Assembly (NCBI GenBank): GCA_030704425.1
Contig: JAPDHM010000003.1
Location: 1 to 64,000 of the forward strand
Source: Rhodobacteraceae bacterium IMCC1909
Lineage (GTDB): Bacteria > Pseudomonadota > Alphaproteobacteria > Rhodobacterales > Rhodobacteraceae
Direction of reading: 5' to 3'
Length of the DNA: 64,000 bases
The notes beneath the pieces were generated by a model. It was given only the letters and a program-made list of their open reading frames with translations. It did not search any database and was not told where the DNA came from. Within the stretch, counting starts at the first letter, position 1, and each line of letters starts with the position of its first letter. Both the position numbers and the translations under genes were made by a program. Shown in pieces: positions 1 through 64,000 of the stretch.

Positions 1-685
1 AAATGTTGTGACGATGGGTGCGGATGTTGCCGGTCTGACAACTGGTGTGACGTATGCGATTGTTGAAACTGGCACTGGTGTGTTCGAGGCGATCGAGGGG
101 GTCTGGGATACTGGGACCACCACGTTCACGCCTGGTGATGGATCTAGTGATGTTGCAGGTATTACTGACGTTGCGCCAATCTATGCTGATACGAACACGT
201 TAGAACTGGGTATGTATACTCCGACACCGCCAAATGTTGTGACGATGGGTGCGGATGTTGCCGGTCTGACAACTGGTGTGACGTATGCGATTGTTGAAAC
301 TGGCACTGGTGTGTTCGAGGCGATCGAGGGGGTCTGGGATACTGGGACCACCACGTTCACGCCTGGTGATGGATCTAGTGATGTTGCAGGTATTACTGAC
401 GTTGCGCCAATCTATGCTGATACGAACACGTTAGAACTGGGTATGTATACTCCGACACCGCCAAATGTTGTGACGATGGGTGCGGATGTTGCCGGTCTGA
501 CAACTGGTGTGACGTATGCGATTGTTGAAACTGGCACTGGTGTGTTCGAGGCGATCGAGGGGGTCTGGGATACTGGGACCACCACGTTCACGCCTGGTGA
601 TGGATCTAGTGATGTTGCAGGTATTACTGACGTTGCGCCAATCTATGCTGATACGAACACGTTAGAACTGGGTATGTATACTCCG
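1..685 (+). repeat. Three tandem copies of a 231-bp repeat, identical at nucleotide level
   Basis: Copies start at 1, 232 and 463. The first two are complete and the third is identical up to about 685, where the sequence becomes unique. The period is 231 bp, exactly 77 codons, so the reading frame is kept. Lack of any synonymous difference between copies points to very recent expansion or ongoing gene conversion. The array continues beyond the left edge. Confidence 0.97.
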
Positions 686-1120
686 TCTGCAAATCCAGAT
701 ATGTCTTCGGTAACCAGTTTGGTAAACAGTTTCTTAGTTAGTGATAACCGCTTAAAGGTGGAATTTGTTGATTTATCGTCTGAGATCGATACTGAAGCTG
801 AGTTTGTGAGTGCTGCATCTATCGGAGAAGCCGCACAATCCTTGAGAATTTTCTATACTAAGGACGGAAATACCAACGAACAGATGCTTGATTTTGGGAA
901 CTTGGATTCCAAAGATGATGGCAATGTTACCTTCTTGGCACCTAATGAGGATTACAGCCAAGTTACTACGACATCCACGTCCAACGCATCTATGATAGTG
1001 CAACTAGATATAGGCGTAGATGTGACTGCCTCTTATGATGTGGTGCTTGATCCATTGGGAGATGGTTTTCATCCAGCGTCTGGATTAGATAATGATCTAT
1101 CATATACTTTTACGGCGTAG
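1..1120 (+). CDS. C-terminal part of a repeat-rich surface or secreted protein (5' end outside window)
   Basis: The frame is open to the left edge, so this is the 3' part of a larger gene. The visible protein has three identical 77-residue repeats followed by a unique C-terminal region of about 145 residues rich in Asp, Ser and Thr and free of Cys. Each repeat contains the segments GADVAGLTTGVTYAIVETG and PGDGSSDVAGITD. Long acidic repeats with a non-repeated tail are common in bacterial adhesins and RTX-like secreted proteins, but I see no clear calcium-binding nonapeptides here and do not recognise the family. The neighbouring genes are also repeat-rich surface-type proteins. Function is unknown; a cell-surface or biofilm role is inferred only. 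Confidence 0.7.
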   Translation, partial: NVVTMGADVAGLTTGVTYAIVETGTGVFEAIEGVWDTGTTTFTPGDGSSDVAGITDVAPIYADTNTLELGMYTPTPPNVVTMGADVAGLTTGVTYAIVETGTGVFEAIEGVWDTGTTTFTPGDGSSDVAGITDVAPIYADTNTLELGMYTPTPPNVVTMGADVAGLTTGVTYAIVETGTGVFEAIEGVWDTGTTTFTPGDGSSDVAGITDVAPIYADTNTLELGMYTPSANPDMSSVTSLVNSFLVSDNRLKVEFVDLSSEIDTEAEFVSAASIGEAAQSLRIFYTKDGNTNEQMLDFGNLDSKDDGNVTFLAPNEDYSQVTTTSTSNASMIVQLDIGVDVTASYDVVLDPLGDGFHPASGLDNDLSYTFTA

Positions 1121-1214
1121 CCATAATACTACTCATGATAAATTGTTTCTATATCCGAATATAATAAGTATCGGTTCGCAATTCAAAAATGGAAGATCTA
1201 GAGGAAGTACAGGA

Positions 1215-1406
1215 ATGGATGAGCAATCTGTCAACAAAGCGGCCCAGTCTTTAGAGGCACATCTCAAGTCTTTAAGGCAAAGACATGAAAACGAGCTAAA
1301 CGCCATGAAGACTAGGCACAGAGCTGAAATCTCTGCCCTCGAAATGCAGATAGGGAGTATGCGTAAAACAGGCAGGAAGCGTGATAACCGCTCCAAGATG
1401 AATTGA
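1215..1406 (+). CDS. Small coiled-coil hypothetical protein (63 aa)
   Basis: An ATG at 1215 follows a purine-rich GAGGAAGTACAGGA stretch and opens a 63-codon frame. The product is highly charged, with heptad-like spacing of Leu, Met and Ala in its middle (SLEAHLKSLRQRHENELNAM), and ends in a basic tail. A single coiled coil is the best description. The stop at 1404-1406 directly abuts the stop of the convergent gene to the right. No family is recognised. A longer frame starting at 1092 exists, but its extra N-terminus overlaps the previous gene and has no ribosome binding site. Confidence 0.5.
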   Translation: MDEQSVNKAAQSLEAHLKSLRQRHENELNAMKTRHRAEISALEMQIGSMRKTGRKRDNRSKMN

Positions 1407-2711
1407 TCAGATAATTTGGAAATTAGATGCATTAAGCACAGCAAAATCTTCTGTGCCCATACCATTCAATTGAATAATCGTAGTAATTGTGTCTAAAAAC
1501 ACGCCATCTTGCGCTGAATCAGAAATTATTGATATTTTCAAGCTATTGCTTGGTGAGTGCTCCCATAAGCATATCTGCTGGGAGTTTTGAAATTGCAGCC
1601 GATGTTCGTTAATACCATTTAAACCATTCAGGGCACTGACTACTTGTCCCTGATCTAGATAACTAGATCCGGTTAAAAGGAGAATGTCGGTATTTGTTCC
1701 AAGTGTTTTTTTGCCTCCAGAAGTCAGGTCTAAGTTTCGAAAAGAAAAACCTGTAGAGCTTAAAGTGCTTTCATAATTAAATAGCAGAATGTCACCTACG
1801 TTACCGGCAGTAAAGTCCAAAATAATATCCAGCTCGTTAGATAAATCTGAACTATTGAAAACAAAAAAATCTTTCCCTGCTCCACCATCCAAAATGTCAT
1901 ATCCACTGTTACCAACTATATTGTCAGATCCGTCTCCGCCCGAGATGCGATTGTCATTTTGATCTCCAATTAAATTTGTGTCGTTACTGCCAATAATCTG
2001 GATATTTTCGAAATTTGTAAGTGCCCGAGCATCGCTTCCAGATTGTGTTTGATAAATTTCCTCTAGGAGGTTGATTACTGTAGTTTCACCAAATGAATTA
2101 ACCGTAAAGACTATTGTATCGTTTCCGTTACCACCATCTAAGTTAGCGGTGTAGTTACTAACAGCGACTGTGTCATTTCCAGTACCTGTTTCTATTTTAG
2201 TCATGCTGCCCGTCGAAAGGACTTTAAAATTCGAGGAACTTTCACTCGCGTTTATATTTTCAAAGTTTGCAATTTCGTTGTTGAAACTGGATAGGAGATT
2301 TTCTCGATAAATAATTTCGTTTGTGCCATCGATTATGATCGTCGAAGAGGCCGAGAGCTCAACATATAGCATGTCATTGTCTGGACCTGCGTCCAGTTGG
2401 TTGCCCCAATTGCTTAGGTATATTTCGTCATCGCCATCGTAGGTCTTTACAGTACTTTTCCCACTTCCTAGGTGAATTATGTCATCTCTCGGACTTCCTA
2501 AAATACGATCGTTTCCGCCGTTACTTCTGAACCACAGTTCGGTTTCAAACGGTCCAATTAGGTCGTTGCCAAAGCTGCCCTCGACAAATTTACTTTCCTC
2601 AATATTTTTGATTTTATTCGAAGATCCGCAAGCGGCCAAGCCTGAAGCTTTTAGGAATAGAAGGGTGCGTATGAGGTGTTTATGACGCTCGGTATGTAAC
2701 TTAATTTCCAT
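1407..2711 (-). CDS. RTX-like calcium-binding repeat protein with lipobox-like N-terminus
   Basis: The protein of about 434 residues begins at ATG 2711, the start nearest a hydrophobic signal-like segment ending in LAACGSS, which resembles a lipoprotein signal with the lipidated Cys. The body carries glycine-aspartate repeats of the RTX type, for example GSFGNDLIG, GGNDRILGSPRDDII and GGDGSDNIVGNSGYDILDGGAG, which normally form calcium-loaded parallel beta rolls. The segment around GAGKDFFVFNSS resembles the region that follows the beta roll in serralysin-type proteins. An upstream in-frame start at 2759 is possible but would put a hydrophilic stretch before the signal. Export to the cell surface is likely; the specific role is unknown. 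Confidence 0.75.
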   Translation of the reverse strand: MEIKLHTERHKHLIRTLLFLKASGLAACGSSNKIKNIEESKFVEGSFGNDLIGPFETELWFRSNGGNDRILGSPRDDIIHLGSGKSTVKTYDGDDEIYLSNWGNQLDAGPDNDMLYVELSASSTIIIDGTNEIIYRENLLSSFNNEIANFENINASESSSNFKVLSTGSMTKIETGTGNDTVAVSNYTANLDGGNGNDTIVFTVNSFGETTVINLLEEIYQTQSGSDARALTNFENIQIIGSNDTNLIGDQNDNRISGGDGSDNIVGNSGYDILDGGAGKDFFVFNSSDLSNELDIILDFTAGNVGDILLFNYESTLSSTGFSFRNLDLTSGGKKTLGTNTDILLLTGSSYLDQGQVVSALNGLNGINEHRLQFQNSQQICLWEHSPSNSLKISIISDSAQDGVFLDTITTIIQLNGMGTEDFAVLNASNFQII

Positions 2712-2953
2712 TTGGTTCACGACCTTGTACATGCGCAGGTGGGCATTATTCGACAACATGAAGAACTTTTATGAATAAGTCTTTTGCAATTTTCAAACAA
2801 TATTTTTGTATATTATCCACGCAAAGAGCATTCCATACGAAAGTTTATACATTAATTGTTACGCTATAATGAATAAATTAATTCAATTGGTAAGCCAAGG
2901 GGGCTGCTGTAACCAATATGGTTGCTCTCGTGTCTGCAAAAAAATGCTATTGT

Positions 2954-3150
2954 TCAGTTCCATTTTCAGTACCAATAATTTTCGGTTTATTACCAAAATT
3001 TCAGGCATAGGCGTGCGCGCTTTCAACGCGTGATGAGGTCTGACCTGGTTATGCCACCTGAGCCAGGCATTGATCGTGACCTGCGCTGGTCGGATACTAT
3101 GGAGCACATCTATATTCAGAATTTTCTGGCTCTATAGGCTGTTTAAGCTT
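2954..3150 (-). pseudogene. 3' remnant of an IS3-family transposase (orfB)
   Basis: The minus strand encodes AQVTINAWLRWHNQVRPHHAL, closely matching the C-terminus of the IS3-family transposase at 9184-9567 in this window (AQVAINVWLREYNQIRPHHAL). Weaker similarity extends further upstream, where an in-frame stop interrupts it near 3136. The DNA to the left (near 2954-2975) resembles the terminal repeat of the complete element, with TTGGTACTGAAA in common. The rest of the element is gone. The remnant lies between two surface-protein genes and marks past insertion and deletion here. Confidence 0.8.
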
Positions 3151-3270
3151 TAATTGTGTCTGTCCTTCGAGAGATATTTGGAATAGTTTTGCATTGGCCA
3201 TATTTTGTGGCTCACAATTTGGATTTATGGCACATAATTTGCTCTTTAAACTTCAGCACGGGAGGGCCGC

Positions 3271-5592
3271 ATGATAACCATCTCTAAATTTCTAAAGGAT
3301 TGGGAAACCAAGAACGCCAAAATTTTAACGAAGACTGGTAGCTTCTCTATGATGGCGCTGTCGCTCGCAGCTTGTGGTGGCGGTGGTGGCGGTGGTGGTG
3401 TTTCAACGCTAACACCTCCGGCTGGCGCGACGCCGGTGGTTGACCCTGTCACGTCAGATTTGACAATTTGGAACGATACAGTTGTGGGCACAACAGGTGA
3501 GGATACCGTTACAGGCTTACGGATAGACACCGTTCAAACATTTAACTCAGGTGATTCGATTACTTTGGGTGATGGCATTGATAATCTTTCTGCCACATTG
3601 AACGAAGGAACGGTAACGCCTGCAGCAATAACGGGCGTAGAAAACGTAATGTTTGTAGCTTTAGGCCCAGCAACCATAGATTTTGACAACGTCAGTGGAG
3701 TGACATCACTCATTTCAAGAGGATCGTCTGCAACTCTCGTAGTTGACGATATTCAAGAAATTCCAACATCCATTTCTGTAAACAATAATACTGCCGCACA
3801 AACGTTCATATTTAAAGATACGGCTGTATCTGGAAATACAGATGAGCTCACATTGCAGTTCGACGGGGTCGGTGGTGTGGTGAATGTGGGCAGTGAATTA
3901 GTTGGTGATGGCGATATTGAAATATTTACAATTATTGCGGCTGGTGGCGCTTCAGATTTAGGCGCTGGTAATGGTTTTGGTGCAGACGCAATAACTATCA
4001 CAGTTAATGCAACTTCTGATCTGGATTTGGGATCCACCGCTCAATTTATTGCTTCTACAAACTTTGATGCTTCGGATTCTACGGCTGCTGTGACTGCCGT
4101 GTTTGCTGCCAAAACAACAGCTAGTGAAACAGCAGTCACAATAAAGGGTGGCGCTGGAGCGGATAAATTTGACATCCGCACATTTACCGCAGAGGAAAAT
4201 TTTGGTGATTTGATCGTTGATATGGGAGACGGTAACGATACGCTTTATCTGGGTGAAGTAGCTGATACCGACACTGGGTCATCAATCAAAGGCGGCTCTG
4301 GAGATGGCGACATTTTGATTATCAGTGGTAATGCTTTGGCAGCTGAAGTGAATAGTCAGATTTCTGAGTTTGAAATCTTGAATATTGAAACAACAGGTTT
4401 AACGCAGGATGCTGATAACTTTGGTGGTACTATTTTTGGAACAGCCGCCGCTATTGCCGAGATGAGGATCGATAATCTGGCGGGTGGCTCAATCATCAAT
4501 ATTAACCACGATGTAGGTACTTCTCTTACAGCTAACCTTAAAACCGATACTCCATCTGATGCGCTTACGATCAATATTGGTGGAACTTCTGGTAACGTCA
4601 CACTTGAGTCTCTTGTGCCATCAACACAATACGAGACCGTGACTGTTAACAGCCAAGGTACAGCAGAAAACACTCTTTCTGGTGTTGGTGCAGTTATAAA
4701 TAATATGACATTTACAGGTGATACAGCGATAACCGTATCTTCAACAGACAACATTGTTGGTGTTGTTGACTTTACAAATTCAAATCAAAACAATACGGTA
4801 ATGGCCACTGACACAACAGCTCAGACAATCTCGTTTGGTTCTGGTGACGATACTATAACAACGGGTGTGGTTGCATCGAGCACTCAAATTATTAATGGTG
4901 GATCTGGTAATGACACTATATCAGCAGGCATAATTACAACAGCTGGTGTATTGGAACTGAATGGCGAAGCCGGTAGCGATATAATTTCAGTCGCTGCGAT
5001 GACTGGGGCGGATACGGCTTCTAGCGCTACCATAAACGGTGGTACTGGGGTTGACTTTATAACATTAGATTCAAATCCTGGTAACTCTGTCGATGTGGTG
5101 TCAACCGCGACAACGTTAGCGGACTCTGACAAAATAACAGGGTTTACAACGGTTACTGATAATTTTGATTATAACGGAAATGTACTTAACGATACTGCCA
5201 CAACTATCACAGTTGTATCGGGCGCTACACTTGCTGGAGGTATTGCTGCAGATTCAGACGCGACTGTATATATTGTCACCACGCCGTTAACGGACGCGGC
5301 TGCAGCCGATATGGTAAAGCTAGTTGCAGAAACAACGGTATCTGCCATCACTTCACAGTATGCAACTTTTGAGGTGTCGCTGGCAGCTGCTCTGGGAACA
5401 ATAGATGGGCTGGATACGGCGCTTAGCGCATCAGAAACAGTACTACTGAACATCGATGATGGCAGTAATTCAGTAGTGCTGAAGGTAACAAACACAGATA
5501 AAACCACTGCAAACACATTGATAGCAGCGGAGCTAGATCTTGTAGCGATCATGGTGGGTGCAGATGACCTAGTAGCTGGTGATTTCATTTAA
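3271..5592 (+). CDS. Large secreted or S-layer-like beta-strand repeat protein with RTX motifs
   Basis: The 773-residue product starts at an ATG with a strong GGGAGG ribosome binding site. Its N-terminus has a basic segment followed by SMMALSLAACGGGG, the lipobox-like pattern also seen in the RTX protein at 1407-2711. The body is acidic, rich in Thr, Gly, Ala and Asp and low in Lys, with scattered RTX motifs such as DMGDGNDTLYLG, GSGDDTITTG and INGGSGNDTISAG. The last 130 residues, ending MVGADDLVAGDFI, form a more ordered domain like the tails of S-layer-type proteins. It probably forms a calcium-binding surface layer or adhesin. Composition and length are normal for such proteins; the role is inferred. 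Confidence 0.75.
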   Translation: MITISKFLKDWETKNAKILTKTGSFSMMALSLAACGGGGGGGGVSTLTPPAGATPVVDPVTSDLTIWNDTVVGTTGEDTVTGLRIDTVQTFNSGDSITLGDGIDNLSATLNEGTVTPAAITGVENVMFVALGPATIDFDNVSGVTSLISRGSSATLVVDDIQEIPTSISVNNNTAAQTFIFKDTAVSGNTDELTLQFDGVGGVVNVGSELVGDGDIEIFTIIAAGGASDLGAGNGFGADAITITVNATSDLDLGSTAQFIASTNFDASDSTAAVTAVFAAKTTASETAVTIKGGAGADKFDIRTFTAEENFGDLIVDMGDGNDTLYLGEVADTDTGSSIKGGSGDGDILIISGNALAAEVNSQISEFEILNIETTGLTQDADNFGGTIFGTAAAIAEMRIDNLAGGSIININHDVGTSLTANLKTDTPSDALTINIGGTSGNVTLESLVPSTQYETVTVNSQGTAENTLSGVGAVINNMTFTGDTAITVSSTDNIVGVVDFTNSNQNNTVMATDTTAQTISFGSGDDTITTGVVASSTQIINGGSGNDTISAGIITTAGVLELNGEAGSDIISVAAMTGADTASSATINGGTGVDFITLDSNPGNSVDVVSTATTLADSDKITGFTTVTDNFDYNGNVLNDTATTITVVSGATLAGGIAADSDATVYIVTTPLTDAAAADMVKLVAETTVSAITSQYATFEVSLAAALGTIDGLDTALSASETVLLNIDDGSNSVVLKVTNTDKTTANTLIAAELDLVAIMVGADDLVAGDFI

Positions 5593-5994
5593 GCCTTTAG
5601 AATAGAAGCAGCATATTATCCAGACCACGCTTTGCAACGGACTCGTGCCAAAATACGCACAGTTTGGATAAACGCTAAGCCGCGTCGTCAACTGAAACTG
5701 TATGGCAGCAGCCTGTTGTTCAAGGACTCAAACCGAGCACTGTTTCAAAGTCAAAAGGGTGGGGCGTTCAGTGCGAATACGATGACGCAGCTATTCCTAA
5801 ACATCTATCGTGCTGCTGGATTTAAGAATGCCAGCTCACACAGTGGCAGACGCACCTTCATTACTGAACTGGCAAGCAAGGGGGTGAGTGTGCGTGTGTT
5901 GGCGGAACTGGCAGGGCATTCGAGCATTCAAACCACCCAAGGCTACATAGATGTAAATCCACAGCAGATGAGTGCGGCTGTGGAGTTGCTTTAA
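5593..5994 (+). pseudogene. C-terminal fragment of a tyrosine recombinase
   Basis: The frame is open immediately after the stop of the preceding gene and encodes about 133 residues typical of an integrase C-terminus. It keeps the HSGRRTF box (His-x-x-Arg) and the later GHSSIQTTQGYI segment holding the second His and the catalytic Tyr. The N-terminal half, including the first catalytic Arg, is absent. The only possible start is a TTG at 5632 with no convincing ribosome binding site. The match begins right at 5593, so a recombination joint fused this fragment to the end of the surface-protein gene. It is not functional. Confidence 0.85.
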
Positions 5995-5999
5995 TCGCG

Positions 6000-6356
6000 T
6001 TAAACCAAGTCATCGATTGTGATATTTAGCGCAGTTGCCAAACGCCCCAAAGTAGCAACAGAACCCTGTTTTCTGCCAATTTCAATTTCACCGATGGTAG
6101 TGCGGTTCACATCAGCAAGTTTCGCTAACTGAGCTTGGGTGTGTCCGCGTATTTCGCGATATACTTTGAGTGGGTTGTCGCCATTGAGAAGCCGGTTCAC
6201 AAATTCTGAGGAAATAAGTTCTTCGTCACCGTTAAGCAGCATGGAACTTGCCATGTCGTATGCTTTGAGATCAGCTAAGTCTTCAGCCGCTGTGCACAAA
6301 GCTTCATATTCAGCTTTTGAGATTGTGATCATGTCATTCATAACTTGCTCCTTCAT
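6000..6356 (-). CDS. XRE/HigA-type antitoxin
   Basis: This 118-residue protein has an N-terminal segment resembling prevent-host-death or RelB-type antitoxins (MITISKAEYEAL) and a C-terminal helix-turn-helix domain (HTQAQLAKLADVNRTTIGEIE). Its start overlaps the stop of the upstream toxin gene by four bases (ATGA), implying translational coupling. Toxin-first order is typical of HigBA-like modules. It should neutralise the RelE-type toxin and repress the operon by binding the palindromes just upstream of the toxin gene. Confidence in the pair is high; the exact subfamily is less certain. Confidence 0.88.
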   Translation of the reverse strand: MKEQVMNDMITISKAEYEALCTAAEDLADLKAYDMASSMLLNGDEELISSEFVNRLLNGDNPLKVYREIRGHTQAQLAKLADVNRTTIGEIEIGRKQGSVATLGRLATALNITIDDLV

Positions 6357-6604
6357 TCATATATGCTGCTGCGATGCCCAATGTTTAAAACCGCCAATAC
6401 ATTACCGTCATCATCCATAATCACTCGCCAGCTCCCAACTCTCAGCCTGAACCCTTGACGCCCTTTTAGCATTTTGAGGTTATTGTTCTGTGTTTCTGGC
6501 TCTTTTGCATAAGCTTCAATTTTTGAAATAATCAAAGTGGCAGTGTTAGCGGGCATTTTTCGCAACGAGCGGATAGCGGATTTTGTATATCTTAACTCTC
6601 TCAT
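6353..6604 (-). CDS. RelE/ParE-superfamily toxin
   Basis: The 83-residue basic product has the compact RelE fold signature: an N-terminal KSAIRSLRKMP helix, a central LKGRQGFRLRVGSWRVIM strand region and a C-terminal VLNIGHRSSIYE strand. RelE-type toxins usually cleave mRNA at the ribosome. The length is normal. It is the first gene of a two-gene operon with the downstream antitoxin and is preceded within a few bases by two palindromes that probably act as operators. Confidence 0.88.
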   Translation of the reverse strand: MRELRYTKSAIRSLRKMPANTATLIISKIEAYAKEPETQNNNLKMLKGRQGFRLRVGSWRVIMDDDGNVLAVLNIGHRSSIYE

Positions 6605-6605
6605 T

Positions 6606-6663
6606 TAGTAGCTTTTAGCTACTTTTGAAATACAGTCAAGTTTTCTGTAGCCAAAAGCTACTA
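6606..6663 (-). promoter_or_regulatory. Paired palindromic operators of the relE-type toxin operon
   Basis: TAGTAGCTTTTAGCTAC at 6606-6622 and GTAGCCAAAAGCTACTA at 6647-6663 form an inverted repeat with one mismatch, and each arm is itself a near-palindrome (GTAGC-N5-GCTAC). They start two bases upstream of the toxin start codon. Two dyads in this position fit cooperative autorepression by the toxin-antitoxin complex. Confidence 0.7.
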
Positions 6664-6742
6664 GCAAATGTTCGTTGATGAACACGCACTCACTCACTCA
6701 TCAGCCTTGTCTATCAAACTGGCAGCTTTCTGTGGAGTTGCT

Positions 6743-7045
6743 TTAACTGTCCAACTTGAGGTGACGGGGAATATCCATAGCTTCGTGCAATATGCGAACG
6801 ATTAGAACCTTGTCGCCCTTGCGTTCAAATACAAAGATATGTTTTCGGCAATGCGATTGATGAACGTCAGCGGATGCACCTAGTATAGGTTTACTGTGCG
6901 CTCGAAGCTCACCAATCGCGATTGTGTGCTGCTTTAGCTGTTCAGAGTATTGCCGTGCTTGAACTATGCCCCAGGTTTTTGTTGTATAAGTGAAGATTTC
7001 ACGCAAGTCTTTGCGAGCTGCGTTTGTAAACTGAACATTCGACAT
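6743..7045 (-). CDS. parE: ParE-type toxin
   Basis: The 100-residue protein matches the ParE family: an N-terminal FTNAARKDLREIFTYTTKTWG, a central region with GASADVHQSHCRKHIFVFE and a C-terminal VLIVRILHEAMDIPRHL. ParE toxins usually inhibit DNA gyrase. The start codon shares one base with the stop of parD (TAATG). The order antitoxin then toxin is the standard parDE arrangement. All conserved parts are present, so it may be active. Confidence 0.9.
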   Translation of the reverse strand: MSNVQFTNAARKDLREIFTYTTKTWGIVQARQYSEQLKQHTIAIGELRAHSKPILGASADVHQSHCRKHIFVFERKGDKVLIVRILHEAMDIPRHLKLDS

Positions 7046-7284
7046 TAAGCTTCTGCAGCCGTTTGCTCAAAAAGTTCGTCCCAATCAAAAGCGTCGCTGA
7101 TACCACTGGAATAGCCTTCTTCGATAGCATCGTTCAAACGTTTGATAGCAGTTTGCTGTTCTTCGAATACCCGCAGCGCATCTCTCACCACTTCGCTGGC
7201 AGATGCATATCGTCCACTGCCTACCTGTTGATTGATAAGCCGTTCGAAATGTTCACCAAGCACAAAAGATGTAGTTTTTCCCAT
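7045..7284 (-). CDS. parD: ParD-type antitoxin
   Basis: The 79-residue product has the ribbon-helix-helix signature of ParD/CopG antitoxins near its N-terminus (TSFVLGEHFERLINQQVGSG followed by RYASASEVVRDALR) and an acidic, probably disordered C-terminus that would wrap the toxin. It is the first gene of the pair and overlaps parE by one base. A short dyad lies just upstream. The two toxin-antitoxin modules are adjacent and on the same strand but belong to different families. Confidence 0.92.
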   Translation of the reverse strand: MGKTTSFVLGEHFERLINQQVGSGRYASASEVVRDALRVFEEQQTAIKRLNDAIEEGYSSGISDAFDWDELFEQTAAEA

Positions 7285-7300
7285 GATAAACTCCTATTTG

Positions 7301-7314
7301 CTACTTTATAGTAG
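7301..7314 (-). promoter_or_regulatory. Dyad upstream of parD, probable autoregulatory operator
   Basis: CTACTTTATAGTAG is a perfect inverted repeat (CTACT-N4-AGTAG) 16 bases upstream of the parD start. Ribbon-helix-helix antitoxins normally bind such short dyads over their own promoter. Confidence 0.55.
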
Positions 7315-7360
7315 TATCTGTTCTCTTGTTTATCAAGTGTTCATCGATGCACAGGCACAC

Positions 7361-8374
7361 TCACTCATAGGCTTTGTCTATCAAGCTCACAGCTTGTTGC
7401 AGACGATGATTGGCGAGATGTGCATAACGCTCTGTGGTTGCTGAACGTGCGTGTCCTAACAGCTTTTGCACTTCGTAGAGCGTAGCGCCATTGTTCACCA
7501 GTGTGCTTGCGAAGCTGTGACGCAAGTCGTGTATGCGCACATCATGTAAACCTAACTCTGCGCGAATGCGGCTCCACTTGCTGAACACACAGCGATAGGG
7601 TTTGTGTGTATGTGGGTTGATGAACAGCCATTGTGGTTTATGGATGTACTGCTGTGTTTGCAGCAGTCTAGCGTATTCGATTATCTGAACAGCTCTACGG
7701 TTGAGCATCACATAACGTGGCTTGCCATTCTTCGTTACTGGCACGTACCAGCTGTTGCGTTCCAAGTTGATGTGCTGCCACTCAGCCGTAAACACTTCAT
7801 GCCGACGTGCGCCCGTGTACATCAAAAAGCCAATCAGCAAACACACGGCATCCCTGTGATGTAACTCCACATAGTCTCGCAATCGACTGGCTTCTGCCGC
7901 GTCCAAAAATCGTTCTTTGAGTGGATTGGCGTGAAGCAGTCTTATTGGTTTATACAGTGTAGAATGCGTGTCAGCGCCGCACAGCTCATCTGCTTTGAGT
8001 AGGGCGCTGCGGATATGTTGAACACATTTATTGATGAAACTTTTGCTGTAACCTCGTTCGGACATATGGGCTACGAATGCGAATATATGGCGGCTAGACA
8101 GCTCACTGAGTATGACCTTGCCAAACCTTGTTTGCAGATGATTTTTGTACATGGATTGATGTGACGAATATGTGCGTTTGTATATCTTACACCAAGGAAG
8201 AAAGTGCTGTTCGTAGTAAACGTCAAAGCGCATATCCACGTTGGTGTTGAGCACACCTGAGTGCACCTGCAGTACAAACCGTCGCTTGTGTTCAGCACAC
8301 AGCTTGCGAGCATCAGCGACGCTCATAGTGGGAAACTTGCCCAATGTCGTACGTTTTGAACGCTTCTGATGTCT
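7361..8374 (-). pseudogene. Tyrosine recombinase interrupted by the IS3-family element
   Basis: The frame encodes the core-binding and catalytic domains of a phage-type integrase: TGARRHEVFTAEW with the first Arg, KNGKPRYV with the catalytic Lys, HDLRHSFAS with His-x-x-Arg, and LGHARSATTERYAHL with the last His and nucleophilic Tyr. The N-terminal arm-binding domain is missing because coding sequence stops at the edge of the IS element at 8374. The open frame that runs on to 8611 is IS sequence read backwards. No clear continuation of the integrase is found beyond the other end of the IS. The catalytic domain is intact but the gene is broken. Confidence 0.85.
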
Positions 8375-9566
8375 TAGCCCCCTAAAACTGTGCCAGTATT
8401 TGTTGACCAAGGGAGTTGTGAAGAATGGCACGGAAACGATATTCGGATGAGGATGCGCTGAAGGTATTGCGCGAGATTGACATTCATTTGCACGATGGCT
8501 TGGATGTTTTGAGCGCTTGTCGCAAGGCCGAGATTTCGGACAAAACCTATTATTATTGGCGGAAGAAATTTGGTGGTTTGGGTAGGCCGCAACTTTCGGA
8601 AATGAAGGCACTTAAAACAGAAAACGAGCGGCTGAAGAAAATCGTTGCGGACCTTCAACTGGATAAGCTGATCCTGAAGGAGAGCCTTGATTATTTAAAG
8701 CCGAAGGTCTGACGATTGATGGGTTGCGTCAGGCCGTGATCCACACCCGTCAAAAGCTGAACACTTCAGAACGACGTACCTGTGCAGTGCTCAGCGTGTC
8801 GCGTTCAAGTTTGCATTACAAAGCCAAGTTCCAAGATAATGATGCATTACGCTTAGCCATGATCCGTTTGGCCAAGCAGCACGGCAGATATGGCTATCGT
8901 AAGATTGCTGAACTGCTGCGGATCGAAGGTTGGCGCGTCAATCACAAGAAGGTTGAGCGTTTGTGGCGCGAAGAAGGGCTAAAACTACCTGAGCGACATA
9001 AAAAGCGACGGCAGCTGTATCACAAAGACAGCTCGGTCATTCGCCTGCGACCTACGCATGCTAATCATGTTTGGGCTATCGACTTTGTACACGACAAACT
9101 GAGTAACGGACGCAGCTACAAAATGCTGACCGTCTTGGATGAATATACCCGCCAAGCGCTTTGTGTTGAGGTGAAAGACAAAAGTGAATTCAGACGATGT
9201 TTTGGAGGTCATGCATCGTCTGCTTTTGAAATACGGAAAACCTGAATTTATCCGTTCCGACAATGGTGGGGAGTTCGTTGCTGAACACCTCCAAGAATGG
9301 CTTAGAAAGGTTGGGGTGACGCCGATCCAAATCTACCCAGGTAGCCCCTGGGAGAATGGCTACAACGAACGGTTCAACGGCACGCTGCGCAGAGAAGTCC
9401 TCAATGCCGAATGGTTCCACAGCATCAAACAGGCGCAGGTGGCAATCAATGTCTGGCTAAGGGAATACAATCAAATCAGACCCCATCATGCGCTTGGCAT
9501 GCGACCTCCAGCACCAGAAACCTTATTAGAAAAACCCAACATTACTGGTACTGAAATTGGGGGCTA
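8375..9566 (+). mobile_element. IS3-family insertion sequence (about 1.19 kb, IS407-like)
   Basis: The element is bounded by imperfect inverted repeats starting TAGCCCCC; the left end reads TAGCCCCCTAAAACTGTGCC and the right end, reversed, TAGCCCCCAATTTCAGTACC. It holds orfA and orfB of the IS3 type. orfA resembles the IS407 group, although group assignment by eye is tentative. No target duplication is visible: the flanks are TCT on the left and GAC on the right. That suggests a deletion next to the element or recombination between copies. It cuts an integrase gene. Confidence 0.85.
8425..8712 (+). CDS. IS3-family transposase OrfA
   Basis: The 95-residue protein has an N-terminal helix-turn-helix (VLSACRKAEISDKTYYYWRK) that binds the element ends, followed by a leucine-zipper-like coiled coil (MKALKTENERLKKIVADLQL). 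It belongs to the two-frame transposase of the family, where OrfA alone is regulatory and the OrfAB fusion is the active enzyme. The start follows the left end by 50 bases. Confidence 0.9.
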   Translation: MARKRYSDEDALKVLREIDIHLHDGLDVLSACRKAEISDKTYYYWRKKFGGLGRPQLSEMKALKTENERLKKIVADLQLDKLILKESLDYLKPKV

Positions 9567-9567
9567 G
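8724..9567 (+). pseudogene. IS3-family transposase OrfB, frameshifted
   Basis: The first frame (to 9245) carries an HTH_21-like domain (QHGRYGYRKIAELLRIEGW) and the first catalytic Asp in AIDFVHD. Near 9180-9186 the homology jumps to the next frame (9184-9567), which carries the second Asp in FIRSDNGGEF and the Glu in NGYNERFNGTLRREVLN. All three DDE residues are therefore present but split. The shift is in the middle of the catalytic core, not at the usual orfA/orfB junction, so it is probably an inactivating indel or a sequencing error. Confidence 0.85.
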
Positions 9568-9808
9568 ACACCCGCACGCGCGTCGATGCCAACAGCGTCT
9601 TATCTGGCGATGTAAAATTGAGTCATTGTGACCATCTAACCAATTTTACTCTGAGTGCAACAGCCGTGAATGCATAGGGCGATATAATAAGGGTATACCT
9701 GATAATAATCGCGAATGGTGGGGGGGTACAGGAGGCAAAGGGTGTATATTTGGGTGGATATAAATTATTGATAATTCATTTAAACAAATAATATCAAATA
9801 CTTGTTTT
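9567..9808. other. Intergenic stretch between the IS and the left att repeat
   Basis: No convincing gene is seen. The right part (9720-9808) is very AT-rich. By the logic of tRNA-gene integration, sequence just left of 9809 was the original neighbour of the 3' end of tRNA-Phe before the element inserted. Confidence 0.6.
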
Positions 9809-9884
9809 ATTTAAGTGGTGCCCGGGGGCGGATTTGAACCACCGACACGAGGATTTTCAGTCCACTGCTCTACCCCTGAGCTAC
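9809..9884 (-). repeat. Left attachment-site repeat: 3' part of tRNA-Phe without the 5' acceptor strand
   Basis: This 76-bp sequence is identical to 24638-24713. It contains 69 bases of a tRNA-Phe (GAA anticodon), from the D-arm region to the CCA end, plus seven bases downstream. The seven-base 5' acceptor strand is replaced by unrelated AT-rich DNA, so this copy cannot fold as a tRNA. It is the displaced tRNA 3' end produced when an element integrates into a tRNA gene. Confidence 0.95.
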
Positions 9885-9955
9885 TATTTTAAATCAAGGA
9901 GTTAACAATACTCGATATCAGCTGGTCACACCTCTGTCACACGGAGGAACAAAAA

Positions 9956-10924
9956 GTGGCATCAATTAGGAAAAGAAACGGTCTTTGGCAAGCGCAAGTC
10001 CGAAGCCGCAAACTAGGCTCAACGTCAAAATCATTTCATCGGAAAGCAGACGCAATAGCCTGGGCCAAGATCCAAGAAGCAGCAATGCAGACTGGAGAAT
10101 GGAGACCTAAAGACAAAAGATATTCTACCATTGACGACCTAATACAAAAATACCTCACAAAGGTGACGCCGCACAAGAAAGGCGCAGAGACTGAAACACG
10201 GCGCTTCAAACGTCTACTGAAAGAAAAGTCATTAATGGAGATCAAGTTAGATGAAGCAAAGCCTCATCACTTCGCATCCTTCAGGGATAAGCGTATTAAA
10301 GATGGAAATCGAGCTGCTCAGTACGATCTAGTTTTGCTTCGAGCAGCTTGGAACACGGCTCGCATCGAGTGGGGCTGGGACCTTGGAGATAATCCTTTAA
10401 CATTGATCCGCTTTCCTAAAAGCAATCCACCGAGAGAGCGCAGGCTCAAACAGGGCGAATATGGAATGTTACGCGCAGCATCAGCTGAAACAAAAGTTTG
10501 GTATCTTTGGCCAATGATCGAAATCGCAATTGAAACGTCTATGCGACGAGGAGAGATTTTGAGCTTAGAATGGAAGCACATTGACTTTGAGCGAAGTAAA
10601 GCCTTGCTGCCCAAGACAAAGAACGGTCGATCCCGTTGGGTGGGACTCTCACGTCAAGTGATAGCGCTTTTAGAAAAACTACCTAAAGAACAGGAACGCG
10701 TATTTCCTGTCACCGATGTCGCAGTCAGGCAGGCGTGGGATAGGTTGCGCCGACGCGCAGGGATTACAGATCTGACGTTTCATGATCTGAGACATGAAGC
10801 GATTAGTCGCCAATTCGAAAGTGGCCTCAGCATCCCTCAAGTAATGGCAATAAGTGGGCATCAGACAGCGAGTCAGTTGTTTCGGTACGTGAATTTGAGT
10901 GAAAACGATCCTGTCAATATGTAG
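9956..10924 (+). CDS. int: Tyrosine recombinase (integrase) of the tRNA-Phe element
   Basis: The 322-residue protein starts at a GTG preceded by GGAGGAAC. It has an N-terminal arm-binding region, a SAM-like core-binding region (about residues 58-150) and a complete catalytic domain: Arg197 in TSMRRGE, the strand Lys in KTKNGRSR, His276 and Arg279 in HDLRH, His302 in ISGHQ and Tyr311. It begins 71 bases from the left att repeat and points into the element, as expected for the enzyme that recognises the 76-bp tRNA-Phe core. All active-site residues are present, so integration and excision activity is plausible. Confidence 0.93.
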   Translation: MASIRKRNGLWQAQVRSRKLGSTSKSFHRKADAIAWAKIQEAAMQTGEWRPKDKRYSTIDDLIQKYLTKVTPHKKGAETETRRFKRLLKEKSLMEIKLDEAKPHHFASFRDKRIKDGNRAAQYDLVLLRAAWNTARIEWGWDLGDNPLTLIRFPKSNPPRERRLKQGEYGMLRAASAETKVWYLWPMIEIAIETSMRRGEILSLEWKHIDFERSKALLPKTKNGRSRWVGLSRQVIALLEKLPKEQERVFPVTDVAVRQAWDRLRRRAGITDLTFHDLRHEAISRQFESGLSIPQVMAISGHQTASQLFRYVNLSENDPVNM

Positions 10925-11202
10925 ATATTTTATCAAATAAACCACTACATGTTGAAATATCTGAGAGTATCACTTAGTCTCACTCATAGTTACCCCGTAA
11001 CCTAGAGAAGCGGAACTAGTTTGGTAACTGATCAAGAGGTCCGAAATACTACCAGCTCCTTGACTAGAGCACAGACCACCTCTCTCGGCAGAGAGACCAC
11101 AGTACTAGGCACTATGAGTGGTAAAGGGCGAAGTCTTCAAACGTTAACGCGTTAGGAGACTCAGCATGCCAATCGATCTCCTAACATTCCAAGGAGGTCA
11201 AA
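10925..11202. promoter_or_regulatory. Non-coding control region with nested inverted repeats before the alpA-primase-helicase operon
   Basis: This gap holds several dyads: GTTACCCCGTAAC at 10989-11001; CACTCATAG at 10981-10989 paired with CTATGAGTG at 11112-11120; CTCTCT-CGGC-AGAGAG near 11080; and GTTAGGAGA at 11151-11159 paired with TCTCCTAAC at 11177-11185. The last hairpin ends just before the AGGAGG ribosome binding site of the AlpA-like gene and could affect its translation. Such density of dyads fits a regulator-binding region or a replication origin; which of these is not known. Confidence 0.55.
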
Positions 11203-11442
11203 ATGACAAGCCCTTTAATTGAAGAAAAAGAAATCCAGCTCGCCAGAGCTATGTCGAACCAGACTATCGCACGCATTAAGATTGCAGCAGCTATTCTCGG
11301 CATTACGCCGAAGCACTTGCATGAATTGGCGAAGAGCGCAGACTTTCCTGCCAAAGTTAGGATCGGATCCAATGCAGTTGGACGGCGGGTCTCGGATCTC
11401 GAAGCCTGGATAGACGCACAAATTGTGAAAGGAGAACACTAA
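11203..11442 (+). CDS. AlpA-like helix-turn-helix regulator / excisionase
   Basis: This 79-residue protein resembles AlpA/excisionase-type regulators: a helix-turn-helix (AAAILGITPKHLHELAKS) followed by a wing-like FPAKVRIGSNAVGRRVSDLEAWI, the usual ending of the family. The start has a strong AAGGAGG site. Its stop overlaps the primase start by one base (TAATG), forming an operon with the replication genes. Such proteins activate integrase expression or promote excision in P4-like satellites, which is a plausible role here. Confidence 0.85.
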   Translation: MTSPLIEEKEIQLARAMSNQTIARIKIAAAILGITPKHLHELAKSADFPAKVRIGSNAVGRRVSDLEAWIDAQIVKGEH

Positions 11443-12686
11443 TGTCTGCTCCTTTTATCTCGTCCACCGATCACACTGCGTATGTCACAATAGTCACATC
11501 GTCTAAAGGGCCGGTTAACAAAAAAATCTACCTTAAAGATGGTAAAGTCTGCAAGGATGCAAACGCTCAAATATATCAGGGCTTCGCTAAGACTGTTCCG
11601 GCAGCAACGTCTGAAGACCTAAGCTCGATAATCGCTAATCTAAAACAAAATGAAGCGATTGCACTCGGCCAGCTTAAACAACTTGGACAAAGTTTCCCGC
11701 TTACAACAAGAGCTGAACTCGATGCTGGCAGTATCGCGCGCACTAAAGAATTCTTTTATCATTCTAATTTTGTTGGATGGCTATTACTTGACGTCGATAC
11801 TAAAGACTTACCGGTTGACATTATAGATAAATTGGCAGGGCGGTCTGCATTCGATGTCTTGCTCAGCGTGATCCCGGAGCTATTACCAACCGAAGCTCTG
11901 GTTCGCGCTTCTTCTTCGGCTGGGATCTTGAAACCTGATGGCTCAGCGCAAGAAGCGACGGGCCTCCATATTTTTATCAAGATTGCCGACCAAAGGCAAA
12001 GTAAGAGTGTGTTGCAGCTCATTCATGACCGGTGTTGGGAAGCTGGCTATGGGTTCTTCGCGTTGTCAACGGACGGAAAGCTATTGGAACGCTCCCTAGT
12101 TGATACCGCAGTTCATGGCCCAGAACGTTTGGTATTTGAGGCAACGCCAACCGTATTACCTCCACTCACCAAGCGACATATTCCAGATGAAGTCTTACGT
12201 GGCGGCGTATTGGATAGCCTGCGGGACCCAAATCATGAACAGGTTTTCTACCTGAAAAATGAGGCGCGCAAACTCATCAAGCCGGTGTCACAAAAAGCGA
12301 AGCGTCAATACGTCAACGACAAAACCGTAAAAGTTATGGCTAAAACAGGACTATCTAGGACCGAAGCATCCAAAATTGTAAAACAGCGTCTTGAAGGTCG
12401 TGAGTTTTCTGAACACGACATCTTGGAGCTGGGTCACAATAATTTCGTGAAAGTCTCTGATTTTTTGGATAATGTATCTGGGTCAGTTGGAATGCCGTGC
12501 CCCATCGAAGGAAGTGATTATGGCTCGTCGACTGCTTATTATTATCCGTCAAACAACTACCAACCATATCCAAAGATTATTTCGTTCGCGCATGGCAACG
12601 TGACGGAGTTTACCTTTGCGCGTTACAGACACCTTAAAGGGTTAGTTTGGCTTCCTAATCTAAATGAGAAGGGAGACCAAAGATGA
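11442..12686 (+). CDS. Probable archaeo-eukaryotic-type primase (replication protein)
   Basis: The 414-residue product has the three motifs of AEP-type primases as far as can be judged by eye: hydrophobic strand plus two Asp in LLLDVDTKD (residues 114-122), an Ser/His motif in GLHIFIKI (His176) after VRASSSAG, and a later Asp in SLVDTAVHGPERLVFEA (Asp221). The C-terminal part contains a helical segment with AKTGLSRTEASKIVKQRLEG. It overlaps the AlpA-like gene and the helicase gene, so the three are co-translated. It probably primes replication of the excised element. Sequence similarity to known primases outside the motifs is not evident. Confidence 0.7.
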   Translation: MSAPFISSTDHTAYVTIVTSSKGPVNKKIYLKDGKVCKDANAQIYQGFAKTVPAATSEDLSSIIANLKQNEAIALGQLKQLGQSFPLTTRAELDAGSIARTKEFFYHSNFVGWLLLDVDTKDLPVDIIDKLAGRSAFDVLLSVIPELLPTEALVRASSSAGILKPDGSAQEATGLHIFIKIADQRQSKSVLQLIHDRCWEAGYGFFALSTDGKLLERSLVDTAVHGPERLVFEATPTVLPPLTKRHIPDEVLRGGVLDSLRDPNHEQVFYLKNEARKLIKPVSQKAKRQYVNDKTVKVMAKTGLSRTEASKIVKQRLEGREFSEHDILELGHNNFVKVSDFLDNVSGSVGMPCPIEGSDYGSSTAYYYPSNNYQPYPKIISFAHGNVTEFTFARYRHLKGLVWLPNLNEKGDQR

Positions 12687-14983
12687 TTGCCGCAAACAAA
12701 CAAATTCACTGGGACGCAGACACTGTAGGCAAAAATTTAGCTCGACAACTAAGAGATGACTTTAACATCAGAATATTACCATCGCTGTCACCCAAAGGAA
12801 GTTTCTATGGCACCGAGAGTTACCTATATCAAGCTACGGTTGGTGTCGGTAAAACTTACCAAATGGTAAAGTTGATAGGGACGATACTAGACTACAAGCT
12901 ACGCACTCTGGTCAGAGCGCCAACGACAAAACTAGCAGAAGAAATCGCGCATCAAATAAACGTTAAGTTCCCTGGACAAGCGGGGGTTTGGTATGGGCGA
13001 GAACAAGATGATCCCCAAAAACCAGCTCAAAAAATGTGCCCACGTTATGACGCAATAAACGAAGTCTTAGCCCTGGGTGGTCAACCAGAATTAGTCTGCG
13101 GGACACGAAACTCAATTTATTGCAGATATCACCCTAAAGCTGAGGGCGAGGCATCATGTGGTTACAAAGCACAATCTCTTAAAGATAAAAATATTGTGGT
13201 GGTAGCTGGTGATGCAATGCTCAGCCTCGTCCCCAGAGCTGGGATGAAGCGTAAAGACATATCGCATGGAGGGTCAGATACACCCGGCACAGAAACTAAT
13301 TATCAGACTGAAAAGTCAGATTTTGATATTGTAATCTTGGATGAAACTAATCCGTTCTCAATGTTAGAGGGGTTTGTTGAACCAAAACTTTTTACTCCCC
13401 ACAAAACTGGTGATAACCTAGAAATAGAGGATAAGTATGATCGTGAAATCTTAGTACAATTCTCTCAGTTCTTATCCGATCTGATTTTGACGGAAGATAC
13501 AGAGTATCTTTCGCAATTCGAGTTTCATGAAACGGTGGTGAAAAATAAGCAGGATAAAATCGAATTTTTAGAACACATCCGGGAAACTGCGGTACGATAC
13601 TTACGCCCCCAATTGGAAAGCATAGAGTACCACAAATTATCTGGCGCAGAAATTCATGAAGAAAATCGTAAAAAATTGCGAACGCGGCAACTTTTGCAAA
13701 AGTACATCGATATATGTGAGGCTCAGAAAACTTCTGTTGAAAAATCATGGGGTGAAATTGCTGCCTTGAAAATTGTTGAGCATGATGGCGTGAAACAATT
13801 AAATATCAGAAAACGAAAACATATCTCGCACGCTTATTCAGAATTGCCCTGCATAATTCTTGATGCAACTCCGCAACCGGAATTACTAAAATACGTTTAC
13901 AACAACCTACAGTTCCGCTTCTCGGAAAAGGCTGACGACGGAAAAGCCGTGAAGCGTTTCCAACTTTCCGACAGTACATTTAGCTACAAATCGGTAAGAG
14001 AGCCACGCTGGGCCGCAAGGCTTACCCTTCTAGCAGAATTGTTAAGTTCGGCACATGGGGCGACAGGGTTGATTTGTCCAAAAATAGCGCGAGAATTTAT
14101 TGATGAGAATTTTGTAACTGAAACGTTAACCAATCATTTTGGAGCACTAAGGGGAGATAATTCATTTTCTGATATCCCATGCGTTCTCATCGCTTCCCGT
14201 CAAGCCCAACCGCCTAAATACGTTGAAGATATGGTACATGTCTTAACGGGTGAAAAACTCTTAAGTGCAGACAAAAAAGATAGACATTATGAATGGTACC
14301 AAAAAAAGGATGCCTTTATTATTCATCGGTCTGGGACCATGGGATGGCCAGTGCGAAATGACTATCATCCAGACCCACTTGTCGAAGCAGCGCGGTCCGC
14401 AATAACAGATGACAATTTGGAACAAGCATTGGGCCGAACACGAAGTGTACGGCGAGATACCAATCCACTCTTCGAATATATCCTAACAAACGTTGCAACA
14501 AATCGTTTCGTAGACGGAGTATTCACTTTAGCCGAACTAAAGGCAGCAACTGGCTGGGTTGGCATATTGTTACACGCTGGAATCTGGATTGGCTCAGGCA
14601 AGGGCGCGGCTATTCTGTTCCACATTTTCCATGGGCTTCTCGCTCAAAGGCGGGATTCCTTATATAGATACATTATAGGAGATCCCGCCTTTGAGACGCC
14701 TGAACAGGCGGCCAAATGGCGGAAAGATCAACTCAAAGACAATCAATCGATTGCAGAGCTAGTAACTGAAATTGATGAAGCACTTCAAAACCAAGCAGAC
14801 GGTGTGAATTTATTGCATTCACCCTTTCCCGTTGCAGACTTCAGAGAAGTCAAAGCCAAGATCCGAGGATCACGGTACTTCGCTCAAGTGTACGTCCGTA
14901 TTAAAAACAACGAGATTCCTGAAGAGGCTCTGCAGCGGATACTTGGTGATGAAATGAGGCACATCGAAGCCAAACCCAAATAG
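12683..14983 (+). CDS. Helicase-like P-loop ATPase of the element
   Basis: The 766-residue protein has a Walker A motif (TVGVGKT, residues 52-58), a Walker B/DExx motif (VILDETN, Asp220-Glu221) and a late EQALGRTRSVRR (residues 580-591) that looks like helicase motif VI with arginine finger. The middle CIILDATPQPELL resembles motif III of superfamily 2. Cys residues between 130 and 165 (CGTRNSIYC, CGY) could bind a metal. Its ATG lies four bases inside the primase frame. The pair likely unwinds and primes DNA, giving the element its own replication module. No capsid, relaxase or conjugation gene follows. Confidence 0.75.
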   Translation: MIAANKQIHWDADTVGKNLARQLRDDFNIRILPSLSPKGSFYGTESYLYQATVGVGKTYQMVKLIGTILDYKLRTLVRAPTTKLAEEIAHQINVKFPGQAGVWYGREQDDPQKPAQKMCPRYDAINEVLALGGQPELVCGTRNSIYCRYHPKAEGEASCGYKAQSLKDKNIVVVAGDAMLSLVPRAGMKRKDISHGGSDTPGTETNYQTEKSDFDIVILDETNPFSMLEGFVEPKLFTPHKTGDNLEIEDKYDREILVQFSQFLSDLILTEDTEYLSQFEFHETVVKNKQDKIEFLEHIRETAVRYLRPQLESIEYHKLSGAEIHEENRKKLRTRQLLQKYIDICEAQKTSVEKSWGEIAALKIVEHDGVKQLNIRKRKHISHAYSELPCIILDATPQPELLKYVYNNLQFRFSEKADDGKAVKRFQLSDSTFSYKSVREPRWAARLTLLAELLSSAHGATGLICPKIAREFIDENFVTETLTNHFGALRGDNSFSDIPCVLIASRQAQPPKYVEDMVHVLTGEKLLSADKKDRHYEWYQKKDAFIIHRSGTMGWPVRNDYHPDPLVEAARSAITDDNLEQALGRTRSVRRDTNPLFEYILTNVATNRFVDGVFTLAELKAATGWVGILLHAGIWIGSGKGAAILFHIFHGLLAQRRDSLYRYIIGDPAFETPEQAAKWRKDQLKDNQSIAELVTEIDEALQNQADGVNLLHSPFPVADFREVKAKIRGSRYFAQVYVRIKNNEIPEEALQRILGDEMRHIEAKPK

Positions 14984-14990
14984 AATTACA

Positions 14991-15050
14991 CCCAACTGAA
15001 ATCGTTGGGCTAATACTTAAGGACTGCGGGCCAAGAACCGTGGTCCTTAA
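14991..15050 (+). terminator. Two hairpins after the helicase gene
   Basis: CCCAAC at 14991-14996 pairs with GTTGGG at 15004-15009. TTAAGGAC at 15017-15024 pairs with GTCCTTAA at 15043-15050 and is followed by AAAA. They lie just after the helicase stop and are good candidates for transcription termination, although no run of T follows. Confidence 0.5.
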
Positions 15051-15128
15051 AAAGGGTACCGTCTTCTGTATTTTAAATGGCTACTATCATTTGTGTTGCA
15101 GTAACCCCCACAATTGAGGGTGCAGGAC

Positions 15129-15479
15129 TCACTTGAATTGGTTGCGCCAGTCCTTGTCCAAATGCCCGTGGTCCACGAACCATGCCTCCAGCTCCTTCAG
15201 TTCGCCGCGCATCTGACGCCCTTGCTCGGCAAAGCGCCTCGCTTCTGCGCGCTTCTCTTTGGTGAACTTGCTATGCTTGATTTTAGCCTCTGTGAGTCGC
15301 GCAAGGCCGTCCTTGGTCCGAGGGCCAGTGGACGCCCCTCCATGGAGCTTACAGCGGCCCACAGGGAGTCTGGCGGGACGCTGGCACAAGGTCCCGCGAC
15401 GGGTCCGGGCCTCGCACCGAATACCCTGCCAGTTTGGGCCGTAAAGCCATGGTTTGGGGTTGGCTTTCATTGTGCTCAA
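15129..15479 (-). CDS. HGGxSTG-motif protein
   Basis: The 116-residue protein contains CEARTRRGTLCQRPA followed by GRCKLHGGASTGPRT, a Cys/His motif seen in many short proteins of alphaproteobacterial phages and mobile elements (the HGGxSTG family). The Cys and His residues may bind a metal. The C-terminal half is basic and helical. It is convergent with the replication genes. Function is unknown; association with mobile elements is the only clue. Confidence 0.75.
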   Translation of the reverse strand: MSTMKANPKPWLYGPNWQGIRCEARTRRGTLCQRPARLPVGRCKLHGGASTGPRTKDGLARLTEAKIKHSKFTKEKRAEARRFAEQGRQMRGELKELEAWFVDHGHLDKDWRNQFK

Positions 15480-15883
15480 CTATCATCGGTTTATGGGGTT
15501 TTATTATACCCCATATTGGATGGCTTTGCTAGGCATGCGCGACTTGGTCGACGGACCGAGGCCCGAGCAAAACTAATCAACGCCAATTGAGCTCAGGTAA
15601 CACCGGTAATAGGTCGACGGTGCGTGGTCCACTGCTCACGGCCCTTGGCTCCCGGTCCACAGGCCTAAGCAATATGGTTAGGGAACCCCGGGCCAGGTTT
15701 CATGTACCTGAATGGAGAGCGTTTTGTCATACGGCGAGGTTATAAAACCGCCCGCCCCGTCTCAAGCTCGTTTTGTCTGGCAAAGCCATTAAAATAGGTC
15801 AGTAATAATTCGACAAGTTCGACAAATAAGAAACTAAGCATTTATATTTTGCAGAGTAATCTCTTTACGTTATCATCTCAGTC
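15480..15883. other. Non-coding gap with a dyad and GC-rich repeats
   Basis: ATGGGG at 15493-15498 pairs with CCCCAT at 15509-15514 just upstream of the HGGxSTG gene and may be its operator. A GC-rich stretch at 15600-15690 holds the motif GCGTGGTCC. The right part contains the end of an IS6-family element, listed separately. No gene is supported on the plus strand. Confidence 0.55.
15702..15787 (-). mobile_element. IS6-family remnant A (5' end of the transposase)
   Basis: The minus strand starts with CCAGACAAAACGAGCTTGAG and reaches an ATG opening the codons MTKRSPFR, matching the end of remnant B at 16870-16950. Only the terminal sequence and the first transposase codons survive. It lies upstream of the glutathione transferase gene. 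Confidence 0.7.
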
Positions 15884-16516
15884 ATGAAATTAATTATAGC
15901 CACTCCAAGTCCATTCGCTCGTAAAGTAAGGGTCATACTTCGTGAAAAAGCGATTCATTGTGAAGAAATTATAGATGTTCCTTGGAATAAGGACACTATA
16001 ACCAAAGGCCTTAATCCACTTGGGAAAATTCCAATACTTATTAAGGATGGTATTGAGCCGATATTCGACAGCAAAAATATTATTAAATACCTTGAACAAA
16101 TAAATCCGGAGCCGAGTTTTTATCCTGAAAGTAGGAGCAAGAAACTTAAAGCAAGCCTTTTAGAAACTGCCGCAGACGGAATTTGTGACGCAGTTGTGCT
16201 CATTTTTTTAGAAAAATCACGAAGTCAAAATTTGCGAAGTAAAGCTTGGATCGACCGGCAAAAAGAAAAGATCTACACCGGCACTCAGTATTTATCGGAT
16301 AATTTGTTAACAAATAAATATTTTGTAGATGACCACTTTACAATCGCTGATGTTGCGGCGTTTTGCTGCCTAGAGTATCTTGACTTAAGGTTACCTGAAT
16401 TTGATTGGAGAAATGAACATTCAAATTTAGAAAATTTTTGGCAAGAACATCAGAGCCGACATTCATTTTTGCAAACTAAGCCTACAACGCAGGTAATTGA
16501 ACCAATGTCGGAGTAA
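15884..16516 (+). CDS. Glutathione S-transferase family protein
   Basis: The 210-residue protein has an N-terminal thioredoxin-like domain with ATPSPFARKVRVILRE, where the Ser of SPFARKV is the likely glutathione-activating residue, and NPLGKIPILI with the cis-Pro. DSKNIIKYLE follows as the gamma-Glu binding segment. The C-terminal helical domain contains FTIADVAAFCCLEYLDLR, the conserved N-cap Asp motif. The gene is more AT-rich than the core genes and is flanked by IS6-family remnants A and B, a sign of transfer. Substrate is unknown. Confidence 0.9.
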   Translation: MKLIIATPSPFARKVRVILREKAIHCEEIIDVPWNKDTITKGLNPLGKIPILIKDGIEPIFDSKNIIKYLEQINPEPSFYPESRSKKLKASLLETAADGICDAVVLIFLEKSRSQNLRSKAWIDRQKEKIYTGTQYLSDNLLTNKYFVDDHFTIADVAAFCCLEYLDLRLPEFDWRNEHSNLENFWQEHQSRHSFLQTKPTTQVIEPMSE

Positions 16517-16534
16517 AGGAGCTATCCGGGTGCT

Positions 16535-16950
16535 ATCAGACGAATGAGAACTCACATCAGATTGCTGGTGCAGCCTGAACCTATGCGCTCAATAATTGGC
16601 GCCACTCAGTAAGAGCGGCGGTTCGATTGAGCTTGAAATTGTCTCCTGAGTAGAAGTGGCGCTCCTGATTGAAATGGTTGTGGACTGAAGAGTGGACGGC
16701 AACGAACTTCTGCTATCATCGGACCAAATCTATTCCACCAAAACCGAACTGTTTCGTGGCTGATCTCAATTCCTCGTTCGTGCAAAAGATCTTCCACATT
16801 ACGGAATGAGAGCGGAAACCACACATAAAGCATCACAGCCAAGCGGATGATCTGAGGGCTCGTTTTAGAGGACCTGAATGGGGGGTGTTTTTTCATATGG
16901 CGGACGCTAAGAACCCACCCTGCCCCGTCTCAAGCTCGTTTTGTCTGACA
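16535..16950 (-). mobile_element. IS6-family remnant B, internally deleted but with both ends
   Basis: The minus strand encodes the N-terminus of an IS6/IS26-type transposase (SFRNVEDLLHERGIEISHET and VRFWWNRFGPMIAE). The coding sequence then jumps, out of frame, to the C-terminal end, recognisable in another frame as segments like HNHFNQE and NFKLNRTAALTEWRQLLS. The catalytic middle is deleted. Both termini remain: TGTCAGACAAAACGAG at the right (complement) and TCAGACGAATGAG at the left. The right end abuts the 5' region of phoR. Confidence 0.85.
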
Positions 16951-17037
16951 ACACCTGCGCTGGCGTTAGATTTGGAAATGGTGTTAGACCTTACTCCTGA
17001 GAACGAGCGCATTATATCCACCGATTGTGAGCTATCG

Positions 17038-18051
17038 ATGACAAATCTGCTTAACGCTTTTCCGCTTGCCAGCTTCATCGTTGGACAAGATGGCTATTTG
17101 GTCGGTGCCAATGAGCAGGCGCTGGATTTGTTTGGCAAGGAGATTATTGGGCATACTTCTATGGAAGTCGTTCGCAACCCGAATGTACATGATGCAATTG
17201 AACGTGCCTTGGTACAAAAAACTCGAACGCAATGTGATTGGAGCACGACGCAGGCCACGACCGATGCGGTGTATCACGTTACGGCGAGTTGGATTGAGGC
17301 TGAAGATATTTTAGTCACCTTCAAAGATGTCACAGATATTGAACAGTCGCTCAGGGCGCGCCGCGAATTTGTAACGAATGTCAGTCATGAGCTCAAAACG
17401 CCTCTAACAGCGATGCTTGGGATTTTGGAGACTTTGCAACTCATGGGTCCATCAGACCCAGAAGCACAGCAGAGCTTTCTCGGCATGATGCAAAAAGAGA
17501 CACAAAGGATGAACCGCCTGGTAAGCGATTTATTATCACTCAATTCTGTACAAGCGAATGAGCGGATTCGCCCCTCCACTCCGTTAGATTTACGCGCTTT
17601 GCTTGAGGAGACGGTTACGAGCCTGCAAGGCCTATCCCATAAATCTCATTCACAATTGTTGTTCACACCGCCAAAAACAGCACCCATCGTTGTTGGAGAT
17701 GGAGATCAACTCCGGCAGGTCGTCATTAACCTGATTGAGAATGCCATAAAATACGCAGGACCAGGGAATATTCTTATTGGCTTGAGCGGTATAGATTATC
17801 AGCCGTTATTGCGCTGCGAGGGTGTCAAAATCGCTGTCGAGGATCATGGCTGCGGAATCGCCGCCATTCATATTCCGAGGTTGACTGAGCGATTTTATCG
17901 GGTGGATGACCACCGTGGACGGGACGTTGGTGGCACTGGATTGGGCTTGTCCATCGTCAAACATATTGTCAGCCGGCACCGGGGTCGGATGCGAATCAAA
18001 AGTAGTTTGGGACGCGGGAGCCAATTTGCCATTTACCTTCCAGCAAATTGA
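17038..18051 (+). CDS. phoR: Phosphate regulon sensor histidine kinase PhoR
   Basis: The 337-residue protein (from ATG 17038, giving the family-like start MTNLLNAFPLASFIV) has a PAS-like sensor (VGQDGYLVGANEQALDLFG), a dimerisation domain with His117 in VSHELKTPLTAML, and an ATPase domain with N box LIENAIKYAG, G1 box DHGCGIA and G2 box GTGLGLSIVKHI. No long N-terminal membrane segment is seen, as is usual for this clade. An upstream in-frame start exists at 16978, and the frame opens at 16885 inside the IS6 remnant. The gene heads the phoR-pstSCAB-phoU-phoB cluster and senses Pst/PhoU status to phosphorylate PhoB. The IS end sits where its promoter should be. Confidence 0.93.
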   Translation: MTNLLNAFPLASFIVGQDGYLVGANEQALDLFGKEIIGHTSMEVVRNPNVHDAIERALVQKTRTQCDWSTTQATTDAVYHVTASWIEAEDILVTFKDVTDIEQSLRARREFVTNVSHELKTPLTAMLGILETLQLMGPSDPEAQQSFLGMMQKETQRMNRLVSDLLSLNSVQANERIRPSTPLDLRALLEETVTSLQGLSHKSHSQLLFTPPKTAPIVVGDGDQLRQVVINLIENAIKYAGPGNILIGLSGIDYQPLLRCEGVKIAVEDHGCGIAAIHIPRLTERFYRVDDHRGRDVGGTGLGLSIVKHIVSRHRGRMRIKSSLGRGSQFAIYLPAN

Positions 18052-18067
18052 TTTGGGTTTTTTTAAA

Positions 18068-18096
18068 ATGTCATAAAACTGTTACAAGCCTGTCGC
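18068..18096 (+). promoter_or_regulatory. Pho box upstream of pstS
   Basis: TGTCAT at 18069, TGTTAC at 18080 and TGTCGC at 18091 are direct repeats spaced exactly 11 bp, separated by AT-rich AAAAC and AAGCC. The first two form ATGTCATAAAACTGTTAC, almost the enterobacterial PhoB consensus. The pst operon is thus very likely induced by phosphate starvation through its own PhoB. Confidence 0.9.
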
Positions 18097-18166
18097 ATAA
18101 GCTTTGCAAAAGACCGTTAGGCCTGGGTCAGACGAAAGTCAGACTCAGTTGCTTTAGGAGATTGCA

Positions 18167-19195
18167 ATGTACAAGCTCACAACAACCCTAGTTACCGCGG
18201 CTTTGTCCGCATCGGCAGGCATGTCTCTCGCCCGCGACCAAATCCAAATTGCAGGATCATCGACCGTCCTACCTTATGCTTCAATTGTTGCAGAGGCCTT
18301 TGGAGAAAACTTTGACTATCCAACGCCGGTGGTTGAATCCGGGGGATCCTCGGGCGGCATGAAACGATTTTGCACTGGATTGGGTGAAAATACGATAGAT
18401 ATCGCGAATTCTTCGCGCCGCATAAAAGACAGCGAAAGAGCGGCATGCGCAGAGCAAGGCGTAACAGAAATTATCGAAATTCGAATTGGTTACGATGGAA
18501 TTGTGTTTGCCTCTGATATTGAGGGACAAAAATTTGCGTTCCATCCGGTGGACATCTATCGAGCTTTAGCGGCGCAATTGCCAATGGAAGGTGAAATGCG
18601 AGCCAACAATTATACCGATTGGTCTGAGATCGACGCAAAATTCACTGCGCAGCCCATAAAGGCCTATATCCCCGGTACGAAGCATGGCACGCGCGAAGTG
18701 TTTGAAGAAAAAGTTCTTCTCGCAGGTTGTGAATCCTCTGGAGCTTTGGCTGAAATACTGTCGCTCAATGGTGGTGACAGCAAAGCTGCTGAGGCTGCTT
18801 GTATGACGGTGCGCACCGATGGGATTTCTGTGGATATTGACGGAGATTACACGGAAACACTGGCGTCCATTGCGTCTAATAAAAATGGAATTGGCGTTTT
18901 TGGTCTCTCATTTTATGAAAACAACACTGACAAGCTGCAAGTTGCGACAATATCGGATGTCATACCCTCGACTGAAAGCATTGCTTCAGGCGATTACCCT
19001 GTTTCACGTCCGCTCTACTTTTATGTGAAAAAAGCACATATCAGCGTAATCCCTGGACTCAAAGACTATGCTGCGTTTTTCACTGCGGAGGAGATCGCCG
19101 GCCCAGATGGTCCACTGGCTGAATATGGCTTGGTTGCCGATCCACTTCTAGAGCAAACTCAAGAGCAGATTGAAAACGAAACAACCATGCAGTGA
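18167..19195 (+). CDS. pstS: Phosphate ABC transporter substrate-binding protein PstS
   Basis: The 342-residue precursor has a Sec signal peptide ending near GMSLARD and the PstS phosphate-binding loops, including IAGSSTVLPYASIVAEAFG and ESGGSSGGMKRFC. The later segments TDWSEIDAKF and PGTKHGTREVFEE are typical of the family. It captures phosphate in the periplasm for PstCAB. It begins 71 bases after the Pho box and has the ribosome binding site TAGGAGA. A hairpin follows the gene, which may raise PstS yield relative to the permease. The C-terminal LEQTQEQIENET tail resembles the longer roseobacter PstS form. Confidence 0.96.
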   Translation: MYKLTTTLVTAALSASAGMSLARDQIQIAGSSTVLPYASIVAEAFGENFDYPTPVVESGGSSGGMKRFCTGLGENTIDIANSSRRIKDSERAACAEQGVTEIIEIRIGYDGIVFASDIEGQKFAFHPVDIYRALAAQLPMEGEMRANNYTDWSEIDAKFTAQPIKAYIPGTKHGTREVFEEKVLLAGCESSGALAEILSLNGGDSKAAEAACMTVRTDGISVDIDGDYTETLASIASNKNGIGVFGLSFYENNTDKLQVATISDVIPSTESIASGDYPVSRPLYFYVKKAHISVIPGLKDYAAFFTAEEIAGPDGPLAEYGLVADPLLEQTQEQIENETTMQ

Positions 19196-19222
19196 AGCCA
19201 CGCGCGTGGTGCAATTCCCTGA

Positions 19223-19250
19223 GCCTTGCCTAGAGACATTTGGGCAAGGC
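19223..19250 (+). promoter_or_regulatory. Hairpin between pstS and pstC
   Basis: GCCTTGCC at 19223-19230 pairs perfectly with GGCAAGGC at 19243-19250, followed by CAAAACTTT. A stem at this place would stabilise the pstS transcript or partly terminate it, giving more PstS than membrane subunits. Confidence 0.65.
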
Positions 19251-19267
19251 CAAAACTTTAGGACAAC

Positions 19268-20512
19268 ATGCTGACTCACATTCTAATTCTGATGGTTCTT
19301 GCCTTGGCACTGTTGGGGTTTTGGCTAGGCAAACGAAAGGTCATTTTGGCTGCAACATCTTTGCATTCATTGCCTGTGCATTATGCTTCCTATGTCCTGC
19401 TGATGACGATATTGCCGGCTTCACTCACCCTGGCCGTCTGGAGCCTGGCTGCGCCCTGGCTGCTCCATGATCAATCTTTGACAATTTCAAACACCAATAA
19501 CACTCTGGCTCAAACCGACACAGCGCTCAAGTCTACCGTGGTGATCATTGTCGCCGTTTTGTCTCTATTTTTTTCGATGCGGAAGGTATCGCCCGAGTTC
19601 CGGGCTCGCAATGTTGTTGAGAAATTTATTCTAGCCGCTCTGATGATTTGTGCTGCCCTTGCTATCCTGACCACGGTTGGGATTGTAGTATCAATGGTGT
19701 TTGAGACAGCTCATTTTCTCAATCTACACAGCTGGAAAGATTTCTTTTTTGGTCTGGACTGGTCACCTAACTTTCACGGTGACAGCGCCCTATCAATTTT
19801 GCCGTTACTCTGGGGAACTCTGTATATCTCTTGTGTGGCGCTTTTGGTTGCGGTGCCTGTCGGTTTGTTATCTGCTATTTACTTATCGGAATATGCCTCG
19901 AGTCGCATCCGTTCCATTGCAAAGCCTTTACTCGAAGTTTTGGCAGGGATACCCACGATCGTATATGGCCTTTTCGCTTTGCTCACCTTTGGGCCATTCT
20001 TGAGGGATCTGTTCGGGCCGGAGGGCTTCTTTGCCGTTGGTTGGATGAGCGATACACGCTCGGTGGCGACGGCGGGTATCGTCATGGGAATTATGCTCAT
20101 TCCCTTTGTCTCATCTCTGTCAGATGACATTATTAATGCAGTTCCACAATCACTCAGGGACGGCTCTTTTGGGCTCGGCGCAACGCAATCTGAAACCATC
20201 AAACATGTGCTACTGCCTGCAGCACTGCCGGGGATCGTTGGCGCAATCCTTTTAGCGGCATCGCGTGCCATTGGCGAAACAATGATTGTCGTTCTAGGCG
20301 CTGGCGCGATTGCGCGTTTCACAGGCAACCCGCTAGAAGCCTTAACCACCGTGACAACACGTATTGTTAGTCAATTGACCGGAGATGGAGATTTTAACAG
20401 CCCCGAAACATTGGTGGCTTTCGCCCTTGGCCTCACCCTATTTGCACTGACCTTGGGGCTAAATATCTTTGCACTCTACTACGTCAGAAAATATCGCGAG
20501 CAATACGAATGA
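19268..20512 (+). CDS. pstC: Phosphate ABC transporter permease PstC
   Basis: This 414-residue membrane protein starts with two N-terminal hydrophobic segments absent from short PstC proteins, followed by the binding-protein-dependent permease domain. The EAA-type loop contacting PstB is visible in LRDGSFGLGATQSETIKHVL, and AIGETMIVVLGAG follows it. It pairs with PstA in the inner membrane. The last codons overlap pstA by four bases (ATGA). The extra N-terminal region (about 120 residues) is usual in alphaproteobacterial PstC. Confidence 0.95.
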   Translation: MLTHILILMVLALALLGFWLGKRKVILAATSLHSLPVHYASYVLLMTILPASLTLAVWSLAAPWLLHDQSLTISNTNNTLAQTDTALKSTVVIIVAVLSLFFSMRKVSPEFRARNVVEKFILAALMICAALAILTTVGIVVSMVFETAHFLNLHSWKDFFFGLDWSPNFHGDSALSILPLLWGTLYISCVALLVAVPVGLLSAIYLSEYASSRIRSIAKPLLEVLAGIPTIVYGLFALLTFGPFLRDLFGPEGFFAVGWMSDTRSVATAGIVMGIMLIPFVSSLSDDIINAVPQSLRDGSFGLGATQSETIKHVLLPAALPGIVGAILLAASRAIGETMIVVLGAGAIARFTGNPLEALTTVTTRIVSQLTGDGDFNSPETLVAFALGLTLFALTLGLNIFALYYVRKYREQYE

Positions 20513-21837
20513 TTGAGCCAAATCCACATAAATCACTTTTTGTCGCAAGCGCGCAAACCAAACGACGTGCGACTGCAGAGAAGCGTTTTCACATGCTCGG
20601 ACTGACCGCTATTTTTATTGCCCTATCCATGCTTGCCATTCTTATGACGACGATTGTCACAAAAGGCTCTGGCGCTTTTCAACAGAGTTTTATCACACTG
20701 GACGTTGCTCTGTTGGAAGCAAAGCTCGACAAAAAAGGGACGCGAAATCCGGACAACCTAAAGAAAGTTACGACCTTTGGGTATGCGCCCTTGATCAAAG
20801 CGGCCATGGAACAGATTGTTGTAGCCCGTGGCATTGAAACAGACCTCACATCAAAGGACATGGCCGCGATTGTTTCTAAAAGCGCCGCTGCGCAGATGCG
20901 CGATCGCGTCTTGAACGATCCACGCTTGATTGGAACCACAACTGAATTCAAGTTTCTGGCAAATTCCTGGATTGATGGCTATCTGAAAGGGCGCGTGACG
21001 CGGGAAACGATTGGAAAAAATAAGAATATATCAAGTGCGCAGTTGGACTTTGCCGACCGACTCATTGAGCTTGGTATCATTGAAAAATCGTTTAATATTC
21101 AATTTATTTTGGGTGCAGATGCCTCTGATCAGCGACCAGAGGATGCGGGCATTGGCGTGGCGATAATCGGCTCTTTTGCCATGATGTGCGTTGTTTTGCT
21201 GCTGGCTTTGCCGATTGGCGTGGCCGCCTCCATTTATTTGGAAGAATTTGCCCCCGAAAACCGCCTCACTGATTTTATCGAAGTCAATGTAGCAAATCTG
21301 GCGGCTGTTCCTTCGATCGTTTTCGGGATTTTGGGTTTAGCGTTTTTTATCAATATGATGCATTTGCCACAATCTGCACCCCTGGTTGGGGGGCTGGTGC
21401 TCACCCTTATGACTTTGCCCACAATAATTATCTCGACTCGAGCAGCTTTGAAAGCGGTTCCGCCAAGTATCCGCAGTGCAGCACTCGGGGTCGGTGCATC
21501 GAAAATGCAAACCACTATTCATCATGTCTTGCCATTGGCGACGCCAGGGATCTTGACTGGAACAATCCTTGGCCTGGCGCAGGCTTTGGGCGAAACTGCG
21601 CCGCTCTTGTTGATTGGCATGATTGGGTATGTGGCGACGAATATGCCCGAAACAGTGTCTCAAGGTCTTTTCTCGCCAAACTCTGCCATGCCAGCGCAAA
21701 TCTATGAATGGGCCAAACGTGCGGACCCAGCATTTTATGAGCGGGCATGGGGCGGGATAATTATATTGCTGATCTTTTTGGTAACAATGAACCTAATTGC
21801 AGTAAGACTGCGGCGGCGCTTCGAACGGAGATGGTAG
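20509..21837 (+). CDS. pstA: Phosphate ABC transporter permease PstA
   Basis: The 442-residue protein has a long N-terminal region typical of alphaproteobacterial PstA (a first membrane helix, then a soluble insert of roughly 150 residues before the permease domain). The permease domain carries the coupling loop in [20 protein letters not shown] and [12 protein letters not shown]. It forms the channel with PstC. Overlap with pstC and the five-base gap to pstB show tight co-translation. Confidence 0.95.
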
Positions 21838-21841
21838 ACCT

Positions 21842-22645
21842 ATGAACGAAAATATTATCAGTCATGAGGAATTGGCTATGACCTCTCAAACAATAAAAAT
21901 AAGTGCACGCAATGTGGATGTTCATTATGATAAGACACATGCGATCAGAGGCGTCTGTGCAGAAATTCCATCCAACAGCGTGACTGCGTTTATTGGTCCC
22001 TCTGGCTGCGGGAAATCGACGTTTCTCAGGTGCTTGAATCGGATGAATGATACGATTAAAAACTGTCAGGTAAGCGGTGATATTATGCTCGATGGGGAGG
22101 ATATTTACGATCCTAAAGTAGACCCAGTTCAGCTGCGTGCCAAAGTCGGCATGGTGTTTCAAAAGCCAAACCCTTTTCCAAAATCCATCTATGACAATGT
22201 AGCCTATGGCCCCCGCATCCATGGGCTTGCTCGCGATAAGTCCGACCTTGATGGAATTGTGGAGCAAGCATTGCGCCGCGCAGCCATTTGGGGAGAAGTC
22301 AAAGACCGATTGAGCGCGCCGGGCACTGGCCTGTCTGGCGGGCAACAGCAACGGGTTTGTATTGCCCGCGCTATTGCCACAGCACCAGAGGTTTTGCTGA
22401 TGGATGAACCCTGCTCTGCGCTGGATCCGATTGCCACGGCACAAATCGAAGAGTTGATCGATGAATTGCGGCAAAATTATGCCGTTGTCATTGTCACACA
22501 CTCCATGCACCAAGCTGCCAGGATTAGCCAAAAGACAGCTTTCTTTCACATGGGCACTTTGGTGGAATTTGGAGATACGAAGACAGTTTTTACCAACCCG
22601 AGCGATCCGCAGACAGAGAGTTACATTACCGGACGCATAGGCTAG
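21842..22645 (+). CDS. pstB: Phosphate ABC transporter ATP-binding protein PstB
   Basis: The 267-residue ATPase contains Walker [10 protein letters not shown] (residues 52-60), the PstB-typical [12 protein letters not shown], the Q-loop region [12 protein letters not shown], signature LSGGQQQR and Walker [14 protein letters not shown]. The switch His is in [10 protein letters not shown]. It powers phosphate uptake by PstCA. The first 12 residues may not be translated, since a second ATG (MTSQTIKIS) gives a more usual length. Confidence 0.97.
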
Positions 22646-22654
22646 GAGAGAAAA

Positions 22655-23374
22655 ATGAGCTCAGATCAACATATCCGCACAGCATTCGATCGTGACCTTG
22701 ACCAATTGCTAGCTCAAATGCTGCGCATGGGGGGCTTGGTAGAAGTCGCCATTCTAAAAGCTGCAAAATCATTTGAGACTCAAGATGTACAACTGGCTGA
22801 CGAAGTGCGCGCGGCTGATCGCATTATTGATGACATTGAAGCACAGATAAACGAGGATGTTGCCAGCATTATTGCCCTGCAAGCGCCCGCGGCGCGGGAT
22901 CTGCGGCTGCTTTTGTCGATCTTAAAAGTTGCCGGAAACTTGGAGCGTATCGGCGATTATGCGAAAAATATGGCAAAGCGCACGCACCTATTGCTGCAGT
23001 TGCCGAATATCGAAAACTCATCCAGCTCCCTTCGGCGCTTGTCGCGTGAAGTTCAGTTGATGCTCAAAGACAGTCTTGATGCCTATGTTCAGCGTGATAC
23101 TGAATTGGCCAAAGATGTGATCTCCCGCGATAATGACGTCGATGAACTTTACAATGGCCTGTTTAGGCAGTTTGTGACACATATGATGGAAGATCCGCGT
23201 AATATTACGGCCTGCCTGCATCTGCATTTTATTGCGAAAAATATCGAACGCATGGGGGATCATGTAACCTCTATTGCAGAGCAGGTGGTTCTTGTCGTCA
23301 CCGGTCAAATGCCCAGCGAGAGCCGCCCCAAGGGTGATCTCACCTCAATCGACGTAACATTATCTCAGGAATAG
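22655..23374 (+). CDS. phoU: Phosphate signalling regulator PhoU
   Basis: The 239-residue all-helical protein has two PhoU repeats. Metal-binding motifs are visible in each: EVRAADRIIDDIE in the first and ISRDNDVDELYNGLF in the second. HFIAKNIERMGDHVTSIAE in the second repeat is diagnostic. PhoU links Pst transporter state to PhoR and keeps the kinase inactive when phosphate is plentiful. The gene starts nine bases after pstB with an AGGAGAG site. Confidence 0.96.
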   Translation: MSSDQHIRTAFDRDLDQLLAQMLRMGGLVEVAILKAAKSFETQDVQLADEVRAADRIIDDIEAQINEDVASIIALQAPAARDLRLLLSILKVAGNLERIGDYAKNMAKRTHLLLQLPNIENSSSSLRRLSREVQLMLKDSLDAYVQRDTELAKDVISRDNDVDELYNGLFRQFVTHMMEDPRNITACLHLHFIAKNIERMGDHVTSIAEQVVLVVTGQMPSESRPKGDLTSIDVTLSQE

Positions 23375-23377
23375 GAC

Positions 23378-24064
23378 ATGCAAGCGCGTCCCAAAATACT
23401 GATTGTCGAAGACGAACCAGCACAGCGCGAAATTTTGCTTTACCACTTGAAAAAGGCTGGGTTTGAAGCGCTATGGGCCGAAAACGGTGAAGAGGGTCTC
23501 CTCTTGGCGCAAGAAAGTCTGCCTGATATGCTGATCTTGGACTGGATGTTGCCAAAGTTGTCAGGATTGGAAGTCTGTCGTCGACTGCGCGCACATCAAG
23601 ACACGAAACACATTCCAATTATCTTGCTATCGGCACGATCTGAAGAGGCCGATAAAGTGCAAGGCTTGGATATTGGCGCCGATGATTATGTTGCCAAACC
23701 CTACTCTGTTATAGAATTAATGGCGCGTGTAAAAACCCAATTGCGCCGAAACAGAGCAAGCCTACTAGGCGCGCAATTACGCTTTCAAGATATTGTCTTA
23801 GATGCAGCCGCCCACAAAGTTTTTCGGGCGGGCATGGAAATAAAACTGGGGCCGAAAGAATTCAAATTACTTGCAACCTTTATAGAAAAGCACGGCCGGG
23901 TGCTGTCTCGCAACCAACTTTTAGACCAGGTCTGGGGCCAAAATATCTATGTCGACAGCCGCACAGTCGATGTGCATGTGGGCCGTTTGCGAAAGTCGCT
24001 TATGCAACATGGCGGCGATAACCCGCTGCGCACCGTCCGCGGCACCGGCTATGCACTTGGATGA
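23378..24064 (+). CDS. phoB: Phosphate regulon response regulator PhoB
   Basis: The 228-residue protein has a receiver domain with acidic residues in VEDE, the phospho-accepting Asp55 in LILDWMLP, and the Lys in YVAKPYS, followed by an OmpR/PhoB-type winged helix (GPKEFKLLATFIEKHGRVLS and VDVHVGRLRKSL). It binds Pho boxes such as the one before pstS. It starts three bases after phoU. Together with phoR at the other end, the cluster forms a self-contained phosphate-starvation circuit. Confidence 0.97.
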   Translation: MQARPKILIVEDEPAQREILLYHLKKAGFEALWAENGEEGLLLAQESLPDMLILDWMLPKLSGLEVCRRLRAHQDTKHIPIILLSARSEEADKVQGLDIGADDYVAKPYSVIELMARVKTQLRRNRASLLGAQLRFQDIVLDAAAHKVFRAGMEIKLGPKEFKLLATFIEKHGRVLSRNQLLDQVWGQNIYVDSRTVDVHVGRLRKSLMQHGGDNPLRTVRGTGYALG

Positions 24065-24249
24065 CAATAAATATGTCCGTCGTCAGGGATGGCGTCAAAT
24101 CCATTCATTTGGGAAAAGCGGAAGATGCGCTCAATTCAACGGAAGAAAATGTCGACTTATGGCAAAACGGTTATTTGGTAGAAGAAGCTGCAAAGCATGC
24201 GCCGGTGCAGTGGCGCTCTATTGAAGACGAAATGGAGTCAGACGAATGA
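24061..24249 (+). pseudogene. Small unidentified gene after phoB, cut by IS6 remnant C
   Basis: A frame of 62 codons starts with ATG overlapping the phoB stop (ATGA), with a second ATG at 24073. The product is acidic (KAEDALNSTEENVDLWQNGY) and I do not recognise it. Its last codons (ESDE and stop) come from the end of IS6 remnant C, so the original gene was probably longer and lost its 3' part when the element inserted. Coupling to phoB suggests it belonged to the pho operon. Confidence 0.5.
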
Positions 24250-24366
24250 GAACTCGCATCGAATTACTGGCGCAGTCTGAATCTATGCGCTCAATAATTG
24301 GCACCACTCAGTAAGAGCAGCGGCACGGTTCAGCTTGAAATTGTCTCGTGAGTAGAAGTGGCGTTA
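24238..24366 (-). mobile_element. IS6-family remnant C (3' end of the transposase)
   Basis: This segment is a diverged direct repeat of the left end of remnant B at 16536-16663, sharing TATGCGCTCAATAATTGGC, CACTCAGTAAGAGC and AGCTTGAAATTGTCTC. Both begin TCAGACGAATGAGAACTC. Only the last part of the transposase remains. B and C lie in the same orientation on either side of phoR-phoB. Confidence 0.85.
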
Positions 24367-24637
24367 CCAAACAAAACCACCCCTGAATGAATTTACACTC
24401 CCAACACTAAAGGGCCGTGGTCCGAGACGCGGGGCCCTGGGATTGGGGGCCCCGGTCCGTGGTCCTGAGGCTTACCTGCAGAGATTAGGCACAGTAACCC
24501 CCCTACGCTTCCCGTGATCGTCCACACAGTCTCGGTCACACAGCAGTCACACCCACTTTGACTTTTATCGTGAAAGTTGGATAATAACTCTCCACAACAG
24601 ATAAGGTGTGACAGTTAAATCTGGTATATTTTCTTGG
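24367..24637. other. Non-coding right end of the tRNA-Phe element
   Basis: No gene is seen. GGGGCCC at 24431-24437 can pair with GGGCCCC at about 24447-24453. The 9-mer CCGTGGTCC occurs at 24415 and 24457 and also at 15038 and 15166. CAGTAACCCCC occurs at 24492 and at 15099. The shared motifs link this end to the stretch after the helicase gene. Confidence 0.55.
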
Positions 24638-24713
24638 ATTTAAGTGGTGCCCGGGGGCGGATTTGAACCACCGACACGAGGATTTTCAGTCCACTGCTCT
24701 ACCCCTGAGCTAC
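24638..24713 (-). repeat. Right attachment-site repeat inside intact tRNA-Phe
   Basis: This 76-bp sequence is identical to 9809-9884 and covers tRNA-Phe from its last base of the 5' acceptor strand through CCA plus seven bases. Because this copy restores a complete tRNA, the element lies to its left and integration left the tRNA functional. Confidence 0.95.
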
Positions 24714-24719
24714 CCGGGC
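24645..24719 (-). tRNA. tRNA-Phe (GAA)
   Basis: On the minus strand GCCCGGG at the 5' end pairs with CCCGGGC before the discriminator A and encoded CCA. The anticodon loop CTGAAAA gives anticodon GAA. The T-arm has GGTTCAAATCC. It is 75 bases including CCA. It lies after yacG on the same strand and serves as the integration site of the element to its left. Confidence 0.96.
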
Positions 24720-24875
24720 GTGGGTGAGGAACTTCCTCGAGGCTGATGCGTATTTAGGCGACCCGCTTGGGACTGTCCAGCTGATTCCGTGGATTTTCTT
24801 TGCAAAAAGGTCGAAAATGAAATTTGCAGGATTTGAAATGGTCTGGCCTCTGCCTCGGTCGGTTACACTGCGGGG

Positions 24876-25049
24876 CTAGACCTCCGGGTCGCCGGCTTCG
24901 GGTTCCACTTCAGAGCCATCGCTTTCATCATCATTTGCAATCACATAGCCGCCAATCAACCATTTGCTGAGGTCGATGTCTTTGCAGCGGGCAGAGCAAA
25001 AGGGCCGGTGCTCTGGTTCGGTTGGCTTTTTGCAGATAGGGCAACTCAT
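24876..25049 (-). CDS. yacG: DNA gyrase inhibitor YacG (zinc-binding)
   Basis: The 57-residue product is MSCPICKKP at the N-terminus and RPFCSARCKDIDLSKWL in the middle, the four-Cys zinc site (Cys-x2-Cys and Cys-x3-Cys) and following motif of YacG, with an acidic tail. YacG binds gyrase subunit B in Escherichia coli. Its start overlaps the stop of the RNase E/G gene by four bases, so it ends the murA-hisD-infA block of minus-strand genes. Confidence 0.92.
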   Translation of the reverse strand: MSCPICKKPTEPEHRPFCSARCKDIDLSKWLIGGYVIANDDESDGSEVEPEAGDPEV

Positions 25050-26068
25050 ATCAGGACATCTTGCACCACAGGGCGCTCTCGTTTGCGCTTCAGCTCGCCA
25101 TGACCCAGCGGAGTCCAGCCGACAAATTCAGTGGCGACAGGGCAGCTGCGCAGCGCGGCACGCAGGGCCACTTCGATCGGTTTGCGATCTCGTTTGCTCA
25201 TTGGTGCAAAATCAATTGCAATTTGTCCTGAATACCCCCGCAGGCGCAATTGACGGGGCAGATCTTTTACTGCGGCCAGGTTCACCTTAAGCGCCGCTGC
25301 AGGTGAGAGGTCAGTGCCGGTGTTAATATCTACGGTGATCATGGCGCATGTGCGCTCAATGAACATTCCGCCACTGCCCAGCGGCACCCAAGCCTCCTGT
25401 GCAGCCTCTATTTGATCCAAAGCTCCGCTGCCTTCGAGATCATCATCGGCGGTCAGCACATTTGTCACATCCGACCATTCGCGCCAAGCCTGCACATGTG
25501 GATCATCGCCCTCGAGCAGAACCTCGGGTTCCTGCCCAGTTTCCGCGGCGATGGCCTCAGCGGTGGCGCGCATGGTTTGAATGTCCTCGCCAATCTGTTC
25601 GAGATCTGCTGCCGCCGCCGCGCTGCGGATGATAAGCCCCATATCGGAGCCGCTCATTGCGGATTTGGCCAAAAGCGTGAGCGCATCGCGCAGATCATCA
25701 GAGGAGATTTGCCGCGAGATATTCAGGCCGGGTTGATCCGGTGTGACAATCGCATAACGGCTTTTAAACAAAATTCTTTGAGTGACCGGATCGGCTTTGC
25801 CCTCTTCGGCAAAACCTGAAGTTTGCACCGTGAGGGTCTGACCGGGGGCCAATCCCTTGGCCTTCTTCAGGAACCCGGTGCCATTGGGCAGGCGAAGGAT
25901 CACGCCGCCAATGCCTTTCACCGGGCGATCGACCACAGCGCGTAAAAGACTGCCGAGGGGCAGGCGATTAAGATCTTCGACCAGAACGTCCTGCACGATC
26001 CCATCGACCAAAAGCGCCGCGACCTTGGTCTTGCCAATGTGGCCCAGAACAACTTGCTTGCCCTTCAT
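25046..26068 (-). CDS. Ribonuclease E/G family protein
   Basis: The ATG at 26068 gives 340 residues starting MKGKQVVLGHIG, two bases after the maf stop. The catalytic-type region contains MITVDINTGTD with the Asp that binds metal, and RGYSGQIAIDFAPMSKRDRK near the C-terminus. The protein is shorter than RNase G (near 490 residues) and has only part of the S1 region, as in the short roseobacter paralogue encoded next to maf and infA. It may act on RNA ends, but the exact role is unknown. Confidence 0.85.
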   Translation of the reverse strand: MKGKQVVLGHIGKTKVAALLVDGIVQDVLVEDLNRLPLGSLLRAVVDRPVKGIGGVILRLPNGTGFLKKAKGLAPGQTLTVQTSGFAEEGKADPVTQRILFKSRYAIVTPDQPGLNISRQISSDDLRDALTLLAKSAMSGSDMGLIIRSAAAAADLEQIGEDIQTMRATAEAIAAETGQEPEVLLEGDDPHVQAWREWSDVTNVLTADDDLEGSGALDQIEAAQEAWVPLGSGGMFIERTCAMITVDINTGTDLSPAAALKVNLAAVKDLPRQLRLRGYSGQIAIDFAPMSKRDRKPIEVALRAALRSCPVATEFVGWTPLGHGELKRKRERPVVQDVLI

Positions 26069-26070
26069 AA

Positions 26071-26679
26071 TTACCCCCAAATATTGAGCCCTGCGGCCTG
26101 CAGTAAATGCGCGGTCTGTGGCAGGGGCAAGCCCATGATCGCCGGGTAGGAGCCGGAAATCCAAGGGATGAAGGCGCCCGCAGGTCCCTGGATTCCATAA
26201 GCGCCAGCCTTGCCGTGCCAATCCTCAGTGGCCAGATAGCCCTCAAGTTCTTGCGGCGAGAGGCGTTTCATCTGCACGGTTGAGACCACATCTTTTTGCC
26301 AAATACGCTCAGTGGTTTTAACGGCTACGGCGGTGATGACCTTATGGCGACGCCCGGAGAGCTTTTGCAGGAAGGCGCGCGCTTCGTCTCTATCGGCCGG
26401 TTTGCCCATGATGCGGCGCCCCAGCGCAACCGTGGTGTCGGCGCAGAGGATGACCTCATCTGCAGCCGCAGGCAAAGCTTCGGCCTTGGATGCCGTGATG
26501 CGGTTACAATAGCTGCGCGGGCATTCACCCTTTCGCGGGGTTTCATCCACATCCGGTGCGCGCACGTCAGCCGGATGCAGGCCCAAGACCGCCAGCAATT
26601 CACGCCGGCGGGGGCTTCCTGATCCCAAGATCAGTTGTTTACTTGAAACGGTAATTGATCCGTCCTTTAGACAAATCAT
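26071..26679 (-). CDS. maf: Maf-like nucleoside triphosphate pyrophosphatase
   Basis: The 202-residue frame contains the Maf signature [14 protein letters not shown] near the N-terminus, [21 protein letters not shown] and [16 protein letters not shown]. Maf enzymes hydrolyse non-canonical or methylated nucleotides. The only ATG is at 26679, 40 bases inside infA, which adds about 14 residues before the conserved start; a non-standard start nearer the motif is possible. It lies between infA and the RNase E/G gene. Confidence 0.92.
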
Positions 26680-26857
26680 AGGGGGTCATCGCAACTTGTA
26701 CTTTATCGCCAGTCAAAACCCGAATTCGGTTTTTGCGCATTTTGCCTGCCATTGTTGCAACGATCTCATGGCCATTTTCCAGCTCAACCCGAAACGTCGC
26801 GTTAGGCAAAAGCTCCTTTACGACACCGGGAAATTCGAGTGGTTCTTCCTTCGCCAT
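26639..26857 (-). CDS. infA: Translation initiation factor IF-1
   Basis: The 72-residue protein starts at ATG 26857 after a GGAGA site and is a single S1/OB-fold domain: [19 protein letters not shown], then [20 protein letters not shown] and [18 protein letters not shown]. Length and sequence are normal for IF-1. It binds the ribosomal A site during initiation. It overlaps maf. Confidence 0.97.
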
Positions 26858-27059
26858 GGTCTCTCCTTCAAAAAGGCCTGACCTAATGCCAGGCGTGCCC
26901 CTAAATGAGCGGAGTTGCACAAATTTTCAAGTCAGATTCCGCGTAAATTCTGTGAAATCGCGTCTGTGAGGCGTGAATTTGGCAGGTTTACCCCGTTTGG
27001 GGGCGGCGCAAAGATGAAGAATCATCTAAATCGGTGCAAACCATCGCCTGTCTTGGTGC

Positions 27060-27518
27060 CTAGATACCCTCTTTGGGGGCCCCAAATTTTGCAATCAGTC
27101 GCTCAATGATCTGATCTCGGGCCTGACGATAGGCTTCGAGCTTTTGATCGCGGGTCTCGCCCGTCGCGGTTGGATCCGTGATCGGCCAATATTCGACTTG
27201 CAGCGCGTAAAAGCGTGTAATCTCTTTTGCTTCACGTTGGCTGGCGGGGGAGAGCGCGACGATGAGATCAAAAGAAGAGAGCTCATCGCCCAGTTTTTGC
27301 ATTTCATCAAAGGACCGCGTCTTGTGGCGTGCCAGCTCAATCCCAAGGTCAGCGCAAACGGCAATGGCAAATCCATCGACATCCATATCGGCCAAAACAC
27401 CCGCCGATTGTACGTAGGTTTCATGGCCGTAGAATTTCTTCATCAGGCCTTCCGCCATCGGAGAGCGCACGGCATTGTGGTCGCAGCAAAACAAAACAGA
27501 TTGGGGAAGCCGCGACAT
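27060..27518 (-). CDS. Low-molecular-weight phosphotyrosine phosphatase family protein
   Basis: The 152-residue product has the P-loop CDHNAVRSPMAE (Cys-x5-Arg-Ser) near its N-terminus and the catalytic Asp in WPITDPTAT. The loop lacks the usual GN of LMW phosphatases, which is the form found in this gene next to UPF0262 in Rhodobacterales. It could be a protein phosphatase or arsenate-reductase-like enzyme. It begins five bases after the UPF0262 stop. Confidence 0.88.
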   Translation of the reverse strand: MSRLPQSVLFCCDHNAVRSPMAEGLMKKFYGHETYVQSAGVLADMDVDGFAIAVCADLGIELARHKTRSFDEMQKLGDELSSFDLIVALSPASQREAKEITRFYALQVEYWPITDPTATGETRDQKLEAYRQARDQIIERLIAKFGAPKEGI

Positions 27519-27523
27519 CTAAA

Positions 27524-28003
27524 TTATCCCCCGAAATGCAAAACGCAAATAAGGGTGAACAGGCGACGCGCCGTCTGCTCATCAATATCGGCTTTGCCAT
27601 TGAGGCGCTCTTGCAGGACCCGCGCGCCTTCGTTGTGAATTCCGCGCCGGGCCATATCGATGGTTTCAATCTGGCTGGGCGGGAGGGTCTTCACAGCTTC
27701 AAAATAGCTTTCGCAAATTTGAAAATAGTCTTTTACCACTTGGCGAAAGGGGCCAAGGGACAGGTGAAATTCCGCGGCCTTCTCTTTATCTTCTGTGGTG
27801 AGATCAAAAACTAGGCGCCGGTCGCGTATTGACAGTTCCAACTCATAAGGCCCGCTAGTTGGCGGGGTTTCGTCCCGGGCCGGCAAGGCGAAGCTGTTGC
27901 CCTCCAAGAGGTCAAAAATTGCCACCTTCCGCTCTTGATCAATTTCAGGAGTGGGGGGCGGGAGATTGCTGTCGTCCAGGGATATTTTTGAAATGTAGCT
28001 CAT
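27524..28003 (-). CDS. UPF0262 family protein
   Basis: The 159-residue protein matches the alphaproteobacterial UPF0262 family, with ERKVAIFDLLEGNSF near the N-terminus, LSLGPFRQVVKDYFQICESY in the middle and DMARRGIHNEGARVL before the C-terminus. Function is unknown. Its start shares one base with the hisD stop (TAATG), so it is co-translated with hisD. Confidence 0.93.
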   Translation of the reverse strand: MSYISKISLDDSNLPPPTPEIDQERKVAIFDLLEGNSFALPARDETPPTSGPYELELSIRDRRLVFDLTTEDKEKAAEFHLSLGPFRQVVKDYFQICESYFEAVKTLPPSQIETIDMARRGIHNEGARVLQERLNGKADIDEQTARRLFTLICVLHFGG

Positions 28004-29304
28004 TATCTGTTCAGTTTATCTAACCGAGCGCGCACTGACAATCCATGCGCCTCAAGGCCTTCTGAAATGGCCAAAACCTCAGCGGCAGGACCTATGGCAG
28101 CTAAAGAAGCCGGGGTCATTTTGGTCAAAGTGGTGCGCTTTACGAAATCCATGACGGAGAGGCCGGAGGAGAATCGCGCGGACCGCGCCGTTGGCAGCAC
28201 ATGATTGGGCCCGCTAATGTAATCCCCGATTGCCTCTGGCGTCCAAGCGCCAAGGAAAATTGCGCCCGCATGGGTGATTTGCGCGGCCAAGCCGTCGGGA
28301 TCCGCGACGCAGAGCTCCAAATGCTCAGGCGCGAGCCGATTGGACAGGGCCGCGGCCTCTGCCATATCATTGACCACAATCACCGCGCCAAAATCGCGCC
28401 AAGATGCACCCGCAATCGCGTGGCGTTCCAAAGTTTCCAACTGCCGGGTGACAGCTTGCATCACCTTCTCACCAAATTCCGCATCATCGGTGATCAAAAT
28501 GGATTGCGCGCTTTCGTCATGTTCGGCTTGGCTGAGCAGATCTGTTGCGATCCAGGCCGGGTCATTATCCCCATCGGCGATCACGAGGATTTCGGAGGGT
28601 CCGGCGATCATATCAATGCCGACTTTACCAAAGACCCGCCGCTTGGCTGCGGCAACGAATGCATTGCCGGGCCCGGTGATTTTGTCGACTGGGGCGATCG
28701 TCTCGGTACCATAGGCCAGCGCCGCAATGGCCTGCGCCCCGCCAATGCGGTAAATCTCATCGACCCCGGCGATATGCGCGGCCAAAAGCACCAGCGGATT
28801 TGTGACCCCGTCTGGCGTGGGTACGCAAATCGCCAAGCGCTCAACCCCAGCCACTTTGGCCGGAATTGCGTTCATTAACACGGAAGAGGGATAGGAGGCC
28901 AGCCCGCCGGGCACATAAAGACCCGCTGCCGATACGGGGGTCCAGCGCCAGCCTAATTCTGCGCCCGTTTCATCTTCCCATTGGGCATCTCGCGGCAGTT
29001 GCCGGGCGTGATAGGCACGAATACGATCTGCGGCCAGCTCCAGCGCCTCGCGTTCGACGGTGGGCACGGTTGCGCAATGGGCCATAATCTCTTCGCGTGA
29101 AAACGCCAAAGTGTCGGGCGTCAGATTAAGCCGGTCAAATTTTTTGGTCAGCTCAATGACCGCGTCATCTCCGCGGGCGCGCACATCTGCGATGATATCT
29201 GCGACAACGGCATCCACATCAGGGCTGTCTTCCCGCTTCGCTGTCAGCAAGGCCAGAAAGCAGGCTTCAAAATCAGCCTGATTGATATTCAAAGTTTGTG
29301 GCAT
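28003..29304 (-). CDS. hisD: Histidinol dehydrogenase
   Basis: The protein of 433 residues (ATG 29304, MPQTLNINQADFE) catalyses the last two steps of histidine synthesis, from histidinol to histidine. Family motifs include YVPGGLASYPSSVLMNAIPA, IDMIAGPSEILVIAD and LLSQAEHDE with zinc and substrate ligands, and the conserved NHVLPTAR near the end. An extra upstream ATG at 29316 adds four residues. It is separate from other his genes, as is usual in Rhodobacterales. Confidence 0.97.
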   Translation of the reverse strand: MPQTLNINQADFEACFLALLTAKREDSPDVDAVVADIIADVRARGDDAVIELTKKFDRLNLTPDTLAFSREEIMAHCATVPTVEREALELAADRIRAYHARQLPRDAQWEDETGAELGWRWTPVSAAGLYVPGGLASYPSSVLMNAIPAKVAGVERLAICVPTPDGVTNPLVLLAAHIAGVDEIYRIGGAQAIAALAYGTETIAPVDKITGPGNAFVAAAKRRVFGKVGIDMIAGPSEILVIADGDNDPAWIATDLLSQAEHDESAQSILITDDAEFGEKVMQAVTRQLETLERHAIAGASWRDFGAVIVVNDMAEAAALSNRLAPEHLELCVADPDGLAAQITHAGAIFLGAWTPEAIGDYISGPNHVLPTARSARFSSGLSVMDFVKRTTLTKMTPASLAAIGPAAEVLAISEGLEAHGLSVRARLDKLNR

Positions 29305-29369
29305 TCGATCCCCCAAGATTGCCCTGACTTAGCGCGATGTCGCCCAAGCCTCAAGCCGATCTGTGTGGG

Positions 29370-29828
29370 TTAATCGTGGCTGGGCGCGCGGTTGGTGGGG
29401 GAGGCATAAGGACGGGTTACATCGCGCAGGCCGGCTTCCAGCGCTTCCACCTCAAGCCGTATCGCGCCATCGCCCGCCAAAGTGAGCAGGCAAGCGCCTG
29501 TTCCATCCGTCGCCGGGGTGAATGTGATGCTGAGCAAGCTTAGGATCAGATCTGGATCTGTGCGGTCAAACCCTTGGGTTTGAACCGCTTTAACATCCTC
29601 AAAGCTAAGAACAGATTGCACGCGTTCGGCCTGGGACGTGCCGCGCGCCTCCCAGCGAAAGCGGTTGAGCAGCACTGCAAAACGACGCTCCTTGGTGTGC
29701 CAGACCATCTGCGCCGCGGGCCAAACTGCATCTTGGGTCATGGCAGAGAGCACTTGGAGATCTTCCGCATCAAAGGCGATCAAGCGTAAAGGCTTGTCCA
29801 CACCGTCTTCAAAGCGGGCATCACTCAT
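29370..29828 (-). CDS. DUF2948 family protein
   Basis: The 152-residue protein matches the alphaproteobacterial DUF2948 family: [14 protein letters not shown] at the N-terminus and [12 protein letters not shown] in the middle. Function is unknown. It overlaps the murA stop by four bases and always sits between murA and hisD in this group, which suggests co-expression only. Confidence 0.9.
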
Positions 29829-31093
29829 TGGCCTGTGATCCGCTCAATTTTAGCGCCACAATTGCCAAGTTTTTCTTCCACCCGCTCATAGCCACGGTCA
29901 AGATGATAGACGCGGTTCACTAGGGTGTCGCCTTTAGCTGCAAGGCCGGCCAGGATCAAAGAGACTGAGGCGCGCAGATCCGTGGCCATAACCGGTGCCC
30001 CTTTTAGGCGCTCCACGCCGGTGACCGTCGCCATGCCACCATTCACCTCAATCTGCGCTCCCATACGGCTGAGTTCGGGCGCATGCATGAAGCGATTTTC
30101 AAATATTTTCTCTTCTAAAACAGAGGTCCCCTTGGCCGTGCAAAGCAATGCCATCATCTGGGCCTGTAAATCCGTTGGAAAGCCGGGAAAGGGTTCAGTG
30201 GTCACGTTGATGGCTTTGATATCTGCATTTGTACGTTTCACTTTGAGGCCCCGCTGGGTTTGCTCAACGCTAATGCCAGCTTCGTCCAATTTCTCACAAA
30301 ACGCGGCCAGAAGTTCAATTTTTCCACCAAGACATTCCACTTCGCCGCCGGTTATTGCCGGGGCCAGCATATAGGTGCCAAGCTCAATGCGGTCTGTCAC
30401 AACCGGATGGGTAGCCCCATGCAGCCGGTCCACCCCTGCGATGGTGATGGTAGAGGTGCCATGACCGTCAATCTGTGCGCCCATAGCAATCAGGCATTCG
30501 GCGAGATCAACAATTTCAGGTTCACGCGCCGCCTGTTTCAATACGGTTGTGCCTTTAGCCAGTGTCGCGGCCAAAAGCGCATTTTCCGTGGCGCCAACAG
30601 AGACGAAGGGAAATTCGATGGTCGCGCCTTTCAAACCCTTCGGCGCTTTCGCGTGGACATAGCCGTCGCGCAACTCAATCTGCGCCCCCAGCGCCTCCAT
30701 TGCTTTGAGGTGCAGGTCAACCGGGCGCGCGCCGATAGCACATCCGCCGGGTAGTGAGACGACCGCTTGCCCCGCGCGCGCCAACATTGGCCCGAGTACG
30801 AGAATAGATGCGCGCATTTTGCGCACAATATCATAGTCGGCCGTCAAATTGTCGAGGTTGTGGGAAGACATGGTTAAAACCTTGGCATCCTGCATGGAGG
30901 TGACTTCTGTCCCCAGGCTCTCAAGCAGAGCGCCCATGGTTTTGATGTCCGATAAGCGCGGCGCATTGGTCAAAGTGATGGGCTCTTCACTGAGTAACGT
31001 GGCGGGCATCAAGGTCAGGCAGGCGTTTTTTGCGCCAGCAATGGCGATTTCTCCATGCAGCGCATTGCCGCCAGTTACCAAAATCGAATCCAT
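29825..31093 (-). CDS. murA: UDP-N-acetylglucosamine 1-carboxyvinyltransferase MurA
   Basis: The 422-residue enzyme performs the first committed step of peptidoglycan synthesis, adding enolpyruvate from PEP to UDP-GlcNAc. The catalytic Cys (fosfomycin target) lies in [14 protein letters not shown]. Other motifs are [16 protein letters not shown] at the N-terminus, [13 protein letters not shown] and [17 protein letters not shown]. Length is normal. It leads the minus-strand block and is preceded by a tiny basic gene whose stop directly abuts its start. Confidence 0.97.
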
Positions 31094-31243
31094 TCAGCTG
31101 TCCTTTTTGTCGGTTCTATCGTCGCGAGCCCGCGCCCGCGCCTGCGCCTTACGGCGGCCCATATTCGCCTTCAGTGCCGCCTTCAAGCGCGCTTCACGCT
31201 CAGACTGGGCTGACTTACGGGTCGATTTGTGTTTGTCTGCCAT
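31094..31243 (-). CDS. Small basic hypothetical protein upstream of murA
   Basis: A 49-codon frame on the minus strand starts with ATG at 31243 and ends with TGA directly abutting the murA start. The product (MADKHKSTRKSAQSEREAR at its start) is rich in Arg, Lys and Ala and predicted helical. It is conserved in position in related genomes as I recall, though function is unknown. High arginine content suggests binding to nucleic acid, which is only an inference. Confidence 0.65.
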   Translation of the reverse strand: MADKHKSTRKSAQSEREARLKAALKANMGRRKAQARARARDDRTDKKDS

Positions 31244-31380
31244 TTCGATGGCTTAACTCAAGCTTTGCGCGCGGTCCAGTCGCCGGAACGCTTTGCCGGG
31301 CCTTCGGGCGATATTGTGCAGATTTTGCCCATTCTTGGACTTGCGCCCGGGCCCAAGACTGTCTAAATCGCCCATCAGAT

Positions 31381-31455
31381 GCTGTGGTAGCTCAGTGGCA
31401 GAGCACACCCTTGGTAAGGGTGAGGTCGAGAGTTCAATCCTCTCTCACAGCACCA
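31381..31455 (+). tRNA. tRNA-Thr (GGT)
   Basis: GCTGTGG pairs with TCACAGC before the discriminator A and encoded CCA. The anticodon loop TTGGTAA gives GGT. The T-arm is GAGAGTTCAATCCTCTC. It is 75 bases including CCA. A large integrase gene starts 122 bases downstream on the same strand, so its 3' end is probably an attachment site. Confidence 0.96.
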
Positions 31456-31488
31456 TCCAGCCCGTTGAAACCATCCAGCCCGTTGAAA
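31453..31488 (+). repeat. Tandem 18-bp repeat at the 3' end of tRNA-Thr
   Basis: CCATCCAGCCCGTTGAAA occurs twice in tandem at 31453-31470 and 31471-31488; the first copy starts with the encoded CCA of tRNA-Thr. It could be part of an att site or an integrase arm site. Confidence 0.7.
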
Positions 31489-31576
31489 TAGATTACAAAT
31501 ACCATAAATCAGTTACTTATATGTTTGTATGGACAATACTATAGACAATACTTTTGGTTGTTTCTAAACTATTTGT

Positions 31577-33244
31577 ATGTTCAGAAATGCAAATAATAAT
31601 TCTTACACATATCCTGTAGCCAGACTGAATCACATCAAAGGCAAGTGGTACGTTATCGTCAGCGTCCCTGCGCATTTGCGGCATCTGTTCAAAAACCAAA
31701 GAGATCTACGCCGCTCCACTGGCACACACGATGAGAGTTTTGCTAAACGTAAACAACACGCCCTTGCCCAAGAGATCTACGATCTGTTTGACCAGCGGCA
31801 ACGGGAAGAAAAGGTCAAGCATTTTAAAGTCACTGATGCTTTTGCGGCGGATGCTATCTTTAGTTTGGCGACTGTCTTCAAGCACCGTAATATACCGGAC
31901 TTAAGGTCCAGTACTGACTACCACATTTTGTCTGCGTTTAAGCAAAGCTGTGACACCTATGCTGGTATTATTCTCAATCAGGCAGTACCGGAGGAATTAT
32001 CAGAGCTAACTGAACTTATTGTGGGCGGTTTGCCTCCAGAAGAGATACGTGAACGCATCAGTGCCTTAAACTCTAAGTCACAGTATTCGATGGCAGATAA
32101 GGGTGTGGCTGGCCGTTACATGACGGAGCCTGTTCATACTTTCTGGCAGGATCTATTGATCAGTGCCGCACTGGAGCAAGGTCTACCAGAACCAAGGGTT
32201 GAGCTGTTCACAGGCCCAAAAACGGACTTAGCTTTGATAAAGGGACAAATACAAATAGATCACCCATCGCTGCGGCGGCTTACAAATGACCCTGTGGAAC
32301 TTATCAGTAGGCCAGCACGAATAGTTCCAACGGAGGCTCTGACCTATAGCTCTGTGATGCCTGAATATCTTGAGCGTGTTGAGCGAGATACCCCGCTTGA
32401 AGATACGAAAAGAAAGAAGAAGCGCTGGGCCAAACAATTCCTAGACGTGATGGGTGACTTGGAGATAGCAGCCATCAAACCCAAACATGCCTATGATTAT
32501 CTGGATAGGATACTGGCTGAGAATCCTGATCGCTCTAACAAAACATTGCGGGATTACATTTGGGGTGTGCAGGATCTGCTCAAATACTGTGTGCAGCGGG
32601 ACTATATCCAGTCCAATCCATTCCGTGACCTAGATCTCAAGCCGTATGGCGAACAGCCAGACGAAACATATCCGTTTGAAAAGTCTGAACTGAAAGCCAT
32701 CTTTGCTCATGACTGGAACCCTCAAGACAGGCTTTTGCTTTCAATCCTAGTCACCACTGGTATGCGTCCCTCTGAGGCTGGGAACTTAACGTGGGAACGC
32801 TTTAACGACACGGAGCACGAGGGTATCAGGTATTTTACCACACTGGACACCGCAGACGAGAAGGTGCGGGTAAAGAACTCTGGATCAAAGCGACTTGTAC
32901 CCATTCACCCTGATCTACAGCTTCCAGAGCGTTCCACGGGCCGTTTATTTGACTACGAAAAGAACGAGGATGGATTGTCTGCCACAGAGATTGGCCATCA
33001 AATACTGCCAGTGCTGCACAGTATTGTTCCACACCCAAACAAAAGCATCCGCAGTTTCCGCAAGACCTTTAAAGTGATGTGCAGAGATGCGGGTGTTGGC
33101 GAAGAGGTGCATGATGCTATTACTGGACATCGCCAATCTGCTAGTGCTTCCCGTGCCAACTACGGAGGTATGGGTGTTCCAGTAATGTTTGAGGCAATCT
33201 CGAAGTTGGATGTCTCATTCCTTAAAAAAGAAAACTCATCATAA
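31577..33244 (+). CDS. Tyrosine recombinase of the tRNA-Thr island
   Basis: The 555-residue protein has an N-terminal segment typical of marine integrases (HIKGKWYVIVSVPAHLRHLF and DLRRSTGT), a long helical central region and a catalytic domain. The first Arg lies in TTGMRPSEAGNLTW, a Lys in KNSGSKRLVPIHP and the late box GHRQSASASRANYGG with His and Tyr. The usual His-x-x-Arg box is replaced by SFRKTFK, with Ser at the His position and Arg kept. The start ATG lacks a strong ribosome site. Its position just after tRNA-Thr suggests integration into that gene. Confidence 0.9.
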   Translation: MFRNANNNSYTYPVARLNHIKGKWYVIVSVPAHLRHLFKNQRDLRRSTGTHDESFAKRKQHALAQEIYDLFDQRQREEKVKHFKVTDAFAADAIFSLATVFKHRNIPDLRSSTDYHILSAFKQSCDTYAGIILNQAVPEELSELTELIVGGLPPEEIRERISALNSKSQYSMADKGVAGRYMTEPVHTFWQDLLISAALEQGLPEPRVELFTGPKTDLALIKGQIQIDHPSLRRLTNDPVELISRPARIVPTEALTYSSVMPEYLERVERDTPLEDTKRKKKRWAKQFLDVMGDLEIAAIKPKHAYDYLDRILAENPDRSNKTLRDYIWGVQDLLKYCVQRDYIQSNPFRDLDLKPYGEQPDETYPFEKSELKAIFAHDWNPQDRLLLSILVTTGMRPSEAGNLTWERFNDTEHEGIRYFTTLDTADEKVRVKNSGSKRLVPIHPDLQLPERSTGRLFDYEKNEDGLSATEIGHQILPVLHSIVPHPNKSIRSFRKTFKVMCRDAGVGEEVHDAITGHRQSASASRANYGGMGVPVMFEAISKLDVSFLKKENSS

Positions 33245-33483
33245 CTGTATGTATATAAGCATTAATACGAATTACGGGTATAAAGTACTATAGTAAGTAA
33301 AACTCTCTCAGAGCAGGGTAGGCCCCCAAGGCCTGACCGTCACGTCCTTATGTCGTAACAACCAGCCAGCTTAACCTTTATTGACCCTGCCTAACCATCC
33401 AAGATTAGTACACATGTAAAAGTCTGGGTAATGGAAAGAGTTATAAATTGTAGTGTTAGTTCATTTACTATTAGTTAGTTACT
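33245..33483. other. Intergenic region before the polymerase-like gene
   Basis: The left half is GC-rich with GGCCCCCAAGGCC-like symmetry near 33321-33335. The right half is AT-rich with repeats of TTAGTT (three times between 33450 and 33480) just before the gene. No gene is seen. A promoter or origin is possible but nothing is decisive. Confidence 0.35.
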
Positions 33484-35160
33484 ATGACTACAGATACTAC
33501 TAATGATCGTAACAATGCTCCTAGGGATTATGATAACTCTAGGGTGTTAGACGTACATATTTGGTCTAACTATCTTGAAGTAAATGATTTCATTTCTAAA
33601 ATATATAAAGCTTATTTCAGTAAGCAAAATGGTAAGAAGAGTATTGCTAAGAAACATATTAAGGTTGTTTTACTAGACTTGTATGTTGCTTGGTTAGAAG
33701 ATCCTGATCTTTGTCTCGCTATACACATGACTAGAGACCATTGCAGTAAGAACTTTGGAACTAATACTTCTCGTTATAATGAATTAAACATTTCAGCTAA
33801 AACAATTGGTGTTGTTAAGACCCTTAAAGAAAATGGACTGATTGGTTTCAAGGAGGGTTTTGAAAGACAAGAAGGTTTTAGTAGTGGGCGTATATCACGT
33901 ATCTGGGCTGAACTTCCTCTGGTTAGGCTGTTTGAGAAGTCAGCTTTGAATGAGTTTATGATCTACAGCTACACTGATAGAGAGACTATTGTTCTCAAGG
34001 ATAGTGATAAGAACAAGATTGATTATCCAGAGACTAAAGAAACAGAATCTCAGCGTTATGTTGTGCAGTATTACAATGAGTTATTGGAAGGCACGTTTAT
34101 TGACATAGGTAGCGCTAACTCGCCACGCTTAGAGATTGAAAGGCACAAGGGGAGTAAGAACCCAGACAAGCCTCATTACGTGAATATCCAACACAGAGGC
34201 AAGTTTACTCATCGTGTGTTTAACAACAGTTCATTTACAGAGTCTGGTAGGTTTTATGGTGGTTTTTGGCAAAGGATAGGCGAGGAGTACCGTAAACAAA
34301 TACTTATAAATGATGAGGAAACAGTAGAGATAGACTTTAGCAGCCTGCACCCTGTTTTAGCTTATGCGGAGAAGGGTGTAGATTATTGGAAAGAATACAA
34401 GGTTAGCCCCTATGACATCCCTGTAGATGGGATTGATGATCTCAAAGCTGCTAGAGAAGTCATCAAGAAAGTATTCTTATTAGCCCTCAATGCTGGGAAA
34501 GAGGATGCTTCAAAAGCTGAAAATGATGAGGTGTTGTTTAGGGCTTTTAGAGCAGAATTTGACTACTCATTATTGGGTGGCTTGGAACACAAGTTTACCA
34601 ACGATGTGCTGGGCAAAATAGTTGATAGCATTAAAGCGAAACACTCCATGATAGCAGATCAAATTGCTACTGGTGCAGGTACTAAATTAATGAACTTAGA
34701 CAGTAAGATAGTTGAGTTTGTTATTGAGCGTTTTCTTACCAACAAGGCCGTTGTGCTAAGTGTTCACGATAGTTTTATAGTACCAGTAAGGCACAGAGAT
34801 ATGCTGCTTCAAGCTATGAAGGATGCATGGGTCTTTGTGACAGAACAGACAGCTATCAAGTACAAACAGAACGTGCCTATCTATCAGGATGCTGTAGCTT
34901 GGCAGCACTTAGACAGAGGTTTCTACTTGGATAGAATGGAAGACTTAACGACTACAAAGAGGACTACAGGCTATTTGAATAGGCTCAATAAGCACAACAA
35001 GTTCTTCAATCCTAAACCTGATAAATCAAAGTCTGTGCAGTACACACCAGATGAGATTGTCATGCCAAAGCAATACAAGAAATATCAGAAGGATAGGGGT
35101 GAACCCATAACAGATAGCAAAGTTTGGAGCGGCTTATTTGGAGGTAAGTCTGACGAATAG
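33484..35160 (+). CDS. Compact family-A DNA polymerase-like protein (putative replicase)
   Basis: The 558-residue protein has three segments resembling polymerase motifs in order: motif A TVEIDFSSLHPVLAYA (Asp284), a motif-B-like REVIKKVFLLALNAG (Arg324, Lys328 or Lys329, Gly338), and motif C VVLSVHDSFIVP (His428-Asp429). The spacing fits the palm and fingers of pol I, but the whole C-terminal palm is only about 200 residues, and no 3'-5' or 5'-3' exonuclease motif is seen. Residues 80-140 look like a winged helix (KTIGVVKTLKENGLIGFKEG). The gene is AT-rich and follows the tRNA-Thr integrase. I infer a replicase or initiation protein of a mobile element; it may lack polymerase activity. Confidence 0.6.
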   Translation: MTTDTTNDRNNAPRDYDNSRVLDVHIWSNYLEVNDFISKIYKAYFSKQNGKKSIAKKHIKVVLLDLYVAWLEDPDLCLAIHMTRDHCSKNFGTNTSRYNELNISAKTIGVVKTLKENGLIGFKEGFERQEGFSSGRISRIWAELPLVRLFEKSALNEFMIYSYTDRETIVLKDSDKNKIDYPETKETESQRYVVQYYNELLEGTFIDIGSANSPRLEIERHKGSKNPDKPHYVNIQHRGKFTHRVFNNSSFTESGRFYGGFWQRIGEEYRKQILINDEETVEIDFSSLHPVLAYAEKGVDYWKEYKVSPYDIPVDGIDDLKAAREVIKKVFLLALNAGKEDASKAENDEVLFRAFRAEFDYSLLGGLEHKFTNDVLGKIVDSIKAKHSMIADQIATGAGTKLMNLDSKIVEFVIERFLTNKAVVLSVHDSFIVPVRHRDMLLQAMKDAWVFVTEQTAIKYKQNVPIYQDAVAWQHLDRGFYLDRMEDLTTTKRTTGYLNRLNKHNKFFNPKPDKSKSVQYTPDEIVMPKQYKKYQKDRGEPITDSKVWSGLFGGKSDE

Positions 35161-35250
35161 TATGGGTAATGAAAAAGACAGTGGGAGGTTTTTTATTCAC
35201 TCGTAGTGGAACTAAGGCTAAGTTTTTATAACAGATGAAAGTAGTAAAAC

Positions 35251-35742
35251 ATGAATAAAACTAACACTGATCGCATTACTCAGGAAATTGGAGTGTTAAA
35301 ACGAAGAGAAACAGAGGCCCGTATTTTAGCTCCAATAATGGATGCACTTAATGACCGCTTCGGTAAAGAAGAGGTATTAGAGGTTATTAGAAAAAAAATA
35401 ATAGCACTCTCAAGAGAACAGGGAGAAAGCTTAGCTGATGAATATGGAAATGATGTAGACGCATTTTTAAAGACGTTAGAGTTTTGGACTCAGGACAATG
35501 CTTTAGAGATTGATATAATTGAGAAAAATCAGACCACTTTGGATTTTGATGTTAAAAGATGTCGATATGCTGAGATGTATGAGTCCTTGGGTATTAAGGA
35601 GTTAGGCGCAACTTTATCTTGCAATCGAGACTATGCATTGATTGAGGGCTTTAATCCAGATGCCACTTTGGTAAGAGAGAAAACGATTATGTCAGGAGGA
35701 GACTGTTGTACCTTTAGGTACAATTTTAGCGCTAAAACGTAG
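35251..35742 (+). CDS. L-2-amino-thiazoline-4-carboxylic acid hydrolase family protein
   Basis: The 163-residue protein ends with a region typical of this family: CRYAEMYESLGIKELGATLSC, NRDYALIEGFNPDATLVREK and MSGGDCCTFRY. The named enzyme opens the thiazoline ring in cysteine formation from ATC in pseudomonads, but most homologues have unknown roles. Cys residues near 130 and 154 are in conserved places. It follows the polymerase-like gene on the same strand with a 90-base gap. Confidence 0.8.
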   Translation: MNKTNTDRITQEIGVLKRRETEARILAPIMDALNDRFGKEEVLEVIRKKIIALSREQGESLADEYGNDVDAFLKTLEFWTQDNALEIDIIEKNQTTLDFDVKRCRYAEMYESLGIKELGATLSCNRDYALIEGFNPDATLVREKTIMSGGDCCTFRYNFSAKT

Positions 35743-36248
35743 ATCGTTGCTGAGACGAAGTTGCGAATGATATTAGAGAATATAAACGTAGGCTAAAGCT
35801 GCTCTTGAGTGTCAGCCCAAGCTCCACAGCTAAAGCCTCAACCAACGCATGTGCATCGTTATTGTATGGCAGGTACTGTGGCTTAAAGCGTTTGTTCATA
35901 TGTTGTTTTACATGGATCAATGTAGGGGCGTCTACGGGCAGTCAGATTAAGTTTGGGGTTCAGAGCTGTGGCGAGTGGAGATGCGGCTACAGACGCTGTT
36001 ACAGTGGCGCTGAGGAGTCTTATGCCAGTGTGGCAGCACCATCCATCGCAACATCAGAGCTACCCGTGTAAACGATCTGGTCCGTGTTGTTACCCCTCAC
36101 GCCACAGTTATAGCATCTGGCTCTCTGATGTATTTCTTAGACCTTTGGCACACCACTTCAACATACAGACTAGACGGCCTGTGCGAGTCCAATGGTAGAA
36201 GGGCTTAAGACGTATTTCTTTATTACTCTAGGCAAAAGGAAAGCTTAA
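35743..36248. other. Gene-poor stretch with decayed sequence
   Basis: No convincing gene is found. Short open frames on both strands lack start signals. The part at 36048-36108 resembles 37666-37728 (about 80% over 60 bp), a diverged direct repeat. The minus strand at 35800-35920 reads HMNKRFKPQYLPYNNDAHA, possibly a fragment of a lost gene, which I cannot identify. Confidence 0.5.
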
Positions 36249-36647
36249 ATGTCAGCGCTAGAATTTTATACAAGTCTCTCTGCTATCTGGATCGCAATAG
36301 CATGGGTTCCGTATATTTTGGATAGGATCATGGTTCACGGTCTTGCTGGCACAATGGCAAATCCAACTCCCAGTTTGGCGCAACAATCTAATTGGGCCAT
36401 GCGAGCCAAGGCAGCCCATGGTGTGGCAATACAAGCATTCGCAGCATATGCGCCTTTGGCAATTCTTGCTATGATACGTATTCCTGAGGATGGCTATCCA
36501 GGTATTCTGGCTATGACATTCTTTATTGGTATATTTGCTCACTACATCATCTATGCAATCGGAATAACTGTTTTGCGTACTTTGAGTTTTGCGCTTGCAT
36601 CATTATCCACACTGGCACTGGGTTTAAGGATAATTGGTATCATTTAA
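36249..36647 (+). CDS. MAPEG family membrane protein
   Basis: The 132-residue product has four hydrophobic segments and the MAPEG-like features: an N-terminal helix, RAKAAHGVAIQAFAAYAPLA in the second helix region, and a C-terminal helix pair around TVLRTLSFALASLSTL. Homologues are called eicosanoid and glutathione metabolism proteins, but bacterial members are mostly uncharacterised. The ATG follows an AAGGAAAG site. It sits between two copies of a repeated gene fragment. Confidence 0.82.
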   Translation: MSALEFYTSLSAIWIAIAWVPYILDRIMVHGLAGTMANPTPSLAQQSNWAMRAKAAHGVAIQAFAAYAPLAILAMIRIPEDGYPGILAMTFFIGIFAHYIIYAIGITVLRTLSFALASLSTLALGLRIIGII

Positions 36648-36769
36648 CCTTTAGTTAATATGCTTGAAGCGGCATCCCCCCCCACGACAGCTATCAGGTT
36701 AGCTACCTCTAGCATCGTGTGGTGCTTACAGAGGCCACAGGTGATGCTGAGTTGGTGCTGTGGGATGGG
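36644..36769 (-). pseudogene. Truncated copy of the CxxC-type gene tail (copy A)
   Basis: The minus strand reads PIPQHQLSITCGLCKHHTML then EVANLIAVVGGDA, nearly identical to the small gene at 37954-38073. This copy has no start codon; an in-frame stop, which is also the stop region of the SnoaL-like gene, lies directly upstream. The last codons differ (SSILTKG). It is a duplicated gene end. Confidence 0.75.
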
Positions 36770-37096
36770 TCATTTAGGTATTGGTGTCGAACCTGTCTCA
36801 GTTCTCCAAATAAGCCCATCTTTTTTCAAATGCACCATCATAACCGCATCTGTCGTTCCATTCGGAAAATCAGTTATGTTGTGAGCAACAATAATATCAT
36901 CGTTTTCGTAAATGCATCGAGGGTTATTTTGTTTGACTGCTTTCATGAATGCAAGACGAGTATCAAGATTGATATCAGATTTCCGCATAACATCGCCAGT
37001 TGAGTGAAACTTAAATTCATAGTCGCTGTGATAAAGAGCCATTTCTGACTCAACATCACAATTTTCCCATGCAGTCCTTAGTTTTTCATAGAGCAT
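36770..37096 (-). CDS. SnoaL/NTF2-like protein
   Basis: Starting at ATG 37096 the 108-residue protein has the pattern of a small NTF2-like fold: an N-terminal helix (LYEKLRTAWENCDVESEMAL), YHSDYEFKFHSTGDVMRKSD, and later DIIVAHNITDFPNGTTDAVMMV strands. Such proteins are isomerases, hydrolases or ligand-binding modules; no catalytic set can be named. It is 16 bases after the upstream gene, forming a two-gene unit. Confidence 0.7.
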   Translation of the reverse strand: MLYEKLRTAWENCDVESEMALYHSDYEFKFHSTGDVMRKSDINLDTRLAFMKAVKQNNPRCIYENDDIIVAHNITDFPNGTTDAVMMVHLKKDGLIWRTETGSTPIPK

Positions 37097-37112
37097 TTTA
37101 AATCCACACTTT

Positions 37113-37517
37113 TTAATTACAGGGGTAAAGGTGCCACTCTGCTTTGCCTTCTGGATCAGACTCGTAAGTAAACATGTAATATTTACCATTTAGTTCAGAT
37201 AAAGCTTCAGATGTCGTTTCAAATATGGCACCGCCTCTAAAGGAAACGCCACCAGTTTCCGTCATGTTTCCAACACCATCACATTTGTATGTGGCAACAC
37301 CTTCTGCACAAAATATTACCCCAGCATGAGCATGGCCCAGCCAAGAACCATCAGGCCTCATATGAGCCGTAAATGTTGCTTGCGTCTGAACATCATGGCC
37401 CAGCAATGTACCACCACCAACAGTGCTTGTTTCCATGGCAGGTAATCCATATCGCCCAGAGTCTATTGGTTTACTGGTTTCCTGAAGAGTCATTGATCCG
37501 GCTTTATCACCAAGCAT
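37113..37517 (-). CDS. Hypothetical protein, probably beta-rich
   Basis: The 134-residue protein starts at an ATG with GGAGA before it. It contains GRYGLPAMETSTVGGGTLLG, GSWLGHAHAGVIFCAEGVAT and a C-terminal YYMFTYESDPEGKAEWHL. Alternating hydrophobic residues suggest a beta barrel such as a cupin-like or lipocalin-like fold, with His in GHAHAG as possible ligands. I do not recognise the family. It is co-directional with the SnoaL-like gene. Confidence 0.6.
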   Translation of the reverse strand: MLGDKAGSMTLQETSKPIDSGRYGLPAMETSTVGGGTLLGHDVQTQATFTAHMRPDGSWLGHAHAGVIFCAEGVATYKCDGVGNMTETGGVSFRGGAIFETTSEALSELNGKYYMFTYESDPEGKAEWHLYPCN

Positions 37518-37953
37518 TTTTGGTCTCCATTTTAGCTATTCTGTAAAAATTATGATAAGCGTACTATTGGAATTTTAAAAAACCACTCTTTTTATTGGAG
37601 TAGTTTTTGTAAGACTCGTTTTACCGGACATTTTGCGTAGGGCTAATTATGCTATCATTAAGTTTATCTATCGCAATATCAGAGTTACCCCGCATAAACG
37701 ATCTTATACGTGTTGTTGCCCTTAGCTTTACACGATGTAGAAAATTTAAATAAATTTGACGTGGCGTAATATTTTACTCGGGAAACACTTTGATTATTTT
37801 AGAGTCACCGAAATTTAAAGTCTGTTCAAGCTTCCTCCCAAGGTAGCTGTGATGGCTAATTTCTTCGGTGCGAAGGCAGAATTGTCTTCCTTACACTGGC
37901 TGAGTAAAATCAGTCAGTGTTTGAAGGCTGAAGGTTTAGCCCTAAACATTTTT
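37518..37953. other. Intergenic region with two hairpins and a diverged repeat
   Basis: AAAACCACTC at 37579-37588 pairs with GAGTAGTTTT at 37598-37607, a likely bidirectional terminator. A second stem (ACACTGGCTGA with TCAGTCAGTGT) is near 37893-37920. The segment 37666-37728 is a diverged direct repeat of 36048-36108. No gene is seen. Confidence 0.55.
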
Positions 37954-38073
37954 CTAATTAGCATCGCCTCCTACAACAGCGATAAGGTTTGCTACCTCTA
38001 GCATCGTATGATGCTTACAGAGGCCGCAGGTGATGCTGAGTTGGTGCTGTGGGATGGTTGAGAGTTTGGTCAT
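37954..38073 (-). CDS. Very small CxxC protein (copy B)
   Basis: A 39-codon frame from ATG 38073 encodes MTKLSTIPQHQLSITCGLCK followed by HHTMLEVANLIAVVGGDAN. The Cys-x2-Cys resembles half of a zinc ribbon as found at the ends of longer proteins. The almost identical tail at 36644-36769 shows it is duplicated. It may be a genuine micro-gene or the surviving end of a longer one. Function unknown. Confidence 0.45.
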   Translation of the reverse strand: MTKLSTIPQHQLSITCGLCKHHTMLEVANLIAVVGGDAN

Positions 38074-38080
38074 TAGAAGT

Positions 38081-38425
38081 TCAACAGCCGCTGTACATCA
38101 CTGACCCGCTTGGCATGATTGTATTGCAAAGGTTTGCACCCCTTAGATTAGCACCATTTAGGTTAGCACCCTTTAGGTTAGCACCCTTTAGGTTAGCACT
38201 GTTCAGATTAGCATTATTCAGGTTAGCACCCTCCAGATCAGCATACTGCAGTGTGGCCCCGTTCAGATTAGCAAAACCTAGGTAAGCTCCTTTCAGATTA
38301 ACACCCTCCAAATAAGCCCCCTCCAGATCCGCATTACGCAAATAAGCCTCCTCAAGATCAGCATACCACAGAAAAGCAAAATGCAGCTTAGCATCCTTAA
38401 GATCGGCACCCTTCAAATTAGCACC
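38081..38425 (-). pseudogene. Pentapeptide-repeat protein, 5' truncated
   Basis: About 115 codons of A(D/N)Lxx repeats such as GANLNNANLNSANLKGANLK are read on the minus strand, giving a right-handed quadrilateral beta helix in known family members. The repeats run up to 38425 where they meet the histidine kinase fragment; the only start candidate is a TTG at 38416 inside a repeat. The true N-terminus was lost at the junction. The repetitive DNA is the coding sequence, not an array. Function unknown. Confidence 0.8.
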
Positions 38426-38428
38426 GTG

Positions 38429-38656
38429 CCGGGCTCTTACGTTAAGCTGACCGTTAGTGACGAGGGTGAGGGCATCCCGCCGGAGGCGTTAGATCAAATT
38501 TTTGACCCGTTTTTCACGACGAAACCTGTCGGAGCCGGAACAGGGCTTGGGCTGTCGATGGTTTTGGGCTTCATGCAACAATCTGGAGGCGCGGTGATTG
38601 CCAAGCCGGACGTGTCGCAGGGCGCAACTTTCGAGCTTTATTTTCCCACATCCTAG
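38429..38656 (+). pseudogene. Histidine kinase C-terminal fragment
   Basis: The plus strand encodes only the ATPase end of a sensor kinase: VSDEGEGIPPEALDQIFDPF with the G1 box, TTKPVGAGTGLGLSMVLGF with the G2 box, and the terminal GATFELYFP. The dimerisation domain and sensor are missing. It meets the pentapeptide gene at 38425-38429, so this is the island-core joint where both genes were cut. The intact chromosome would have a complete kinase here. Confidence 0.88.
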
Positions 38657-38693
38657 CCGGTTCGTTTTTTCCCGTGCAGCTGTAACGGTTAAC

Positions 38694-38723
38694 ACCTTGT
38701 TAACGAATAAAGGTTAACAAGGT
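38694..38723 (+). promoter_or_regulatory. Perfect 11-bp inverted repeat
   Basis: ACCTTGTTAAC at 38694-38704 and GTTAACAAGGT at 38713-38723 form a perfect dyad with an 8-base loop, between the kinase fragment and the oxygenase pseudogene. It could be a terminator or an operator for the next gene. Confidence 0.5.
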
Positions 38724-38748
38724 ATTACACAGAGATCGGGGAGGTTAA

Positions 38749-39806
38749 ATGAACATCGAAACCGACGGTCCATCCCACAGTATTGAAAAAATTCCCTTGA
38801 TCAGTGTCCGTGATTTACGCGGTGATGACCAAAAGCGCAAATTGGAAATTGCCGAAGAAATTGGACAGGCGGCGCGCAATTTTGGGTTTTTTAGAATTTA
38901 TGACCACGGCATTGATCTGGATCTCATTGAAGCGACATATGAAGCCGGGCGGCGCTTTTTTGCGCAGCGCGACGCACAGAAATTGGACTATTACGTCGGC
39001 AAGAGTTCAAACCACCGTGGCTACGTTCCCTTCACAGAAAAGGGGGATTATGCCGATGAGGTGAACCGAAGTTATGAGGCCTTTGATCTGGGGCTGGATC
39101 TGCCGGCGGATGACCCCGATTATCTTGCCGGTAACCGTTTGCTCGGGCCTAATGTTTGGCCCGACGTGCCAGGGTTCCAAGAAACGGTGTCGTAATATTA
39201 CAATGAAATTTCGGCTTTGGGTGACATCATTTGTGGCGCCCTAGAGATGCATCTCAAACTCGCTCCGGGCACGATGACGCAGCATATGACCAAACCCATT
39301 TCACCGCTCAGACTGCTGCATTATGTGCGCCAGCCGCACATCAAGGATCATCAATCGGTTAATATGGGGCCCATACTGATTATGAATGTTTGACCCTTCT
39401 GCACACCCGAAATCAAGGGCTTCAGGTTCTCCGCAAGGATGACACTTGGATGGATGTTCCGGTGGATCCTGCGGCGCTCGTGGTCAATATCGGCGATATG
39501 CTGGAAGCATGGAGCAACGGGCTGTTGCTTTCAACACCGCATCGGGTGCTCAACCTCAGCCCAGAACGGTTTTCGCTGCCCTATTTCGTCGCGGCAAATT
39601 ACAATACGATCATTCGACCCTTTGACGGGCTTGCGAATGAGGACCGTCCGGAGCTTTATCAGCCCTTTATGGCCGGTGCCCACTTGGAACGCATGTTGAT
39701 GCGAGATTTTCCCTATCTGAGGCGACTGAAAACGAGCCGAGCGGCCGCGCATGTGAACCCGCTCCACAACCCCTTTGAACAACGCTTGAATAAGAAAAAG
39801 AGTTAA
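38749..39806 (+). pseudogene. 2-oxoglutarate/Fe(II) dioxygenase (isopenicillin N synthase family), inactivated
   Basis: The first frame has the family N-terminus (IPLISVRDL, AARNFGFFRIYDHGID). A TAA at 39193-39195 stops it in a conserved region (ETVS then YYNEI). Downstream homology continues until a one-base loss in the G run at 39366-39369, which falls just before the catalytic GAHTDYE iron-binding motif. The remainder is read from 39390, including STPHRVLNLSPERFSLPYF with the last His. A nonsense codon plus a frameshift make this a pseudogene. Confidence 0.9.
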
Positions 39807-39809
39807 GAA

Positions 39810-40439
39810 ATGCCCCTATTGAAACAATCTTAGCTGTGGTCCTGGCTGGGTTTGCCTTGAGTGCCACGCCTGGCCCTTCCATGCTTTATGTTCTATCGCG
39901 CAGTATGGGTCAAAATCGCTATGTGGGGCTGGCCTCTGCTTTGGGGCGTTTTATTGGCTGTGGCCACAGCGCTAGGCCTTGCTGCGATATTTGAACGCTA
40001 TGAGTGGATTGTGGTCACACTGCGCTACGCAGGATCAGCCTATCTCATTTGGCTGGGGGCGGGGATGATACTAAATGCCAGTAAGAGCTCTAAAGTTGTC
40101 CTAAAAGTCCATGCTGTGGAGAATCTGTCGTTTTCCTCCAATGTTTGGCAGGGGGTGTGGGTGGAGCTTTTGAACCCCAAAACCGTATTGTTTTTCGCAC
40201 TGTTCCTCCCGCCATTTGTCTCTGCAGGCGCGGGGGAGGGCAGTGTACAAGCACAGTTGTTGATCTTAGGTATTTTGGTACCGCTGACCGCTATTCCGTC
40301 TGATATTGTCATGGCATTACTGGGGCGCACTGTGACCAAATCCATCAATGAAAACACCCGTGCGCGGCTGATTATGGCCTGGCTTTCTGGGCTCTTGTTG
40401 ATGGCCATTGCTGCGAATTTGCATCTGCAATTTATCTAA
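39810..40439 (+). pseudogene. LysE/RhtB family amino-acid exporter, frameshifted
   Basis: The largest intact frame (39861-40439) encodes the middle and end of a LysE-type exporter: TLRYAGSAYLIWLGAGMIL and VWVELLNPKTVLFFALFLP. The N-terminus appears in another frame (39821 on) as ETILAVVLAGFALSATPGPS with the family PGP motif, then shifts again near 39945. The ATG at 39810 is out of frame with it. At least two indels are needed to restore the gene. It is probably not functional. Confidence 0.82.
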
Positions 40440-40723
40440 GTGTAGCGCCCTGACCCATGCGGGCCGCGATTAAAACCTCGCTTGGCGCGCCTGTTGGTAA
40501 GATGGGCGCGCCTTGCCTATGTGCGTAGGCTTTGTGCGTCTTTTGGATAACGCGGTTTGACAATTTCGTTCACAACGCGCACACCAAAGGTTAACAAATC
40601 TTGCACAGGGTGAGACAAGGGCCGCAAGTGCCCTGCGGGTATTGGTGGCTCGCATAACCCGTGATCAGTCTGCAGTATGGGCTTTGATTATAGTGATCTG
40701 CGGTTAACAGTGGGGTGACAGTA

Positions 40724-41176
40724 ATGGAATTGAAAGACGACATCATCATCAATGCGCCGCAGGACGTGGTTTATGCTGCATTGAATGACGCGGACATTTT
40801 GAAGCAATGTATTCCAGGCTGCGAGGAGTTGGTCAAACATTCTGATACGGAATTGGAGGCCAAGGTTGTGCTGAAAGTCGGTCCGGTAAAAGCGAAATTT
40901 AGCGGCACCGTAACCTTAAGCCCCGATGCACCGCCGGCTCAGTTTTCATTGACAGGCGCGGGCAATGGCGGCGCGGCCGGTTATGCCAAAGGCGGGGCAG
41001 AAGTGCAGTTGGAAGCCCATCCGGAAGGTACGCTGCTGCGCTATACAGCCAAGGCTGAAATTGGTGGTAAATTGGCGCAATTGGGCAGCCGGTTGATTCA
41101 GGGCACTGCGAAAAAACTTGCAGCGAAGTTCTTCAGCAGTTTCGCCGAACAGGTTGGGGGCGAGAATGCCGGCTGA
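40724..41176 (+). CDS. CoxG/SRPBCC family protein (CO dehydrogenase subunit G-like)
   Basis: The 150-residue protein (ATG 40724 preceded by GGGGTGA) is a START-like fold: MELKDDIIINAPQDVVYAAL, DILKQCIPGCEELV and SLTGAGNGGAAGYAKGGAEV. CoxG-type proteins help assemble or anchor molybdenum hydroxylases. It overlaps the XdhC-like gene, another maturation factor for such enzymes. The enzyme itself is not in the window. Confidence 0.9.
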   Translation: MELKDDIIINAPQDVVYAALNDADILKQCIPGCEELVKHSDTELEAKVVLKVGPVKAKFSGTVTLSPDAPPAQFSLTGAGNGGAAGYAKGGAEVQLEAHPEGTLLRYTAKAEIGGKLAQLGSRLIQGTAKKLAAKFFSSFAEQVGGENAG

Positions 41177-42095
41177 AGGGAGAATCCTTTATGCCGAACA
41201 TGCGCAGGATATTCTAGCCGCCACCCTTAATTTGATGCACTCAGGTGACCCCTGCGCCCTGGTGACCAGCCTGAATATTGAAGGGGGCGCGGCGCGGGAG
41301 CTTGGCTCTTTGGCGGTTATCAGTGGCACGGGAGACATGATTGGGTACCTCTCCAATGGCTGTATTGATCGCGATATCATCCATCACGGCCTAGCCGCGA
41401 TTGACACCGGTCAGCTCAAACATCTGCGCTATGGCGCAGGCTCGCCCTATTTGGATCTCAAACTGCCCTGCGGTGGCGCCTTGGATCTGGTGATTGATCC
41501 GGCACCGGATTTGACCGCACTTGAGGCGGCTTTGGCGCGCCTGCTTAACCGCCAGAAAACTGTGCTCTCTTTTGCGGGTCGCGACGGCCCGGTGCAGATC
41601 GAATATGCGCCAAAACCTGCGTTGATCCTTGCCGGACGGGGCGCAATTTTACGCACTACCGCGCAGCTGGCGGCGCATATGGATTTTGAGCTGCATCTTG
41701 CTTCCCCTGATCTTGAGGATCTTGCCAGCTTGGAGGAGCTTAACCCGGCAACACGCCAGTCTATGACCACACCAAACGCTGCGATTGAATTGCCGATAGA
41801 CCCATATTCGGCGGTGCTGCTCGTCTTTCACGATCATGAATGGGAGCAGGCTATTTTGATGCAGGCGGCGCGGCAGCATCCCTTTTTTATTGGCGCTTTG
41901 GGCAGCTGCAAAACCCACGCCATGCGGATCGAGCGGCTCAGACATGCTGGGTTGAGCGCGGCAGACGGTGCTCAAATCCGAGGACCAATTGGCTTGGTGC
42001 CCTCGCTGCGCAATGCCTCGCTGATTGCTGTATCAGCGCTGGCTGAAATCACTGCAAAACTGCCGCCATCTCAGGTCTGCTTGTCCTCATCATAA
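41166..42095 (+). CDS. XdhC/CoxF family molybdenum hydroxylase maturation protein
   Basis: Starting at ATG 41166 inside coxG, the 309-residue protein has the XdhC N-terminal domain (GDPCALVTSLNIEGGAARE, YLSNGCIDRDIIHHG) and a C-terminal NAD-binding-like domain (IEYAPKPALILAGRGAILRT, FFIGALGSCKTHAMRIERL). These proteins deliver or sulfurate the Mo cofactor. It closely follows CoxG, so both probably serve the same enzyme. Confidence 0.92.
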   Translation: MPAEGRILYAEHAQDILAATLNLMHSGDPCALVTSLNIEGGAARELGSLAVISGTGDMIGYLSNGCIDRDIIHHGLAAIDTGQLKHLRYGAGSPYLDLKLPCGGALDLVIDPAPDLTALEAALARLLNRQKTVLSFAGRDGPVQIEYAPKPALILAGRGAILRTTAQLAAHMDFELHLASPDLEDLASLEELNPATRQSMTTPNAAIELPIDPYSAVLLVFHDHEWEQAILMQAARQHPFFIGALGSCKTHAMRIERLRHAGLSAADGAQIRGPIGLVPSLRNASLIAVSALAEITAKLPPSQVCLSSS

Positions 42096-43346
42096 AACCG
42101 ATGTGGCCCGATTGCTAGAATTGAGTGGCAGGGCGCGTTCTTTGATGGGCAGGTGTACGATGGTGCTGAACAGACCCACGCCCACCCCAAACCACCAAAC
42201 AACTGTATAGTTGCCATAGATGTCATACATCTTGCCGCCCAGCCAAATCCCAAGGAAACTGCCGAGCTGGTGGGAGAAAAAGACAATTCCGAAAAGCGTG
42301 CCCATATAGCGCAACCCATAGATATGCGCGACCAAGCCTGAGGTTAGGGGCACTGTGGCCAGCCAGAGAGACCCCATGGCCACTGAAAATAAAATCACAG
42401 AGATCGGCGTGATTGGGAGTGTAATAAATAGTGCCGCAACAATCGTCCGGGCCAAATAGATCCCCGCCAAGAGGTACTTTTTCGAATAGTGTTTCCCCAG
42501 ATAGCCGGCAGCAAGCGTGCCGGCGATATTGGCCAGTCCGATCAAAGAAATGGCCAGCGCGCCAAGGCGGGAGGTGGTTGTGATACCCACGGAATAGAGC
42601 GCACCACCGGGCATGATGGGGCCGCAGAGTTCGGTGACGAAGGCCGGGAAATGTGCGGTGATGAAGCCCAATTGATAGCCACAGGAAAAGAAGCCCAGAA
42701 AAATCAACGTGTAGCTTGGGTCCTTGAACGCCTTAATCAACACCACACCGATGCTCTCCTCCAGTTCGGACTTACTGGCCACGCGCTCGGTCTTCATCAT
42801 CGGCAAGAAGATCAGCGAGCCTATGATAACAGCTGCGAAGGTGATGAAAACATGCTGCCACGACATGAAACCCAGTAGATATTCTGCCAAAGGCGCGCCG
42901 ATCACCTGTCCGGCCGAGCCGGCGGCGGTGGCGATGGCCAGTGCCATGGATCTGTGCTCATCAGAGGCCGCTCGACCCACCACGGCCAAAATCACACCAA
43001 AGCCTGTACCCGCGATGCCGAAGCCAACCAAAATTCCATAGGCCTGCATTGCACCGGGGGTGACTGCATAGGACGATAGAATCAACCCGAGCGCATAAAC
43101 TAGGCCGCCTAACGTAATGGCTTTGCGATCGGTTACCTTTTCTGCAATCGCCCCAAAAATGGGCTGACCTATCCCCCAAAACAAGTTCTGAATGGCAATA
43201 GCCATGGAAAATTCTGTGCGCAGCCAGCCGAATTCCTCCGCCACTGGAATTTGGAAAATACCAAGGGAGGCGCGCACCGCAAAGCTCAACATCACAATAA
43301 TGCAGCCGGCGATTAAAACGGGGGTGACGAGGGAAGTTGATTTCAT
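42090..43346 (-). CDS. MFS transporter
   Basis: The 418-residue protein from ATG 43346 (MKSTSLVTPVLIAGC) has twelve predicted helices and the MFS loop motifs: DRKAITLGGLVYALGLI after helix 2 and the central linker near MKTERVASKSELEES. It resembles oxalate/formate-antiporter-like carriers. The substrate is unknown. It converges with the XdhC gene by a six-base overlap. An upstream ATG at 43409 adds a hydrophilic stretch of doubtful coding value. Confidence 0.9.
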   Translation of the reverse strand: MKSTSLVTPVLIAGCIIVMLSFAVRASLGIFQIPVAEEFGWLRTEFSMAIAIQNLFWGIGQPIFGAIAEKVTDRKAITLGGLVYALGLILSSYAVTPGAMQAYGILVGFGIAGTGFGVILAVVGRAASDEHRSMALAIATAAGSAGQVIGAPLAEYLLGFMSWQHVFITFAAVIIGSLIFLPMMKTERVASKSELEESIGVVLIKAFKDPSYTLIFLGFFSCGYQLGFITAHFPAFVTELCGPIMPGGALYSVGITTTSRLGALAISLIGLANIAGTLAAGYLGKHYSKKYLLAGIYLARTIVAALFITLPITPISVILFSVAMGSLWLATVPLTSGLVAHIYGLRYMGTLFGIVFFSHQLGSFLGIWLGGKMYDIYGNYTVVWWFGVGVGLFSTIVHLPIKERALPLNSSNRATSVL

Positions 43347-43438
43347 GCTCAGACCGTACTGCGTAAAATGGTATTCGCAAGGGCAGTAGCGATGGGCGCG
43401 CGATTGCACCCGGCGCGGCGCGCAGCTATTGGAGGGGC

Positions 43439-44494
43439 ATGAATTTGCCTGACACCTATCAAAACGCCGTCGCCTGTGGACAGTTGCAGCCTGACCCGGC
43501 GCAGGAAGCCGCGCTGTTCGCGCTTGAGCGGTTGCGGCTCGCGCTGAGCCAACCGCGAAAACGGGGGTGGTTTCGCAAGGCCACGCCGGCGCCCGATGGG
43601 ATCTATCTTTGGGGCGGTGTCGGGCGTGGTAAGTCGATGCTGATGGATATGTTTGCCCGCAGTCTTGGCCCCTCTGTTCGGCGCGTGCATTTTCATGGCT
43701 TTATGCAAGAGGTTCACGCCGGGATCGCCCGGGCCAAGGCGCAAGGTGCAGTGGATGCCATTCAACCGGTGGCCGAAGAGATGGCCAGCGGCATCCGCTG
43801 TCTGGCATTTGATGAGATGCAAATCACCGATATCACCGATGCGATGCTGGTGGGGCGTTTGTTCGAAGCGCTCTTTTCGGCGGGCATTGTCATTGTTGCT
43901 ACGTCAAACCGTCACCCGGATGATCTATATAAAAACGGGTTAAACCGACAACTTTTTTTGCCCTTCATCGCGCTGTTGCAACAAAAAATGGTGGTGCATG
44001 AGCTGGCCTCTCCCACGGATTATCGCCAAGACAGGATGGCGGGGCAGGGCTGTTATTTTACGCCCATCGATGCTGCTGCACGGGCTCGTATGGATCAAAT
44101 CTGGATGGATCTGGCCGGGGGGCCGGGGCAACCCTTTACCCTTGAGGTGAAATCCCGCTGGGTGATGGTTCCAGAATTTCGCAATGGAATTGCCCGAATG
44201 TCTTTTGCAGAGCTCTGTGGTGCCGCTTTGGGGCCGGCAGATTATCTCGCTTTGGTACGAAAGGCCAAGGTTCTGATGCTGGATGATATCCCATTGCTCG
44301 GGCGCGCAAATGCCAGCGAGGCCAAACGCTTTGTTACGCTCATTGATGCAGTCTATGAAGCGCAAATTGGGTTTATCGCCTCTGCCGCGGCCATGCCTGA
44401 GGCGCTCTATCCCAGTGGCACAGGCAGTTTTGAATTTGAACGCACCGCCTCGCGCTTGGCCGAAATGCAGGCTGATGGATGGGGGCGAGGCTAG
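43439..44494 (+). CDS. zapE: Cell division protein ZapE (AFG1-like ATPase)
   Basis: The 351-residue ATPase contains YLWGGVGRGKSMLMDMF (Walker A), RCLAFDEMQITDITDAM (Walker B), and ATSNRHPDDLYKNGLNRQLF with the sensor region. AFG1/ZapE proteins act at the division site in some bacteria and at the inner membrane. It diverges from the MFS gene, and its 3' end overlaps folC by four bases. Confidence 0.94.
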   Translation: MNLPDTYQNAVACGQLQPDPAQEAALFALERLRLALSQPRKRGWFRKATPAPDGIYLWGGVGRGKSMLMDMFARSLGPSVRRVHFHGFMQEVHAGIARAKAQGAVDAIQPVAEEMASGIRCLAFDEMQITDITDAMLVGRLFEALFSAGIVIVATSNRHPDDLYKNGLNRQLFLPFIALLQQKMVVHELASPTDYRQDRMAGQGCYFTPIDAAARARMDQIWMDLAGGPGQPFTLEVKSRWVMVPEFRNGIARMSFAELCGAALGPADYLALVRKAKVLMLDDIPLLGRANASEAKRFVTLIDAVYEAQIGFIASAAAMPEALYPSGTGSFEFERTASRLAEMQADGWGRG

Positions 44495-45774
44495 GGAGTC
44501 GCGTAATTCTCGCGCAAGACATGCCCTGCCAGATACAGTGATCCGCAGATCAAAATCCGCGCCTGTGGGTGGCTTTGGGACAGGTCCTGAAGGGCTGCGT
44601 GCACATCGCTTGCCTCGCGGGAGGGGATGGCACAGCTCTGGCCCACTTCAGCCAGATCCGCACTGGAAATCGCGTTGATTTCATTTGGAATCGTCACGGT
44701 GGTGAGCGAGGCGCAATGCGCTGCAATGGGCGCTAAAAACCCTGTTACATCTTTGGTATTGAGCATGCCGCAGATGATATGGGTGTCGCGTTTGCGCAGG
44801 GTGGCGAGAGTTGCGGCAATGGCGCGTCCGGCAGCGGGATTATGCCCGCCATCGAGCCAAATCTCATGGCCGGGAAGGCTGTCGACGAGCCGGCCTTGGC
44901 GCAACCGTTGCATGCGTGCGGGCCAATAGGCTTGCAACATGGCCGCGGTGCAGGCGTCCTCGCCCTGTCTAAGATACCGAAGGGTGGCGATGGCCGCGCC
45001 GGCGTTTTGTATTTGATGCGGACCTGGCAGGCAGGGCAGGGGTAGATCCAAAAGCCCAGTTTCGTCTTGATAGACCAAGCGTCCCGCTTCGGTGGTGACA
45101 TGCCAATGTTGCCCATGGATGCGCAAATCTGCGCCAACTTTGGCCGCCTGACGTTCGATCACCTCGAGGGCTTCCTCTGGTTGCGGCCCCACAATAGCGG
45201 TGACGCCGCGCTTTAGGATACCCGCTTTTTCAAAGGCAATCTTGGCCAGCGTGTCGCCAAGGAATTGCTGGTGATCGAGATCAATGGGTGTGAGGACACA
45301 GGCCGCCGGCTTGTCGACCACATTGGTCACATCTAAACGCCCCCCCATGCCGGTTTCCAGCAAGGTATAATCTGCCGCGTGTTCGGCAAAGCCCTGCAAT
45401 GCCGCGCACGTGGTAATTTCAAAATAGGTGATCGTCTCACCGCCATTTGCGCTGTAGCAGCGATCAAGCAGCTCTGTGAGCGCCGCTTCGCTGATCAATT
45501 CACCGGCAATGCGGATGCGTTCATGGAATTTCGCGAGATGCGGCGAGGTATAGGCATGAACAGTTCGCCCCGCCCCTTCGAGACCTGCGCGGATCATGGC
45601 CTGCGTGCTGCCTTTGCCATTGGTGCCGGCCAGATGAATGACGCTTGGCAGCCGATCTTGCGGATTGCCCAAAGCTCGCAGAAGCCGCCAAACCCGGTCT
45701 AAAGTTAAATCAATGACCTTAGGATGAAGGGCCATCATCCGCTCGAGGATGACGTCAGAATTTCTTGATGTCAT
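44491..45774 (-). CDS. folC: Bifunctional dihydrofolate synthase/folylpolyglutamate synthase
   Basis: The 427-residue enzyme adds glutamate to dihydropteroate and folates. It has the Mur-ligase-type P-loop VIHLAGTNGKGSTQAMI, EMTGMG-like TLLETGMGGRLDVTNVV, and LDGGHNPAAGRA near the end. It starts four bases inside accD, as in many Rhodobacterales (accD-folC operon). Confidence 0.96.
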   Translation of the reverse strand: MTSRNSDVILERMMALHPKVIDLTLDRVWRLLRALGNPQDRLPSVIHLAGTNGKGSTQAMIRAGLEGAGRTVHAYTSPHLAKFHERIRIAGELISEAALTELLDRCYSANGGETITYFEITTCAALQGFAEHAADYTLLETGMGGRLDVTNVVDKPAACVLTPIDLDHQQFLGDTLAKIAFEKAGILKRGVTAIVGPQPEEALEVIERQAAKVGADLRIHGQHWHVTTEAGRLVYQDETGLLDLPLPCLPGPHQIQNAGAAIATLRYLRQGEDACTAAMLQAYWPARMQRLRQGRLVDSLPGHEIWLDGGHNPAAGRAIAATLATLRKRDTHIICGMLNTKDVTGFLAPIAAHCASLTTVTIPNEINAISSADLAEVGQSCAIPSREASDVHAALQDLSQSHPQARILICGSLYLAGHVLRENYATP

Positions 45775-46691
45775 TTCGCGCTATTCGTTTCGACAGAAGT
45801 CTCATCGGTCGAGGGTTTAGGCAAATCCCCTTTGATAGCCGGGGATTGTTTCAACAGCATCCGGGTGATGGTGATCAATTCATCGCGCATTTGGGTGCGA
45901 TGTGTCACCCGGTCCAACATCCCGTGATCCAACAGATACTCAGCACGCTGGAACCCTTCTGGTAATTTTTCACGAATGGTTTGCTCAATGACCCTTTGGC
46001 CTGCAAAGCAGATCAATGCATTGGGTTCGGCGATATGCACATCACCCAACATCGCATAGGAGGCAGTGACCCCGCCTGTGGTGGGGTGGGTCAGTACAAC
46101 GATATAGGGAAGGCCAGCCTCTTTGAGCATTTGCACGGCAACGGTGGTGCGGGGCATTTGCATCAAGGACAAAATCCCCTCTTGCATCCGCGCGCCGCCG
46201 GCAGCTGAGAACAATATCAGCGGGCGTTTGAGCTCAACTGCGCGCTGGGCTGCGGCGATGATGGCGTTGCCAACATACATGCCCATAGATCCACCCATGA
46301 AAGCAAAATCCTGGCACGCGGCGACAATGCCCGTGCGGCCCATCTCGCCTTCTACGACCAGCATGGCTTCTGCCTCGCCAGTTTTCTTTTGCGCGGCTTT
46401 CATTCGGTCGGGATATTTCTTTTGATCGCGGAAATGCAGCGGGTCGGTGATGGGTTTTGGCACATCTACTTCAACAAAGATTCCACCGTCAAACAAAGTT
46501 TCCATGCGCGCGCGCGGGCTGATGCCCATATGGTGATCGCAATGGGTGCAGACGTTCAAATTCTCCGACAGCTCGCGGTGAAACAACATCGTGCCGCATT
46601 CGGCGCATTTGGTCCAAAGATTTTCGGGAACTTCGCGGCGTGAAAATAGCGAATTAATCTTTGGCCTGACGTAATTAGAAATCCAATTCAA
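45771..46691 (-). CDS. accD: Acetyl-CoA carboxylase carboxyltransferase subunit beta
   Basis: The 306-residue subunit has the zinc ribbon CAECGTMLFHRELSENLNVC with a following THC, then the crotonase-like core with FMGGSMGMYVGNAI, FSAAGGARMQEGILSLMQM and THPTTGGVTASYAMLGD. With AccA it transfers CO2 to acetyl-CoA to make malonyl-CoA. Length is normal. It leads the accD-folC pair. Confidence 0.97.
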   Translation of the reverse strand: MNWISNYVRPKINSLFSRREVPENLWTKCAECGTMLFHRELSENLNVCTHCDHHMGISPRARMETLFDGGIFVEVDVPKPITDPLHFRDQKKYPDRMKAAQKKTGEAEAMLVVEGEMGRTGIVAACQDFAFMGGSMGMYVGNAIIAAAQRAVELKRPLILFSAAGGARMQEGILSLMQMPRTTVAVQMLKEAGLPYIVVLTHPTTGGVTASYAMLGDVHIAEPNALICFAGQRVIEQTIREKLPEGFQRAEYLLDHGMLDRVTHRTQMRDELITITRMLLKQSPAIKGDLPKPSTDETSVETNSAK

Positions 46692-46754
46692 CGGGTGTGT
46701 TTCCTGTTTTATACGACTTGGGGTCAGTTAATCATCTACGGGCAAAATTGCAAC

Positions 46755-47636
46755 TCACCTGCGCAGTGCGATGCGGACAGTGAGATAGGCCAGCAGGAGG
46801 AAGGCAGCGTCATATGGCATGAGCGAGATTAACCGCTCCTCATCCATGATCGAAAAATCACAGGTAAAAAGCGCCAGCCCTCCGAGGTAGTCTGGAAACC
46901 CAAAAATAACAATAGCATAGAAGTTCCAAACAAAATGAAACGCAATAGCTGGGCCCAGCGTGCCACTGCGCGCGGTGAGGTCGGCGGCGATCACACCAAA
47001 GAGGGTTGTGGACAGAGCGATCCAGGGCGCCGCCGCCCCCATGACGGCGGGATCATAATGCAAAAGGCCAAAAATTGACGAAGGGATCATGATCCAGATA
47101 AATCGATGCAGGCCAAGCGCTGCCAATTGGCTTTGCAAATATCCGCGAAATACCAATTCTTCCGCACTGACCTGAATGAGCAGGAACGCCAATGTGAGGG
47201 GCAGCAGGCTGAGCCATTGGCTGAGCGGGAGGTTTTGCACGAACGTGGTGCCATAACTTGCGATGACAGCCACGACCGTGGCCATAACGAATAAACTGCC
47301 TATAGTTCTGAAAAATTGTCCTTTTGCGCGGGAAAAATCGCCGATGAGCAAAAGCGGGCTGTGGTGATGCAGGCTCCAGACCGTGAAACTGACCGCGGCA
47401 GTAATGAACGCGAAACTGCCCAATATGACAAACATTTGACTTGGGCTGCTGGGGCCAGGCAGTTGCAGGGTCTGCTCAAACCAAGCCTCGCCCATAACGG
47501 GCAAAAGTACCTGCCAACTGAGGCGTACGAGTAGCATGTAGAGTAGGGCTGTGATCACAAGTCCGAGGATGAGCCTCAGAAGGCTCGCCTTTGCCCGTGC
47601 CGGGGCGATGAGGGCTTCATAGGGTTCGTAAGACAT
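46755..47636 (-). CDS. CPBP family intramembrane metalloprotease
   Basis: The protein of 293 residues from ATG 47636 has several membrane helices and the three CPBP motifs: SAEELVFRGYLQSQLAALG (EExxxR), IFGLLHYD and AFHFVWNFYAIV (HxxxN). Members are Rce1-like proteases or proteins of unknown role. A longer frame from 47711 would add a hydrophilic segment. No operon partner is evident. Confidence 0.9.
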   Translation of the reverse strand: MSYEPYEALIAPARAKASLLRLILGLVITALLYMLLVRLSWQVLLPVMGEAWFEQTLQLPGPSSPSQMFVILGSFAFITAAVSFTVWSLHHHSPLLLIGDFSRAKGQFFRTIGSLFVMATVVAVIASYGTTFVQNLPLSQWLSLLPLTLAFLLIQVSAEELVFRGYLQSQLAALGLHRFIWIMIPSSIFGLLHYDPAVMGAAAPWIALSTTLFGVIAADLTARSGTLGPAIAFHFVWNFYAIVIFGFPDYLGGLALFTCDFSIMDEERLISLMPYDAAFLLLAYLTVRIALRR

Positions 47637-47772
47637 AAAATAAGATACAGCGCGCGCGCTGTGCTGGCCAGCGTGAAACGCAATTATGCGCAAAACTTGG
47701 CTGACCTTCACCCTTGTCCCAAGCTCGTGAAGCGCTTAAACAACCGCAAAGCTATATATAAAGGGTCCTGCA

Positions 47773-49506
47773 ATGAATAAGCCTGCCTTCGACAAATCCA
47801 ATCTGCCCAGCCGACATGTGTCGGTCGGTCCCGCGCGTGCGCCGCACCGTTCCTTTTATTATGCGATGGGCATGACCGCCGAAGAAATCGCACAGCCTTT
47901 TGTGGGCGTCGCCACCTGTTGGAACGAGGCAGCTCCTTGTAATATTTCGCTCAACCGCCAGGCTCAGGCCGCTAAGATCGGTGTGAAACATGCCGCCGGA
48001 ACCCCGCGGGAGTTTACCACAATCACCGTGACGGATGGCATTGCTATGGGTCATGAGGGGATGCGCTCCTCCTTGGCCAGCCGCGAGGCGATTGCCGATT
48101 CCGTTGAGCTTACCGTGCGCGGGCATTGCTATGACGCACTGGTGGGTCTTGCCGGTTGCGACAAATCATTGCCAGGTATGATGATGGCCATGGTGCGGCT
48201 CAATGTGCCATCGGTTTTTGTCTATGGCGGATCCATCCTGCCGGGTACGATGAACGGCAAAGACGTGACGGTTCAAGATGTGTTTGAAGCCGTGGGCCAG
48301 CACCAAGCCGGTCAACTTTCAACCTGTGAGCTTGAAAAACTGGAAGCAGTGGCTTGCCCCTCAGCGGGTGCCTGCGGTGGACAGTTTACGGCCAATACAA
48401 TGGCCTGTGTCTCTGAAGCGATTGGCCTGGCCTTGCCAAACTCCACAGGAGCCCCAGCACCTTACGAATCGCGCGACCAATATGCTGTTGCTTCCGGTGA
48501 AGCGGTGATGAACTTGCTGGAGAAAAACATTCGCGCCCGCGATATCGTGACATTGAAATCTTTGGAGAACGCGGCGCGGGTTGTGGCCTGTACGGGCGGG
48601 TCGACCAACGCCGGCTTGCACCTGCCAGCAATTGCCCATGAGGCAGGCTTGGAATTTTATCTTGATGATGTCTGCGAAATTTTCCGCGATACGCCGTATT
48701 TTGTCGACTTGAAGCCTGGCGGGCAATATGTCGCCAAAGACCTCTTTGAGGTTGGTGGTGTTCCGGTTGTGATGAAGGAGCTGCGCAAAGCGGGTTTGAT
48801 GCACGAAGATTGCATGACCGCCACCGGGCGCTCCATGGGCGAAGAGCTGGACTTGATCGAGCGTGAAGCCGATGGCCGGGTGATCTATCCGGTCGAAACC
48901 CCCATCACAAAAACGGGTGGCGTTGTGGGCCTCAAAGGCAATCTTGCTCCGGAAGGCGCGATTGTGAAAGTGGCGGGCATCGCAGCACAGCATCAGATTT
49001 TCACCGGTCCTGCTCGGGTCTTTGAATGCGAAGAAGACGCTTTTGAAGCTGTGAAAGAGCGTGCCTATGAAGAAGGTGAAGTTTTGGTGATCCGCAATGA
49101 AGGCCCATCAGGGGGCCCCGGCATGCGTGAAATGCTCTCCACCACAGCGGCGCTTTCTGGCCAAGGCATGGGCAAAAAAGTTGCCCTCATCACCGATGGG
49201 CGTTTCTCCGGCGCGACGCGCGGTTTTTGTGTGGGTCACGTGGGGCCTGAGGCGGCGGCCGGTGGCCCGATCGCTTTGATTGAAACGGGTGACGTGGTCA
49301 CGATCAATGCTATTTCTGGTGAGCTGAATGTTGATTTGACCGACGAAGAATTGGCCGAACGCAAAGCCAATTGGAAAGGCCCGCGTGAGACCATCTACGC
49401 CAGCGGCGCGCTTTGGAAATATTCGCAATTGGTGGGTCCAACCTACCAAGGGGCGGTGACCCATCCCGGCGGCAAAGCAGAGCGTCACGCGTATTTTGAT
49501 CTCTAA
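47773..49506 (+). CDS. ilvD: Dihydroxy-acid dehydratase
   Basis: The 577-residue enzyme makes the 2-oxo acid precursors of valine and isoleucine. The Fe-S cluster Cys residues are in [19 protein letters not shown] and [14 protein letters not shown], and the C-terminal segment [20 protein letters not shown] is strongly conserved. The start ATG is clear. Length is normal. Confidence 0.97.
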
Positions 49507-50086
49507 GCTTCTTTTGGCAGCTGGCATTTTTGCACTGGCTGGCTGCCAAACACATCTATTTGAAAACACACAACCCGCCGGCGCTCCTGGTGCTCGGGTA
49601 TCCTTGCCCAGCGGGATCACAATTGGGGCGCCGAAAGGCTATTGCCGCGATGGCCGCAGTGGGCGCCGGGGCGGGGTGGTCTTTGCCAGCTGCGTCAGGC
49701 TGCGCGGCAGTGATGCGTTCGACCCCACTTATGCACATCTTTTAACGGGTGCAGCGGCCGGCGCAAAAAGTAATTTACAGGTGGTCGCAGGGTTTGTCCG
49801 CAAGGACGCGGGCAAAGGGTGGCTAGCGGCGAGCGGAAAAGCCGACGACGTGTCGATTCACGCGGTAAAACGACGCCGCAATGCGCTTTATGTCGAGCTC
49901 ACAGATCGATCGCGCCCGGGCTATCTTGGCGCGCGGGGGTGGAAAGCCTTTGTGAATGTCGCAGATCAGCTGGTAGTCTTAGGGGTCTATTCTGGACTGG
50001 GGCCGAGCGTTTCAGGAATTGACGGTGAAGAGCTCCTCCGCGCCTTTGCTCAAGCGACGCTCGCCGCAGAAAACCCAGAGAAATAG
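49496..50086 (+). CDS. Hypothetical lipoprotein
   Basis: The 196-residue frame starts at a TTG overlapping the ilvD stop. It begins with [20 protein letters not shown], a clear lipoprotein signal with the lipidated Cys at residue 17. The rest contains [13 protein letters not shown] and [13 protein letters not shown], mostly beta-type, of no recognised family. Coupling to ilvD is by overlap only. Confidence 0.78.
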
Positions 50087-50261
50087 CACGCCAGCACAGC
50101 CAAGCATGACGTCAACATCGCCGTCCCGCAGCTCTTGCTTCCGCCTCGACGAGTATATGCAGACGTCGTAAATATTCTGTAAATTTAACAGAATAATATT
50201 TAACTATTTGTAGAATTCTGCGCCTGCCTCCCCTATAAACAAGAGTATATTGTGAAGTACT

Positions 50262-51041
50262 TTGGGCATTGAATTGATTTATTTTGGCTATTTAGGGCGG
50301 GCACTATCAGCTGCATACCTAAAGTTTTGGCGCAATCGCCTGCAGCGCGCTGCGGGGGAGAAGACCGCCAAGCTCCGCCAGCAGCGGCGCGAGGCCTTGG
50401 CGCTTCAGCGCGAGCTGGGTGACGTCTTGCCCCGCATCAATGATGAATTGCACCACAGGCTGCGTGGGTCCAAGGCATATCGGCATGGCTCCAATATGCT
50501 TTGGTCTTGGTGCCCCGAGCTCTGGGCCGCGCCATGCCTCTCGGTGGCCGGCCCTGTTCCCCAAAGTGGCGCGCGCCTTGCGTCAAATACTAAAGTATTT
50601 TTTGATGATGCGGACTGCGCAGTTATTACACAGCAATTTAGCAACGACATTTCAGAAGCCTTCGCGCCCTATGGGGTGGCTTTGGAGCTGTTTCAATTTG
50701 AGGGTAGTTTTCTGTCCCTCGCCATTGATCTGCCCGATGAGCTGTACCAGACTTTTGCCAAAGACGAATTGATTGGCCTGTCCGGGGCAATCGTTGCAGA
50801 GCGTCCAACGGGATTTACGGTGCGCTTGAAAATCAAGCACGGGCCCAATACTGAGCAACTCATTCAGGTGCATGACCTCAGCAATTCGGAGTTCGGATTG
50901 GAATTTGATCCTGAACATCTGAAAATCAATGTGAATCGCGTGGAAAAAATCTGGCTGGATCTGGTGTTTGAGACCCCAAGTTTTAACCGCATTTCACTTA
51001 GAGATCTGGCATTTAGCAAGCGACCGCGGGTTGAGATTTAA
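50262..51041 (+). CDS. DUF6478 family protein
   Basis: The 259-residue protein matches the Rhodobacterales DUF6478 family. An N-terminal basic helical region is followed by GSNMLWSWCPELWAAP, FQFEGSFLSLAIDLPDEL, RLKIKHGPNTEQLIQ and a C-terminal FNRISLRDLAFSKRPR. Function is unknown. The start used is a TTG at 50262; no better start is seen. It precedes a small frameshifted gene whose relatives are probably co-transcribed. Confidence 0.85.
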   Translation: MGIELIYFGYLGRALSAAYLKFWRNRLQRAAGEKTAKLRQQRREALALQRELGDVLPRINDELHHRLRGSKAYRHGSNMLWSWCPELWAAPCLSVAGPVPQSGARLASNTKVFFDDADCAVITQQFSNDISEAFAPYGVALELFQFEGSFLSLAIDLPDELYQTFAKDELIGLSGAIVAERPTGFTVRLKIKHGPNTEQLIQVHDLSNSEFGLEFDPEHLKINVNRVEKIWLDLVFETPSFNRISLRDLAFSKRPRVEI

Positions 51042-51058
51042 TTGAAAAGGACCGCAAC

Positions 51059-51413
51059 ATGAGCAAACTCACGCATTATGAGCTGAGAAATGGGATTTGG
51101 TCAGGGCGGCTGGAAGGCAGCGCGGATGCGCCAAATGTGATCGCGACCTACCAAAGGGTTGAGATTGCGGATATGTCCGTGACGCCGATTTCGGGTAATA
51201 TTTGGAGCTTGGAGCTCCCCCCGGCCGCTTGAGATGCTGTCTGACGGTGTTCACAGCTGTATCATCTCTTTGGAGACGGGTGAGAAAATCGGTGATTTGA
51301 CGGTGATCGCAGGTGAAGTGTTGGCCGGTGATTTACGCGCTGAAATCGCGCGGTTGCGGGCGGAATTGGATCTGCTCAAAACTGTTGTGCGGCGCGGGTT
51401 GGCGCGAAACTAG
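51059..51413 (+). pseudogene. Small conserved hypothetical gene with a frameshift
   Basis: The frame MSKLTHYELRNGIWSGRLEG runs to a stop in the LPPAA region. Good coding sequence continues in another frame (LSDGVHSCIISLETGEKIGD) to a stop at 51413, ending with a coiled-coil-like RAEIARLRAELDLLK. Removal of one C from the C run at 51217-51222 joins both halves into about 117 residues. Either a recent mutation or a homopolymer sequencing error is possible. The gene follows the DUF6478 gene. Confidence 0.75.
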
Positions 51414-52315
51414 GGGCGCGTTGGCACCAAGATCACTTCGACTCGTCGATTGATCTCGCGGCCCTCTGGTGCGGTGTTACTGGCCAACGGTGAGAAATAT
51501 CCGATCCCTTCATAACCCACCCGTGTTGGCGAAATCTGAGGAAATTGATCGAGCAACATTGTCCGCACCGCCTCGGCTCTTTGTTTGGACAGATCAAGAT
51601 TGGCCTCATGTGATCCGCTGGAATCCGTGTGACCTACGAGAGCGATGGATTGATCGCTGTGGCGTATCAAATAGGCACCGAGTGCCTGTAGCGAGGCGAA
51701 ACTCACCTTGTCCAACCGTGCCGATCCCGCGTCGAAAGTGAGATCTGCAAGCACATAACGCCCGGTGGCGATGAGATCTGTCTCCAAGATGCCGCTGGCT
51801 GATGTCAGCGATGCCGAAGACAGCTCAATCGGCGGTGCGTCCGCCGGTCTGACCTGGGTGAGTTGCACATGGGTTTGACCCAAAGAACGGCTGATCAATA
51901 GCCATAGGCCCTGGGTGCCATCCTTTAGTCCAGATAAAAAGACATAGTCGCCAAGATCCACAAACATTTGCGGGGGAGGCACGATCGGCAGGGTAAAGCG
52001 GAAATCATAACCGCCGCAGGTTTGATCTGCGCATTGCAAGGTCAAGTCATAGCCCTGTGCTTCCAGTTGTGGCCAAATTGCAGCCGCCACCACATCGGGT
52101 TTGCGGATCTCGCTGGACTGAAATGTGGTTTTCGTGACCTGTCCTGTGAGGGTGACGCTGGGCACCTCGGTGCCATTCCAAACGCCGGTGGGTAAATTCA
52201 GGGTGGCCAAGCTCTGCTCACTTTGGCTGCTTTGCACCAGATCGATGGGCATGTCCAGCTCAAGTGCTTGAGCTTGACATGGAAGGAGCAGCAAGAATGC
52301 GAAGTGGCGTAGCAT
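51410..52315 (-). CDS. OmpA family outer membrane-associated protein
   Basis: The 301-residue precursor starts at ATG 52315 with a signal peptide (MLRHFAFLLLLPCQAQA). The C-terminal OmpA domain binds peptidoglycan, with ADLTFDAGSARLDKVSFASL, IALVGHTDSSGSHEANLDLS and the closing GREINRRVEVIL containing the conserved Asn-x2-Arg-Arg. The N-terminal half is of unknown fold. It is convergent with the frameshifted gene to its left. Confidence 0.9.
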   Translation of the reverse strand: MLRHFAFLLLLPCQAQALELDMPIDLVQSSQSEQSLATLNLPTGVWNGTEVPSVTLTGQVTKTTFQSSEIRKPDVVAAAIWPQLEAQGYDLTLQCADQTCGGYDFRFTLPIVPPPQMFVDLGDYVFLSGLKDGTQGLWLLISRSLGQTHVQLTQVRPADAPPIELSSASLTSASGILETDLIATGRYVLADLTFDAGSARLDKVSFASLQALGAYLIRHSDQSIALVGHTDSSGSHEANLDLSKQRAEAVRTMLLDQFPQISPTRVGYEGIGYFSPLASNTAPEGREINRRVEVILVPTRP

Positions 52316-52322
52316 CTGGGTC

Positions 52323-52889
52323 CTAGCGGTGTTGTGCGTGGTACTGTGTATTTGGGCGCATATCGGTGGCGCTGGCAATCCGGTTCGTCATGTTAAAAAA
52401 TCCCGCCACCGCTGAAATATCCCAAATATCGCGGTCCGAAAATCCCACAGCGCGCAGGGCGGCGCGGTCTGCTTCTTCTATGTGCTGGCTGCTTTCGGTC
52501 ATTAGGGCGGCGAAATCAAGCATGGCTTTCTGCCGGGCATCCAAATCGGCGGTCCGGTAATTCATCACCAATTGCTCTCCCAAAATAGGATCTCCTGATA
52601 GGGCGCGGACCGTTGCCCCGTGGGCGGTGAGGCAATAGAAGCATTTATTTATCGAGGAGACGACCACGGCAATCATCTCTCGTTCCAGTTTCGACAGGCC
52701 GCTGTCCGCCAACATGACATCATTGTAGAGCGTGGTGAACGCATTTAATTTATCGATGTTAAAAGCATAGGCTTGCAACACATTCGGCACCATGCCCAGC
52801 TTGTCTTGGCAGATGTCAAAATATTTTTGCGTGGCGTCAGGTAACGGTGTGACCATGGGCAGGTCCAAAGCGGTGGGAGAATAGGTCAT
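52323..52889 (-). CDS. Peroxidase-related (AhpD-like) enzyme
   Basis: The 188-residue protein from ATG 52889 has the AhpD-type motif INKCFYCLTAHGATVRALSG with the catalytic Cys pair (Cys-x2-Cys) and His, and DLDARQKAMLDFAALMTES. AhpD-like proteins reduce peroxides or act as decarboxylases. It overlaps the upstream acetyltransferase by four bases. Confidence 0.9.
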   Translation of the reverse strand: MTYSPTALDLPMVTPLPDATQKYFDICQDKLGMVPNVLQAYAFNIDKLNAFTTLYNDVMLADSGLSKLEREMIAVVVSSINKCFYCLTAHGATVRALSGDPILGEQLVMNYRTADLDARQKAMLDFAALMTESSQHIEEADRAALRAVGFSDRDIWDISAVAGFFNMTNRIASATDMRPNTQYHAQHR

Positions 52890-53611
52890 GCTGTGTCCTT
52901 TATGCGGTAATGATAATGCCCGACGGGATGCATTCCCAAAGAGCTGTAAAGACGATTGGCGGCTTGATTGTCGCGGGTGGTCATCAGGGCCATGTATTTT
53001 GCTCCGTGATCTTCCGCCCATTTTGCGGCATGTGCCATCAGTTTTTTTGCCACGCCCCTGCGGCGGTAGGATGGCAAGACCTCAACCGCATGCAGCATCG
53101 CAATCTCGCCATCAAGCGCCAGAAATCCCACCCCGGCGGGCGTGTCTCCGCTGCGGGCGAGCAGGGCGGTCTTTGGGGTCTGCACCCGGTGCATCAGAGC
53201 GATGCGCGGCTCCTGAATGCCGCCCGCGGCCCAAATCTCACGCATGATGTGCAAGGGCTCCCAAATGCAATAGCTTTGCGCCCAAGGCAGGGACGCGGGC
53301 CGCAGATGCGCGGTCTCACAAAGATAAAGGATCACCGGATCGATGATTTCATAGCCGTGGGCTGCAAGTGATGCGTCGAGGGCTTCATCGCCGTCGCGGA
53401 TCATAAACAGATGCTCTTGCCCCTGCGCCGTTAGGGTGGCTTCGATCCAATCAATGTCGGGTAGTTCTTTTTGGGCCAATGTCACAGCTGACACACGTTT
53501 TCCACCACCGGCCCCATCGCGAATCTCCCAGCCGGCCTCTTGGCGGGTCCTGCGTGCGGGCCAAGTGGTGTTTGTGGCTTGATACAATCGGTGAACGGAG
53601 GGCAGGGTCAT
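52886..53611 (-). CDS. GNAT family N-acetyltransferase
   Basis: The 241-residue protein carries the GNAT acetyl-CoA site LPSYRRRGVAKKLMAHAAKW and the following MALMTTRDNQAANRLYSSLG in its C-terminal half. The N-terminal half looks like a second, degenerate GNAT fold. The substrate is unknown. It overlaps both neighbours by four bases (downstream AhpD-like, upstream CinA-like), so the three are co-translated. Confidence 0.9.
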   Translation of the reverse strand: MTLPSVHRLYQATNTTWPARRTRQEAGWEIRDGAGGGKRVSAVTLAQKELPDIDWIEATLTAQGQEHLFMIRDGDEALDASLAAHGYEIIDPVILYLCETAHLRPASLPWAQSYCIWEPLHIMREIWAAGGIQEPRIALMHRVQTPKTALLARSGDTPAGVGFLALDGEIAMLHAVEVLPSYRRRGVAKKLMAHAAKWAEDHGAKYMALMTTRDNQAANRLYSSLGMHPVGHYHYRIKDTA

Positions 53612-54330
53612 TGCGGAAATTCGCCCTTTAATGTTGTAAGTGCTTTTTGCAACTGGCTGTCATCTGTGCCGCGCATGACGATATTCGCGCCAAATAGCCC
53701 GTCTTTTTGGAATGGATAGCAGCCGATGGACAACTGCGGGAAAGCAGCGGCCAAGGCGCCAAGCGGTGCCGCGATATCCCCCTCGCCGCGATCGACCCGA
53801 TAGGTGACACTGAGCAATGGCTTGCCTCCGGTGAGGCTGGGAAGAATGCTGGTGAGCATGGCCTGAAAAATTGAGGGCACCCCCGCCATCACATGCACAT
53901 TTCGCAACGTAAAACCGGGCGCTTTGCTCACCGGATTGTCGATCAGGCACGCCCTGTCTGGGATCCGTGCCATGCGCAGACGTGCTTCGTTGAGCTCTTG
54001 GCCATTGGCGTCATAATGGGCTTGCAGAATGGCGCGGGCATCGGCGCGCACGCCTATTGAGACGCCGAAGGCAGCGGCAATGCAATCGGCGGTGATGTCA
54101 TCATGCGTGGGGCCAATGCCGCCGCTGGTGAACACATGGGTGTAGGCGGCGCTAAGGGCGCGCGTCGCACTCACAATCGCCTCTGGATCATCGCTCACCA
54201 CACGCACTTCTTTGAGATCAATGCCCTGTCCGGTCAGTTGGCCGGCCAGATGATACATATTGGCATCTCGGGTCCGTCCAGACAAAATTTCATCGCCAAT
54301 GACGAGCATCGCGGCTGTTGGATTTGGCAT
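53608..54330 (-). CDS. CinA N-terminal (molybdopterin-binding fold) family protein
   Basis: The 240-residue protein from ATG 54330 (MPNPTAAMLVIGDEILSGRT) has the MoaB/Mog-like fold of the N-terminal half of competence/damage-inducible protein CinA. Motifs are FTSGGIGPTHDDITADCIA and MAGVPSIFQAML. The C-terminal deamidase half of CinA is absent, as is usual for these standalone forms. Role unknown. Confidence 0.9.
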   Translation of the reverse strand: MPNPTAAMLVIGDEILSGRTRDANMYHLAGQLTGQGIDLKEVRVVSDDPEAIVSATRALSAAYTHVFTSGGIGPTHDDITADCIAAAFGVSIGVRADARAILQAHYDANGQELNEARLRMARIPDRACLIDNPVSKAPGFTLRNVHVMAGVPSIFQAMLTSILPSLTGGKPLLSVTYRVDRGEGDIAAPLGALAAAFPQLSIGCYPFQKDGLFGANIVMRGTDDSQLQKALTTLKGEFPQ

Positions 54331-54375
54331 TGGGCATCCTTGCGTTCGAATATCTGTTAGGTATAGGCCTGCTCT

Positions 54376-55098
54376 ATGCGCTTTCAAACCCCTCTTGTGC
54401 CAGGTCGGCTGATCAAACGTTATAAACGCTTTTTAGCCGACGTAATTTTGGATGATGGTCGGCAGGTGACCGCTCATTGTGCCAATCCTGGCGCCATGAT
54501 TGGCCTCAAGGAACCGGGTCTGCGTGTTTGGCTTGAGCCCAATGATGATCCCAAGAAAAAGCTCAAATTTGGTTGGCGGGTGGCGCAACTGTACACCGGT
54601 GCATGGGTTGGGATTGACACAAGCTTGCCAAATAAAATCATTTATGAGGCCCTGCGCGACCAAAAAATCACGGAACTTGCAGATTATGACACCATCCGGC
54701 CCGAGCAGAAATATGGGGCAAACTCGCGAGTGGATTTTTTGCTTAGCGCGCCAGCTTTGCCGGAGGCCTATGTTGAGGTGAAGAATGTGCATCTTTGGCG
54801 CAGTGGAGAATGGGCTGAGTTTCCCGATACCGTCACGGCGCGTGGGCTAAAACATTTGGGCGTTCTGGGCGATATGGCGGAGGCGGGCCATCGTGCGGTG
54901 TTGATCTACTGTGTTCAGCACACGGGCTGCGCTCGGTTCCGCCTGGCGGAAGATTTGGATCCAGCCTACGCGGAGGCGTGCAAACGCGCCCTGCAGCGTG
55001 GGGTTGAGATGCTGTGCTACAGCTGTGCGGTGAGCCATGAGCAAATCACCCTTGAGCGGGCGTTACCGCTTGATTTGCCCGCGCCGGGGCAGGGGTGA
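54376..55098 (+). CDS. sfsA: DNA/RNA nuclease SfsA
   Basis: The 240-residue protein matches SfsA throughout: TPLVPGRLIKRYKRFLADVI, HCANPGAMIGL, YGANSRVDFLL and YVEVKNVHLWR, the last two with nuclease-type acidic and Lys residues. It was first named for sugar fermentation stimulation. It diverges from the CinA-like gene. Confidence 0.95.
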   Translation: MRFQTPLVPGRLIKRYKRFLADVILDDGRQVTAHCANPGAMIGLKEPGLRVWLEPNDDPKKKLKFGWRVAQLYTGAWVGIDTSLPNKIIYEALRDQKITELADYDTIRPEQKYGANSRVDFLLSAPALPEAYVEVKNVHLWRSGEWAEFPDTVTARGLKHLGVLGDMAEAGHRAVLIYCVQHTGCARFRLAEDLDPAYAEACKRALQRGVEMLCYSCAVSHEQITLERALPLDLPAPGQG

Positions 55099-55174
55099 AT
55101 TTTTCCTGTCATGGTCTGGCCGAGTGATTGGCCTTGGCCTATACAGGATGAAGATTTGATTTAGGAGCATTCAC

Positions 55175-55984
55175 GTGACCTCAGCTCGTGGACGACTGAC
55201 CAAAGATGGTATCCGAATTTATGAGCCCGGTGACTTTGCGGGCATGAAAGAGGCTGGCCGCGTCGCAGCGACCATTTTGGATGACATCATCCCCTATATC
55301 ACCGTTGGACAAACCACGGGCGAGATTGACCGGGTCATCACCGATATGGTGACCGCGCATGGGGCGATCTCGGCCACGATTGGCTATAAGGGCTATTTGC
55401 ACGGCAGCTGTATTTCGGTCAATCATGTGGTCTGCCATGGAATTCCTGGGGACAAGCGCATCAAAGATGGCGATATTCTCAACATTGATGTGACCGTGAT
55501 CGTCGATGGTTGGTATGGGGATACCAGCCGGATGTATGTGGCTGGAAAACTGCCGCGCAAATCCGAACGGTTAATACAAGTGACCCATGACGCTTTGTTC
55601 AAAGGGATTGAGGCGGTCAAACCCGGCAATACCTTTGGCGATATCGGTCATGCCATTCAAACCTATGTGGAAGCCCATCGCATGAGCGTGGTCAAAGACT
55701 TCTGTGGTCACGGCTTGGGGCAAGTGTTTCATGCGCCGCCCAATGTGTTGCATTATGGCCGTGCCGGCACGGGTCCTGTTTTGGAAGAGGGCATGTTCTT
55801 TACCATTGAGCCGATGGTCAATCTCGGACGGCCCGAAACGAAGGTTCTGGCTGATGATTGGACCGCTGTTACCCGTGACAAATCGCTATCTGCGCAATTT
55901 GAGCATTCGGTGGGCGTGACGGAGAGGGGCGTGGAAATTTTTACACTGTCGCCAAAGGGTCTTTTTCACCCAACTTACGGCTAG
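55175..55984 (+). CDS. map: Type I methionine aminopeptidase
   Basis: The 269-residue enzyme removes N-terminal Met. Metal ligands are visible in ILNIDVTVIVDGWYGDTSRM, FCGHGLGQVFHAPPNVLHYG, EEGMFFTIEPMVNLG and the late Glu in AQFEHSVGVTERG. The start is a GTG with AGGAG upstream. It converges with the DEAD-box gene; a strong hairpin lies between them. Confidence 0.97.
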   Translation: MTSARGRLTKDGIRIYEPGDFAGMKEAGRVAATILDDIIPYITVGQTTGEIDRVITDMVTAHGAISATIGYKGYLHGSCISVNHVVCHGIPGDKRIKDGDILNIDVTVIVDGWYGDTSRMYVAGKLPRKSERLIQVTHDALFKGIEAVKPGNTFGDIGHAIQTYVEAHRMSVVKDFCGHGLGQVFHAPPNVLHYGRAGTGPVLEEGMFFTIEPMVNLGRPETKVLADDWTAVTRDKSLSAQFEHSVGVTERGVEIFTLSPKGLFHPTYG

Positions 55985-56015
55985 GTCTACATAGGGGTGA
56001 TCCCCTATGTAGACC
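55984..56015. terminator. Bidirectional hairpin between map and the RNA helicase gene
   Basis: GGTCTACATAGGGG at 55984-55997 and CCCCTATGTAGACC at 56002-56015 form a perfect 14-bp stem with a TGAT loop. It begins at the last base of the map stop codon and serves both convergent genes; there is no long T run. Confidence 0.85.
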
Positions 56016-56037
56016 AGATATGTGAGAGATCAGCGCC

Positions 56038-57576
56038 CTAGGCTTGTGGGCGTCTTGGTTTTGCGTTGCCGCCCATGTTTGGCTTGCCCTTTGGCTTGCC
56101 GCCGCGCCCCTTTGGTTTACCGGCGAATTTGGCGCCTGAAGGACCGCGGTGCGGGCGGGCACCATTGCTAACTGGTCCCTGCGCCTGGTCAGACGCGTGT
56201 TCTTTTGATTTGCGGCCTTTGGGCTTTGGCGCCTCTAGGGCCGGTCCGTCATTGGTCGGATCCCAGCGCCCTTCGAGCGTTGGCTTGGCTTCAGCGCGCG
56301 CCGTATGGGCCTTTGGGGCGCCGCCGCGACCGCCGCGAGGCTGCTCTTTGCCCCAAGTAGCGTTATTCCGCCGGCCACCGCCAGCGCCGCCGCCACGTCC
56401 GCTGGGTTGTTTGCGCTTCGGTTTGCGGGTGTCGACGCCGGGCACAAGATCCCAACGCCGACCAGAGGCAATTGGGATTTCCATTTTCAACACTTTTTCA
56501 ACATCCTTCAATTCACCCATCTCATCGGGTGCCACAAAGGCAATCGCGCGGCCATCGCGTCCTGCGCGCGCGGTGCGGCCAATGCGATGCACATAATTCT
56601 CTGGCACATTGGGCAAATCGTAATTGTAGACGAACCGCACATCAGGAATGTCGAGACCGCGGGCTGCAACATCGGTGGCAACCAAAACTTTGATCGTCCC
56701 GCCTCGCAGCGCATCAATGGCGCGCTGTCGTTGGCCTTGGGATTTGTTGCCGTGGACCGAATCGGTGGCATAGCCGGCTTTGCTCAAGGTCTTCATCAGA
56801 CGCTCAGAGCCGTGTTTGGTCCGGGCAAAGACGATGGCTGCATCGCTGCGGTGTTCTGCGAGTTTCTCAATCAAGAAATCGGTCTTGGCAGCCCCGGCCA
56901 CGAAATGCACCTCCTGGGTGATTTTGTCAGCCACCTCGCCCGGACGGGAGACCGCCACGCGTTCGGGGTTTTTCAGATAGGTTGCGGCCAATTCGTTCAT
57001 ATGTTTCGGCATTGTTGCCGAGAACAACATGGTTTGGCGCTCGGCCGCCAGTAAAGGCGCGATCTGGCGCAGGGCATGTATGAAACCAAGATCAAGCATT
57101 TGATCGGCCTCATCCAAGATCAAAAATTGGGTCTCGGACAGATCAACGGCCTTGCGCTCAATCAGGTCAATGAGGCGGCCAGGGGTGGCTATCAACAAAT
57201 CTGTGCCTCGGGCCAGACGGTTGACCTGAGCGCTGATCGACATGCCGCCAACAACCAGGCCAACTTTGATATGCGTGCCTTGCGAATAGGCCGTGAGATT
57301 ATCTTTGATTTGCCCGGCCAGTTCCCGCGTAGGCGCTAGAATCAAACCGCGCACGGTCTTTGGTGCTGGTTTTTTGCCAACTTTGAGCAGGTGATTCATG
57401 ATCGGTAATCCAAAGGCGGCGGTTTTGCCGGTCCCAGTTTGGGCCAACCCCATTACGTCACGCCCAGCAAGAGCATGTGGGATTGCTTGGATTTGGATCG
57501 GAGTTGGATCAACAATGCCTTGTTCTTTGAGTTGTTCCACAAGGCGGGGCATCAGGCCCAGTTCTTCAAACGTCAT
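56038..57576 (-). CDS. DEAD/DEAH-box ATP-dependent RNA helicase
   Basis: The 512-residue RhlE-like helicase has the Q motif (LVEQLKEQGIVDPTPIQIQA), Walker A AQTGTGKTAAFGLP, LILDEADQMLDLG, SATMP and HRIGRTARAGRDG. After about residue 390 it has a long basic, Gly/Arg/Lys-rich tail (for example GRGGGAGGGRRNNATWG), typical of RNA-binding tails and poorly conserved. It likely acts in ribosome assembly or RNA decay. Confidence 0.95.
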   Translation of the reverse strand: MTFEELGLMPRLVEQLKEQGIVDPTPIQIQAIPHALAGRDVMGLAQTGTGKTAAFGLPIMNHLLKVGKKPAPKTVRGLILAPTRELAGQIKDNLTAYSQGTHIKVGLVVGGMSISAQVNRLARGTDLLIATPGRLIDLIERKAVDLSETQFLILDEADQMLDLGFIHALRQIAPLLAAERQTMLFSATMPKHMNELAATYLKNPERVAVSRPGEVADKITQEVHFVAGAAKTDFLIEKLAEHRSDAAIVFARTKHGSERLMKTLSKAGYATDSVHGNKSQGQRQRAIDALRGGTIKVLVATDVAARGLDIPDVRFVYNYDLPNVPENYVHRIGRTARAGRDGRAIAFVAPDEMGELKDVEKVLKMEIPIASGRRWDLVPGVDTRKPKRKQPSGRGGGAGGGRRNNATWGKEQPRGGRGGAPKAHTARAEAKPTLEGRWDPTNDGPALEAPKPKGRKSKEHASDQAQGPVSNGARPHRGPSGAKFAGKPKGRGGKPKGKPNMGGNAKPRRPQA

Positions 57577-57803
57577 AATTTATCCCTTGCGCCAGATGGC
57601 GCAGTTGTAGCGGATCACTTCGATCATTTGGGCGGGATTGCCCTTTGACTGTAACACGCACCCCTAAGGACAGCCCCTAGGGTCGGTTAGGTCAAAGTGC
57701 TGCAGGTGCAGTCATAATTGCCAACCGGACAGGGTGGCAGCTAGGTGCTCATGGGGCGGAAGTCAATCCCACAGGTGATGTGATCGTCAACCAAGGGCAC
57801 GCC
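57577..57803. other. Intergenic region upstream of the RNA helicase
   Basis: No gene or clear structure is seen except short GC-rich stems near 57660-57690. It should contain the helicase promoter on the minus strand. Confidence 0.4.
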
Positions 57804-58373
57804 CTAGCGCTCATCGCTTTCGGCGGGCGCTTGGATGGGTTGAAGAAATGTCATCGTCGTGCCGCCAAATTTCCGGCTGTCACGCAGGACAAACCCTTCG
57901 GGCGTCACGGCGCTGGCCTCTTCAAATATGACCAATGCATCGGCCGCGATCCAGCCCTGAGCCCATGCGCTGCGCAAGGCCTGTTGCCCTAGGGATTTGC
58001 CATAGGGGGGGTCTAAAAATACCAAATCGCAGGGGGCACCGGGCGGCAATTTTGTGGCGTCTTGGGCTAGGAGTTTACAGCGGTCTTGGGCGCGCATCCT
58101 TGCGATATTCTCGCCAATCAGTTTTTGCCCAACACGGCCGTTCTCCACAAAAGTGACATGCTGGGCACCACGCGATAAGGCCTCCAAGCCGAGCGCGCCG
58201 GTCCCTGCAAAGAGATCTAGGACCCGAAGACCTTGGAAATCGATCCAATTGCGCAACACGTTAAACAATGTCTCGCGCACCCGGTCGGTGGTGGGGCGCA
58301 AATGCGCTGCGGGATCGCCCGCGCCGATCTCAGCCAAGCGCAAACCGCGGTTTTGACCGGCGATGATCCTCAT
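57804..58373 (-). CDS. rsmD: 16S rRNA (guanine(966)-N(2))-methyltransferase RsmD
   Basis: The 189-residue methyltransferase has RIIAGQNRGLRL at its N-terminus, TTDRVRETLFNVL, the SAM-binding LDLFAGTGALGLEALSRGA and the catalytic LVFLDPPYGKSL. It overlaps the preceding oxidoreductase gene by four bases. Confidence 0.95.
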   Translation of the reverse strand: MRIIAGQNRGLRLAEIGAGDPAAHLRPTTDRVRETLFNVLRNWIDFQGLRVLDLFAGTGALGLEALSRGAQHVTFVENGRVGQKLIGENIARMRAQDRCKLLAQDATKLPPGAPCDLVFLDPPYGKSLGQQALRSAWAQGWIAADALVIFEEASAVTPEGFVLRDSRKFGGTTMTFLQPIQAPAESDER

Positions 58374-59575
58374 CCGCGCAGCAGGGCTTTGAGGTCACTG
58401 CTGGGATCCGCCGCAAGGGCGGGATCCACAGTTTTACCCGCTTCAATTAGGCGTTTGGCCACCATATAGGAACGCGGATCATTCATCGCATCAACCGCCA
58501 ACAATTGCCCGGCCTTATAATACCAATGCGAGCGTCCCGCGTCTCCCTTTCGTGCGACAACACTGTCGAACCCCTGATTGAGCCCGGCGATTTGCAATTT
58601 TACGTCATATTGATCGGACCAAAACCACGGGGTGGCATGATATTCTTTTTTAGCGCCGAGCATATTTTCCGCCACCACCTCGGCTTGATCGATGGCATTG
58701 GGCACGCTTTCCAAGCGAATGCGCCCGTCTTTGTATGGGAAACTCGCACAATCGCCGGCAGCCCAAATTTTGGCCTTTGAGGTTTGACCCAGCGCATTGG
58801 TTTCAATGCCGTTATTGAGCGTGATACCCGCGGCTTCGGCCAGCCCTTTATTGGGTTGGATGCCGACGCCAACGAGGGCAAAGTCAATATCTAAGGTCTC
58901 GCCATTGCTCAGGATCGCGCCCGTGACATGATCCGTTCCGGTTAAACGGCTCAATCCAACCCCTTCTAGAAGGGTCACCCCATGGCTTTGATGCAGATCG
59001 CGGAAATAATCCGAGGTCTCCTTGCAGGCGACCCGCTGCAAAATGCGTTCTGCCATTTCAACCAATGTGACCTTCAGGCCGCGTTTTGCCGCCACGGCAG
59101 CGGCTTCGAGGCCAATATACCCGCCGCCGATAATCAACACATGGCCGCCGCGCTCAAAGGCTGGACGCATGGCATCAACATCTGCCAGCCCGCGCACCGC
59201 AAAAACATTTTTCAATCCACCGCCAATTGCCTCGGGCAGCAGGCGCGGCGTTGAGCCGGTGGTCAGCGCCAGCTGATCATAAGCCAATGTCTCATGGCCC
59301 AGGGAAACCACCCCTGCGACCGGATCAATGGCGGTGACTTGCACGGCGAGGCGCAACTCAATATTGTGATCGCGGTAAAGCTCTTGGGGCCGCAAATAGA
59401 GGCGCTCCAGCGCCATTTCCCCCAAAAGATAGGTTTTCGACAGAGGCGGGCGTTGATAGGGCGCATAGGGTTCCTCGCCGATCAAAGTGATCGCGCCCTC
59501 ATATCCCAAGGTCCGCAACTTAATCGCGAGAGAGGATCCGGCTTGCCCCGCTCCGATAATAACAATTCCCGACAT
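58370..59575 (-). CDS. FAD-dependent ferredoxin reductase-like oxidoreductase
   Basis: The 401-residue protein has an FAD-binding GXGXXG (IVIIGAGQAGSSLAIKLR), an NAD-binding HVLIIGGGYIGLEAAAVAAK and the late FAD contact IWAAGDCASF. It resembles putidaredoxin/rhodocoxin reductases that feed electrons to ferredoxins of oxygenases. The ferredoxin partner is not in the window. Confidence 0.93.
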   Translation of the reverse strand: MSGIVIIGAGQAGSSLAIKLRTLGYEGAITLIGEEPYAPYQRPPLSKTYLLGEMALERLYLRPQELYRDHNIELRLAVQVTAIDPVAGVVSLGHETLAYDQLALTTGSTPRLLPEAIGGGLKNVFAVRGLADVDAMRPAFERGGHVLIIGGGYIGLEAAAVAAKRGLKVTLVEMAERILQRVACKETSDYFRDLHQSHGVTLLEGVGLSRLTGTDHVTGAILSNGETLDIDFALVGVGIQPNKGLAEAAGITLNNGIETNALGQTSKAKIWAAGDCASFPYKDGRIRLESVPNAIDQAEVVAENMLGAKKEYHATPWFWSDQYDVKLQIAGLNQGFDSVVARKGDAGRSHWYYKAGQLLAVDAMNDPRSYMVAKRLIEAGKTVDPALAADPSSDLKALLRG

Positions 59576-59655
59576 TGCGCACGACCTCTGGTAAGTTGTT
59601 TCAAGTAACCTATAACTAAGGTCTCCTGATTTTCAACGGATTAAGGAATACCAAA

Positions 59656-60147
59656 ATGGCAATATCGCAAGGTGACAAACTGCCGGATGCAGTGCTGCGG
59701 CGGATGGGAGATAATGGGCCCGAAGAGATCACCATTGATGCATTGACCGCAGGCCGAAAAATCGTCTTGTTTGGCCTGCCGGGCGCCTTCACTCCGACAT
59801 GTTCATCGGCGCATGTTCCATCTTTCATGCGCACAAAAGATGCTTTCCTCGAAAAAGGTATCGAAGAGATTATCTGTGTATCCGTCAATGACGTGCATAT
59901 CATGCGCCAATGGGGCGAGGTCACCGGGGCCACGGCTGCGGGTTTGAGCATGTGGGCAGATCCGGCCAGTGAATTTACCACCGCCATCGGCATGAATTTT
60001 GACGTGGAGGTGCTTGGATTTTACGGTCGCTCGTCGCGTTATGCGATGATCGTGGAAAACGGTGTTGTGACACAGCTCAATCAGGAAACCGAACGTGGGG
60101 TGTGTGATATCTCCGGCGGTGAGACGCTGTTGGAGAGTCTCGGCTAG
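59656..60147 (+). CDS. Peroxiredoxin (Prx5 type)
   Basis: The 163-residue protein has the peroxidatic Cys in LPGAFTPTCSSAHVPSF, followed by EIICVSVNDVHIMRQWG and the Arg region in YGRSSRYAMIVENG. It reduces hydroperoxides. It diverges from the oxidoreductase gene. Confidence 0.95.
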   Translation: MAISQGDKLPDAVLRRMGDNGPEEITIDALTAGRKIVLFGLPGAFTPTCSSAHVPSFMRTKDAFLEKGIEEIICVSVNDVHIMRQWGEVTGATAAGLSMWADPASEFTTAIGMNFDVEVLGFYGRSSRYAMIVENGVVTQLNQETERGVCDISGGETLLESLG

Positions 60148-60299
60148 ATCCACCGGGGAAAGACCTCTGCATAACGTCATTTCAACATGAAATGAGGGCA
60201 GCGCCTGCCGGGGGGCAGGCAGGCGCAGCCCGGTGTTGCCACCGGGCAAAGTGTTGTGGCTTGTAGGTTGGGTTATGCAGATGTCTTGAGGATTCAAAA

Positions 60300-60587
60300 T
60301 CAACTGGCCGCAGCATCCATTTGCTGGGCCAGTTTGATGTCGAGTTCCGACAGACCGCCGCAGTCATGTGTGGTCAAAACCACAGAAACGCGATTGTAGG
60401 TATTGGACCATTCGGGATGGTGATCCAGCTTTTCGGCCCAAAGTGCCATTTCGCTCATCCAGCCCCAGGCGGAGCGGAAGGATTTGAATTTAAAATTCTT
60501 GTGCAACGCATCGCGCCCCTCGACCATCTCCCACCCGGAGGCGAAAAGGTCGGTCAGAGCGCTGCGGTCTTTGAGGGCTTGGGTCAT
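60300..60587 (-). CDS. phhB: 4a-hydroxytetrahydrobiopterin dehydratase
   Basis: The 95-residue protein matches pterin-4a-carbinolamine dehydratases: [40 protein letters not shown] and [17 protein letters not shown], with the catalytic His pair. It overlaps the upstream gene by four bases. Confidence 0.94.
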
Positions 60588-61771
60588 TGTTGTTCCTCTA
60601 CGGTTATGGTTTTGAACGGCCCATAGCTTGTGAGCACATTGATTTCATCATCCACCGCCTCGCGTTCCGCTTCAAGATAGCGGGCGACGGCTTGTGAAAA
60701 CCCTGCATTGCCAAACCAATGCAGGGAATGGGTGGCCACGGGCAAATAGCCTCTGGCCAATTTATGCGCACCCTGGGCGCCGGCTTCTACCCGCTGCAAT
60801 CCCTGCGCGATGGCGAAATCGATGGCTTGATAATAGCACAGCTCAAAATGCAGGCAGGGAAAATCTTGGGTGCAGCCCCAATAGCGGCCAAAAAGCGTGT
60901 TTTGGCCGATAAAATTCAGAGCTCCCGCGATATAACGCCCGTCGCGTTTGGCCAGCACCAGCAGCATATCGTGGCGCAGATGCGCATGGGCTTGCTCAAA
61001 AAACTGCCGCGTGAGATAGGGTGTGCCCCATTTGCGCGCGCCGGTGTCTTGGTAAAAAAACCAAAAGGCGTCCCAATGGTGTGGCTCGATCTCATCGCAG
61101 GTGAGCACTTCGATTTGCCCGCCAAAACTCTGCGCTTGGGCGCGCTCTTTGCGGATGTTTTTGCGCTTTCGGCTGCTGAGGTCGGCCAGAAAATCGTCAA
61201 AGGTCTTGTAGCCGTTATTGACCCAGTGAAACTGTTGTGAGCGGCGCGGCATGAGGCCCATCTGCGCACCTGCCTTTGCTTCTTCGGCTGTGCAAAACGT
61301 GACATGTAACGAGGAGAGCTCATTTTCCGCAGCCAGCTGCACTGCGGCTTGCACCAAGGCCGATTGCGCGACCGCTTGATGCTCAGGGCGCACCAGCAGC
61401 CTGCGTCCGGTGGCTGGGGTATGGGGCACGGCCATCTGCAATTTTGGATAATAGTGCCCACCAGAATTTTCAAAGGCCTGCGCGAAATTATGGTCGAAAA
61501 TATATTCGCCCTGACTGTGAGATTTGCCATAGAGTGGCGCCACGCCGATGATGTCATCACCGAGTTTGGCTTGGAGGTAATGCGGTGTCCAGCCGGTACC
61601 CGACCCCACCGACTGACTATCTTCCAGAGCTTTCAAAAAGCGATGTGTGGTGAACGGGTCAATTGGGGGCCGGCCCAGGGCCTCTGGGCAGGCGCAGCGG
61701 TCCCATTCGGTCTCAGATATTTGAGACAGGCTGGTGAGCACATTGATCTCAATTTGCGTCTCTTGGCTCAC
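60584..61771 (-). CDS. GNAT-type (FemAB-like) acyltransferase
   Basis: The 395-residue protein matches the peptidogalycan biosynthesis or FemAB-like group of GNAT-fold enzymes: [47 protein letters not shown] and [20 protein letters not shown]. The two-domain length is normal. Substrate is unknown. Confidence 0.88.
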
Positions 61772-61822
61772 GGGGCTCTCAATTTATTGCCTGGACTCAA
61801 GATGCGTCATGTGAGCGAAAGG

Positions 61823-62578
61823 TCAAGGCAGATATCCTTCAAAAGTGATATTGTCCGCGATGCGGCGCGCGCGGCGCTCTTCATCTGGTGACTTGACGGT
61901 CCAACACAGCACGGGAACCCCTTGTGCTTTTAGGGCGCTGACAGGGGGATCGGTTAATTGTGCTTGATTGTGAGAAATAAACCCAACGCCCGAGGTGCCA
62001 AAATCTGAGATTTGAGCGAGATATCCGCGCCTCGCGGCGCTGAGGGTTGGCCAATCGTCTGGCTCAAAACGATCTGTGACCAATCCCAATGGGATATCTG
62101 CTCGGATGTTGCCGAAGGCAACAACCGAATGCGGGTTGAATGACATGACAGCCACCTCACCGCGATAGGGGCTCAAAGCCTCTGCCACCGCCGCTTCAAG
62201 CGGGCCAACAGCCGGTCCCATGTTGCCATCTTGATCTTTGATTTCAATTAACAGCGGGGCTTGGCCTGCGATCAAATCCAAGACCTGTTTGAGATCTGCA
62301 ATGCTGTCCTGCCCACTGCTGAGAGTGATGCCCGCTAGATCTGCGGCACGCCTTTGCGCGATGGGGTCGGTTTGGTCGGTGAGGCGGCCAAGGTGATAAT
62401 CGTGAAACACCATCGCCGCCCCGTCGAGGCTCATTTGCACGTCCAACTCTATCCCGTATCCCGCCACTATGGCTGCGCGAAACGCCGCTAGAGAATTTTC
62501 TGGCCGCCCGTCGGATGCGTCATGCAAGCCGCGATGCGCGATAGGGCGGGTCAAAAAACAGGCGGGAAGGGCTGTCAT
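61823..62578 (-). CDS. Glycerophosphodiester phosphodiesterase
   Basis: The 251-residue protein has the GDPD signature PIAHRGLHDASDGRPENSLA, GIELDVQMSLDGAAMVFHDY and LLIEIKDQDG, holding the metal-binding Glu, Asp and catalytic His residues. It hydrolyses glycerophosphodiesters to glycerol 3-phosphate. No signal peptide is seen. It overlaps the RidA gene by four bases. Confidence 0.93.
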   Translation of the reverse strand: MTALPACFLTRPIAHRGLHDASDGRPENSLAAFRAAIVAGYGIELDVQMSLDGAAMVFHDYHLGRLTDQTDPIAQRRAADLAGITLSSGQDSIADLKQVLDLIAGQAPLLIEIKDQDGNMGPAVGPLEAAVAEALSPYRGEVAVMSFNPHSVVAFGNIRADIPLGLVTDRFEPDDWPTLSAARRGYLAQISDFGTSGVGFISHNQAQLTDPPVSALKAQGVPVLCWTVKSPDEERRARRIADNITFEGYLP

Positions 62579-63039
62579 GTGATTTGAAAAATACCTTCAA
62601 TTTCAACCGCAACACCCAAAGGCAAGGAGGGGGCAGAGACCGCTGCGCGGGCATGCCGGCCCGACTCGCCGAGGGCTTCAACCAAGAAATCTGAGGCGCC
62701 GTTGATGACTTTTGGCTGCTCGGTGTAATCTTGTGTGGAATTCACGAAACCGGATAGTTTGACCACGCGGACCAGCCGGTCGAGATCACCGCCGCAGGCG
62801 GCTTTAACCTGCGCCAAAAGAGAAATCGCGCAGGTGCGTGCGGCGATAGCACCCGCTTCGGTGCTCATAGTGTCTCCCAGTTTGCCGGTGATGAAGCCAT
62901 TGGCATCTTGACTAATCTGGCCAGAAACAAAGACCAAATCCCCCACCTGCACAAAGGGCACATAATTGGCCGCAGGTGCCGGAGCATCGGCCAGGGTCAC
63001 GCCCAATTCTGCCAGGCGGGTTTCAAATTTTCCGGTCAT
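62575..63039 (-). CDS. RidA family protein
   Basis: The 154-residue protein is a RidA/YjgF-type deaminase: LVFVSGQISQDANGFITGKL in the N-terminal half, VVKLSGFVNSTQDY and HARAAVSAPSLPLGVAVEIE with the conserved Arg. RidA proteins hydrolyse reactive enamines. It heads the short operon with the GDPD gene. Confidence 0.93.
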   Translation of the reverse strand: MTGKFETRLAELGVTLADAPAPAANYVPFVQVGDLVFVSGQISQDANGFITGKLGDTMSTEAGAIAARTCAISLLAQVKAACGGDLDRLVRVVKLSGFVNSTQDYTEQPKVINGASDFLVEALGESGRHARAAVSAPSLPLGVAVEIEGIFQIT

Positions 63040-63105
63040 ATCGTCACTCCTTTGAAATGTTCGACTCCAGCGATAGGCGGAAACATGCGGTGAGAAAAGC
63101 GAAAA

Positions 63106-64000
63106 TTAATATTCGCGCAGCGCTTGCGTGAAATAGTTGCGTATGGGTTCCAGCAGGTAGTCCAAAGGCCGGCGGTTTTGTTTGTGGGTAAATACCTGTG
63201 CTGGCATGCCCGGGCGTAACAGCGGTGCCCCGTGGTTGAGGGAGGTATTTTGGGGGAGGTTCAACGCAATCTCAACCACATAATAGGGTGGGCTGTCTGG
63301 CCTGCTTTGGAAGGTATCTGCCGAAATTTTTTGGAGCCTGCCTTGTAAATCTTGCGCCGCGGCTTTGTGTAGGAATTTTATCATACTGGTCTGCCCCACA
63401 AAGAGATGATTGATCTGATCGGGCGCGATTTTGGCCGTGATAACAAATGGCTGATCATTGGGCACAAGATGCAAGATTGGCTTGGTCGGTTGTACAACCG
63501 CTTGTGCGCCGGAAATGGTCAACCTATGGACAAACCCGCTGATGGGTGCGGTAAGGCTGAGGCCCTCCAGCTCTTGTTTCAGCCGGCGGCGATCTGCGCG
63601 CAGCCGGAGCTCTTGCGGGTGCAGGTCGCGCAGGGCTGAGATGGCTGCCTCGTGATCGGCGGCGGCCTGTCGCAACCTGTCGATTTCAATTTCGTGAAGC
63701 TGCGTTTGTGCTTCGGCTTGCCTGGCGCTCAGTTGCGCGATCCTGCCGTGAAGAGCAGCCTCCTGCTGTTGAAGCGCAGAGAGCTCTGCGCGGTCGGCAA
63801 GCCCTTTGGCGCGCAAGGACAGTTGGGTTTCCAGCTCGTCGCCCAGCAGCGCAAGCTGCCGCCGTGCGGCCTGGGCTTGGGCGCTCAAACCCTCAATTTA
63901 CAGGGCAATTTGCTCTGCTTGATTTTGCAACTTTTTTCAGTTTGACGGCGATAGGCGAGATGGGTTTTGAAGAGTTGCACTTGCCCTTGCAACATGCGCC
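63106..64000 (-). pseudogene. Type I secretion HlyD-family adaptor, disrupted (extends past window)
   Basis: The 260-codon frame carries the C-terminal half of an HlyD/PrtE-like membrane fusion protein: coiled-coil helix (TQLHEIEIDRLRQAAADHEA), the lipoyl/barrel hinge LTAPISGFVHRLTISGAQAV and VEIALNLPQNTSLNHGAPLL. Just upstream, homologous codons (LQNQAEQIAL then IEGLSAQ) are split by a TAA at 63898-63900, where a Gln codon is expected. Further upstream a frameshift near the A run at about 63935 is needed to continue. The gene is thus inactivated, unless read differently. Confidence 0.8.

What the first reader, a model, noticed from the sequence alone, without database searches (positions are those of the whole stretch)
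15702..24366. The whole phosphate starvation system phoR-pstSCAB-phoU-phoB appears to be island cargo
The operon lies between the tRNA-Phe att repeats and is directly bracketed by IS6-family remnants B and C in the same orientation, a pseudo-composite arrangement. IS6 elements mobilise such segments. Tyrosine-recombinase elements at tRNA genes that carry nutrient genes are known in marine cyanobacteria (tycheposons), but a complete self-regulated Pho/Pst cassette in a roseobacter satellite-like element would be new to me. It could give phosphate-poor waters a transferable adaptation, or make a key regulon unstable.
Basis: partly seen in the sequence, partly recalled or inferred. Interest (0 to 1): 0.85.

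Follow-up and report, generated by a model that had tools for sequence, protein, structure and literature searches.

The report
Wandering phosphate operon inside tRNA island
A marine bacterium keeps its only detected high-affinity phosphate system between pieces of a transposable element, inside an insertion at a tRNA gene; several relatives carry other versions elsewhere or none was found, so a core nutrient system here looks like movable cargo.

Summary
An 83-nt tRNA-Phe repeat (96%) brackets int, an AlpA-like gene, primase, helicase, a GST gene and phoR-pstSCAB-phoU-phoB. Two direct IS6-family pieces (B 16529-16955, C 24237-24365) sit tightly against the Pho operon. It is the only pstA and phoU found in the genome. 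Of 20 genus genomes, 8 keep pho at an ancestral slot behind gmk and a gamma carbonic anhydrase; here that slot is empty (301 bp to tsf). Pho lies elsewhere in 6, and pstA was not found in 6. The Pho tree rejects a single origin in the genus (p-AU 1e-94). All three loci of this Pho type have IS6 ends on both sides and lie 3' of different tRNAs (0.6, 0.6 and 3.8 kb). Two sister genomes are reciprocal: at tRNA-Phe one has IS-pho-IS, the other one IS piece; at a second locus the roles are reversed. Best reading: IS6 moved the Pho module into the end of a resident tRNA-Phe element, so the integrase could carry it only as a passenger. Against: two of six relocated Pho loci show no IS6. Phosphate islands and patchy pst in this group are published; the IS6-bordered, position-changing single copy is the new part.

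The parts
9802..9884 (.). left att: tRNA-Phe 3' part plus 14 nt downstream
   Evidence: 83-nt repeat, 96% to 24631-24713; 9577-9884 is 76% identical to the tRNA-Phe 3' flank of relative G001, where I read no integrase
9956..10924 (+). tyrosine recombinase (integrase)
   Evidence: PF00589 6.7e-24; PHROG_1 1.4e-51
11203..11442 (+). AlpA/excisionase-like regulator, 79 aa
   Evidence: PHROG_66 7.3e-07
11442..12686 (+). DNA primase
   Evidence: PHROG_16593 9.4e-30; 24 phage records with weak matches, best 33.5%, none over 80% of the query
12683..14983 (+). helicase-like replication protein
   Evidence: DEAD/ResIII below cut-off; in 394 family genomes the only other homologue is in this same genome, 43% (few genus members in that sample)
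15690..15779 (+). IS6-family piece A (right end, IS 720-809)
15884..16516 (+). glutathione S-transferase-like gene; homologue (68% DNA) at the same place in G011
16529..16955 (+). IS6-family piece B (both ends, middle of transposase deleted)
   Evidence: right end abuts, within 2 bases, the Pho homology with G001
17038..18051 (+). phoR (337 aa from ATG 17038)
   Evidence: TIGR02966 3.2e-83, below cut-off; start by comparison with G001/G008
18068..18096 (+). Pho-box-like triple half site before pstS
   Evidence: half sites at 11-nt spacing; two-half-site match also at pstS in G001, G008, G011, none by the same scan in G017 (consensus recalled)
18167..19195 (+). pstS
   Evidence: PF12849 2e-56; TIGR02136 below cut-off
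19268..20512 (+). pstC
   Evidence: TIGR02138 3e-82, over cut-off
20509..21837 (+). pstA
   Evidence: TIGR00974 8.6e-67, over cut-off; single copy
21842..22645 (+). pstB
   Evidence: TIGR00972 4.3e-118, over cut-off
22655..23374 (+). phoU
   Evidence: TIGR02135 8.9e-66, over cut-off; single copy
23378..24064 (+). phoB
   Evidence: TIGR02154 3.2e-93, over cut-off
24237..24365 (+). IS6-family piece C (left end, IS 7-135)
   Evidence: the same fragment borders the element's right end in G011, G002 and G000 element 2
24366..24630 (.). element right end with GTCACAC-type repeats (possible integrase arm sites, inferred)
   Evidence: alignable at tRNA-Phe in G011 and G002, short pieces in G017 and G004
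24631..24713 (.). right att, inside tRNA-Phe
24645..24719 (-). tRNA-Phe (gaa), intact

Best explanation
A two-layer arrangement. Layer 1 is an integrative element (int, AlpA-like, primase, helicase; no capsid, terminase or conjugation gene recognised) sitting in tRNA-Phe between 83-nt att repeats. Its right end carries a fixed IS6 fragment (C). Layer 2 is a 7.1-kb Pho module (own PhoR/PhoB, PhoU, PstSCAB and Pho-box-like sites) bordered by IS6 ends. It was inserted at the resident IS6 fragment, most likely as an IS6 circle (translocatable unit) or cointegrate joining an existing IS copy, or by homologous recombination between IS copies. In this genus the ancestral Pho slot is empty in many genomes and Pho modules of different ancestry sit in several other places, mostly at IS6 pieces, so this genome's only Pho system is passenger DNA. 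Shown: anatomy, single copy, empty slot, IS-bounded presence/absence, tree conflict. Inferred: IS6 transposition as the mover, and that the integrase could still excise the island with pho.
For: Only pstA and phoU found in the genome. Slot empty: carbonic anhydrase and tsf 301 bp apart. IS6 ends within 175 bp of phoR start and phoB stop in 3 of 3 type-I loci (G000, G001, G008), 3' of tRNA-Phe, tRNA-Arg, tRNA-Leu at 0.6, 0.6 and 3.8 kb; the G001 and G008 ends are old copies, 64-76% identical. In G001 homology with G000 stops where the IS end begins and homology with G011 resumes at the second IS end; the G001 module truncates an integrase gene (PF00589 7.7e-12) that is longer in G000. Reciprocal loci: tRNA-Phe (G000 GST-B-pho-C, G011 GST-single IS) and EamA/urease (G011 IS-pho II-peptidase-IS, G000 single IS, flanks 95-98%). 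C plus right end recurs in G011, G002 and G000 element 2 without pho beside it. Genus Pho genes fall in 4 groups; one clade rejected, p-AU 1e-94. More IS6 transposase matches in relocated genomes (5: 50, 32, 6, 5, 2) than in slot carriers (8: 5, 2, 1, 1, 1, 0, 0, 0), one-sided p 0.005; with G012 (2) p 0.004, relatedness ignored.
Against: Two of the six relocated Pho loci show no IS6 in the stretch held: G012, and G003, whose contig starts 56 bases before phoR. No 8-bp target repeat at B; C lacks its right end. B and C are defective, so movement now would need a transposase in trans. G011's left IS end is weak (37 bp, 68%, E 2.4 to the consensus; supported by alignment to G000). Slot carriers are IS6-poor, which weakens the control, and pstA-less genomes range from 0 to 18 matches. 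The left flank of tRNA-Phe lies on another contig (C2:576760-583133) beside a third tRNA-Phe fragment, so the site is rearranged. No excision or transfer data. (Confidence lowered from 0.68 on recheck because of G003 and G012.)
Confidence: 0.65

Rival explanations
1. Deletion scar, not insertion: the common ancestor of G000 and G011 already had IS-pho-IS at tRNA-Phe; G011 lost pho by recombination between the two direct IS copies and later used a different Pho operon elsewhere.
For: A single IS fragment is also what IS x IS deletion leaves; G011 carries GST and one IS fragment there.
Against: GST (68%) and the right end (80%) differ far more between G000 and G011 than the chromosomal flank (97.9%), so these are not simply one island before and after a deletion. 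G002 and element 2 have C plus right end with other neighbours.
Confidence: 0.25
2. Vertical Pho operon that only changed place: type I was already in the ancestor of G000 and G001 and was relocated inside the genome; no recent transfer from another species. (Compatible with IS6 as the mover.)
For: Pho dS G000-G001 0.197-0.336 per gene lies at the 9th-52nd percentile of 109 orthologues, median 0.33; DNA identity 91.7% matches the flank.
Against: G011, sister of G000 in the core tree, lacks type I; G008, in another clade of the genus, has it; pho dS to G008 is 1.38 while core dS is saturated. Other genus members carry other Pho lineages.
Confidence: 0.4
3. Integrase-borne cargo: the Pho operon travels with the tRNA-Phe element as a unit and the IS6 pieces are incidental.
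For: Everything lies between att repeats with a full-length integrase; tRNA genes also flank the type-I loci of G001 and G008.
Against: In G001 and G008 I read no full integrase beside pho and the tRNAs differ; junctions coincide with IS ends; sibling right ends lack pho.
Confidence: 0.1
4. Assembly artefact at IS repeats.
For: Many IS6 pieces in this genome (54 DNA matches to B); contig C3 starts in a repeat and the left flank is on C2.
Against: Both outer junctions recur in G011 (GST-IS; IS-right end) and pho next to an IS right end recurs in G001 and G008; the region is inside a contig.
Confidence: 0.05

Closest known systems
Phosphate-related flexible genomic islands of HIMB59 (PMC10734472; abstract and passages seen)
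   Same: Marine alphaproteobacterium; variable islands carrying pstSCAB-phoU with or without phoRB; versions do not follow species phylogeny
   Different: There one conserved genome position, and the word integrase does not occur in its text. Here the position changes between species, with IS6 borders and a tRNA element
IS6/IS26 pseudo-compound transposons and translocatable units (review PMC7986276; passages seen)
   Same: Cargo between direct IS6 copies; proposed circular units; target repeats not always present
   Different: The passages concern resistance genes; here defective IS copies flank a nutrient regulon and the mechanism is inferred from sequence only
Tycheposons (original work recalled; described in PMC10872708, passages seen)
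   Same: tRNA site, tyrosine recombinase, nutrient cargo in plankton
   Different: The Pho cargo borders are IS6 ends; backbone kinship to tycheposons not compared
Arsenic islands with pst operons (PMC3834237; passages seen)
   Same: pst operons in islands, partly transferred; in G008 an ArsJ and ArsJ-associated GAPDH pair lies beside pho
   Different: Almost all those strains keep a second pst; here the island copy is the only one found
Patchy high-affinity phosphate transporter and phoBR in the Roseobacter RCA cluster (PMC10675870; passages seen)
   Same: Same organism group as far as I can tell (recalled); presence varies by species
   Different: Position, IS6 borders and tRNA islands do not appear in the passages seen ('genomic island' 0 occurrences)

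Membership tests
Integrative element at tRNA-Phe | direct att repeats, one in an intact tRNA | tested here: met
Integrative element at tRNA-Phe | full-length tyrosine recombinase inside, beside one att | tested here: met
Integrative element at tRNA-Phe | relative with an empty site | tested here: met
   G001 tRNA-Phe; left flank matches window 9577-9801 at 76%
Integrative element at tRNA-Phe | excision or circle | not testable with these tools
   needs DNA or reads
IS6 pseudo-compound transposon / translocatable unit | cargo between direct IS6 copies | tested here: met
   B and C; family by transposase of other copies
IS6 pseudo-compound transposon / translocatable unit | intact flanking IS with transposase | tested here: not met
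   B lacks the middle, C is a 129-bp fragment; full-length transposase ORFs exist elsewhere in the genome
IS6 pseudo-compound transposon / translocatable unit | 8-bp target repeats | tested here: inconclusive
   none seen by eye at B or at the four other copies printed; C's outer end is missing
IS6 pseudo-compound transposon / translocatable unit | presence/absence exactly between IS ends | tested here: met
   two reciprocal loci G000/G011 and the G001 locus
Phage satellite (P4/PICI/PICMI-like) | int, AlpA, primase module | tested here: met
   (module recalled as typical)
Phage satellite (P4/PICI/PICMI-like) | packaging or capsid-hijacking genes or helper phage | tested here: inconclusive
   none among the ORFs scanned; no helicase relative in viral contigs; helper not testable
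Tycheposon | tRNA plus tyrosine recombinase plus cargo | tested here: met
Tycheposon | kinship of recombinase/backbone to described tycheposons | not tested
   no reference set used

The most novel reading that the evidence does not exclude
In this genus the complete, self-regulated Pho/Pst system is a circulating IS6-borne cassette: each genome keeps at most one, of whichever lineage, docked at a resident IS6 copy (often near a tRNA). By riding in an excisable tRNA-Phe element the Pho regulon becomes a trait that subpopulations can lose and regain with phosphate supply.
Probability: 0.2. Interest if true: 0.82.

Novelty: new variant of a known kind. Interest (0 to 1): 0.58.

Why it matters
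High-affinity phosphate uptake and its regulation are usually treated as core functions. Here the only copy found sits in movable DNA and its ancestral slot is empty; several relatives hold unrelated versions elsewhere, and in others none was found. That gives an ocean bacterial group a concrete route for gaining and losing phosphate adaptation, and a test of whether IS6 elements, known for spreading resistance genes, also shuffle nutrient regulons.

Tried and rejected
Second pst copy: the second PBP_like_2 hit (C1:1047458) is best matched by the tungstate-binding TupA model (3.7e-56, below cut-off). Composition as proof of foreign origin: pho GC3 is 0.50-0.55 in all 7 genomes tested whatever the core GC3 (0.375-0.586), so it gives no direction. 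Target-site repeats: none seen. Viral contigs: no relative of the helicase (9 pattern matches, 0 confirmed) or of PstA (3, 0 confirmed). Plasmids: helicase 9 records, at most 47% coverage, 24-27% identity. tRNA 3'-end repeats: G001 tRNA-Arg none within L063, whose contig ends 8.6 kb on; G008 tRNA-Leu one inverted partial match, 79% over 53 nt. The rearrangement behind the displaced left flank was not mapped. Low-affinity transporters were not searched; PMC10675870 (passages) reports PIT in most species of the group. The helicase search drew few genus members, so siblings in the genus may have been missed. No structure prediction was run. Rows dropped: G012 was left out of the 49-row tree for its very long branch, and 34 of the 80 named loci were used there; all 96 rows are in the FastTree. 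The core tree rests on six slot-neighbour proteins, not the genome; G015 had only tsf and rpsB. G012 is not in the 5-genome IS6 comparison; with it p is 0.004.
Full report
WHAT IS THERE. The window is contig C3:1-64000 of a 3.27-Mb, 9-contig genome, G000. An 83-nt repeat of the 3' part of tRNA-Phe lies at 9802-9884 and 24631-24713 (96%; 76 nt identical); the intact tRNA-Phe is 24645-24719 minus. Between them lie a tyrosine recombinase, an AlpA-like gene, a primase, a helicase-like ORF, a GST and phoR-pstSCAB-phoU-phoB. G+C is 0.43-0.49 inside against 0.54-0.58 at 24-31 kb, but the DNA left of the element (0.39-0.47) and a stretch at about 32-39 kb are low too. A Pho-box-like site stands before pstS, also in G001, G008 and G011; the scan found none in the slot locus of G017 (consensus recalled).

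IS6. A copy elsewhere in the genome is 817 bp with GGTGCTGTCAGAC-type ends; the 235-aa transposase of another copy matches the NCBIfam IS6 model over cut-off and Pfam DDE_Tnp_IS240. B (16529-16955) has both ends but lacks the middle; C (24237-24365) is IS 7-135; A (15690-15779) is a right end. B and C point the same way. B's right end meets, within 2 bases, the first base of DNA shared with the Pho locus of relative G001.

ONLY COPY. PhoU has one match in the genome; PstA has one full match, its other six being the operon's pstC and permeases at 35% identity or less. Of 61 genomes searched, 43 have a PstA match at E<=1e-60 and each of these has exactly one; more distant second copies would be missed.

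ANCESTRAL SLOT. In 8 of 20 genus genomes (G006, G007, G010, G013, G014, G017, G018, G019) pho follows gmk and a gamma carbonic anhydrase. tsf directly follows pho in 5 of them (G006, G007, G014, G017, G018); contigs end first in G010 and G013, and in G019 about 6 kb of other ORFs intervene. Of 80 named loci in other genera 63 show at least one slot gene and 17 none, some on short contigs; the four named loci nearest to type I are among the 17. In G000 carbonic anhydrase and tsf are 301 bp apart; the gap is 169-718 bp in G001, G002, G003, G004, G005, G009, and 1.6-4.8 kb of other DNA in G008, G011, G012. Pho lies elsewhere in 6 of 20 (G000, G001, G003, G008, G011, G012). PstA was not found in 6 of 20 (G002, G004, G005, G009, G015, G016); these are 78-92% complete, so absence is not proven.

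TREES. Six slot-neighbour proteins give ((G000,G011),(G001,((G002,G003),G005))) with G008 in another clade (several inner supports 65-85). For PstSCAB-PhoU-PhoB (49 rows) G000+G001+G008 form one group (100/100) next to an uncultured Rhodobacteraceae locus (100/95); G011+G003, the slot group G006/7/14/17/18, and G010/13/19 fall elsewhere. One clade for the genus is rejected (lnL 478 lower, p-AU 1e-94). This does not date transfers: between G000 and G001 pho dS is at the 9th-52nd percentile of 109 orthologues, and between G011 and G003 pho dS 0.66 equals core 0.69.

POSITIONS AND IS ENDS. Type I pho lies 3' of tRNA-Phe in G000 (0.6 kb), tRNA-Arg in G001 (0.6 kb) and tRNA-Leu in G008 (3.8 kb, other genes between). 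IS6 ends lie within 175 bp of phoR and phoB on both sides in all three; in G001 and G008 they are 64-76% identical to the consensus copies. In G001 the left IS end follows the N-terminal part of an integrase gene whose 619-aa version (PF00589 7.7e-12) stands at the same tRNA in G000, and homology with G011 resumes at the other IS end. In G008 an ArsJ and ArsJ-associated GAPDH pair (both over cut-off) with an ArsR/ArsC-like gene lies between IS6 pieces beside pho.

RECIPROCAL LOCI. At tRNA-Phe G000 has GST-B-pho-C-right end, G011 has GST-one IS fragment-right end. Between an EamA-like gene and urease-like genes G011 has a weak IS end (37 bp, 68%), its own pho, an M20 peptidase and an IS copy, while G000 has one IS copy with both ends; flanks 95-98% identical. 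The same fragment plus right end stands in G002 and in a second element of G000 (C2 about 539.8-559.5 kb) with a related primase split over two ORFs, a 43% helicase and other cargo. So C belongs to the element's end and pho was added beside it or, less likely, lost from G011 by recombination between the copies.

CONTROLS AND RESULTS AGAINST. At E<=1e-3, IS6 pieces near pho were found in G000, G001, G008 and G011, and not in the stretches of 12 other genomes (G003, G006, G007, G010, G012, G013, G014, G017, G018, G019, G022, G024) nor in 80 named loci. Two of those 12, G003 and G012, also have pho outside the slot; G003's stretch starts 56 bases before phoR. Slot genomes are IS6-poor and genomes without a PstA match range from 0 to 18 matches, so this is association, not proof. 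Chance of a 7.1-kb stretch with pieces within 250 bp on both sides in G000 is 1.6e-4 (approximate).

A SECOND SIGN OF MOBILITY. In G006 and G017 pstS, pstC and pstA have dS 0.06-0.09; of the other 27 orthologues compared across 54 kb, 25 have dS above 1.2 or saturated, the exceptions being carbonic anhydrase (0.4) and phoU (1.05). These genes were recently exchanged between species in place.

PRIOR WORK. PMC10734472 (abstract, passages) reports phosphate islands in HIMB59; PMC10675870 (passages) reports patchy high-affinity phosphate genes and phoBR in the RCA cluster with low-affinity PIT in most species; PMC7986276 (passages) covers IS6; PMC3834237 and PMC10872708 (passages) cover arsenic islands and tycheposons; PMC7779409 (passages) did not bear on pst. 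Searches for Planktomarina with phosphate and genomic island, and for IS6 family with pstS and phosphate, found 0 papers each in the held library. That G011 is Planktomarina temperata RCA23, and so the genus Planktomarina, is my recollection from its size (3,288,122 bp), not a tool result.

VERDICT. Real, well supported as anatomy and comparison, mechanism inferred; a new variant of a known kind.

Noticed in passing
L071 / L072 (G006, G017): pstS, pstC, pstA dS 0.06-0.09 amid neighbours mostly above 1.2 or saturated: recent exchange of phosphate transporter genes between species in the ancestral slot.
   Followed up: partly
G000:C2 about 539.8-559.5 kb (L142, L143): Second element of the same kind (primase split over two ORFs, helicase 43%, same right end with IS6 fragment) carrying catabolic-type genes such as a mandelate racemase/muconate lactonizing enzyme family member instead of pho.
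   Followed up: partly
G000:C2:576637-576685 (L070): Third tRNA-Phe fragment beside the displaced left flank of tRNA-Phe: a rearrangement at this site.
   Followed up: partly
L064 4756-7866 (G008): ArsJ, ArsJ-associated GAPDH and an ArsR/ArsC-like gene between IS6 pieces next to pho.
   Followed up: partly
window 16529-16955; G000:C2:172113, C1:677772, C1:714898: Four copies share B's internal deletion, as if a non-autonomous IS6 derivative has multiplied.
   Followed up: no
window 1-693: Three 231-nt tandem repeats in a long repetitive ORF at the contig start.
   Followed up: no
window 6000-8611: Second integrase (7361-8611) beside a ParE-toxin-family gene (6743-7045) and a helix-turn-helix gene (6000-6356), left of the element.
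   Followed up: partly
window 36672-36768 and 37961-38057: 97-nt direct repeat, 90% identical, starts 1289 nt apart.
   Followed up: no
L153 826-2685 (G000, tRNA-Arg): 619-aa integrase gene; in G001 homology to it ends at the IS6-pho module.
   Followed up: partly
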